Source of the DNA: Celeribacter persicus | GTDB taxonomy: Bacteria; Pseudomonadota; Alphaproteobacteria; Rhodobacterales; Rhodobacteraceae | DNA length: 34,972 bases | Assembly: GCF_003050785.1 (NCBI RefSeq) | Contig: NZ_QAOH01000022.1 | Location: 1-34,972 of the forward strand | Direction: 5' to 3' | Shown here: positions 1 to 34,972 of the stretch, in pieces | Layout: each line of letters begins with the position of its first letter | Numbering within the stretch: position 1 is the first letter of the stretch | Position numbers and translations under genes: made by a program | The notes under the pieces: model-generated | Seen by the model: only the letters and a program-made list of their open reading frames with translations | Databases searched by the model: none | What the model was told of the DNA's origin: nothing

Positions 1-171
1 AGGTAAGCTTCGCAAAAGGCCGGATAGATTCACGCATCCAATGCCGTTGGGACCGAAGTTGAAAAACACCTTGCGCAGGGGGCGTCCATAGATTCGCTCC
101 TTAAAGGCTACGATGAACCAGAAACCCTCCGTTGTTCAAATCCTCAAATCTGTCCCAAACGTGCTGACGTC

Positions 172-814
172 AGACAAAATCAGTCTCAAAGACGTAGTGG
201 CTGGCCCCTCTCGGCAGAATTGCTTTGCAATTCGCCTGCCGGGCAATGCATGGCCTTGAACCGTGCATTGACATCGCGCTGTTTGCCCCGTCCCACGCGG
301 TCCACTGCCGTCTTTGTTCGGCATGGCCTCGAACCAGTGGCGGCCAATGCCTCACTGTCGTAGATGCCCCGCCCCGGCACGCCACCAAAGACGCGGAAGG
401 CGTGCCAATGGGCATCGAATAACATCTCGTGCGCCTGAAGCGGATAAGCCCGTAGCAGAAAGGCGCGGCTGTGCGAAGCCGATCCTCCCGTCATGCCCGG
501 GCAAAAGCCGCCATACGTCCGTAGGACCCATCGTAACCCAGCTTGGCCAGATCCTCATGTATCTGCTTTACGGTTCGTCGGTCTTTGCGCGACTTGCGCG
601 TGTGTGCCAAAAGCCAGGCCGACAATCGATCCGCATACGGATCCAACTTGCTCGGCCGGGCCGGCGTCTTGAACTTCGGCTCGACCGCGCCCTCGCGCAG
701 ATACTTTCTGATGGTGTTGCGAGACAGTCCCGTACGTCGGGAAATCTCGCGAATTGGCATTTTATCACGCAATGCCCAACGTCTAATGACACTCAAAAAT
801 CCCATGTCGATCAC
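172..814 (-). pseudogene. istA: Broken IS21-family transposase gene (istA)
   Basis: The first 107 codons are an intact IstA N-terminus, with a helix-turn-helix of the type REISRRTGLSRNTIRKYL. The frame ends just after the FARA motif. About 45 residues expected next are missing, and the catalytic-core region resumes in another frame (AFLLRAYPLQAHEMLFDAHW, VFGGVPGRGIYD, TAVDRVGRGK, HYVFETDF). Two short extra segments interrupt the core compared with the IstA pattern I remember, and the C-terminus and the helper ATPase gene istB are absent. The element is therefore dead. Family assignment is firm; exact boundaries on the low-coordinate side are not, because the sequence before about position 170 no longer looks like IstA. 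Confidence 0.85.
212..241. repeat. Palindromic insert inside the istA remnant
   Basis: The arms CGGCAG (212-217) with CTGCCG (236-241) enclose GAATTGC-TTT-GCAATTC (217-233), giving a long hairpin with a two-base bulge. It sits exactly where the istA reading frame gains about 20 extra codons between the FKAM and HYVFETDF motifs. It looks like a small palindromic (REP-like) insertion rather than part of the transposase gene. Confidence 0.45.
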
Positions 815-858
815 TCCATATCTCCCCGACTGAAACCGTCAGGGCAATGTGTTCACAT

Positions 859-918
859 GGGTCAATTCTCAGTGAAAATTTTGGGGCCTACCGGGTCACT
901 TCTCAGCGGAAATCAACA
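859..918. repeat. IS21-type multiple end repeats
   Basis: Two near-identical copies of about 21 bases, starting at 859 and 893 (GGGTCAATTCTCAGTG and GGGTCACTTCTCAGCG, both followed by a GAAAAT/GAAAT-like tail), lie 34 bases apart in front of the istA start. IS21 elements carry such tandem transposase-binding repeats at their ends. Read on the minus strand the sequence starts TGTTGATTT, so the element's terminus is probably at about 918. The other end was not found in the window. Confidence 0.65.
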
Positions 919-981
919 GATTTGTGCCGTCATTTACTCTTAACTTCGCTTTTAACTTCGCTCTCGTAGTCGTGGAGGCAG

Positions 982-1131
982 ATGCAGGGGCGGGGGATCG
1001 TTCAGGTGCAGGTGCTCGATCTGCCGCCGCCGATGCCTATGGGCGCGTTGCATTTGCATGACGCACCCTTGAACGATGTCATATTGAGCCTGATTGATGC
1101 GTCGGAAAAAATGGCGCGCAAACTCATCTAA
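982..1131 (+). CDS. Short orphan ORF, 49 residues, possible gene fragment
   Basis: ATG is preceded by GGAGG only three bases upstream. The product is short, starts with a hydrophobic stretch rich in valine, leucine and proline (VQVLDLPPPMPMG) and ends MARKLI. I do not recognise it. Its position between the terminus of an IS21 wreck and a convergent LysR gene, with stops only two bases apart, suggests the 3' end of a host gene cut off by the insertion, but a genuine small protein cannot be ruled out. Confidence 0.3.
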   Translation: MQGRGIVQVQVLDLPPPMPMGALHLHDAPLNDVILSLIDASEKMARKLI

Positions 1132-1133
1132 GC

Positions 1134-2114
1134 TTAGGGATGTGCGATGTCCGTCGATATACTGGCGTTTTCGAAGAGGGGCGTATCGACATCTCCTGTC
1201 TCACCTGTCCCGTGCTGATCTTTGGACGTCAACGGGATTTCTCTTTTGAGCCAGCTCATCACTCGTGAACTCTGAGGATGTCGCGGCAAATGTGCCGAAC
1301 TCAGCGCCCAAAAGCTCTCGATGCTGAGGCTTTTTCCTTTGAAAGGCTCATGTAAGAGCTCGTCTTCCAAGTCGCTTATCACATAGGTTCTGGGAACCAA
1401 CGCCAGACCGAGCCCATGCCTAGCCGCCGTGATCAGGGCTGCGCTGTTGTCGAAACGGGGTCCCTTGATTGCCCCCTTGTAGGGAATATCCGCGCTCCGC
1501 AACCATGTCAGCCAAAGATCAGGCCGGGTGGCATTTTGTAAACTCGGCAGCCGTTCGAAATCCAATGTGCCCAGAGACTTCTGCAAATCGGCGAGCTCTT
1601 TCGATGCGACCACGGTTAGGTTTTCGGACGCAAGCGGCTCCGCCCGAACGCCGCGCCATGTGCCTGCGCCTCGGCGGATCATCAGATCGGCATGGCTTTC
1701 ATGGGGTGGCAAGCTGTTGTCTTTCATGCAAATTTCGATCAACACGTCGGGCATCGTGTCCCGTAGGCGTGGCAGGCGCGGGATCAGCCAATGGAGCGCA
1801 AAGCCAGCCGGTGCCTCTATGGTGAAAGCGTCCGAGAGGCTCTGTCCGCGAACGGCGTCGATTGCCGAGGTCTCAAGCTCCGAGAGAAGCCGATGAGTGT
1901 CCCTGAGATAGGCCTCCCCCACCTCCGTTAGCACGAGACGTGATCCGATGCGTTCAAACAGTTTGAGGCCGAGAAAGTGTTCAAGGGCGGCGATTTGTCG
2001 GCTGACGCCACTTTGCGTGATGCCAAGGGTCAGTGCGGCATGGGTAAAGCTGAGATGCCGGGCGGCGGCTTCGAAACATTCGAGAGCTGCGAGAGAAGGG
2101 ATAAAACGGCGCAT
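1134..2114 (-). CDS. LysR-family transcriptional regulator (GcvA-like)
   Basis: 326 residues, normal for LysR. An N-terminal winged helix-turn-helix (about residues 6-65: SLAALECFEAAARHLSFTHA, then GVSRQIAALEHFLGLKLFER) is followed by the linker helix and a substrate-binding domain of the GcvA/AmpR type (FTIEAPAGFALHWLIPRLPR, ADLMIRRG). The last 30 residues are a polar tail beyond the domain. It is transcribed away from the flavin oxidoreductase gene and shares with it a 177-base control region containing a T-N11-A dyad. By the usual LysR arrangement it is inferred to control the neighbouring amino-acid oxidase genes; the inducer is unknown. Confidence 0.92.
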   Translation of the reverse strand: MRRFIPSLAALECFEAAARHLSFTHAALTLGITQSGVSRQIAALEHFLGLKLFERIGSRLVLTEVGEAYLRDTHRLLSELETSAIDAVRGQSLSDAFTIEAPAGFALHWLIPRLPRLRDTMPDVLIEICMKDNSLPPHESHADLMIRRGAGTWRGVRAEPLASENLTVVASKELADLQKSLGTLDFERLPSLQNATRPDLWLTWLRSADIPYKGAIKGPRFDNSAALITAARHGLGLALVPRTYVISDLEDELLHEPFKGKSLSIESFWALSSAHLPRHPQSSRVMSWLKREIPLTSKDQHGTGETGDVDTPLFENASISTDIAHP

Positions 2115-2132
2115 CTGAGAGAGGACTTTCTA

Positions 2133-2147
2133 ATGAGTAAAACTCAT
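2133..2147. promoter_or_regulatory. Probable LysR operator (T-N11-A dyad)
   Basis: ATGAGTAAAACTCAT is a perfect dyad (ATGAGT/ACTCAT about AAA) and contains the T-N11-A spacing (2134 to 2146) typical of LysR boxes. It lies 19 bases upstream of the LysR start, inside the divergent promoter region shared with the FAD oxidoreductase gene. This placement suits autoregulation plus control of the rightward genes. Confidence 0.55.
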
Positions 2148-2291
2148 GAAGGAATGCTTTTTTGCATCCTTCCCTTTTTTTGCCGTTCTGGCAAAGTGTT
2201 TTCAGAATGTCTTCATAATAAATAAGCCCAACGAGTCTCGCGGGCCGTGCTTTATGCGCGTCGCTCTACCGTGTGAGGTTGTTTTTTCATC

Positions 2292-3578
2292 ATGATCAAT
2301 CTTCATGCCAAACAGATCGCCGTGATCGGGGCCGGTATCATCGGGCTCTGTGTGGCTGAGCGGCTCCTGTCCGAAGGTCACAGTGTTTGCCTTATTGATC
2401 CCGGTGTGCCGGGAGGCGCGCAGGCCGCAAGCTATGGCAATGGGGCGTTCATCAGCCCGGCCTCTGTTGTTCCGATGACCGGGCCGGGGCTTTGGCGGCA
2501 GGTGCCGAAGATGCTGCTTGATCCGACCGGCGCGCTCTCTGTGCGGCTGCGCGATCTGCCGAGATTGCTGCCCTGGCTTTTGGCTTTTCTGTGCGCCGGG
2601 AATCGGCCCGAAAAAGTATCTTGCATCGCGCATGAGCTGAACATTCTGCTCCGGGACGCCCCTTTGCGCCATGCCGATCTTGCCGCGCGCGCCGGGCTGC
2701 CGGAGCTCATCCGACAGACCGGCCTGCTTTACGCCTTTCAGGATCGCGCCGCATGGTTGGTCGAGCGGCAAAGCTGGGACCTTCGAGCCGACTGTGGCGT
2801 TGTCATGCAAGAGTGCGACAGCGCGCGTCTGCGCGACTTGGCCCCGGATCTGGCCCCGGAGTACCGGTTTGGCCTCCTGATCGGGGAGGGTGCCTATTGC
2901 GTGGATCCGGGTGGGTATGTGGCAGGTTTGGCGCATGATCTCACGCGCGCTGGTGCGCAGATCAGGCGGGATCGCGTTTTGGGGCTTGATCTGACAGCGG
3001 GACGTTTGCGCGGGCTGCGGTGCGAAGGCGGAGATGTGCCCTGCACGGATGTGGTGATTGCGGCGGGGATTGCCTCCGCGCCCTTTGCCCGACAGGCGGG
3101 CGACCGCGTGCCGCTTGCTGCCGAGCGTGGCTATCATGTGGAAATCGCCAATGCGCCCATTAATCTCGATGTTCCGGTAATGCCGCAGGACGGAAAGATG
3201 GCCAATGTGACGACGCGGGGGGGCTTGCGCGCGGCTGGGCAGGTCGAAATTGCGTCCCCCGATGCGCCGCCGAACTGGGCGCGAGCTGACGTCTTGCTGG
3301 CCCATCTCGAACGCAGCTACCCGGCGCTCAGGGGGCAGGCGCACGATCTTCGTCGCTGGATGGGCTGTCGCCCGTCATTGCCGGACGGCAAGCCGGTGAT
3401 CGGCCGCGCCACCGGCAGTCCCAATGTATTCTATGCCTTCGGACACGGTCATATCGGGCTTGCGTCTGCGCCAGCGACGGCGGAGATCGTGGCCGATCTG
3501 ATCGAGGGCCGCAGGCCACGGCGCGATGCTTTGCCGTTCTCGCCTGCGCGGTTCCGTTCGCCCAGGGGACCGACATAA
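2292..3578 (+). CDS. FAD-dependent amino-acid oxidoreductase (DadA/DAO family)
   Basis: 428 residues, the usual size of D-amino-acid dehydrogenases. The N-terminus has the Rossmann FAD motif VIGAGIIGLCVAERLL (residues 11-26). A conserved DAO-family middle is visible (SYGNGAFISP, AYCVDPGGYVAGLAHDL), as is the C-terminal FAD-contact segment (RRWMGCRPSLPDGKPVIG, FYAFGHGHIGLASAPATAEI). Family knowledge predicts oxidative deamination of an amino or imino acid, with electrons passed to the respiratory chain. It is the first rightward gene after the LysR regulator and is followed 53 bases later by a second flavin amino-acid oxidase, so the two are probably co-transcribed. The exact substrate (D-amino acid, hydroxyproline-like imino acid) is not determined. 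Confidence 0.88.
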   Translation: MINLHAKQIAVIGAGIIGLCVAERLLSEGHSVCLIDPGVPGGAQAASYGNGAFISPASVVPMTGPGLWRQVPKMLLDPTGALSVRLRDLPRLLPWLLAFLCAGNRPEKVSCIAHELNILLRDAPLRHADLAARAGLPELIRQTGLLYAFQDRAAWLVERQSWDLRADCGVVMQECDSARLRDLAPDLAPEYRFGLLIGEGAYCVDPGGYVAGLAHDLTRAGAQIRRDRVLGLDLTAGRLRGLRCEGGDVPCTDVVIAAGIASAPFARQAGDRVPLAAERGYHVEIANAPINLDVPVMPQDGKMANVTTRGGLRAAGQVEIASPDAPPNWARADVLLAHLERSYPALRGQAHDLRRWMGCRPSLPDGKPVIGRATGSPNVFYAFGHGHIGLASAPATAEIVADLIEGRRPRRDALPFSPARFRSPRGPT

Positions 3579-3631
3579 GTCCAACAAAACTCCGACGCTT
3601 TACCGACCGTCTTGACCAGAAAGACCATACT

Positions 3632-5302
3632 ATGACTTTACCGCCGCTGACCGCTTTCGGTCCCGATTTCACCTTTGCCCATGACGACTGGCTAGCCCAT
3701 CCGGCGGGTCTTGGCTCTGTGCCGAAAGATGTTCTTGGGACCGAGGTGGCGGTGATCGGGGCGGGAGCGGCGGGCATTGTCGCCGCCTATGAGTTGATGA
3801 AAATCGGTTTGAAACCCGTGATTTACGAGGCTGCGCGATTTGGTGGACGCCTCCGCTCCGAAGTGTTCGATGGCACGGGGTTCGAAGGCCGTGCGCCGGT
3901 GATCGCGGAGATGGGGGGGATGCGGTTCCCGGTGTCTTCGGCAGGGTTTTACCACTACCTCGATCTGATGGGGCTTGAGACGCGCGCTTTTCCGAACCCA
4001 TTGACCAAGGCGGCCGGATCGACCGTGGTCGATCTCGAAGGGGAGACTATTTTTGCACGTGAATTGAGTGACTTGCCAAGGCTGTATCAGGAAATTTCCG
4101 ACGCCTATTTGCGTGCGTTGGATGAGGGGGGCGCCTTCACCGAGTTGCAAACCGCCATTCGGGCCAAGGACGCCGCGCGGGTCAAATCGCTGTGGAATCC
4201 CATTGTTGCCGCCTGGGATGAACGCACGTTTTACGATTTCGTTACGAGTTCCGAGGCCTTTCAGGCGCTTAGTTTTCGCCATCGCGAGGTGTTTGGTCAG
4301 GTGGGTTTTGGCACCGGGGGGTGGGATTCGGATTTCCCCAATTCGATGCTTGAAATTCTGCGGGTCAATCTGCTCGGCTTCGATGACGATCAGCGCTATG
4401 TCGTGGGCGGTGTCGAAAGCCTGCTGCGTCGGCTTTGGCTGGCGGAGCCGCCCTGTGCGCATTGGTCGGAGGGCACCTCGCTTGCCTCTTTGCATGGCGG
4501 CGCAACTCGTTCAAGAGTCACGAAAATTTCCCGGAAATCCACCGAGGGGTCGCTGAATATCTGCGATCAATGGGGTAACGAAGGAGCATACGACGCGGTT
4601 CTGGTGACCTGTCAAAGCCATCTTCTGACCACCGCCATGGATGTGGACGAAAACCTTTTTGCCCAACCGCTTTGGATGGCGCTGGATCGCACCCGCTACA
4701 TGCAGGCGGCAAAGACCTTTGTCATGGTCGATCGCCCATTTTGGACCGACACGGACCCGCAAACCGGGCGGCCCGTTATGTCGATGACCCTGACCGACCG
4801 GATCACCCGTGGCACTTATTTTTTCGACAACGGCCCGGATCAACCCGCGGCGATCTGTCTGTCCTATTCCTGGATGACGGATGCGCTCAAGCTTCTGCCG
4901 TTGAGTGATGAAAAACGAGTGGACTTGGCTTTGAAATCATTGAAGAAAATCTATCCCAATGTGGATGTCGCGCGCCATATTCGTGGCGTGCCCAAATGTA
5001 TCAGCTGGGAGGCGGATGAGAATTTCCTGGGCGCGTTCAAGGGTGCTTTGCCGGGCCATTATCGCTACAATCACCGGGTCTATAGCCATTTCATGCAACA
5101 GGACATGCCGCCGGAACAGCGTGGCATTTTCCTCGCGGGGGACAGTGTGAGTTGGACGCCTGCTTGGGTCGAGGGGGCTGTTCAAACCGGGTTGAACGCC
5201 GTCTGGGGCATTGTCGCGCATCTTGGCGGTGCTTCAGATCCGGCCAATCCGGGGCCGGGGGATGTCTATGACGTACAGGGACCTGTGGCCTTGGAGGGGT
5301 GA
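3632..5302 (+). CDS. Flavin L-amino-acid oxidase/monooxygenase, DavB-like
   Basis: 556 residues. The FAD Rossmann motif VIGAGAAGIVAAYELM is at residues 41-56, GGRLRS at 71-76, and the C-terminal flavin-contact motif AGDSVSWTPAWVEGAVQTGL near 506-525. Long blocks, such as AELGGMRFPVSS-like, QVGFGTGGWDSDFPNSMLE and AFKGALPGHYRYNHRVY, match from memory the Pseudomonas L-lysine oxidase/monooxygenase, DavB (lysine to 5-aminovaleramide). The family is therefore well supported; lysine as substrate is likely but not proven, since arginine or phenylalanine 2-monooxygenases are relatives. A DavA-like amidase, the next enzyme of the lysine route, is encoded about 18 kb away. It follows the DadA-type gene closely and precedes an aspartate-dehydrogenase-like gene with its own promoter. 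Confidence 0.9.
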   Translation: MTLPPLTAFGPDFTFAHDDWLAHPAGLGSVPKDVLGTEVAVIGAGAAGIVAAYELMKIGLKPVIYEAARFGGRLRSEVFDGTGFEGRAPVIAEMGGMRFPVSSAGFYHYLDLMGLETRAFPNPLTKAAGSTVVDLEGETIFARELSDLPRLYQEISDAYLRALDEGGAFTELQTAIRAKDAARVKSLWNPIVAAWDERTFYDFVTSSEAFQALSFRHREVFGQVGFGTGGWDSDFPNSMLEILRVNLLGFDDDQRYVVGGVESLLRRLWLAEPPCAHWSEGTSLASLHGGATRSRVTKISRKSTEGSLNICDQWGNEGAYDAVLVTCQSHLLTTAMDVDENLFAQPLWMALDRTRYMQAAKTFVMVDRPFWTDTDPQTGRPVMSMTLTDRITRGTYFFDNGPDQPAAICLSYSWMTDALKLLPLSDEKRVDLALKSLKKIYPNVDVARHIRGVPKCISWEADENFLGAFKGALPGHYRYNHRVYSHFMQQDMPPEQRGIFLAGDSVSWTPAWVEGAVQTGLNAVWGIVAHLGGASDPANPGPGDVYDVQGPVALEG

Positions 5303-5388
5303 CGCCTCAAATGTGAAAAGCAGAGGCTGGCGCCTAATAAGTGCCTCAAATAAGTGCAATATGAAATCTTCTAAAAGCTTTGTAATAA

Positions 5389-5418
5389 TTGACAAAAATT
5401 GGTATTTTGTCATATTTT
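5389..5418 (+). promoter_or_regulatory. Promoter with overlapping dyad operator upstream of the aspartate-dehydrogenase-like gene
   Basis: TTGACA (5389-5394) is followed at 16 bases by CATATT (5411-5416), a plausible sigma-70 pair. A perfect 8-base inverted repeat, TGACAAAA (5390-5397) and TTTTGTCA (5405-5412), spans the -35 and spacer, so a dimeric regulator bound here would block or redirect polymerase. This suggests the downstream gene can be expressed independently of the two oxidase genes before it. Which regulator binds is unknown. Confidence 0.5.
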
Positions 5419-5454
5419 CAGCTGTAGATAAAAGATGAAAAGGCCCGCCCACCC

Positions 5455-6219
5455 ATGACCTCTCATTCTCGAAAAATCGGCATTATTGGTGCCGGGAAAA
5501 TCGGTGTCGCCATTCATGATGCGCTGGCTGATATGGCGGGGGTGGAGCTGGTTTATATGCTGGCCGACCGGACACGCCCCGAGGGGGTGCCGGAGGGTCT
5601 GATCCTCACTGACATGTCGGAAGCTCTGGCGCAGGAGGTTGATCTTGTGATCGAGGCGGCGGTGCCGGAGGTGATCCATGCCCATGGTGCTACGATCCTC
5701 GCCAAAGGCGATCTTTGCGCCTTCAGTTGCACGGCGCTTTCACGGCCGGAGACCGAACAGGCCGTGCGAGCGGCATGTGAGGCGGCGGGGACAAGGTTTT
5801 TCGTGCCGCATGGCGCGGTCATGGCGCTAGACGGTTTGGCTGACGGACGCGATGTGATCACGCAAGTGACCATCACGACGATCAAAAGTGGACCTAGCCT
5901 TGGGCTTGCCGAAGATGCGCAGGGGGCGCTGTTCGAAGGATCGGCGCGGGAGGCCTGTTTGCAATTCCCACGCAACGTCAACGTTCATGCCGCCATTGCG
6001 CTGGCCGGGATCGGGTTTGATCGGACGCAAAGTCGTGTGGTCGCGGAGCCGGGTAAGGCGACGATGGAACATGTGATCCATGTCGAAGGCCAGGGTCTTG
6101 AATGGGATATTCGTGTGGCGTCCCAAGCGCTTGGCGGGGTGAGCGGCGCCTATACGCCGCGCTCTGCCGTGGGTTCGGTGCGCCGCCTTTTGGGAGGATC
6201 GGGCGTTAGCATCGCGTGA
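5455..6219 (+). CDS. Aspartate dehydrogenase-like NAD(P) oxidoreductase
   Basis: 254 residues with an N-terminal Rossmann motif GIIGAGKIGVAI (residues 9-20). The rest follows the NadX/DUF108 pattern: VDLVIEAAVPEVI, a central FVPHGAVMALDGL, and the family block FPRNVNVHAAIALAGIG. Known members oxidise L-aspartate to iminosuccinate, or run in the reverse, aminating direction. In this context, after two amino-acid oxidases, it may reassimilate released ammonia or handle another amino acid. The segment NVNVHAA carries histidine where the family I recall has alanine, so activity on aspartate itself is not certain. It ends 15 bases before the convergent TSUP gene. Confidence 0.85.
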   Translation: MTSHSRKIGIIGAGKIGVAIHDALADMAGVELVYMLADRTRPEGVPEGLILTDMSEALAQEVDLVIEAAVPEVIHAHGATILAKGDLCAFSCTALSRPETEQAVRAACEAAGTRFFVPHGAVMALDGLADGRDVITQVTITTIKSGPSLGLAEDAQGALFEGSAREACLQFPRNVNVHAAIALAGIGFDRTQSRVVAEPGKATMEHVIHVEGQGLEWDIRVASQALGGVSGAYTPRSAVGSVRRLLGGSGVSIA

Positions 6220-6234
6220 GGCCCGGTACCGTTT

Positions 6235-7062
6235 CTAAAGTCCGAAAGCTTTCATCAACATGCGCGCGGCCGTAAGGAACAGAAACACGGCGAAGATGCG
6301 TTTGAGTTTTTTTGCCGGTAGGCGATGCGCCAGCGCGACCCCCATGGGGGCCGAAATCAAGGTCATCGCGATGGTGGCGGCAAAGGCTGGTATGTTGATC
6401 AACCCGAGCGAAAACGGCGGCTTGTCGGTCAGGGTCCAGCCATGCAGCGCGAAACTAACGGTCGAGGGCAGGGCGATCAAAAGACCGAATCCCGCCGCCG
6501 TGCCGACGGCGCGATGCATCGACAGGCCGGAAAGGGTCAGAACCGGAACGCCGAAAGAGCCGCCGCCGATCCCCATCAGAACGGACAAAAAACCGATGCC
6601 GGAGCTGAGCGCAGAGCGCACAGGTTCGCCCGGCAGGCGATGGCTGTCCGGGGCTTCTTTCGGACCGCCAAAGGCCATTTGCGCGGAGACCACCATGCCG
6701 AGAACGCCGAAAATCGCCAGCAAGACATGGGAGGACAGGCGTGTGGCCACCAAAGTTCCGATCACCGCACCGATGACAATGCCCGGTGCCCATGTGCGCA
6801 GGATCTCCATGTCGACTGTGCCGCGTTTGCGATGCGATTGCACGGAGCGCAGGGAGGTGACGACGATGGTGGCCAAAGAGGTGGCGACACAGACCTGCAT
6901 CAGATGAGCGCTCTCATAGCCCATGGTGGAAAACAGGAAGTAAAATGCGGGGACAAGGACAATGCCGCCGCCGAGGCCCAGAAGGCCCGCGATGATTCCT
7001 GCGACAAACCCGGTCGCGATAAGCACCGCGCCCAGTTGCAGGTAAAGCGTTAGATCGGTCAT
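6235..7062 (-). CDS. TSUP (TauE/SafE) family membrane exporter
   Basis: 275 residues, mostly hydrophobic, with about eight predicted membrane segments. Typical TSUP glycine-rich repeats are present in both halves: GIIAGLLGLGGGIVLVPAFY near residues 23-42 and FLSVLMGIGGGSFGVPVLTL near 160-180. The family moves sulfite, sulfoacetate, taurine-related or other organic anions. It is encoded just downstream of the SDR gene (14-base gap), so the two are probably one leftward transcript controlled by the GntR-type operator upstream of the SDR. Substrate cannot be told from the sequence. Confidence 0.88.
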   Translation of the reverse strand: MTDLTLYLQLGAVLIATGFVAGIIAGLLGLGGGIVLVPAFYFLFSTMGYESAHLMQVCVATSLATIVVTSLRSVQSHRKRGTVDMEILRTWAPGIVIGAVIGTLVATRLSSHVLLAIFGVLGMVVSAQMAFGGPKEAPDSHRLPGEPVRSALSSGIGFLSVLMGIGGGSFGVPVLTLSGLSMHRAVGTAAGFGLLIALPSTVSFALHGWTLTDKPPFSLGLINIPAFAATIAMTLISAPMGVALAHRLPAKKLKRIFAVFLFLTAARMLMKAFGL

Positions 7063-7076
7063 CAGCTCGTCCGCCC

Positions 7077-7841
7077 TTAGCCCAAGGTCAAGCCGCCGTC
7101 GACATGAAGGGTTGCGCCGGTGATCTGGGCGGCCTCATGCGACAAAAGAAAGGCGACGGTGGCGGCGATGTCATCGGGTTCGGTCAGCCGACCTGTGGGG
7201 GTGGCGTTCATCGCGGCGGAGAGCGTATCGGTGCTGACGGCAAGATGTCCGCCGCCCTGTTTTCGAGTGAAGCCGGGGACAACGGAGTTGACGGTTGTGC
7301 CGGTCGGGGCGAGTTGCAGGGCGAGCGCATCGACAAGCGCCTCTATCGCGGCTTTGGCGGCGGAGGTGGTCGGGAAACTCGTGCCCGCCTTGCCATGAAC
7401 ATGCGCAACGAAAGAGCTGATCGCGACGACGCGGCCCCAGGGCGAGGCCTCGAGATCCGGCAGGGCGGCGGTGACAAGCCCGGCGAAAGCACCCGGCATC
7501 ATGGCGAAATCGCGCATCAGATCGTCATGGCTGAACTGGCCGAAGGGCGTTTTGGAGGCTTTGCCAGCATTGCTGACGATCTGGTCGATCTGGCCAAAGC
7601 TGTTTCGGGCCTGTGAGACCAATTGCGCCGGGATCGCAGGATCGGCCAGATCGCCGATTGCGGTGGTAACCTTGGCGCCTTTGCTGGTGCAGTCTTGCGC
7701 GACGGCTGTCAGGGCCTCAGCGTTTTTGCCGGTGTGCAGCATCAGGTTTGTCTCTGGACCTGCGCATCTGCGTGCGATGGCTGCGCCGATGCCGCTGGCT
7801 GCGCCAGTGATGATCAGGGTGCGTTTCTTGGTGTCGATCAT
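7077..7841 (-). CDS. SDR-family oxidoreductase with altered catalytic tyrosine
   Basis: 254 residues from the ATG at 7841, preferred over an upstream start because the Rossmann strand begins at once (LIITGAASGIGAAIA, residues 9-23). NAG (91-93) and the serine region VVAISSF (138-144) are present, and the C-terminus ends in the family motif ITGATLHVDGGLTLG. Where the catalytic Y-x3-K should stand, the sequence reads FPTTSAAKAA: lysine 163 is present but the tyrosine position is threonine 159. Canonical alcohol/ketone reductase chemistry is therefore doubtful; an atypical proton donor or a non-dehydrogenase role is possible. A GntR-type palindrome lies 146 bases upstream. Confidence 0.85.
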   Translation of the reverse strand: MIDTKKRTLIITGAASGIGAAIARRCAGPETNLMLHTGKNAEALTAVAQDCTSKGAKVTTAIGDLADPAIPAQLVSQARNSFGQIDQIVSNAGKASKTPFGQFSHDDLMRDFAMMPGAFAGLVTAALPDLEASPWGRVVAISSFVAHVHGKAGTSFPTTSAAKAAIEALVDALALQLAPTGTTVNSVVPGFTRKQGGGHLAVSTDTLSAAMNATPTGRLTEPDDIAATVAFLLSHEAAQITGATLHVDGGLTLG

Positions 7842-7986
7842 GATGTCTTTGTTCCGTTCTTGGCCCGTGTCAGGGCGCACGCCGCGCGCAGGGCAGGGAG
7901 GGGCAGACCCCGTTTTCGTACCTTGCAATACGCGCGGCGTGACTTTGAGTATGAGTTTGGGAATGTCTCAACTCAAAATTTGTATA

Positions 7987-7996
7987 TGGTATACTA
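7987..7996. promoter_or_regulatory. GntR-type operator, copy 1 (SDR-TSUP unit)
   Basis: TGGTATACTA, in the context TATATGGTATACTAAAG, matches the palindrome found in front of five other regions of the window, including the GntR gene itself. It lies 146 bases upstream of the SDR start (leftward) and 414 bases upstream of the binding-protein gene (rightward); the SDR is the likelier target. The internal TATACT resembles a -10 element, so binding would compete with polymerase. Confidence 0.6.
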
Positions 7997-8409
7997 AAGT
8001 GATCTGCAAGTACCTCTGACGCTTGGCGGCGTTTCTGTGTGGAATCTGTAGAGTGAATGCCTAATTCTCAATAAATATAGGCTAAAATTCATTTTTGACC
8101 TATCGAGCTGCGATTCTATTTGGGCTGGAATTGAGTGAGATGACTGCGTCTCATGAGACGTTTTTAAAAATTCAGAATACCAAAATATGAATTCAGCTTC
8201 AGTAATGCGTCCATAAAACAGGCGAGGTGCGATCAATTATTGTGCGAATAGGTCTCGTTTGACTGTGGTTGGCCGAGATTGACGAGATAAGCTCTGCCGG
8301 GCGTTGACATGGTTTTCGCCCGCTCCATAGGCTGAGATCAGGGAATGTCGACACTCATTGAGAAGAACCCGAAAAATCGGGACAGACGCCTTAGCCAACG
8401 GGAAAATAA
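7997..8409. other. AT-rich intergenic control region before the ABC importer
   Basis: No convincing gene is seen. A 14-base perfect palindrome CGTCTCATGAGACG (8147-8160) is followed directly by TTTTTAAAAA; it could be an operator or a weak terminator. TTGACA at 8304-8309 is a strong -35 candidate, but the -10 options 16-18 bases on (CATAGG, TAGGCT) are poor. The binding-protein ATG is preceded by only a weak GGGAAA ribosome-binding site. Confidence 0.4.
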
Positions 8410-9909
8410 ATGAACGCACTTCATCGTACTGCACTTCGTGCCGCGCTCTCGCGCGCGCTCGTCTCTACGCTCTTGCTTGGAGCGGCTTTGCCCGCCCATG
8501 CCGCGGGCATCACGATCGCGATCGGATCCGAGCCAACCACCCTTGACCCGCAACAGCGCGATGACGGCGCAGAGCGCGCGGTCACGGACAATATTTTTGA
8601 AACTCTTCTCGAACGCACGCAGGACGGGACCCTCGTTCCGGGGCTCGCCGCCGAGATGCCGACGCAGATCGACGATCTGACCTGGGAGTTCAAGCTGACC
8701 CCGGATGTGAGCTTTACCAACGGTGAGCCGTTCAACGCGGCCTCTGTCGTCGCCTCTGTGGCGCGCATTATCGACCCCGACTACAATTCGGAACAAATCG
8801 CCTATCTCGGCACCATCGAGGGCGCTGAAGCGGTGGACGATCTGACTGTGCATATCAAAACAACCGCGCCTGACCCCGTGCTGCCCGCGCGTATGTATTG
8901 GATGAAAATGGTGCCCGCGACCTATGCGGAGGACGAAAGCTTTGGCCGGGAACCTGTGGGCACCGGGCCGTATATGTTCTCGGAATGGGCGCCGGGTGAG
9001 GGGATCACCCTGGTGCGCAACGATGCCTATTGGGGTGAGGCGCCCGAGATCGACGACGTGACCTATCGGTTCATCGGCGAGGCGGGGACACGGCTTTCGG
9101 GGCTGATGGCCGGTGAGTTGGATGTGATCCGCAACCTCTACCCCGAATTTGCCGCAGCCGTCCCGCAAGCGATTACCACGCAGGGGCTTGAAACCTCGAC
9201 GCTCATTTTGTCGACGGCCAACCCGGTGATGGAAGACCCGAAAGTGCGCAAGGCGCTGAACCTCGCGATTGACCGCAAGGCTCTGGCCGAAAGTCTGTTC
9301 GTCGGCAATGCGGTCCCGGTCTATGGCCAGATCGTGAACCCGAAAAGCTTTGGCTTCAACGACAGCCTGCCGCAATACGACTATGACCCTGAGGCCGCCA
9401 AGGCGCTGATCGAAGAGGCCGGGGCTACGGGCAAGACCATCACGCTTGTGGGAGAATCCGGGCGCTGGCTCAAGGACCGCGAGCTGATCGAGGCGGTCGG
9501 GGCCTATTGGTCTGAGATCGGGCTGACGGTGGACATTCGCATCGAGGAATTCGGCGAATATCTCAATCAGCTCTTCGACAAGGAAAACCGTCCCGACGCG
9601 ATTTTCGTGACCAACTCGGACGAGCTTCTGGATGCGGACCGTCCGATGACCGCAACGCTCGAATATAACGCCAGCTATGCTTCCAATGTCGACGAAGAGA
9701 TGGCGGCGCAAATTCAGGCGGCACGCTCTGAAACCGATGTCGAGGCGCGCAAGGCGCTTTATGCCGAGATCACGCAGAAAGCCTATGATCTCGACTATCT
9801 CGCCCCGCTTCTCAACCAGGAAGACATCTACGGGTTGAGCGAACGGCTTGAGTGGACCCCGCGTATCGACGCGAAGCTTCTCGTCAAGGAAATGTCCGTC
9901 TCCGAGTGA
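8410..9909 (+). CDS. Periplasmic peptide/opine-type ABC binding protein (SBP family 5)
   Basis: 499 residues. A signal peptide occupies about residues 1-31 (positively charged start, hydrophobic core, cut after LPAHA), giving a periplasmic protein. The mature start ITIAIGSEPTTLDPQ and the motif LTWEFKLTPDVSFTNGEPF are hallmarks of the DppA/OppA/NikA family, as are VGTGPYMFSEW and VRKALNLAIDRKAL. Such proteins capture di- or oligopeptides, opines, nickel or other small organic ligands. Two permeases and two ATPases follow in the same direction, so this is the receptor of a complete importer. A close paralogue is encoded alone at 26993-28510. The ligand is unknown; the regional context suggests an amino-acid derivative. 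Confidence 0.92.
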   Translation: MNALHRTALRAALSRALVSTLLLGAALPAHAAGITIAIGSEPTTLDPQQRDDGAERAVTDNIFETLLERTQDGTLVPGLAAEMPTQIDDLTWEFKLTPDVSFTNGEPFNAASVVASVARIIDPDYNSEQIAYLGTIEGAEAVDDLTVHIKTTAPDPVLPARMYWMKMVPATYAEDESFGREPVGTGPYMFSEWAPGEGITLVRNDAYWGEAPEIDDVTYRFIGEAGTRLSGLMAGELDVIRNLYPEFAAAVPQAITTQGLETSTLILSTANPVMEDPKVRKALNLAIDRKALAESLFVGNAVPVYGQIVNPKSFGFNDSLPQYDYDPEAAKALIEEAGATGKTITLVGESGRWLKDRELIEAVGAYWSEIGLTVDIRIEEFGEYLNQLFDKENRPDAIFVTNSDELLDADRPMTATLEYNASYASNVDEEMAAQIQAARSETDVEARKALYAEITQKAYDLDYLAPLLNQEDIYGLSERLEWTPRIDAKLLVKEMSVSE

Positions 9910-10000
9910 TCCTTCACGCATTTTGAGACGCATATCTTTCGCAGGCAGAGCGGCACGTCCGCTCTGTCCCACGCAAATACAGACGATATGGGGCGGACTT

Positions 10001-10921
10001 ATGGGGACGTTCATTTTGAGAAGAGCTTTTCAGGGCCTTCTCGTGGTGCTTGGTGTAACGATTGTGGTGTTTATTGCCACGCGGCTGATTGGAGACCCGG
10101 CCAAGGTCATGTTGCCGCTCTCCGCCACTGACGCGCAGCGCGCGGCGTTTGAGGCACAATTCGGGCTGGACAAGCCGCTCGACCAACAATTCTTCGCCTT
10201 CATCGGCGATCTGATGTCTTTCGACTTTGGCGAAAGCATCTGGCAACGCAAGCCCGCGCTTGATGTGGTGCTGGGCAAGCTTCCGAAGACACTTGAACTG
10301 ATCGGGGCCGGTATGTTTCTGGCCGTGGCGATCGGCATTCCTCTGGGGGCCATCGCGGCGGTGCGACCGGACGGGCTTTTCGATCGTCTGATCGTCGGGC
10401 TGAGCCTGACCGGCCTGTCGATCCCGCAATTCTGGCTCGGGCTTTTGCTGATCATGATCTTCGCGGTGGGGCTTGGCTGGGTGCCGACCTCGGGGACGGG
10501 GACGCTGGCGCATCTGATCCTACCTGCGGTGACGCTTGCCGTTCCTGCGATGGCGCGGATCATGATGCTGGTGCGCTCATCGGTGATCAACGAGCTTAAT
10601 CAGCAATATGTCCGCACCGCCAAGGCGCGTGGCCTGCCTTTTGTTCGGGTGCTGTTCCAACATGCCATGCGCAATGCGCTTGTGCCGGTTCTGACCCTTG
10701 CGGGCTGGGAAGTGATCAGCGCCTGGGCGGGGTATACGGTTGTCGTTGAGACGGTCTTCGCCTGGCCGGGGCTGGGGTTCACCGCCATGAAAGCCATCGG
10801 TCAAAGCGATCTCTTCCTGCTTCAGGCCATCGTCTTCGTCGTCGCGGTCGGCATCGTGATCGTCAATATCCTGCTCGATGTGCTGTTCAAGCTGATCGAC
10901 CCGCGCATCAAGGACGCCTGA
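10001..10921 (+). CDS. ABC importer inner-membrane permease, DppB type
   Basis: 306 residues from the ATG at 10001, chosen because the protein then begins with the typical short charged N-terminus and first membrane helix (FILRRAFQGLLVVLGVTIVV). Six or so transmembrane segments are visible. The coupling EAA-like loop reads YVRTAKARGLP around residues 202-212, followed by the family block HAMRNALVPVLTLAG. The protein ends with LIDPRIKDA, the usual DppB tail (DPR). It forms the channel with the next gene, whose start is three bases beyond this stop. Confidence 0.93.
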   Translation: MGTFILRRAFQGLLVVLGVTIVVFIATRLIGDPAKVMLPLSATDAQRAAFEAQFGLDKPLDQQFFAFIGDLMSFDFGESIWQRKPALDVVLGKLPKTLELIGAGMFLAVAIGIPLGAIAAVRPDGLFDRLIVGLSLTGLSIPQFWLGLLLIMIFAVGLGWVPTSGTGTLAHLILPAVTLAVPAMARIMMLVRSSVINELNQQYVRTAKARGLPFVRVLFQHAMRNALVPVLTLAGWEVISAWAGYTVVVETVFAWPGLGFTAMKAIGQSDLFLLQAIVFVVAVGIVIVNILLDVLFKLIDPRIKDA

Positions 10922-10924
10922 GCC

Positions 10925-11893
10925 ATGACCGTGACTTCGACCTCCTCTCTTCCTGACACATCCCTGAAACAAGGCCTGCTCATGTCCCTCGCTCCTGTCG
11001 GGCGCTTTCTCTCCGAATTATGGCGTGACAAGGCCGGGTTCGCGGGCTTCGCCTTTCTTGTCCTTCTGGTGCTCGTTGCGCTCTTCGCGCCGCTGATCGC
11101 GCCGCATGATCCGGCCGCGCAATCCGTCATGGCGCGGCTCAAACCGCCGATCTGGATGGACGGCAGCGCGCCGGGGCACCTTTTGGGCACCGATATGCTG
11201 GGCCGGGACATTCTTTCACGGCTTCTGTACGGTGCGCGATCCTCGCTTTTGGTGTCGGTCTCTGTCGTTGCTCTTGCGGGCAGTTTCGGCGTCATGGCCG
11301 GACTGATTGCGGGCTATAAGGGCGGCCTGACCGATGCCGTGATCATGCGCATCGTCGATGTTCAGGTGGCCTTTCCGGGTCTCTTGCTGACGCTCTTGCT
11401 TGTGGCCGTGATCGGCCCGTCAACCACGACAATCATCGTGGTTTTGGCCTTCTCGAACTGGATGATCTACACCCGCGTCGTGCGCGGTATCGTGATGTCG
11501 CTGCGCCAGACGCCCTTTATCGAAGCCGCCGAAGTTATCGGCTGCAAAAGCTCGCGGATCATCGTCAAACACATCCTGCCGAACCTGATCGCACCGCTTC
11601 TGACATTGGGCATTCTGGAATTCACCAATATCATCCTCGCCGAAGCGGCGCTCTCTTTTCTTGGCCTCGGGGTGCAACCTCCGGCGACCAGCTGGGGCCT
11701 CGATGTGGCGGGCGGCAAGAATTACATGATGATCGCCTGGTGGCCGATCACCTTCCCGGGCCTCGCCATCGCGCTGACGGTGCTCTCCATCAATCTTTTC
11801 GCCAACTGGCTGCGTGTCACCACCGAGCCTGCCGAGCGCGAAAAACGCTACGCCCGGGGCCGCGCCGCCAAGATGCGCCGCACCAAAGCCTGA
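10925..11893 (+). CDS. ABC importer inner-membrane permease, DppC type
   Basis: 322 residues. A soluble N-terminal segment of about 35 residues precedes the first helix (FAGFAFLVLLVLVALFAPLI), and the DppC signature HLLGTDMLGRDILSRLLYGA follows near residues 80-99. The C-terminal permease domain contains the EAA-like loop FIEAAEVIGCKSSRIIVKH (about 198-216) and AALSFLGLGVQPP. It is the partner of the preceding permease in a heterodimeric channel. The downstream ATPase gene starts 22 bases later, consistent with one operon. Substrate preference is set by the binding protein, not visible here. Confidence 0.93.
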   Translation: MTVTSTSSLPDTSLKQGLLMSLAPVGRFLSELWRDKAGFAGFAFLVLLVLVALFAPLIAPHDPAAQSVMARLKPPIWMDGSAPGHLLGTDMLGRDILSRLLYGARSSLLVSVSVVALAGSFGVMAGLIAGYKGGLTDAVIMRIVDVQVAFPGLLLTLLLVAVIGPSTTTIIVVLAFSNWMIYTRVVRGIVMSLRQTPFIEAAEVIGCKSSRIIVKHILPNLIAPLLTLGILEFTNIILAEAALSFLGLGVQPPATSWGLDVAGGKNYMMIAWWPITFPGLAIALTVLSINLFANWLRVTTEPAEREKRYARGRAAKMRRTKA

Positions 11894-11915
11894 CGGGTAG
11901 AGAAGGACGATAACA

Positions 11916-12944
11916 ATGGCAAACGCACATCCGACACCGATCCTCGAAGTCCGTGATCTTTGCGTCGAATTCGACACGATGGCAGGGCTCGTTCAGGGGC
12001 TTCGCGGGGTCTCCTTCTCCGTCATGCCCGGCGAGACCATGGCGCTCGTGGGCGAAAGCGGCTCCGGTAAAAGCGTGACCGCGCAGGCGATCATGGGGCT
12101 CATCGGTCTTCCGGGGCGGATTTCCTCGGGCGACATCCTTTGGAAGGGCCAGTCGCTTTTGACCCGTGAGGGGCAGAAGGCTGCGGGCAAGCTCAGGGGC
12201 AAATCCGTCTCCATGGTGTTTCAGGATCCAATGACCTCGCTCAACCCTCTGATGACCATCGGGGCGCATCTCATCGAGGTCTTGCGCCGTCACATGGGGC
12301 TTTCGAAAGACAAGGCCTTCGCGCGCGGGGTCGAGTTGCTCGACGCTGTGGGCATCACAGAACCCAAACGGCGCATGGGGCAATATCCGCATGAATTTTC
12401 CGGCGGGATGCGCCAGCGCGTGATGATCGCGCTCGCCATCGCCTGTGAGCCAGAGCTTTTGATCGCGGATGAGCCGACGACGGCACTGGACGTGACCATT
12501 CAGGCGCAGGTGCTCGATCTTCTGGCCGATCTTCAGAAATCCATGGGGCTGTCCATCGTTTTGATCACCCATGATCTGGGCATCGTCGCCGGGCTTTGTG
12601 AAAAGGTCGCGGTGATGTACGCAGGCTCTATCGTGGAGGCGGGCACGGCGAAAACCGTGTTCGACCATGCCGAGCACCCCTATACGCAGGGGCTGATCCG
12701 CTCGACGCCGCGGCTCGATGACCGGCGCGCGCGTTTGATTTCCATCGATGGGGCGCCGCCCAGCCTGTTGCACCCGCCGAAAGGCTGTGCCTTCCAATCC
12801 CGTTGTCCGGTGTCCTCGCGTCAATGCGATGAAAAACCGGCGCGTCAAGCCACGCCCGAAGGCGGCTCGGTCTCTTGCTGGACACCTTCTGTGGCGGCCT
12901 GGAGCGAGCCGTCCGAAAGCCCGACAGGAGGGCAGGCGCGATGA
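11916..12944 (+). CDS. ABC importer ATPase, DppD type
   Basis: 342 residues. Walker A GESGSGKS is at about residues 45-52, the Q-loop QDPMTSLNP near 102, the signature FSGGMRQR near 160, and Walker B LLIADEPTTALDV near 182. The C-terminal oligopeptide/dipeptide extension with its cysteine cluster (GCAFQSRCPVSSRQC) is present, as in the DppD/OppD group, where it can bind an iron-sulfur cluster. It energises uptake together with the next gene, whose ATG overlaps this stop by four bases, implying translational coupling. Confidence 0.93.
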   Translation: MANAHPTPILEVRDLCVEFDTMAGLVQGLRGVSFSVMPGETMALVGESGSGKSVTAQAIMGLIGLPGRISSGDILWKGQSLLTREGQKAAGKLRGKSVSMVFQDPMTSLNPLMTIGAHLIEVLRRHMGLSKDKAFARGVELLDAVGITEPKRRMGQYPHEFSGGMRQRVMIALAIACEPELLIADEPTTALDVTIQAQVLDLLADLQKSMGLSIVLITHDLGIVAGLCEKVAVMYAGSIVEAGTAKTVFDHAEHPYTQGLIRSTPRLDDRRARLISIDGAPPSLLHPPKGCAFQSRCPVSSRQCDEKPARQATPEGGSVSCWTPSVAAWSEPSESPTGGQAR

Positions 12945-13969
12945 CCGATCAATCCAATCGTTTCGAGGCGGATCATGCCGTCGCAGCCGACATGCCGATC
13001 CTGTCTGTGCGCGGTCTGGGCGTCACCTTCGATGGGGAGCGCGAACGGCCCTTTGGCCCGCCAAAGAAAATCCAGGCGCTCGACAATATCACCTTTGATC
13101 TGGAGCGGGGTAAGACGCTTGGCCTTGTGGGAGAATCCGGCTCTGGCAAATCGACCCTCGGGCGCGCCATCCTGCGGCGGTTGCCGATCTCCGAGGGGCG
13201 AGTGATTTTCGACGGTCGGGATATTTCCAATGTCAAAGGCGAGGCGCTGCGCCGTCTCACCCGTGACATTCAACTGATCTTTCAGGACCCCTACACAAGC
13301 CTCAACCCGCGCATGAAAGTGCTCGAACTCATCGCTGAGCCTTTGCTGGTGCATGGGCTGGTCTCCTCTTTGGAAGAAGCCCGTGATCAGGTCGGCGAGC
13401 TGATGCGTCTGGTGAACCTGCCGCTCGATGCGCTGGATCGTTTCCCGCATGGCTTCTCTGGCGGTCAGCGTCAGAGGATCGGCATCGCCCGTGCGCTGGC
13501 GCTCAAACCACGGCTCATCATCGCCGACGAGCCGGTCTCGGCGCTCGATGTGTCGGTGCGGGCGCAGGTGGTGAACCTGATGCAGGATCTGCAACAGGAG
13601 CTTGGCCTGACCTATGTGTTCATCGCCCACGATCTTTCTGTCGTGCGTCATATTTCCCATGACATCGCGATCCTGCATCGCGGGCATATGGTCGAAATGG
13701 CGGAGCGCGATGCGCTTTATGACACGCCCGAGCATCCCTATACCAAAGTGCTTTTGTCCGCCGTGCCGGAACCCGATCCGGCGCTGCGACGCAATGGCGA
13801 TTGCGCGCTTGAGGCGCATCGTCCACCGGAGTTGAACCTGTCCGGGCCGGGATGCCGATATCGCGATTGTTGTGACAAATCCGGCGGGCATTGCCAGAGG
13901 GAGGCGCCGCCCTTCGCCAAGCATCGCGGTGGGCATTGGGCGGCCTGTTGGCATGTCTCCACAGATTGA
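12941..13969 (+). CDS. ABC importer ATPase, DppF type
   Basis: 342 residues from the ATG at 12941, which overlaps the previous stop and is preceded by a good GGAGG; a longer upstream reading has no support. Walker A GESGSGKSTLG, Q-loop QDPYTSLNPR, signature FSGGQRQRIGIARAL and Walker B LIIADEPVSALDVS are all intact. The C-terminal extension carries the cysteines of the DppF/OppF group (GCRYRDCCDKSGGHC). It is the last gene of the importer operon; a strong terminator follows. Confidence 0.93.
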   Translation: MTDQSNRFEADHAVAADMPILSVRGLGVTFDGERERPFGPPKKIQALDNITFDLERGKTLGLVGESGSGKSTLGRAILRRLPISEGRVIFDGRDISNVKGEALRRLTRDIQLIFQDPYTSLNPRMKVLELIAEPLLVHGLVSSLEEARDQVGELMRLVNLPLDALDRFPHGFSGGQRQRIGIARALALKPRLIIADEPVSALDVSVRAQVVNLMQDLQQELGLTYVFIAHDLSVVRHISHDIAILHRGHMVEMAERDALYDTPEHPYTKVLLSAVPEPDPALRRNGDCALEAHRPPELNLSGPGCRYRDCCDKSGGHCQREAPPFAKHRGGHWAACWHVSTD

Positions 13970-14004
13970 TTTCCATTGATCTCCGAAGTGAAAGCCGGAC
14001 GGAG

Positions 14005-14030
14005 AAGGGGCGCTTATGGCGCCCCTTTTT
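14005..14030 (+). terminator. Rho-independent terminator of the ABC importer operon
   Basis: GGGGCGC (14007-14013) pairs with GCGCCCC (14019-14025) around a five-base loop, extended by AA/TT, and is followed by a run of T. It lies 36 bases after the last ATPase stop, between convergent genes. Its minus-strand form (preceded by A-run, followed by CTCC) would work less well for the opposite gene. Confidence 0.85.
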
Positions 14031-14044
14031 ATCACGCCCCTATT

Positions 14045-15682
14045 TTACCGGCCCAGTTTCGTGCCGTCCTTGCGCGGGTCCGAACCGGCGATCAGCCCAC
14101 CGTCTGGTCCGCGCATCACGCATTGCGCGCCCCCGAAATCGCTGCGCCCGCCCAACTCGCCCGCACCGTTGGCATCTTCGAATCCGGCAGCTTTGAGCGC
14201 TACGGCAAAGGCCGGATCGCTGCCGCTCTCCAACGCAATCTGGGTGTCGCTTTCAAGCCGCCAGCGCGGGGCGTTCATCGCCTCTTGGACATCCTGACCC
14301 CAGGCGGCGAGGCGCATCATCATCTGGATATGGCCCTGAGGCTGCATCAATCCGCCCACCACACCAAAGACGGCATGAAACCGACCGTCTTTCAACGCGG
14401 CAGCCGGGATCACTGTATGATAGGGCCGTTTGCCGCCCGCGACGCCGTTGATGTGACCGGGGGCGGAAAATCCGTGGCCACGGTTTTGCAGACAAATCCC
14501 AAGTTCCGGCACACCGATCCCCGATCCGAAGCGTTTGAACACGCTGCTCATGAGCGTCACGGCAAAGCCCTCGCGGTCGACAATGGCGGTGCAGACCGTG
14601 TTGCCGGACGGGTCCGCCACGGTTTTGCGCGCGTATTTCATCCCTTCGCGGGTGGCTTTGACGACCTCGACCATGCTCATCGGATCAGAGATCGGTAGAT
14701 CCATCGTATTGAGAACCTCCAGCGCCTTCAGCACCCCGATCCCATGGGTGTTGGGCGGACATTCGAGCACTTCGATGCCTTTGAACATGCGCCGCACCGG
14801 GCGGTCGTAAAAACCTTGATGGGATGCGAGGTCTTCTGTCGTCAACAAAGCACCGCGCGCCTTTGCGGCACGCTCAATCGCCTCTGCTCTTTCTCCTTTG
14901 TAAAACGCATCTGGCCCGTCTTTGGCGAGGGCGTCCAAAAGATCGGCAAGGGCCGGGTTTTGGAAGAGATCACCCGCCTTGGGAATGGCGTCGCCTTTGT
15001 AGATGGCATTTGAGGCCGGGTCGTTTTGAATAACCTGCGCGAAGATGCGCCATTCACGGGCACAAATCGGTGCGACCGCAAACCCCTCTCTGGCGAGTTT
15101 GGCGGCAGGCGCCAGAAGATCGGCAAAGGGCAGGCGGCCGAAACGCGCATGAAGATCGGCCCAGCCACGGGCCAGCCCGGGGACTGTGACGGAATAGGGG
15201 TGGCGTTCGGGGATTTTTTGCCCGGGCAGATCGGCGACGTGCTCTGCGGTGAGCGCGATGGGGCTTTTGCCGGTGCCATTATAGGTGAGAGGCGGCTCTC
15301 CCGGAGGCAATAGCATGGCAAGACTGTCGCCGCCCAGTCCAGTGGCCATGGGTTCGACCACGCCAAGGATTGCGTCTGCGGCGATGGCGGCATCCACTGC
15401 TGTGCCGCCTCGGCCGAGCATCTCCATGGCGGTCTGTGCGGCAAGAGGGTGGCCGGTCGCGACAGCTTCCGTCTTTGCACTCAGGCTTTTGCCAGAAACG
15501 GAGCGGTCGGGAGAGGGGGGCGAGGAGAACTCAGTTGAAGTCACTGGCGAAGTTACGGGGGGCGTCACGGGTGTGCGGTCCTTATTTTGGGCGTTTGTTT
15601 TGATCTTTTCTGACTCATTTTGCAGGGTTGCAGAGGAAAAGTCAGTATTTAGTATTTTTAAATGTGACCGAATATTTTGCAT
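14045..15682 (-). CDS. Gamma-glutamyltransferase family hydrolase
   Basis: 545 residues. The GGT fold starts near residue 70 (TEAVATGHPLAAQTAMEML, GGTAVDAAIAADAILGVVEP, GLGGDSLAML). The autoprocessing site is GNTVCTAIVDREG, with Thr362 as expected nucleophile and N-terminus of the small subunit, followed by KRFGSGIG and GGLMQPQGHIQ. Members cleave or transfer gamma-glutamyl groups or act as related N-acyl hydrolases. The first 70 residues are a polar, Thr/Pro/Ser-rich stretch with repeated VTxPVTS units and no clear signal peptide; the upstream ATG has no ribosome-binding site, so the true start may be an internal GTG. It diverges from the HDO operon across a region containing a GntR-type operator, so co-regulation is likely. 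Confidence 0.88.
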   Translation of the reverse strand: MQNIRSHLKILNTDFSSATLQNESEKIKTNAQNKDRTPVTPPVTSPVTSTEFSSPPSPDRSVSGKSLSAKTEAVATGHPLAAQTAMEMLGRGGTAVDAAIAADAILGVVEPMATGLGGDSLAMLLPPGEPPLTYNGTGKSPIALTAEHVADLPGQKIPERHPYSVTVPGLARGWADLHARFGRLPFADLLAPAAKLAREGFAVAPICAREWRIFAQVIQNDPASNAIYKGDAIPKAGDLFQNPALADLLDALAKDGPDAFYKGERAEAIERAAKARGALLTTEDLASHQGFYDRPVRRMFKGIEVLECPPNTHGIGVLKALEVLNTMDLPISDPMSMVEVVKATREGMKYARKTVADPSGNTVCTAIVDREGFAVTLMSSVFKRFGSGIGVPELGICLQNRGHGFSAPGHINGVAGGKRPYHTVIPAAALKDGRFHAVFGVVGGLMQPQGHIQMMMRLAAWGQDVQEAMNAPRWRLESDTQIALESGSDPAFAVALKAAGFEDANGAGELGGRSDFGGAQCVMRGPDGGLIAGSDPRKDGTKLGR

Positions 15683-15766
15683 AATTTTAAAAAATCATTA
15701 AATACCAGTATGATGCAATATTTTTTGAGTTTTTATATTTTTGCCCAGAAGAGTGGACGCTCTATT

Positions 15767-15776
15767 TGGTATACAG
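15767..15776. promoter_or_regulatory. GntR-type operator, copy 2 (HDO operon / GGT divergent region)
   Basis: TGGTATACAG, in TATTTGGTATACAGTATGG, is identical in its ten core bases to the copy in front of the GntR gene read on the other strand. It lies 100 bases before the HDO start and 85 bases before the upstream GGT start, in an AT-rich divergent region with no other gene. Confidence 0.65.
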
Positions 15777-15876
15777 TATGGTGAATTGAGGCCCAAAGAA
15801 TCTCGCATTCCCCTAACGCCGACAGGGTCTCACCAAGACGCATAACATTTGACGCAAAACCAACACGGAGACGGAA

Positions 15877-16608
15877 ATGGGCAAGGTCCTTAATCCCGAC
15901 GAACTTCGCACAGCACTTGAAACCGCCATTCGCGGCAACACCGCCAACGCTTCGCCGTTCAGCCTGGCCTGGGCCAGTGGCAAGCTGTCGCGCGCACATC
16001 TCGCGCGCTGGTGTGAGAACCATTATCACTATGTCGGCCCCTTCGCCGAATACCTCGCCTATGTCTACGCGCGTCTGCCCGCAGAGATGGAGGAGGCCAA
16101 GGATTTCATGTTGCAAAACATGTATGAAGAAGAGCTGGCCGCCGACCGCCACACCGATCTTCTGATCCGCTTTGGTGAGGCTTGCGGCACCACCGGCGAG
16201 CGCATGAAGAACATCGAGAATGCCAATGCGACCACCCGCGCGCTTCAGGCATGGTGCTATTCAACCGCGATGCGCGAAGACCCGATCGTCGCCATCGCCG
16301 GTCTTGTGGTCGGTCTCGAAAGCCAGGTGCCGTCGATCTACCGCAAACAGACCCCGACACTGCGTGAGAAATACGGGTTCACCGATGAAGAGGTCGAATT
16401 CTTTGATCTGCACATCGTCTCTGACGAAATTCACGGTGAACGTGGCTATCAGATCGTTCTGGAACATGCCCGCACCTATGAGCTTCAGCAGAAATGTCTG
16501 AAAATCTGTGAGGTCGGTGCCCAGATGCGTCTGCTCTACACGACGTCGCTCTACAACGATTACGTCGGTTCCGAGATCCCGCTCACCGAGCTGGGTCTGG
16601 CGGCCTGA
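15877..16608 (+). CDS. Haem-oxygenase-like diiron oxidase (HDO), CADD/PqqC/TenA fold
   Basis: 243 residues, all helical by composition, no signal peptide. A full set of candidate iron ligands is present with the spacing I recall for CADD: Glu85 and His92 (YEEELAADRH), Glu148 (GLESQVP), His179, Asp183 and His186 (DLHIVSDEIH). This separates it from cofactorless TenA and PqqC. HDO enzymes (CADD, UndA, BesC, SznF) activate O2 at a diiron centre for C-C cleavage, desaturation or N-oxygenation. The CADD self-sacrificed tyrosine region reads ASPFSLAW here, so a p-aminobenzoate role is unlikely. It heads an operon with two ferredoxins, an unknown small protein, an aldehyde dehydrogenase and a transporter, which points to a catabolic oxygenase. 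The reaction and substrate are unknown. Confidence 0.85.
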   Translation: MGKVLNPDELRTALETAIRGNTANASPFSLAWASGKLSRAHLARWCENHYHYVGPFAEYLAYVYARLPAEMEEAKDFMLQNMYEEELAADRHTDLLIRFGEACGTTGERMKNIENANATTRALQAWCYSTAMREDPIVAIAGLVVGLESQVPSIYRKQTPTLREKYGFTDEEVEFFDLHIVSDEIHGERGYQIVLEHARTYELQQKCLKICEVGAQMRLLYTTSLYNDYVGSEIPLTELGLAA

Positions 16609-16617
16609 TCCTGTCAC

Positions 16618-16643
16618 GAGAGGGCGGGGGCACCCGTCCTCTC
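16618..16643 (+). other. Intercistronic stem-loop after the HDO gene
   Basis: GAGAGGGCGG (16618-16627) can pair with CCGTCCTCTC (16634-16643), ten base pairs with one G-U, loop of six. There is no T-run, so a terminator is unlikely; a 3' mRNA-stabilising or processing hairpin between oxygenase and ferredoxin fits better. Confidence 0.5.
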
Positions 16644-16659
16644 CAAACCGGAAGAACCC

Positions 16660-16953
16660 ATGCCAAAAGTCACACTGCACAAGGGCGGTGAGGTGTTTGT
16701 CGACGACGTCGATCCGAACACCAACCTCGTCGTCCGCGCCGGGATCAAGAAATTTCCCTATCCCAATCTCGATTACAAATGCGGCATGGGGAAATGTTCG
16801 ACCTGCACCTGCCGTATCATCAGCGGCGGCGAGCATCTCGAAGCGCCGAACTGGAAGGAAAAACGCCAGTTGGGCGACAAGCTCGACGAAGGGTATCGCC
16901 TCGCCTGCCAGCTTTGGGTGTCCGAGGACATCGAGTTGACACAAGAGGTCTGA
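16660..16953 (+). CDS. [2Fe-2S] plant-type ferredoxin, first of two
   Basis: 97 residues. The cluster ligands are Cys41, Cys46 and Cys49 (CGMGKCSTC) and Cys83 (RLACQL), the C-x4-C-x2-C...C pattern of plant/adrenodoxin-like [2Fe-2S] proteins; an additional Cys51 stands next to the cluster. A small soluble electron carrier is expected. Lying 51 bases after the HDO gene, it is the obvious candidate to deliver electrons to the diiron centre, drawing them from the FAD reductase encoded at 21472-22515. It contains more acidic and aromatic residues than the second ferredoxin (FPYPNLDY before the cluster), so the two probably have different partners. Confidence 0.9.
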   Translation: MPKVTLHKGGEVFVDDVDPNTNLVVRAGIKKFPYPNLDYKCGMGKCSTCTCRIISGGEHLEAPNWKEKRQLGDKLDEGYRLACQLWVSEDIELTQEV

Positions 16954-16963
16954 GCCTGCCGGA

Positions 16964-16981
16964 CCCGCCGCATCAGGCGGG
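16964..16981 (+). other. Intercistronic stem-loop after the first ferredoxin
   Basis: CCCGCC (16964-16969), loop GCATCA, GGCGGG (16976-16981), followed by CCTTTCCCC. The tail is too weak for a proper terminator; partial termination or mRNA processing between the ferredoxin and the 97-residue protein is possible. Confidence 0.45.
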
Positions 16982-17030
16982 CCTTTCCCCGATCACACCC
17001 ATTTCTATGAGACAAAGACGAGGGACAGCC

Positions 17031-17324
17031 ATGTTCGTCATTCTGACCACGAAACCTGAAGAATTCCACACTGTCATGGGCGAGGGAGTCACCTCCGTCG
17101 AATCCTATGACTATATTTTCTACGGCCGCAAACGGGCCAATTTCACCATCGCCGAACTGGATGGCGTGGACCGGATCACCATCGTCGAAGATGCGCCGCC
17201 TCATATCACCAACAAAGTGCCGAGCAAGCTGTTCGAGAGCTTCGACACGCTCGAAGAGGCGCGCGACGAACTCAACACGCTGACCCATTACGGCAGCATG
17301 GATATCGAGCTGCGCCTCGTCTGA
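17031..17324 (+). CDS. Unrecognised 97-residue protein of the HDO operon
   Basis: Start at the ATG at 17031, preceded by AGGGACAG. The sequence begins MFVILTTKPEEFHTVMGEGV and contains DYIFYGRKRANFTIAELDGV and IVEDAPPHITNKVPSKLFES, ending MDIELRLV. It is soluble, acidic, has no cysteine and no signal peptide, and alternates short strands and helices, so it is not a third ferredoxin. I do not recognise the family. Being fixed between two ferredoxin genes in an oxygenase operon, it may be an accessory or effector component, like the small regulatory subunits of other diiron monooxygenases; that is an inference from position only. Confidence 0.75.
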   Translation: MFVILTTKPEEFHTVMGEGVTSVESYDYIFYGRKRANFTIAELDGVDRITIVEDAPPHITNKVPSKLFESFDTLEEARDELNTLTHYGSMDIELRLV

Positions 17325-17329
17325 GGCGC
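17312..17329 (+). other. Stem-loop spanning the stop of the 97-residue protein gene
   Basis: GCGCCTC (17312-17318), loop GTCT, GAGGCGC (17323-17329): seven perfect GC-rich pairs overlapping the stop codon. No T-run follows. It is the third hairpin in three consecutive gene junctions of this operon. Confidence 0.5.
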
Positions 17330-17366
17330 GCCGAGCTGACCGATAGAAACACAAAGCCGCGAGCCC

Positions 17367-17654
17367 ATGGACAAGATCAGCATTACATTCATCCCGAACG
17401 AGAACAAAACAATCTCCGTTGACAGCGGCAGCAATCTGTTGCGGGCCTCGCTGCGCGAAAAGGGAGGCATCCCCTTCAAATGCGGCGGTGGGTTCTGTGG
17501 CACATGTCGCTGCAAAATTGTCGAGGGGCTGGAGCATACTGACGATGTGAAAGCCAAGGAGCGCAAGCATCTGAGCGACGAGGATGTGGAGAACGGCTTT
17601 CGCATGGCCTGCCAGACCTTTGTCAGTGGCGATGTGAAAATCTCCTGGGGGTGA
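17367..17654 (+). CDS. [2Fe-2S] plant-type ferredoxin, second of two
   Basis: 95 residues. Ligands are Cys39, Cys44 and Cys47 (CGGGFCGTC) with Cys82 (RMACQT); as in the first ferredoxin an extra cysteine (Cys49) sits two residues after the third ligand. The glycine-rich ligand loop resembles the ferredoxin domains of ring-hydroxylating oxygenase reductases more than that of its neighbour does. Two ferredoxins in one operon with a single oxygenase could serve the HDO in series, or one could serve the aldehyde-oxidising or another oxygenase step. The start ATG is only weakly supported by an upstream ribosome-binding site. Confidence 0.9.
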   Translation: MDKISITFIPNENKTISVDSGSNLLRASLREKGGIPFKCGGGFCGTCRCKIVEGLEHTDDVKAKERKHLSDEDVENGFRMACQTFVSGDVKISWG

Positions 17655-17718
17655 TGGCCGGGCTGATGGTCCTCCTGCTCCGACGTCACAGAAACGCAAA
17701 AAGATCAAAGGGACAGAT

Positions 17719-19164
17719 ATGTCTTACATGAATTTCATCGGCGGGGATTGGGTTCCTGCCTCCTCGGGCGCGACGTTCGAGAACCGCAATCCGGCGGATC
17801 AGGGGGATCTCATCGGTCTGTTTCCCGATGGCGGTGAGGCAGATGTGGCCGCCGCCGTTGAAACGGTGTCGAATGCCTGGCCTGCATGGGCGGCAAAGGG
17901 CCCCGAGGCGCGCGCCGATGTGCTTTACAAGGCCGCCGATATCATTTCCTCGCGGATCGACAGCATCGCGGCAGAGCTGACCCGCGAAGAGGGTAAAACG
18001 CTGACCGAAGCGCGCAATGAGACCAGCCGGATTGCCGCGAATTTCCGGTTCTACGCGGGCGAGGCGCTTCGGCTCAAAGGAGAAAGTTTTCCGATGCCTG
18101 AGGGGCAGATTGCGCTGACGCTGCGCTCGCCCGTTGGCGTTGTCGCGGTGATCACGCCGTGGAATTTTCCGCTCTCTATGGCTGCGCGCAAGATCGCGCC
18201 GGCTCTGGCGGCGGGCAATGGTGTCATTTTCAAACCCTCCGAAATGACGCCGCTGATGGGGCAGCGCTTGGTCGAAGTGCTGCTTGATGCCGGTCTGCCG
18301 AAAGGGCTGATCGCGCTCATTCATGGGCGCGGGCCGACCGTGGGCAAGGCGATCACCTCGACGCCGGGGATTGATGCGCTCACCTTCACCGGCTCTTACG
18401 CGGTGGGGATGCAGATTGCGCAGGCGCTCACCACGGACACGCGCTGTCAGCTTGAGATGGGCGGCAAGAACGCCACCATCGTGTTGCAGGACGCCGATCT
18501 CGACCGGGCCGCCGCGATCATTCAGCGCGGGGCCTTCGGGTTGACGGGGCAGGCCTGTACCGGCACCAGCCGGGTTCTGGTGGCGCGCAAACACTATGAT
18601 GCGTTGATCGAGAAACTTACCGGCGTGGCCGAGGGGATCACGATTGGCGCAGGCACGCGTGAGGGGGTCAACATGGGGCCACTGGCGACCGAAGCGCAGC
18701 TCGACAAGGTCAAAGCCTATCTCGGTATCGCCACGCAGGAGGGGGGGCGGATCACCACGGGCGGCCTGCCGGAGACCTCCGCCGATCTGTCGAACGGGTT
18801 CTTTGTGCGCCCGACCGTGATTGCCGATGTGCCGACGGACAGTCGTCTTTTGCGTGACGAAATCTTCGCGCCCGTGGTCGCCGTCCGCGCCATCGAAGAC
18901 GTGGAGGAGGCCATCGAGATTGCGGATGACACGGAATACGGGCTTGCTGTCTCCGTTGTGTCCAATGACATGTCTTCCGTTTTGAAGATTGCGCAAAAAA
19001 CCCAGCACGGCGTCGTGAAGGTCAACAGCCCGACCACTGGCGTCGCCTTGAATGCGCCCTTCGGCGGCTTTAAACATTCCTCCAACCAAAGCGCGAAAGA
19101 GCAGGGCGGTGCGAATGTCATGGATTTCTATAGCCGTATCAAAGCCGTGTACTTGGGGGGCTGA
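17719..19164 (+). CDS. NAD(P)-dependent aldehyde dehydrogenase
   Basis: 481 residues, full-length ALDH. Catalytic Cys280 (GLTGQACTGTSR) and general base Glu246 (LEMGGKN) are present, with Asn149 (TPWNFP) and the cofactor segment FKPSE (Lys172), which often goes with NADP or dual use. The closest group I recognise is the alpha-ketoglutaric semialdehyde/succinic semialdehyde-type dehydrogenases, which oxidise short omega-carboxy aldehydes. In the HDO operon it would oxidise an aldehyde released by the oxygenase. If the pathway is lysine-derived, glutarate semialdehyde is a natural candidate, but nothing in the sequence proves it. Its stop directly abuts the start of the TSUP gene. Confidence 0.92.
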   Translation: MSYMNFIGGDWVPASSGATFENRNPADQGDLIGLFPDGGEADVAAAVETVSNAWPAWAAKGPEARADVLYKAADIISSRIDSIAAELTREEGKTLTEARNETSRIAANFRFYAGEALRLKGESFPMPEGQIALTLRSPVGVVAVITPWNFPLSMAARKIAPALAAGNGVIFKPSEMTPLMGQRLVEVLLDAGLPKGLIALIHGRGPTVGKAITSTPGIDALTFTGSYAVGMQIAQALTTDTRCQLEMGGKNATIVLQDADLDRAAAIIQRGAFGLTGQACTGTSRVLVARKHYDALIEKLTGVAEGITIGAGTREGVNMGPLATEAQLDKVKAYLGIATQEGGRITTGGLPETSADLSNGFFVRPTVIADVPTDSRLLRDEIFAPVVAVRAIEDVEEAIEIADDTEYGLAVSVVSNDMSSVLKIAQKTQHGVVKVNSPTTGVALNAPFGGFKHSSNQSAKEQGGANVMDFYSRIKAVYLGG

Positions 19165-19914
19165 ATGGATCTGATCCACGATCTGATCGGTGGCGATCTA
19201 TTGACGCTGCATTTTCTTGGGATGGTCGCCATGGTGTTTGTGGCGGCCATTCTACAGGGCGTCGGCGGGCTTGGCTTCGCCATGTTCTCCGCGCCGATCT
19301 CGGCACTGTTTTTCCCGGAAATGGCGCCCGGTCCTTTGCTGGTGCTTGGCGGCTGCCTCTCTGTCATGGTGGTGCTGCGCGAACGCTCTGCGATTGATTT
19401 CAAATCCGCAGGGACGATGATTTCGGGCCGTGTGATCGGCAATTTCATTGCGGTTTTCATCATGGCGATGCTCAGTGCCAACAGTTTCTATATCCTCTTT
19501 GCCGTGCTGATTCTGATCGGGGTGGCTTTGAGCTATAGCGGCTGGCGGATTGTCGCGAATTGGCGCACTTTGGGTTTTGCCGGGATCATGTCCGGCATCA
19601 TGGGGACGATCACCTCTTCGGGCGCGCCGCCCTATGCCATCGTGATGCAGAATACACCGCCTGCGACCCTGCGCTCGACGCTGAATTTCACATTCTTTTT
19701 CGGGGCGACGACGTCCTTGATCCTGCTGGCCTCGATCGGGCGGTTTGAACTGCGCCAACTCATGCTGGGGCTCTTGCTCTTTCCGGCCCTTGTGTTGGGA
19801 TTCACGGTCTCAACCCCTCTGGCCCGCCATGTCCCTAAAGAGATGATCCGCCATGTGCTTTTGGGCCTGTCTGCGCTCAGTGCCGTGGGGCTGCTTCTGC
19901 GAGCGCTTCTCTGA
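19165..19914 (+). CDS. TSUP (TauE/SafE) family membrane transporter, HDO operon
   Basis: 249 residues, about eight hydrophobic segments. The TSUP repeats are GVGGLGFAMFSAPISALFFP (about residues 32-51) and FAGIMSGIMGTITSSGAPPY (about 138-157). The ATG follows the ALDH stop with no gap, so translation is coupled and the transporter belongs to the HDO operon. It is quite different from the TSUP protein encoded at 6235-7062. It probably exports or imports an anionic pathway compound (carboxylate, sulfonate); direction and substrate are unknown. It is convergent with the GntR gene, four bases apart. Confidence 0.88.
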   Translation: MDLIHDLIGGDLLTLHFLGMVAMVFVAAILQGVGGLGFAMFSAPISALFFPEMAPGPLLVLGGCLSVMVVLRERSAIDFKSAGTMISGRVIGNFIAVFIMAMLSANSFYILFAVLILIGVALSYSGWRIVANWRTLGFAGIMSGIMGTITSSGAPPYAIVMQNTPPATLRSTLNFTFFFGATTSLILLASIGRFELRQLMLGLLLFPALVLGFTVSTPLARHVPKEMIRHVLLGLSALSAVGLLLRALL

Positions 19915-19918
19915 GAGA

Positions 19919-20566
19919 TCAGTCGGTTGCGGCCTCTGGCTCCACCGCATTATACACATGCCGAGAGGCCAGAATGGCGGCAAGCTCTTCGTCGCCCGCG
20001 ATCACCGCGCGTAGGATATCCGCATGTTCGCGCCAGGTTTCGCGCACTTTCACCGGGTCGTCCTGTTTGAACAGCATCGACGTTTGGTCACGCAGGGTGC
20101 GGATCAGGTCCTGAAGCGTCACATTGCCCGATACCTCGCCCAGGGCTGTGTGAAAAGCGTCATTATGGGCGCGCATTTCGCTAAAGTCGCCTTTCTCAAT
20201 ATCGGCTTCGCCTGCGGCAAGAACACGTTGCAGCGCCGTGATCCGGTCAGGATCCTTGCGACGCGCGGCGAGGCGGGCGTTGAGGGCTTCAAGTGTGGCG
20301 CGCACCTCGATCAGGTCCATCTTCTGATCCGCTGCGGGCATGGAGACCGTCGCGCCGCGGCGTGGAATGATCTTGACCAGCCCTTCGGCGGCGAGCTCAC
20401 GCAGCGCCTCGCGCACGGGCATGCGTGACACGCCCATTTCCTCTGAAATCCGGCCTTCGACAAGGCGGGTGCCCTGTTCGAACTCGCCATTCAGAATACG
20501 CTGTCTGAGCGCATCTTTGACCATCTTCGTCAAAGGTGTGTGTGCGTCGCCGATTGCCAAACTCAT
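19919..20566 (-). CDS. GntR-family (FCD subfamily) transcriptional regulator
   Basis: 215 residues. The winged helix-turn-helix covers about residues 10-75 (LRQRILNGEFEQGTRLVEGR, EMGVSRMPVREALRELAAEG, RGATVSMP). The all-helical FCD effector domain follows, with likely metal ligands in HNDAFHTAL, EHADIL and SRHVYNA. FCD regulators usually repress catabolic operons and release DNA on binding a carboxylate metabolite. A palindrome of the form TGGTATACNR lies 72 bases upstream of this gene and recurs before the HDO, HbpS-reductase, SDR and hydrolase-amidase units, so I infer that this protein is the autoregulated local master regulator. Confidence 0.92.
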   Translation of the reverse strand: MSLAIGDAHTPLTKMVKDALRQRILNGEFEQGTRLVEGRISEEMGVSRMPVREALRELAAEGLVKIIPRRGATVSMPAADQKMDLIEVRATLEALNARLAARRKDPDRITALQRVLAAGEADIEKGDFSEMRAHNDAFHTALGEVSGNVTLQDLIRTLRDQTSMLFKQDDPVKVRETWREHADILRAVIAGDEELAAILASRHVYNAVEPEAATD

Positions 20567-20637
20567 TATTTTGTCCTGTGTCTGCTCTTCTGCGCGTCTG
20601 CGTGTCGTGTTGTGGTTGTCGGTGAGGGCGCTTCATT

Positions 20638-20647
20638 CTGTATACCA
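20638..20647. promoter_or_regulatory. GntR-type operator, copy 3 (autoregulation of GntR)
   Basis: CTGTATACCA; on the minus strand TGGTATACAG, the same ten bases as the copy in front of the HDO operon. It lies 72 bases upstream of the GntR start, so it is placed for autoregulation. Confidence 0.65.
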
Positions 20648-20839
20648 GAGTCTCTTTAGCTTTGCCAAGCCCGGTGCGCGCATGGGTCATCTGGCCCTGT
20701 CTCACCGATGAAGACCGCGTGCAAGGTGCTGAATTTAAGGGGGTGGGTAGGCGGTGGGCTGTGCGGTTTGGTTATAGGGAGGTCGGTAAGGTTGTCGGAC
20801 TCTGGCCGGTTTGCGTATTGGTTACGGGAAGGCTTTAAA

Positions 20840-20849
20840 CGGTATACTA
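20840..20849. promoter_or_regulatory. GntR-type operator, copy 4 (upstream copy of HbpS operon)
   Basis: CGGTATACTA, followed by AAATTTAAG. It differs from the consensus at one base. It lies 95 bases before copy 5 and 145 bases before the HbpS-like gene; two sites on the same face region could allow co-operative binding or DNA looping. The 418 bases between the GntR and HbpS-like genes hold no other gene that I can see. Confidence 0.55.
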
Positions 20850-20934
20850 AAATTTAAGCACAACTGTTGATTTTATAGAAAAAAGCGCAATTTCGATTGA
20901 ATTTGACAGCTCGGCTCTTGGATATTTTGAGATA

Positions 20935-20944
20935 TGGTATACTA
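20935..20944. promoter_or_regulatory. GntR-type operator, copy 5 (promoter-proximal, HbpS operon)
   Basis: TGGTATACTA, in GATATGGTATACTAAAAAAG, 40 bases before the translation start. Ten core bases are identical to copy 1. The enclosed TATACT is a good -10 match, so binding would directly occlude the promoter; TTGACA at 20903-20908 is too far away to be its -35 at normal spacing. Confidence 0.65.
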
Positions 20945-20984
20945 AAAAAGACAACAACAAACGCACAACAAAAGAGATAGACCT

Positions 20985-21464
20985 TTGAAAACAGTTCTCA
21001 GACTGCAATCCGAAGAGGCGCGCGTCATGATGGCCGCGGCTGTTGAAAAATCCAAAGAAATCGGCGTTTTGGAGACCATCTGCATCGCAGATGACGGTGG
21101 TTTTCCGATTCTGATTGAGCGTATGGATGGGGCGCGGGTGACCGGGCCGCAAATCGCTTGGAACAAGGCGTTTACAGCGGCCACACATAAGCGCTCGACC
21201 CATCTGTTCAACAAGGCCCCCAATGGTCCGGCCCTGCCGGGAAACGAGGCCTTTGGTATCCAATTGTCCTTTGAAGGCAGGTTTGCGGTTTTTGTCGGCG
21301 GTTTTCCGATCGTTGTGGATGGTGAAGTGATCGGCGGCGTCGGACTTTCCGGCGGCAATGGCGATCAGGACACGGCTGCAGGTGTGGCAGCGCTTCAGGC
21401 TTTGGCGGATTTGCTCGCACCGCAGGGTCATGACGTCGTGGTTGCCGCCGATATCAAGAAGTGA
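20985..21464 (+). CDS. HbpS/GlcG-family protein
   Basis: 159 residues. The start is a TTG with only a weak AAGAGA-like site; it is favoured because it gives the complete family N-terminus (LRLQSEEARVMMAAAVEKSK), and the first ATG would remove the first strand. Family blocks are present: IADDGGFPILIERMDGARV, AWNKAFTAATHKRST, GGFPIVVDGEVIGGVGLSGG. HbpS binds haem and iron in Streptomyces; GlcG is an accessory protein of glycolate use, and many relatives sit in catabolic operons with no known function. Here it precedes the oxygenase reductase by seven bases, so a role around the redox system, such as iron or haem sensing or reductase accessory, is possible. Confidence 0.88.
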   Translation: MKTVLRLQSEEARVMMAAAVEKSKEIGVLETICIADDGGFPILIERMDGARVTGPQIAWNKAFTAATHKRSTHLFNKAPNGPALPGNEAFGIQLSFEGRFAVFVGGFPIVVDGEVIGGVGLSGGNGDQDTAAGVAALQALADLLAPQGHDVVVAADIKK

Positions 21465-21471
21465 GGCGGCC

Positions 21472-22515
21472 ATGACCATCATTCGTGCCCTTCATAAAAT
21501 CGAAAACGAAGATCAGGCCGCTCTGGCACAGGTGACATTGGCCGAGACCGGTGACGCGTTCAGCGTCGAGCCCCATGAAACCATTTTGGCCGCAGCATTG
21601 AACGCAGGCGTGGATCTGGCGCATGACTGCAAGACCGGGTTTTGCGGGTCCTGTCGCATTCGTCTGCTGGACGGAGAGGTCGTCTATGATGAGGAGCCTC
21701 TCGGTTTGAGTGAAGAAGAGCGGGGTTGTGGCTTTGCTCTGGCGTGCCAGGCGCGTGCGCGGATGAACCTGAAAATCTCGGCGGAGTTGATGCCGACGGA
21801 CCGGGTGGAGCCGGTGGAGATTCTGTCCGAAGTGATCTCCGTGACGCAGGTCTGCGATGACATCATCCGGTTGCGGTTGCGCCCTGAGGGCGAGATGCCT
21901 GCTTTTCAGCCCGGCCAATATATCAATGTGGTGACCGAAAGCGGGGCGACGCGGTCGTTTTCCATTGCGTCGTCCCCCTCCGAGGCTGAGATCGACCTGC
22001 ACATCCGGGTGATCCCCGGCGGGATGTATACCGATGGTGTGCTCAAGGGGCTGATCCCTGGCGCGAAGGTCCATCTGCATGGGCCGCATGGGCTGTTTTG
22101 CCTACATGCCGAGGATTTTCGCCCTCTGCTTTTGGTGGCGACCGGGACGGGAATTGCGCCACTGCGCGCGATGCTGGCCGCTTTGAAGGAAGACCGCGAT
22201 GGACCGCCGGTGGCACTCTATTGGGGGATGCGCGAGGAACGCGAACTCTATCTCGCCGAAGAGATTGCCGCTTTGGGGGCGGAGCTGGAGGATTTCAGCT
22301 TTGTGCCTGTGCTGTCACGTGCGCCAGAGGGCGTGCATCGCCGGGGCTATGTCCAAGACGCGGTGCTGGCCGATCTGCCGGATCTGTCGGAACATGCGAT
22401 CTATCTGTGCGGCTCGCCGGAGATGATTGCTGAGGCGCGTGGGCGCTTTTTGGAAGCCGGGGCAAGCGTCAACCACATCTACGCCGATAGCTTTCACTTC
22501 GCGCATAATCTCTAA
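21472..22515 (+). CDS. Ferredoxin-FAD-NAD(P)H oxygenase reductase
   Basis: 347 residues from the ATG at 21472; an earlier in-frame reading overlaps the preceding gene. Three domains in order: [2Fe-2S] ferredoxin (Cys53, Cys58, Cys61: CKTGFCGSC, and Cys92), FAD-binding barrel (about 110-205, with RSFSIASSP), and NAD(P)-binding domain (about 210-347, LLLVATGTGIAPLRAM and YLCGSPEMI). This is the class of BenC and related electron-transfer components of bacterial oxygenases. No terminal oxygenase is encoded beside it, but the HDO operon lies 5 kb away under the same operator type, so it probably reduces the two free ferredoxins. Confidence 0.92.
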   Translation: MTIIRALHKIENEDQAALAQVTLAETGDAFSVEPHETILAAALNAGVDLAHDCKTGFCGSCRIRLLDGEVVYDEEPLGLSEEERGCGFALACQARARMNLKISAELMPTDRVEPVEILSEVISVTQVCDDIIRLRLRPEGEMPAFQPGQYINVVTESGATRSFSIASSPSEAEIDLHIRVIPGGMYTDGVLKGLIPGAKVHLHGPHGLFCLHAEDFRPLLLVATGTGIAPLRAMLAALKEDRDGPPVALYWGMREERELYLAEEIAALGAELEDFSFVPVLSRAPEGVHRRGYVQDAVLADLPDLSEHAIYLCGSPEMIAEARGRFLEAGASVNHIYADSFHFAHNL

Positions 22516-22554
22516 CCACCCCAAAAGGGTCAAAAAATAGGGAGGCCGGGGTCC

Positions 22555-23598
22555 ATGTCCTCGTCCGTATGGAAGTATTTTCACTGGAGTTTCGCGATCA
22601 CGACCGTCGGCATCGCGCTCTGTTTCTGGCTTGGCTGGGTCTATACCGGACAGATGTCAGGCATGATGGCCTTTGCGCTGATCGGGCTAATCCTGACCGT
22701 GCTGGAAATCTCGCTGAGTTTCGACAATGCCATCGTCAACGCCAATAAGCTCGAAGAGATGGATGATGTCTGGCGGCGGCGCTTTCTGACCTGGGGCATT
22801 CTGATCGCGGTCTTCGGAATGCGCATCATCTTTCCGCTCGCGGTGGTCTCCATCGCGGCTCATATCGGCCCCATCGAGGCGGTCAAACTCGCCGCAGGCC
22901 ACCCCGCCGAATACGCCCGGCTGATCGGTGAGGCGCATTTGTCGATCTCGGCTTTCGGGGGGACGTTTTTGATGATGGTGGCGCTGAATTATTTCATCGA
23001 CCCCGAAAAGGAGGTCGACTGGCTGCGCCCGCTGGAAGATTTGTTGCGCAAATGGGCCTCTGTGCGGGGTCTTGCCATCGGCCTGGTGCTTTTGATCGTG
23101 CTGGTCTTTTCCAGCCTGATCGACGCGCCGGAGCGCGGCACCTTCATGTATGCCGCCATGGCAGGTCTCGTGACCTTCATTGCCGTGGAAACGCTCGGCC
23201 ATATTCTCGACAGCGGTGCCGCTTTGGCAAAAGGCGGATTGGGCGCTTTTCTCTATCTCGAAGTGCTCGATGCGTCGTTCAGTTTCGATGGGGTGATCGG
23301 GGCCTTTGCCTTGACCCAGAACCTGTTCCTGATTGCCATCGGGCTTGGCATCGGCGCGATGTATGTGCGCTCGATGACGATCATGCTGGTCGAAAAGCAA
23401 ACCCTGACCGAGTTTCGCTATCTCGAACACGGGGCCTTCTATTCGATCCTTGTCCTGTCTTGCGTGATGTTTGCCCAAAGCCTTGTGCATATCCCGGAGG
23501 TGATCACCGGGCTCATCGGCGCGACATTTATTGCGCTCTCTCTGGTCTCCTCGGTGCGCTACAACCGCAGACGCCGTGAGGAGGCCGTCACCGCTTAG
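22555..23598 (+). CDS. TerC/DUF475-family integral membrane protein
   Basis: 347 residues with about nine hydrophobic segments and a good GGAGG site upstream. The TerC-type acidic motif FDNAIVNANKLEEMDD (about residues 56-71) is repeated in the second half as DASFSFDGVIGAFALT (about 239-254), the conserved Asp/Asn-in-membrane pattern. TerC relatives are linked to metal (manganese, tellurite) handling; DUF475 itself has no firm function. It is 39 bases after the reductase gene and so is part of the HbpS operon. It might supply or protect metal for the diiron oxidase, by inference only. Its 3' end overlaps the convergent amidase gene by 11 bases. Confidence 0.85.
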   Translation: MSSSVWKYFHWSFAITTVGIALCFWLGWVYTGQMSGMMAFALIGLILTVLEISLSFDNAIVNANKLEEMDDVWRRRFLTWGILIAVFGMRIIFPLAVVSIAAHIGPIEAVKLAAGHPAEYARLIGEAHLSISAFGGTFLMMVALNYFIDPEKEVDWLRPLEDLLRKWASVRGLAIGLVLLIVLVFSSLIDAPERGTFMYAAMAGLVTFIAVETLGHILDSGAALAKGGLGAFLYLEVLDASFSFDGVIGAFALTQNLFLIAIGLGIGAMYVRSMTIMLVEKQTLTEFRYLEHGAFYSILVLSCVMFAQSLVHIPEVITGLIGATFIALSLVSSVRYNRRRREEAVTA

Positions 23599-24454
23599 GC
23601 CGGCCCTCTTCCCGGTCTTGATCTGAGGCGCTTTCTCGGTTTTTCCCTTGGCCGGCGAAGCGCCTCATTTTTTTGTTTGAAATGGATGTCGCGACATCTG
23701 CGGGGCGAAAATCCGCCCCTTTTTCTGAGCGCGCCTCGGGCGGATAGTCGGACAGCTCCGGCAGATCGACGATCAGCAGAGCTTCCACCGTGTCCGCCCG
23801 CTCAATTGCGCCCCCGTCCGGCCCTGCCACGGTCGAGCCGCCGCCAAAGTCCAAGCCATTGTCCGCACCGCAATAATTCGCATAGGCGACAAATCCCCTG
23901 ATTTCATGGGCGCGGGCAGGCACCAGTATGTTTTGCACATGCTCATAGCCTTTGGGATTGGCGGTCGGGACAAAAATCACTTCGGCCCCGGCCTGTGCGA
24001 GGCTGGCCGCATGTCCGGGGAACTCGATGTCATAGCAAATCAGCAAGCCGCATCTGCGCCCGCAGAGATCAAAGGGCGGGGCAAGCTCTGTCCCATGAGA
24101 AAAGCTCGCGTGCTCCATCTCGCCGAAAAGCTGAACCTTGCGGTAATGCGACACAATCGTGCCAAAACGGTCCAGACATGTGGCGGCGTTATAAACGTCC
24201 GACCCGTCGCGTTCCGCCCAGCCGAGAACCAGGGCGCAGCCGATCTCCTTGATCATGGCGCGAAGGGACTGCATCCGGGGGCCGTCCAAGGCCTCTGCCT
24301 CGCTGCGATGTCTTTGCGGCTGGTTGTAGCCGGGGAAGAACAGCTCAGGCGTGATCAGCACATCGACCCCGGCCTTGCTGGCGGCCAGAAGCGCCTTGCG
24401 TAGTGAGGCAAGTCCGTTGGACGAGGGCGACGTCTGATATAAGGCGATGCGCAT
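23588..24454 (-). CDS. Nitrilase-superfamily amidohydrolase, DavA-like
   Basis: 288 residues. The catalytic triad is Glu37 (TPELFFPGYN), Lys106 (YRKVQLFGE) and Cys140 (LLICYDIEFPG). The blocks VPTANPKGYEHV and AYANYCGADNGLDFGG match from memory the Pseudomonas 5-aminovaleramidase DavA, which hydrolyses 5-aminovaleramide to 5-aminovalerate. A linear amide of an omega-amino or omega-guanidino acid is therefore the likely substrate. The last 30 residues are a charged tail (KKMRRFAGQGKNRES) overlapping the convergent TerC-like gene. It is the last gene of the hydrolase-AraC-amidase operon, and so falls under the GntR-type operator at 26400. Confidence 0.88.
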   Translation of the reverse strand: MRIALYQTSPSSNGLASLRKALLAASKAGVDVLITPELFFPGYNQPQRHRSEAEALDGPRMQSLRAMIKEIGCALVLGWAERDGSDVYNAATCLDRFGTIVSHYRKVQLFGEMEHASFSHGTELAPPFDLCGRRCGLLICYDIEFPGHAASLAQAGAEVIFVPTANPKGYEHVQNILVPARAHEIRGFVAYANYCGADNGLDFGGGSTVAGPDGGAIERADTVEALLIVDLPELSDYPPEARSEKGADFRPADVATSISNKKMRRFAGQGKNRESASDQDREEGRPKR

Positions 24455-24468
24455 GGACGTTCCTGACC

Positions 24469-25470
24469 CTAGGTCCGGGACTGGCGCCAGCTGCGTGCCG
24501 CCATGCCAAAATGTTCCCGAAACCGTGTGCTCAGATGGGCCGGGCTGGAATAGCCGCAGTCATAGGAAATCTCTGCCAAGCTGCGATCCGTATGTGTGAT
24601 GAGGCAGACCGCCTGTTCAAACCGCATCTGCCGGAGACAGTCGAACACGGTCATGCCGGTTTCCTCGCGAAAGGCCTTTGTCAGGGTCACATGGCTGACA
24701 TTGAGCTCATACGAGATTTGCGACAGTGACAGCCGTTCCGAAAGGTGTTCGGCCATGTAGGCCCGGGCCTGCGAGACAAGGGTGCTGCGGTCGGACGAAT
24801 AGGACGTGAAGCGTTTGGCGTCGATTTCCTCAAGCACATGACCGATGAGGGCGTGGCATTGACCCTCCTTGCGGATCATGGATCGGGAACTGCCGCCCGT
24901 GTCGAAAAGTGAGCCAAGCGCGTATTGCGCGGGGGTCGACAGGTGCAGACGGTAAAATCGACCGGATTGAGAGAAGCTTTCCTCAAGGCAGAGGCTCATC
25001 TGACGGGGCAGGTTCTCGGGGCAAAGGGTGAAGACGATATTCGTACAGCCCGTCTCCTGGGACACAACGCGATGGAGTGGACGTACGCCCGGTCTGTAGG
25101 CCCAGATCTGCCCGCGCTTTATGGTATGTGTTGCCACCTTGTTTTGCGGCGCAAGTGTCATGCTGCCGGAGAGATTTATGACGAAAATGATCTGATCTTC
25201 GGGGCGTCGAATATCCGCGATATGATCGCGCTCTGGCGGAAAGAGACTGTGCGCTGCCGTGATCCCATGTGAAATCCTGAGGATGTTGACGCGCTGCGCA
25301 TCACGGCCATTGGTCATCGCGATATTAGCAAGCGTTCCGGTGTCTCTGGGCCAGAGCTGGGTAGGTTCGATGAACATGGTGATATGACGTCCGGCGCTGG
25401 GATTTCCTTCCATCGTGACGGCCTGGGCGAGCCTGTCAAGCGCAGGGGAGACCTCTCTCCTGCGCGCCAT
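24469..25470 (-). CDS. AraC-family transcriptional regulator
   Basis: 333 residues. The N-terminal ligand domain resembles the AraC-binding-like type (LSGSMTLAPQNKVATH, IWAYRPGVRPLHR). The C-terminal double helix-turn-helix is complete: first helix pair LSLSQISYELNVSHVTLTKA (about 245-264), then SLAEISYDCGYSSPAHLSTR (about 297-316), followed by FREHFG. Such proteins mostly activate catabolic operons. It is encoded between the alpha/beta hydrolase (37-base gap) and the amidase (14-base gap), so it is probably made together with them; a second layer of control over the pathway is implied. Confidence 0.92.
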   Translation of the reverse strand: MARRREVSPALDRLAQAVTMEGNPSAGRHITMFIEPTQLWPRDTGTLANIAMTNGRDAQRVNILRISHGITAAHSLFPPERDHIADIRRPEDQIIFVINLSGSMTLAPQNKVATHTIKRGQIWAYRPGVRPLHRVVSQETGCTNIVFTLCPENLPRQMSLCLEESFSQSGRFYRLHLSTPAQYALGSLFDTGGSSRSMIRKEGQCHALIGHVLEEIDAKRFTSYSSDRSTLVSQARAYMAEHLSERLSLSQISYELNVSHVTLTKAFREETGMTVFDCLRQMRFEQAVCLITHTDRSLAEISYDCGYSSPAHLSTRFREHFGMAARSWRQSRT

Positions 25471-25507
25471 GTTTTCTTATGGTTTTTAAGGCTTTTGCGG
25501 TGAATTT

Positions 25508-26332
25508 CTATGCGGTTTCCAAATGCGATTTGACCGCGTCTGTGACCGCTTCGGGATGCGAGATATGCATCCCATGACCCGCACCGCCGATCCGGCGGAT
25601 GACTGCATTGGGCAGGCGTTCTGAGATCTGTTGGATGACGGCCGTATAGGCCGGAAGCGTGGCGTCCCCGGTCATGAGTGTGATCTGACCGGGAAACCCC
25701 GACAGCGCGCTGACGTTGACCGCCAGGCGATCCGGGTCACGAAACTGATCGAGCCAGGTATGCGCATTGGCAAGGATTGTCGCGCGGGCCTCGGCGTCGA
25801 ATACCTTGTGCCAGGCATTCTCCCCAAAGGCGACCTGTTCGATGAACAGCTTCGCGCCCTCCTCGATATGACCCTCTTCGATCAATGCGGCGGCCTGTTT
25901 CATCAGACCGCCTGCCTCGCGTTTGAGGGCTTCGTTTTCGTCTGTCAAAAGACCAAAAACCGGCGGCTCCAAAAGCACAAGCGAGCGCACCCGGTCCGGG
26001 TAGCGGCTGGCGAGCACTATGGATACGTTGGCGCCGTAGGAATGGCCGACGACATGGGCCGTTTCAATATCGAGATGGTCAAGAAGCGCTATGACATCCG
26101 CGACATCCTCGCTCAGACGACCCTGGCCTTCGGGGGCAGAGCTTTGGCTGTGTCCGCGGCGGTCATAACGCAGAAGGGGCCGGTCTGTGAGGCCTTTTGC
26201 AAGCCCGTCCCAGCTTCGGTGATCGTCCCATGACCCGTGTATACAAATAAGCGGAATGTCGTCATTCTGGGCTGGGGGGAGATAGGCAAGGCTGAAATCC
26301 TCAAAGTCGATTTTATCCATTATATTCTGCAT
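25508..26332 (-). CDS. Alpha/beta hydrolase
   Basis: 274 residues, soluble. The nucleophile elbow is VVGHSYGAN (Ser98); the oxyanion segment is CIHGSWDDHRSW (about 30-41), and the catalytic histidine lies in GGAGHGMHISHPE near the C-terminus. The fold includes typical esterases, lactonases, and C-C bond hydrolases such as meta-cleavage enzymes; the sequence does not decide among them. It is the first gene of a leftward operon whose start lies 68 bases from a GntR-type operator. It therefore probably belongs to the same pathway as the HDO, hydrolysing an ester, lactone or cleaved ring product. Confidence 0.88.
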   Translation of the reverse strand: MQNIMDKIDFEDFSLAYLPPAQNDDIPLICIHGSWDDHRSWDGLAKGLTDRPLLRYDRRGHSQSSAPEGQGRLSEDVADVIALLDHLDIETAHVVGHSYGANVSIVLASRYPDRVRSLVLLEPPVFGLLTDENEALKREAGGLMKQAAALIEEGHIEEGAKLFIEQVAFGENAWHKVFDAEARATILANAHTWLDQFRDPDRLAVNVSALSGFPGQITLMTGDATLPAYTAVIQQISERLPNAVIRRIGGAGHGMHISHPEAVTDAVKSHLETA

Positions 26333-26399
26333 GTTGAGATTCCTTTTTCTCTCATTTCATGCTGTGAGAATAATGTATTGCGAGAGGTGTGAAATAAAA

Positions 26400-26409
26400 C
26401 AGTATACCA
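26400..26409. promoter_or_regulatory. GntR-type operator, copy 6 (hydrolase-AraC-amidase operon)
   Basis: CAGTATACCA; on the minus strand TGGTATACTG, with TATACT placed as a leftward -10 about 70 bases before the hydrolase start. It matches the consensus of the other five copies. Confidence 0.65.
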
Positions 26410-26992
26410 AAATTGGTGTGATGACCGTGAATGCGTTTGGGAAGCTGAGAGCTTTATTAAATATCTTTATTTTTCATGTGGTTGTGATGATTTTCAGATT
26501 TGCGGAAAAAACTCTCGTACGTGATGTGAGGGGCTGGAATTTGATGTGACGCGCGGCAAAACCGCCAAAATGCGGTTTTGGAGGTCACGTCGAATGGATT
26601 TTGCGAAAATCTAATAAAATATTGATTTTCAAAATAAAAAATGAAACTTCCTGCGTCGCACCTTGCCGATCAGAAGGGGGGTGGAGCGCAGCGCGCCCAG
26701 CTCTTTAGGTTTTCGGAGAAACAGGCTCTTTCTGACCATCAAGCCGATGCTGTTTTCTGCACTCTTTCCGGACATGAAACTCCCGTGCCTTACGGTGCGG
26801 CAGATGAATGTTGTCTGTGGGTTTTTTCGCCGGTTTTTGGGCAATTTCTTAGGTCGCGGGACGGGTGTTTCTTACCCTGATGACAGAGCGCGCGACGCTT
26901 GAGGTCAGGATAAAACCCGGACCGCAATGGCAATTATCGCGCCTTTCAAAAACGACGCACATACCACCGCACACACCAAAGACAGGGTCATC
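26410..26992. other. AT-rich intergenic region before the orphan binding protein
   Basis: No gene could be supported on either strand; the short open frames here have no family resemblance and no good starts. One clear structure exists: CAAAACCGC (26557-26565), loop CAAAAT, GCGGTTTTG (26572-26580), nested within GTGAC/GTCAC arms. No T-run follows, so it is more likely an operator or leader structure than a terminator. No copy of the GntR-type palindrome was found after 26410 in this gap. Confidence 0.4.
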
Positions 26993-28510
26993 ATGACGAT
27001 AAAACGCACATTCGCAGGCGTAAAACATCTGTTTCAAACCGAATTTCTCAAACCGCTTCTGATCGGGTTTGCCATGTCTGCCGGGGCATGGCCGATTGTT
27101 GCGGGCGACATGACCATAGCCATCAGTGGCGAACCGACAACGCTCGATCCGCAAAAACGCGATGACGGCTCTGAGCGCGCCGTGAATGACAATATTTACG
27201 AAACATTGATGCGGCGCGAGGCCGACGGGATGTTGGTTCCGGGACTGGCTGCCGCGATGCCAGAGCAGATTGATGATCTGACATGGCAGTTTGTGTTGCG
27301 TCCGGGGATCACGTTTCACAACGGTCAGCCGTTGGTCGCAGAGGACGTGGTGGCCTCGGTTCTGCGCATCATCGACCCGGACTATAATTCAGAACAGGTC
27401 TCGTATTTCTCGACCATTGTCTCCGCCGAGGCGGTTGATCCGCTGACGGTTCAGATCAAAACCGCCACGCCCGATCCGATCCTTCCGGCGCGGATGTATT
27501 GGATGAAAATCCTGTCTGCGACTTATATGCAGGACGCGGCGTTTGACACGATGCCGATGGGGACGGGGCCCTATAAATTGACGGGCTGGACCCATGGCGA
27601 AAGCATCACCTTAGCCCGCAATGAGACCTATTGGGGCGCGCCGCCGCAGATCGACAGCGTGACCTATCGCTTCATCCCGGAGCCGGGCACGCAATTGTCG
27701 GGCCTGATGGCGGGGGAGCTGGATCTGATCTCCAATCTCTATCCCGAATTTGCAGAAGCCGTTCCACAAGCCATCACCAGCGCCGGGATGGAGGCGCCGC
27801 TTGTGGTGCTCTCAACAGAAAACCCGGTGATGAATGATCCGCGTGTGCGCCGTGCACTCAATCTGGCGGTGGATCGTGCGACACTGGCTGACAGCCTGTT
27901 TGTAGGCCATGCGGTTCCGGCCAAAGGGCAGGTGGTGAACCCGAAAAGCTTTGGTTTCAACGCGGCCCTACCGGGGTACAGCTATGACCCGGAGCAGGCC
28001 AAAGCGCTGATCGAAGAGGCTGGCGCGGTCGGGCAAACCATCACCTTTGTCGGTGAGAGCGGACGTTGGCTCAAGGATCGCGAGTTGATCGAGGCGGTCG
28101 GCGCCTATTGGAGTGAGGCGGGGCTTACGGTCGATATCCAGATCGAGGAATTCGGCGAATATCTCAACCGGCTCTTCGACAAGGAGACCCGCCCGGATGC
28201 GATTTTCGTCTCCACCTCGGATGAGCTTTTCGATGCGGACCGACCTTTGAGCGCCATTCTCGAATATGGCGCGAGCTATGCCTCGAACGCGGATGAGGAG
28301 ATGGCGGCACAGATACGGGCGGGACGATCGGAGACCGATATGGAGAAACGCCACGCGATCTATGACGCGGTGACACAAAAGGCTTTCAATCTCGATTACC
28401 TCGTGCCGCTTCTCAATCTGGAAAACATCTATGGCGTGTCCAGCCGTCTCGACTGGTCCCCGCGCATCGACGGAAAACTGATCGTTCAGGACATGAGCCT
28501 CTCCGAGTGA
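26993..28510 (+). CDS. Orphan ABC binding protein, paralogue of the importer's receptor
   Basis: 505 residues from the ATG at 26993, preceded by AGGG at good spacing; an upstream ATG at 26927 would add 22 residues before the signal peptide and is less likely. The signal peptide ends near residue 38 (PIVAGDM). The mature part follows the other receptor almost block for block (TIAISGEPTTLDPQKRDDGS, RIIDPDYNSEQ, LPARMYWMK, NPKSFGFNAALPGY, WLKDRELIEAVGAYWSE), roughly two-thirds identical by eye. No permease or ATPase genes accompany it, so it probably docks on the permeases encoded at 10001-11893 and widens the ligand range. It is followed 32 bases later by an exported hydrolase gene. Confidence 0.92.
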   Translation: MTIKRTFAGVKHLFQTEFLKPLLIGFAMSAGAWPIVAGDMTIAISGEPTTLDPQKRDDGSERAVNDNIYETLMRREADGMLVPGLAAAMPEQIDDLTWQFVLRPGITFHNGQPLVAEDVVASVLRIIDPDYNSEQVSYFSTIVSAEAVDPLTVQIKTATPDPILPARMYWMKILSATYMQDAAFDTMPMGTGPYKLTGWTHGESITLARNETYWGAPPQIDSVTYRFIPEPGTQLSGLMAGELDLISNLYPEFAEAVPQAITSAGMEAPLVVLSTENPVMNDPRVRRALNLAVDRATLADSLFVGHAVPAKGQVVNPKSFGFNAALPGYSYDPEQAKALIEEAGAVGQTITFVGESGRWLKDRELIEAVGAYWSEAGLTVDIQIEEFGEYLNRLFDKETRPDAIFVSTSDELFDADRPLSAILEYGASYASNADEEMAAQIRAGRSETDMEKRHAIYDAVTQKAFNLDYLVPLLNLENIYGVSSRLDWSPRIDGKLIVQDMSLSE

Positions 28511-28542
28511 GCGGAGCGGGCAAAAAGAAAAAGGATGAAGAT

Positions 28543-29373
28543 ATGACACATTTTGCACTGACACGGCGGCAGGGTCTCATCGGGCTGGCGGGCTTGGCCG
28601 CCTCTCTATCTGTGACCGTTTCCGCCACAGGAACGATGGCACAAAGCGCGGCGTCCAAGACCTTTGTTCTGGTCCATGGCGCCTGGCATGGCGGATGGTG
28701 CTGGCACAAAGTTATTCCACAGCTTTTGGCGCAGGGTCACAGGGTTTATGCGCCCAGCCTGACGGGTCTGGGTGACCGCAGCCACTTGATCACACCCGAG
28801 ACGGACCTTGGGACTCATGTCTCTGATATCGTGAACCTTTTGGAGTTCAACGATCTGAAAAACGTGATCTTGGTGGGGCACAGCTACGCGGGGATGGTGA
28901 TTACAGGCGTGGCGGCAAAGGCGGCTGTGCGGATCGGACATCTGGTCTATCTCGATGCCTTCCTGCCCGAGGATGGGATGTCTTTGAACGACTACATGTC
29001 GGACAAGGGCCGAGAGATTTTCGCGGCCAACGCCAGAGATCACGGCGACGGCTGGCGCTTGCCCTTTGATGGCTCTTTCACGCTGGAGGGGCTTGGGGTG
29101 AGTGATCCGACCGATCAGGACTGGATGCGGCCCCGGTTGACCGATCAGCCCTATGCGAGCTTCACGCAGGCGGTCGAGGTGCCCGAGGGGCTGTGGGATG
29201 CTGTGCGGGGGAGCTATGTGCTCTGTTCGCGGCGACCGCATTATATCGCGATGGCTGAACGTGCCGTGGCGATGGGGTTTGCGCGGGCGGGTTTGCAGGA
29301 CAAGGGACATGACGCGATGGTGACCCAGCCGGATGAGGTTGCGGAGGTCTTGCTCAAGCTGGCTTCCGCTTGA
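28543..29373 (+). CDS. Exported alpha/beta hydrolase (Tat-type leader)
   Basis: 276 residues from the ATG at 28543, chosen for its strong AAGGA site. The N-terminus carries a twin arginine and hydrophobic stretch (LTRRQGLIGLAGLAASLSV) with a cleavage-like region ending TMAQSA, so export to the periplasm is likely. The hydrolase domain shows FVLVHGAWHGGWCWHKVIP (41-59), nucleophile elbow VGHSYAGM (Ser114) and histidine in DKGHDAMVTQP. The pattern resembles salicylate/methyl-ester and pyrethroid-type esterases. Together with the binding protein before it, it may release in the periplasm a product that the receptor then captures. It does not share a recognisable operator. Confidence 0.88.
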   Translation: MTHFALTRRQGLIGLAGLAASLSVTVSATGTMAQSAASKTFVLVHGAWHGGWCWHKVIPQLLAQGHRVYAPSLTGLGDRSHLITPETDLGTHVSDIVNLLEFNDLKNVILVGHSYAGMVITGVAAKAAVRIGHLVYLDAFLPEDGMSLNDYMSDKGREIFAANARDHGDGWRLPFDGSFTLEGLGVSDPTDQDWMRPRLTDQPYASFTQAVEVPEGLWDAVRGSYVLCSRRPHYIAMAERAVAMGFARAGLQDKGHDAMVTQPDEVAEVLLKLASA

Positions 29374-29979
29374 GACGAAAAGCTGTTCCGCGCCGCCACG
29401 TTCTCCGAGTGGCATTATCTCTAAGGTTGTAGCGGTGGGCAAGAGGCGGCTGAGGCGATGTCGAAGCATGCGAAGTTCCCTTGTTTTACTGAAGATCTAT
29501 AAGGACTGGTGCCCGACTTGGGGCGCGGTCTGCAACACGAATGTCCGGAGCAAAAACAGGCGTACCCGCCAGCCGGGATCGGATCCGATGGATGCGCGCC
29601 GTGTTCGGCATCAGCTGACCCAAACCATAAGCACCCTTGGGGCTGACGGCGGTCGGGTTATAGCTGCTTTCAGCCTCGGCCAGGGCGCGGAACAAGACCT
29701 GCCAGTCCTGCGCGTCGAGACCGATGCGACCCAAGGCGCGATTGCCCGCATTGCGATCTGCTGTGGCGTGGATCAGGGAGTGTAGATATGCCCATGAAAT
29801 TCAAGGGATTCGAGCAGATCGGGAGCGAGTGAAGCCCGATCAATGCTTTTTAAATGGAGCAGAATATTCGGATATAGATCATAGAAATGAAGCAAGTTGG
29901 CGAGCATTTTTCGGACCTTCAAGTTTAATCAGTCAACCCTATGACCTTAAATTGCACCGTTTCAAGCTCATCGCCGAAT
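29374..29979. other. Degenerate junction region with remnants
   Basis: No intact gene. It holds the lytic transglycosylase fragment described separately and otherwise scrambled, lower-GC sequence between the exported hydrolase and the nucleotidyltransferase gene. A 44-codon leftward frame (LLHFYDLYPNILLHLKS) immediately after the nucleotidyltransferase was seen but not recognised. Coding quality falls sharply here, marking the change from ordered chromosomal operons to mobile DNA. Confidence 0.45.
29486..29800 (-). pseudogene. Lytic transglycosylase fragment (SLT domain)
   Basis: The leftward frame contains the SLT core: RALAEAESSYNPTAVSPKG, then AYGLGQLMPNTARI, where E-S-x-Y-N-P and G-L-x-Q-L-M-P-x-T-A are the family's active-site signature (the Glu before Ser is catalytic). 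After ARI the homology stops and the rest is frame-shifted, and no N-terminus or signal peptide precedes it. Such enzymes open the wall for conjugation or secretion systems. It is a leftover, possibly from an earlier mobile element. Confidence 0.65.
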
Positions 29980-30279
29980 TCAAATTCGTTGCGCTTGGCG
30001 CAAAACATCGTCTCTGATGTGCTCAGGCAAGTCGCGGGGCGTTTTAACATCAACCCTTATGGCAAGGGCCTCTTCCAGAGCTTCCTGCAAACCTCCCAGA
30101 TCGAATAGAGTGGTGCCCGGCAACGGGTCCACCAAAACATCAAGGTCGCTTTGCATGGTGTCTTTTCCCGTAAGCGCAGAGCCATAGATGCGAGGATTTT
30201 CGACGCGATACTGTGCCACCAGAAGACGTATGATTTCTCGTTTCTGCCTGAAAACCTGTGAGGGTCTTGTTTGGGTCAT
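29980..30279 (-). CDS. MNT-domain nucleotidyltransferase (MntA-like)
   Basis: 99 residues from the ATG at 30279, which has a GAGGAAAG site; a longer reading upstream lacks support. The minimal nucleotidyltransferase motif is intact: Gly33-Ser34 (IYGSALTGKD) and Asp45-x-Asp47 (SDLDVLVD). MntA proteins AMPylate the toxin HepT in HepT-MntA toxin-antitoxin pairs. No HepT/DUF86 gene is recognisable on either side, so the antitoxin seems solitary or its partner has decayed. Its position just outside the transposon genes fits accessory or hitch-hiking DNA. Confidence 0.8.
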   Translation of the reverse strand: MTQTRPSQVFRQKREIIRLLVAQYRVENPRIYGSALTGKDTMQSDLDVLVDPLPGTTLFDLGGLQEALEEALAIRVDVKTPRDLPEHIRDDVLRQAQRI

Positions 30280-30431
30280 AGCGCTTTCCTCAACCTCTTC
30301 AGCCCCTCGGTAACTGAGCACGATAGTGGTGAAATCTGAAACGTCGATCCTCTTTGACTCAATGACGCTGGTTTTCTGAATCTTGCAAGTGGACGACGTC
30401 ATGCAGTCCTGAGCCTAAATTCAGAATTTGG

Positions 30432-30553
30432 TTTTGAGGTGATATCTTTGTTTTGAGATGAAACTGAGTCTGGCTCAATAAATGAGTCTTGATTTGAAAA
30501 CTGATTATTAAATCAAGACTTAGTTTTGCGTTTAAAAACATAATCTTGAGTGA
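30432..30553. repeat. Reiterated TTTTGAGRTGA-like motifs
   Basis: TTTTGAGGTGA (30432-30442), TTTTGAGATGA (30451-30461), TCTTGATTTGA (30487-30497) and TCTTGAGTGA (30544-30553) form an imperfect series, the first two 19 bases apart, in AT-rich DNA upstream of the Ner-like gene. They may be transposase-binding sites of a Tn7-like element end or operators of the Ner-like protein. Confidence 0.45.
30485..30520. repeat. Perfect 11-base inverted repeat upstream of the Ner-like gene
   Basis: AGTCTTGATTT (30485-30495) and AAATCAAGACT (30510-30520), separated by 14 bases. One arm coincides with a member of the TTTTGAGRTGA series. A dimer-binding operator is the simplest reading. Confidence 0.5.
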
Positions 30554-30628
30554 TTTTTAGGGGCTTGACGGGCGGCTTGCATTAAGTGATTCTCTTCACC
30601 GATAAAACACGGTGTGAAAGGGGATAGC

Positions 30629-30862
30629 ATGCGCGTCGACAGGGTGCGGCATGAGCGGATCAAGTGCGCCTTGCGCATTTCTGGCTCTAGCTTTTCTGAC
30701 ATCGCGGCAGAACTGGGGATCAAGCCCCATTCCGTCTCTGAAGTCAGTTTGGGCACGTCGCGCTCGCGGCGTGTCGAGCGCGCACTTGCCACGGCTTTGT
30801 CCACCCCCGTCGAGACACTGTTTGATGACAGGTATGGAGATCAACATGATCTAGAGACGTAA
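30629..30862 (+). CDS. Ner/Nlp-like transposon regulator
   Basis: 77 residues from the ATG at 30629, preceded by AAGGGGA at good spacing; an upstream GTG adds five residues without benefit. The protein is one small helix-turn-helix domain of the Ner type (IKCALRISGSSFSDIAAELG, then SRSRRVERALATALSTPVET, ending LFDDRYG). In phage Mu and related elements Ner represses the transposition operon. Here it is the first gene before the TniQ-TnsA-TnsB genes and is expected to tune their expression through the inverted repeat and reiterated motifs upstream. Confidence 0.8.
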   Translation: MRVDRVRHERIKCALRISGSSFSDIAAELGIKPHSVSEVSLGTSRSRRVERALATALSTPVETLFDDRYGDQHDLET

Positions 30863-30950
30863 GATATTAATCATCCAAAAGCATCGAGAGCAATCCCCTG
30901 TCGTTACGATAGAGCGAGTGTTTTTGTGCATGTGGTTTGGATAGGATGAA

Positions 30951-30975
30951 GCCTTGGGTCTTGCAAACCCAAGGC
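30951..30975. other. Nine-pair hairpin between the Ner-like and TniQ-like genes
   Basis: GCCTTGGGT (30951-30959), loop CTTGCAA, ACCCAAGGC (30967-30975), perfect arms. No T-run follows on either strand, so it is not a standard terminator. It may be an attenuator or operator in the 281-base gap before the TniQ-like gene. The rest of that gap shows no supportable gene. Confidence 0.45.
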
Positions 30976-31143
30976 CTCTTGAAATCGATTGGTGCCGATT
31001 TCCCTAAACATCTCCCACATCCAGCGAATTGTCAACCTTTCGACGGCGTCTGCGTCGCCGGAAGGCCTGTCTGAAACGGAATGAAGGGGCTGCAGAGTTC
31101 GGCGCGGCATAGTACGCGCGCTTGACATGACTGCTCATCAAAA

Positions 31144-33090
31144 ATGGAAAATATCAGTAAATCCCCCGCGCGAGGCGGGCGGGATGCGGTTGTGCACGGG
31201 TGTCGAGCGCCCCTGCCGATTGCGACGAGACTGGCGGATGGCGAAGCGGCCACATCGCGGGCCAGTCGTGCCGCCCAAAACAACGGCTATGCATCTTTGC
31301 AAGCCCTGTGCAGCGACCAACGTATCCATGTTTTGAAGTTATGTAATGGACGTGACGCTGAGATCAGACACATCGCCGAGCTTACTGGCGTTGCGTTCGA
31401 CACACTTCGCTTCAATACGCCGCGCCTTGATCAGCAAGGTTGGTTCCGGCTTGGGGCAGAGCGGATCAAAGCCACGGCTTTCACCCGTTCTGGCGGGCAG
31501 GTCTGTCCCGCTTGCGTGCTCGAAGGCCGCACGGATGATGCTCGGAATGGCGCTTTTCAAAAGGGCATCTGGCAGGTCTCGAGCCTGCATTGCTGTCTAA
31601 AACATAAGGTGGCGCTTGTCCCATTGGAGGTCTCGGGCAATAGCAAGTCCGTCCATGACTTTGCACAGCATGTTAAAAGCTGGGTGCCGGGCGAAATCAC
31701 CGAGGTGGCAGATGAAGACCTTGGCTTAGCGGTCTACCTCACAGATCGGATCAGGCTGGGTCGCGGACAGGCTTGGCTCGACGGCTTTGAGTTTCACGTT
31801 GTCTCTTCGTTTGTCGAAGCACTCGGCACCCTGTTGAAATTCGGGTCAAAAGCGCGCCCGCATCTACTCTCTGCTCCCGAGCTGATCAAGGCTGGTGCGG
31901 CAGGATACGCCGTTGCAAGACACGGGCCGGACGCCATTCGGAATGCGCTCGATACCATCCGGACGTCGGCGCCCAAATCCCAGAAACCAGATTATTCGAA
32001 AATCTATGGCCCGGTGATCGCGGAACTGCGGGCACGGCGAAACGATCCGGACTTCGACGTGTTGCGACACCTCATACGTGAGTACGTTTTAGATTATTTT
32101 TATGTGCCCGAAGGTACTTCGCTCCTGGGCGAAACCTGCGGGGCGCCGCGTCTGCTCACCGTGGGTGTGGCCTCAAAGCGCTCAGGCATTCCGATTTCCA
32201 CGCTTACGCGCCAGCTCAAGCGCGATGGTGAGCTGACGTCGGAGATGAAGAATGGCTTGAGTGACCGGGCGATGCTTGTGTCAGCCACGGTGATGGATGC
32301 TGCCATTGGTGAGGCGGAAAAGCTCACTTCTCTCAAGATCGCTCGGGAGGTGCTTGGTTGCGACCGTTACACGATGGAACGCCTCATTGAGAGCGGGATG
32401 ATGCCCCTGCATTTCCCGGCGGGTGAGGGCAGTTTGCCGATGCTTCACAGCGACGAAATCTTAAACTTTGTCTCGCGTCTGCAAGCGGTAACCGAAGTGC
32501 GGTCGGATCTCGGGGCGGATGATCTGCTGCTGGCAGAGGTCGCACGTCAGTGTCACTGCACGATGCATTGGCTGCTGTTGACGGCGCTCTCTGGTAACCT
32601 GCGACTGGTTTCAAAGCTCAAAGAACCGTTTCGACTGACCGAGTTCTATGTGTCGCTGTCAGAGGTCCGGGACCAACTGGAGCTGGTCCCCGAAGGGCAT
32701 GTAACGGTGGCTCAGGCCGCGAAGCTGCTGGGATGCAATGTGGCGACAATTCATGCCCTCGCGGAGGGCGGCTTTGTTGGGTCTCAGTTTCAGGATGCGC
32801 GACTGTCGAACCGCAAACGGCGCGTGGTTTCTCTCGCGGATCTCGAGGCCTTTGAGCGCGACTACATCTTGCTGCGCGCTCTGAGCGGGACGCGGCGCGC
32901 TGATTTTGAAGCTCTTCAGCTCCAGCTTTCAGAGCAGGGTGTCGAGCCGCTTCAGCTCGGTGAAACTGCCAGAAAATTCTTCAAACGCGTTGAGATCGAG
33001 CGACTTGCCTACCGCCCCGGAGGCCACGCGCTGGCACGCCTTCTGGCCGCTGACGAGATGCACCCGCGCCTCTCGGATGGCGTCTTTTAA
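31144..33090 (+). CDS. TniQ/TnsD-like target-selection protein
   Basis: 648 residues. The N-terminus has the TniQ pattern (APLPIATRLADGEAA, NNGYASLQALCSD). The family zinc site follows: Cys121-x2-Cys124 (CPAC) and Cys151-x2-His154, between them GIWQVSSLHC. The C-terminal half carries about four helix-turn-helix repeats spaced some 60 residues apart (near 337-360, 395-445, 460-510 and 518-575; for example VTVAQAAKLLGCNVATIHAL), so it is long and TnsD-like rather than a short TniQ. TnsD proteins bind a fixed chromosomal site and recruit the transposase. No clear ribosome-binding site precedes the ATG, so the exact start is uncertain. It leads directly into tnsA- and tnsB-like genes. Confidence 0.85.
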   Translation: MENISKSPARGGRDAVVHGCRAPLPIATRLADGEAATSRASRAAQNNGYASLQALCSDQRIHVLKLCNGRDAEIRHIAELTGVAFDTLRFNTPRLDQQGWFRLGAERIKATAFTRSGGQVCPACVLEGRTDDARNGAFQKGIWQVSSLHCCLKHKVALVPLEVSGNSKSVHDFAQHVKSWVPGEITEVADEDLGLAVYLTDRIRLGRGQAWLDGFEFHVVSSFVEALGTLLKFGSKARPHLLSAPELIKAGAAGYAVARHGPDAIRNALDTIRTSAPKSQKPDYSKIYGPVIAELRARRNDPDFDVLRHLIREYVLDYFYVPEGTSLLGETCGAPRLLTVGVASKRSGIPISTLTRQLKRDGELTSEMKNGLSDRAMLVSATVMDAAIGEAEKLTSLKIAREVLGCDRYTMERLIESGMMPLHFPAGEGSLPMLHSDEILNFVSRLQAVTEVRSDLGADDLLLAEVARQCHCTMHWLLLTALSGNLRLVSKLKEPFRLTEFYVSLSEVRDQLELVPEGHVTVAQAAKLLGCNVATIHALAEGGFVGSQFQDARLSNRKRRVVSLADLEAFERDYILLRALSGTRRADFEALQLQLSEQGVEPLQLGETARKFFKRVEIERLAYRPGGHALARLLAADEMHPRLSDGVF

Positions 33091-33137
33091 TCCAAAAAAA
33101 TGAACAGGGCCGAGAGGCCCAAACGACGAGCAAAATA

Positions 33138-33899
33138 ATGACAGATAAAATCGAAATCATCGACCACGATAGTTGGGCCTACAACCTGCCCAAAACCCGA
33201 ACTGCGGGCAAAATCACCATAGGAGATATTCCGGGGGTCCTTCCGTTCACCGGCGTGCGCAATCCGCTGACCACCAGTAGCACGAGCCAGAAAGTTGCCC
33301 TGACGTATCGGACGGCTGCGAATAATTTTGTCCCGAAAGTCGGGGCGGCAGAAAGCTTGGCTGAGGCCGCAGTTGCGCATGAAGCCTTGAGCAGCGGAAA
33401 ATTCTACGACGTGGAATTCCAGCCTGTGCGTTTTCAATATGAACATTCTGCTGGAGGGGTGCACTGGCATACGATTGATCTCAGACTCACGCTGAGAAAT
33501 GGTCTGGCGTGCTTCGTTTTCGTGCGCAACGCGACCAGCCTGTCGAAGCCGCAGACCATCGCTGAGATCACGGCAATCCGTCAAGCTGCACCACGGGCCG
33601 AGGCGCATAAGTTCATTGTCATAGATGCCGACGGCTACAATCGCGCGCGCCGGGACAACCTGCGCCGTATGCATCATTTTACCTGTTTTGAACCCGATCC
33701 TCAGTCGGACGCTCTTGTGGAGGCGGCGGCTTACGATCTCAAGACGCTCTGGCGGATCTCTGATTTGTTCAATGTAATCGACTTGCCCAACGGTCACATC
33801 ATGAAATCCTGTCTCCGCCTCATCGCGCGCGGTGCATTAAAAGCAAACCTGAATGCTGTGATCGGGGCGCACTCTCGTCTCTGGAGGGCTGCAAAATGA
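33138..33899 (+). CDS. TnsA-like transposon endonuclease, altered active site
   Basis: 253 residues, close to the normal TnsA size. The endonuclease-fold pattern is visible at VEFQPVRFQYEHSAGGVHWH (92-111), Asp114 (HTIDLRLTLRNG) and the following strand ACFVFVRNA (124-132). Glu72, Glu76 or Glu82 could be the first catalytic acid. In TnsA the last strand carries a Q/E-x-K triad; here it reads FVR (128-130), so the glutamine/glutamate is phenylalanine and lysine is arginine. TnsA cuts the 5' ends during cut-and-paste transposition; if inactive, this element would transpose by copy-in/cointegrate. The gene overlaps the next by four bases. Confidence 0.75.
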   Translation: MTDKIEIIDHDSWAYNLPKTRTAGKITIGDIPGVLPFTGVRNPLTTSSTSQKVALTYRTAANNFVPKVGAAESLAEAAVAHEALSSGKFYDVEFQPVRFQYEHSAGGVHWHTIDLRLTLRNGLACFVFVRNATSLSKPQTIAEITAIRQAAPRAEAHKFIVIDADGYNRARRDNLRRMHHFTCFEPDPQSDALVEAAAYDLKTLWRISDLFNVIDLPNGHIMKSCLRLIARGALKANLNAVIGAHSRLWRAAK

Positions 33900-34972
33900 G
33901 CGTGCGTCTGAATTATCATGTGCCCGCTGGTACTCAACTGACCAGCGGCGGCAGCTCCTTTTTTCTCTACCCGCAAAAAGGTGGAGTATACCGTGCGGAA
34001 GACGTTGTAACGGGGCGGTCTGAGATGTGGACGGCAGATCAGTTTCTGGACCGCTCAAGCCGACCGGACGCGTCGCGCTCGTACCATAATGTGCGCGGGA
34101 ACCTGGCGTCCGCACGCATCCAAGCGGGTGGGCTTTTCCATCGGGATCAGTTGAACGCGAAAGGGCGTGACACAGTCAAACTGCGCAAAGCATTGATGGT
34201 TGGTATCGAAGCTCTTGAGGTTGAGGGACTGAAGATCACGGGACCCGCTCTTGCCAAATTGCAGAACCGCAGAAAGATCCGTGATCTCGCGCAGCCACAT
34301 TATCCGGATCGACCGATCTGGATCACACCACGCGGTGGGAGTACGCGAGAGTGTGCAATTATGCCAATGGGCCGCACCTTAAATGGCTATTGGACGCGCT
34401 ACGTCGATGCGGGCTTTGATGAAATGGCGCTGGCCGATCAAAATTGGCTGAAAGGGAATCGCACCCCACGTATCCATTGGCGTGTCCGGGAGCTGATTGA
34501 TCAGGCGATTGATGAGGTGCATCTCGATCTGAGAGAGCCGCAGATCTCTGTGGCGCTAAGTCGGCTAGAGACGCTCATAGCCTTGGAAAACGAACGGCGC
34601 GCTGTGCGCGAACAAAGTGAGCTGAATTGCGTTACACACAAAACGGTTTCCGACCATGTCACAATGATCAACGCGACGGCGCGAGCCATTGGCAGAGATG
34701 GAGAGCGTGCGGCAACGAACGCGCGCACGCGGGGCAGCACCGATACCCGCGCTCTCATGATTGGCGAAAACGTTGAAGTTGATGAGTGTAAATTGTCCGT
34801 ACTTACCCCGGTGCGTAAAACCGGATTTTGGGAGGCGCTGAGTGCGGAGGACAAAGAGGCGCTCGAAGAATTAGAGGAATATGTGACGTCACGGCTATGG
34901 CTGGTGCTTGTGCTGGATGTTGCGACGCGCATGCCACTCGGCTGGACGCTGACCGATGCCCCGAACCATGAG
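33896..34972 (+). CDS. TnsB-like DDE transposase, truncated by the window edge
   Basis: 359 residues to the window end; full TnsB proteins are about 600-700. The ATG overlaps the tnsA stop (ATGA). An N-terminal DNA-binding region precedes the catalytic core, which begins at GENVEVDECKLSV with Asp296 as the first DDE acid, followed by LWLVLVLDVATRMPLGW, the usual conserved beta-strand in rve-type integrases. The second Asp and the Glu lie beyond the window. It performs the 3'-end cleavage and joining of the transposon. A tnsC ATPase gene is expected next. Confidence 0.85.
   Translation, partial: MSVRLNYHVPAGTQLTSGGSSFFLYPQKGGVYRAEDVVTGRSEMWTADQFLDRSSRPDASRSYHNVRGNLASARIQAGGLFHRDQLNAKGRDTVKLRKALMVGIEALEVEGLKITGPALAKLQNRRKIRDLAQPHYPDRPIWITPRGGSTRECAIMPMGRTLNGYWTRYVDAGFDEMALADQNWLKGNRTPRIHWRVRELIDQAIDEVHLDLREPQISVALSRLETLIALENERRAVREQSELNCVTHKTVSDHVTMINATARAIGRDGERAATNARTRGSTDTRALMIGENVEVDECKLSVLTPVRKTGFWEALSAEDKEALEELEEYVTSRLWLVLVLDVATRMPLGWTLTDAPNHE

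What the first reader, a model, noticed from the sequence alone, without database searches (positions are those of the whole stretch)
15683..26410. Candidate undescribed HDO-ferredoxin catabolic oxygenase system
Seen: one operon encodes a haem-oxygenase-like diiron oxidase with a full ligand set (Glu85, His92, Glu148, His179, Asp183, His186), two [2Fe-2S] ferredoxins, an unknown 97-residue protein, an aldehyde dehydrogenase and a TSUP transporter. A second operon encodes a ferredoxin-FAD-NAD reductase, an HbpS/GlcG-like protein and a TerC-like protein; a third encodes an alpha/beta hydrolase and a DavA-like amidase. Known: characterised HDO enzymes (CADD, UndA, BesC, SznF) are mostly biosynthetic and studied without dedicated redox chains. 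Inference: here an HDO works as a multicomponent catabolic oxygenase, NAD(P)H to reductase to ferredoxins to HDO, making an aldehyde from an amine- or amide-containing substrate.
Basis: partly seen in the sequence, partly recalled or inferred. Interest (0 to 1): 0.85.

Follow-up and report, generated by a model that had tools for sequence, protein, structure and literature searches.

The report
Dipicolinic-acid (dip) oxygenase gene cluster
These genes look like a bacterial system for degrading dipicolinic acid, a chemical abundant in bacterial spores; the gene cluster is already described, but its oxygen-using enzyme appears to belong to an enzyme family not known to work with ferredoxins and a small helper protein.

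Summary
But the system is probably not undescribed. [quoted passage not shown] DipR, Jiang 2024). I saw only those titles; roles of DipF, DipG and the ferredoxins are recalled. The oxygenase then most likely 3-hydroxylates DPA; it does not make an aldehyde from an amine or amide.

What I add: (1) the DipD-like protein is an HDO, nearest CADD by sequence. (2) A 97-residue protein between the ferredoxins co-occurs with the HDO (61 of 62 HDO genomes, among 250 searched; [quoted passage not shown] (3) A GTATAC site precedes 74 of 82 HDO copies; 6 of 7 whole-genome matches to an extended, post hoc form lie in this window, suggesting one regulon.

Against: the reductase lies nearby in only 42 of 76 loci; the third operon is not conserved. 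Substrate and effector role are untested.

The parts
15877..16608 (+). HDO, DipD-like oxygenase component (243 aa)
   Evidence: PF14518 2.4e-34; six ligands invariant in 86 of 86 rows; model pLDDT 88.1 but residues 87-89 under 50, close to ligands E85 and H92; phmmer best CADD 3.4e-15
16660..16953 (+). Fd1, [2Fe-2S] ferredoxin
   Evidence: Fer2 1.3e-8; CX4CX2C at Cys41-49 plus Cys83
17031..17324 (+). sp97, candidate effector protein (97 aa)
   Evidence: no Pfam or NCBIfam match; model pLDDT 92.2; no Foldseek match at E<=0.001; no Cys in the window protein, no conserved Cys column; co-occurs with HDO
17367..17654 (+). Fd2, [2Fe-2S] ferredoxin
   Evidence: Fer2 5.5e-15; CX4CX2C at Cys39-47 plus Cys82
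17719..19164 (+). aldehyde dehydrogenase, perhaps for 2-oxoglutarate semialdehyde
   Evidence: Aldedh 3.2e-152; best NCBIfam models 2,5-dioxovalerate and 2-oxoglutarate-semialdehyde dehydrogenase, both below their cut-offs; nearest PDB chains have other substrates
19165..19914 (+). TSUP-type exporter/transporter
   Evidence: TauE 3.1e-21; in 44 of 76 loci
19919..20566 (-). GntR/FCD (FadR-type) regulator, DipR-like
   Evidence: GntR and FCD domains; in 68 of 76 loci
20985..21464 (+). HbpS-like protein, DipF-like
   Evidence: PF03928 4.4e-32; in 72 of 76 loci
21457..22515 (+). Fer2-FAD-NAD reductase, DipG-like
   Evidence: in 42 of 76 loci
14045..15682 (-). gamma-glutamyltransferase-family (Ntn) amidase, divergent from HDO
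   Evidence: G_glu_transpept 7.6e-105; in 15 of 76 loci
7077..7928 (-). short-chain dehydrogenase, likely regulon member
   Evidence: operator 61 bp upstream
8410..13969 (+). peptide/opine-type ABC importer (binding protein, two permeases, two ATPases), possible substrate uptake; names by reading
   Evidence: homologues of binding protein and permeases next to the cluster in 6 of 76 loci; nearest strong operator is 415 bp upstream
7982..8001 (+). predicted operator, SDR/importer promoter region
   Evidence: 19.9 bits
15762..15781 (+). predicted operator, amidase/HDO divergent promoter
   Evidence: 23.3 bits
20633..20652 (-). predicted operator before GntR gene
   Evidence: 12.9 bits
20835..20854 (+). 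predicted operator before HbpS gene
   Evidence: 17.6 bits
20930..20949 (+). predicted operator before HbpS gene
   Evidence: 17.1 bits
26395..26414 (-). predicted operator, 70 bp before the alpha/beta hydrolase gene
   Evidence: 18.9 bits

Best explanation
This is a dip-type gene cluster for catabolism of dipicolinic acid (pyridine-2,6-dicarboxylate). Inferred chain: NAD(P)H reduces the FAD/[2Fe-2S] reductase, electrons pass through the two small [2Fe-2S] ferredoxins to the diiron site of the HDO, which activates O2 and hydroxylates carbon 3 of dipicolinate. sp97 probably binds the HDO or its complex with ferredoxin and gates O2 activation (effector role, speculative). HbpS-like (DipF) is an accessory of unknown action. 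Later steps (speculative): ring opening by an enzyme not identified here, the ALDH oxidising a C5 semialdehyde to 2-oxoglutarate, and the Ntn amidase cleaving the C2/N fragment; C7 = C5 + C2 fits. The GntR/FadR regulator acts at GTATAC sites before the operons. Shown here: gene content, conservation, ligands, co-occurrence, repeated sites. Published but seen here as titles only: dipD is needed for the first step of DPA catabolism; DipR is a GntR/FadR repressor of a dip cluster. Not shown here: substrate, metal, electron path, effector role, operator binding.
Confidence: 0.82

Rival explanations
1. Same multicomponent HDO oxygenase, but in this Celeribacter lineage acting on another pyridine or aromatic carboxylate, or on a conjugate of DPA taken up by the peptide/opine-type importer.
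For: The window version has a peptide/opine-type importer and SDR near the cluster where Alcaligenaceae have another transporter, and an operator before an extra hydrolase; its ALDH is only 43-47% identical to that of most betaproteobacterial loci, against 70-75% among Aminobacter, Kaistia, Mangrovicoccus and Corticibacter loci.
Against: The HDO stays 76-83% identical to those lineages and the GTATAC site is shared.
Confidence: 0.1
2. One reading: an HDO that converts an amine or amide (opine, lysine-derived compound) to an aldehyde, followed by ALDH and amidase.
For: ALDH next to HDO in the window; nearby amino-acid-type oxidase and importer genes (by reading); other HDOs act on amino acids.
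Against: Amidase and hydrolase of the third operon are not conserved; ALDH is absent from 16 of 76 loci; the dip match gives a different reaction.
Confidence: 0.05
3. The HDO is not the catalyst of the oxygenation (for example a PqqC-like, metal-free protein) and another protein of the cluster does it.
For: PqqC is a close fold match.
Against: All six metal ligands invariant; sequence far nearer CADD (3.4e-15) than PqqC (1.9e-6); no other oxygenase family was found among the cluster proteins scanned.
Confidence: 0.03

Closest known systems
dip cluster of Alcaligenes faecalis JQ135 (Mu et al. 2022, doi 10.1128/aem.00360-22; Jiang et al. 2024, doi 10.1093/nar/gkae728; titles only seen)
   Same: GntR/FadR regulator, oxygenase, heme-binding-protein-like gene, ferredoxin reductase, ferredoxins; order in L016/L021 fits the recalled gene letters.
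   Different: Here a peptide/opine-type importer lies beside the cluster and operators precede extra operons; the window ALDH is of a different subtype.
CADD / self-sacrificing p-aminobenzoate synthase (HDO)
   Same: Closest solved relatives by sequence and fold; same six ligands (recalled for CADD; 3H/3C motif).
   Different: NCBIfam CADD model 85.4 bits against a cut-off of 200; ferredoxin and catabolic context.
MboA/MboB (mangotoxin HDO with dedicated redox partner; PMC13185094, passages read)
   Same: HDO with a flavin/[2Fe-2S] NAD(P)H reductase as partner.
   Different: Biosynthetic desaturation of a peptide; the passages tell of a reductase alone, no small ferredoxins or effector.
Ferritin-like multicomponent monooxygenases (sMMO, toluene monooxygenases)
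   Same: Works-like: reductase, ferredoxin-type carrier, diiron oxygenase and perhaps a redox-inactive effector (effector role in that class).
   Different: Different fold: HDO bundle rather than ferritin-like.

Membership tests
HDO superfamily | heme-oxygenase-like helical fold | tested here: met
HDO superfamily | 3 His / 3 carboxylate ligand set | tested here: met
   E85 H92 E148 H179 D183 H186 in 86 of 86 rows
HDO superfamily | bound dimetal site and O2 activation | not testable with these tools
   needs purified protein
CADD family (TIGR04305) | curated model cut-off 200 bits | tested here: not met
   85.4 bits
PqqC (TIGR02111) | curated model cut-off 240 bits | tested here: not met
   34 bits
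dip cluster (DPA catabolism) | GntR/FadR-family regulator gene in the cluster | tested here: met
   GntR + FCD domains; feature from title seen
dip cluster (DPA catabolism) | oxygenase with heme-binding-like protein, reductase and ferredoxins (recalled) | tested here: met
   the defining list itself is recalled
dip cluster (DPA catabolism) | sequence identity of HDO to JQ135 DipD | not testable with these tools
   papers not held; no named Alcaligenes record found
dip cluster (DPA catabolism) | 3-hydroxylation of DPA, induction by DPA | not testable with these tools
   bench test needed
2-oxoglutarate-semialdehyde dehydrogenase (NF042993) | curated cut-off 770 bits | tested here: not met
   477.6 bits (window) and 572.9 bits (L129), though second-best and best model respectively
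multicomponent monooxygenase effector (works-like only) | fold shared with a known effector | tested here: inconclusive

The most novel reading that the evidence does not exclude
DipD-type enzymes are multicomponent HDO ring hydroxylases: two ferredoxins plus sp97 as a redox-inactive effector, a case of the HDO fold independently acquiring the architecture (reductase, ferredoxin, effector, diiron oxygenase) known from ferritin-like bacterial multicomponent monooxygenases, with aromatic C-H hydroxylation as a new HDO reaction.
Probability: 0.35. Interest if true: 0.82.

Novelty: new member of a known kind. Interest (0 to 1): 0.55.

Why it matters
DPA is a major component of bacterial spores (recalled), so its breakdown matters for carbon and nitrogen turnover. 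If the oxygenase is an HDO, a known degradation cluster supplies what the HDO field appears to lack: a ring-hydroxylating, ferredoxin-fed member with a possible effector. [quoted passage not shown] The question whether HDOs can use an effector would become directly testable in vitro.

Tried and rejected
Homarine catabolism was the first idea; the paper search gave nothing to test it with and the dip match replaced it. Searches for print on HDO plus ferredoxin plus catabolism and on 3-hydroxydipicolinate or DPA monooxygenase gave no relevant paper; some searches were the other searches on this question. I therefore cannot say whether the HDO nature of DipD is in print: the two dip papers themselves are not held.

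Oxamate amidohydrolase (HpxW) for the amidase: not supported in particular; entry 5hft (recalled as HpxW; the table names it gamma-glutamyltranspeptidase) scores below 2nlz even if its two chains are added. Known fold for sp97: none found among the matches returned; absence of a match is no proof. Distant HDO relatives as members of the same system: the nearest other in the 289-genome class sample (G359, 44% identity) has HbpS and GntR beside it but no Fd1, sp97 or Fd2 hit in the 18 kb taken, and its genome has no sp97. A second HDO copy as a separate enzyme: pairs in L007, L012, L013, L014 and L064 are about 89-100% alike, so no clear split of function. TerC, nitrilase-type amidase, AraC-like gene and alpha/beta hydrolase as core parts: rejected on conservation.

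Limits of the operator result: the pattern YGGTATACWRWW was written after seeing the window's sites, so its concentration in the window is partly built in (the reversed control pattern gave 0). The 82 HDO copies are related and not independent (49 distinct sites), one short copy (L014) was left out, and the random windows (68 of 1560 with a site) can include true sites. The eight copies without a site are all from Acetobacteraceae/Roseomonadaceae. Sites were found upstream of only 8 of 74 HbpS genes, 20 of 72 GntR genes and 0 of 6 binding-protein genes. Four of the ten GTATAC in the window are not at promoters: three inside genes of my list (10732, 22026, 26239) and one at 33986 inside an open ORF at the window's end.
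Full report
Observation. Every gene named in the finding is present at its place, and the six HDO ligands E85, H92, E148, H179, D183 and H186 are invariant in 86 of 86 aligned rows, window and own-genome copy included. No Rfam family or tRNA was found in the window.

Distribution. A scan of named genomes gave 278 confirmed stretches; the best 80 were kept as 76 loci, 76-95% identical to the window HDO, in alpha- and betaproteobacteria such as Celeribacter, Aminobacter, Bradyrhizobium, Achromobacter and Cupriavidus. In the window's own family 2 of 295 genomes matched, the window's own among them. In a class sample 47 of 289 matched, but the next best after the window was 44% identical. In the family of a Paenalcaligenes locus 72 of 250 matched, of which 62 strongly, at 75% identity or more.

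Conserved unit. Of the 76 loci, counts by tblastn at over half coverage are: Fd1 75, sp97 75, Fd2 75 (always in the order Fd1-sp97-Fd2 on one strand), HDO directly before that trio on the same strand 69, HbpS 72, GntR 68, ALDH 60, TSUP 44, reductase 42, amidase 15, TerC 3, nitrilase-type amidase 3, AraC-like and alpha/beta hydrolase 0. The one locus without the trio (L011) lies on the same contig as L045, which has it. A 514-aa protein of unknown family with a transporter-like start occurs in 38 of 80 loci (no Pfam match). So the core is HDO + Fd1 + sp97 + Fd2 + HbpS with a GntR regulator. The reductase is common but not universal close by, which weakens the idea of one fixed redox chain.

What it is. 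[quoted passage not shown] The title of Mu et al. 2022 (seen in a reference list) calls dipD a novel monooxygenase gene essential for initial DPA catabolism in A. faecalis JQ135. The title of Jiang et al. 2024 (seen in a reference list) calls DipR a GntR/FadR-family repressor of a widespread dip cluster. I recall from the 2022 abstract that DipF is heme-binding, DipG a ferredoxin reductase, further genes ferredoxins, that 18O2 labelling showed the oxygen comes from O2, and that DipD resembled no known oxygenase. Neither paper is held, so this identification rests on titles, recall and gene order, not on sequence comparison.

sp97. It is confidently modelled (pLDDT 92.2, mainly beta with one helix) but matched no known structure at Foldseek E<=0.001 and no Pfam or NCBIfam family. 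The window protein has no cysteine; 32 of 47 rows have none and no column has Cys in a fifth of rows, so it is no ferredoxin. In 250 genomes strong HDO and sp97 occur together in 61, HDO alone in one (G610) and sp97 alone in one (G775). In the class sample only the window's own genome has sp97, and four genomes with 33-44% HDO relatives lack it. A cluster-free protein bound so strictly to one diiron oxygenase, coded between its ferredoxins, is what an effector would look like; this is inference.

Regulation. GTATAC occurs 10 times in the window against 0.88 expected (0 of 100 shuffles reach 10). It lies 33-127 bp upstream of 74 of 82 HDO copies that have 250 bp of upstream DNA, against 68 of 1560 random windows; the eight misses are all Acetobacteraceae/Roseomonadaceae. 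The extended pattern YGGTATACWRWW, written after seeing the sites, has 7 matches in the 4.3-Mb genome, 6 of them in this window. They lie 61 bp before the SDR gene (and 415 bp before the importer's binding-protein gene), between amidase and HDO, before GntR, twice before HbpS, and 70 bp before the alpha/beta hydrolase (519 bp before the second binding-protein gene). I infer one regulon of the GntR protein; inclusion of the importer is uncertain because of the distance.

Downstream steps. The ALDH is nearest to models of 2-oxoglutarate-semialdehyde-type dehydrogenases but below their cut-offs, and nearest PDB chains are other ALDHs. C7 DPA could yield 2-oxoglutarate (C5) and oxalate or oxamate (C2), as old work on DPA reported (recalled). 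No ring-cleaving enzyme was identified.

Verdict. Observation confirmed; mechanism (multicomponent, catabolic HDO) partly supported; novelty and substrate claims corrected. New member of a known cluster, with an enzyme-family assignment and an effector hypothesis that I did not find in the literature that I could search.

Noticed in passing
window 2292-6219: Genes that look like a DadA-type oxidase, a flavin amine oxidase and an aspartate dehydrogenase (by reading) precede the cluster; a DadA-like and an AspDH-like hit turned up in one of 76 loci each, the amine oxidase in none.
   Followed up: partly
window 8410-9909 and 26927-28510: Two similar-looking extracellular binding proteins (by reading) lie either side of the oxygenase operons; the second was not found in any of the 76 loci.
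   Followed up: partly
window 31144-34972: ORFs at the right end look like transposition-type genes (an integrase-like ORF runs off the window; by reading only), so the cluster may lie beside a mobile element.
   Followed up: no
L079 (Caballeronia sp. SBC2 plasmid pSBC2-4, record 276139-300867): The oxygenase cluster lies on a plasmid predicted mobilizable, with ISNCY transposases nearby.
   Followed up: no
L007, L012, L013, L014, L064: Two HDO copies within about 10 kb, 89-100% alike; in the Aminobacter pairs one copy sits with ferredoxins and ALDH, the other with HbpS and reductase.
   Followed up: partly
L128-L130 and other loci cluster 18: An ornithine-cyclodeaminase/mu-crystallin family gene follows Fd2 in some loci (10 of 80 loci hold one); best NCBIfam models are cyclic-imine reductases, below cut-off.
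   Followed up: partly
   Followed up: partly
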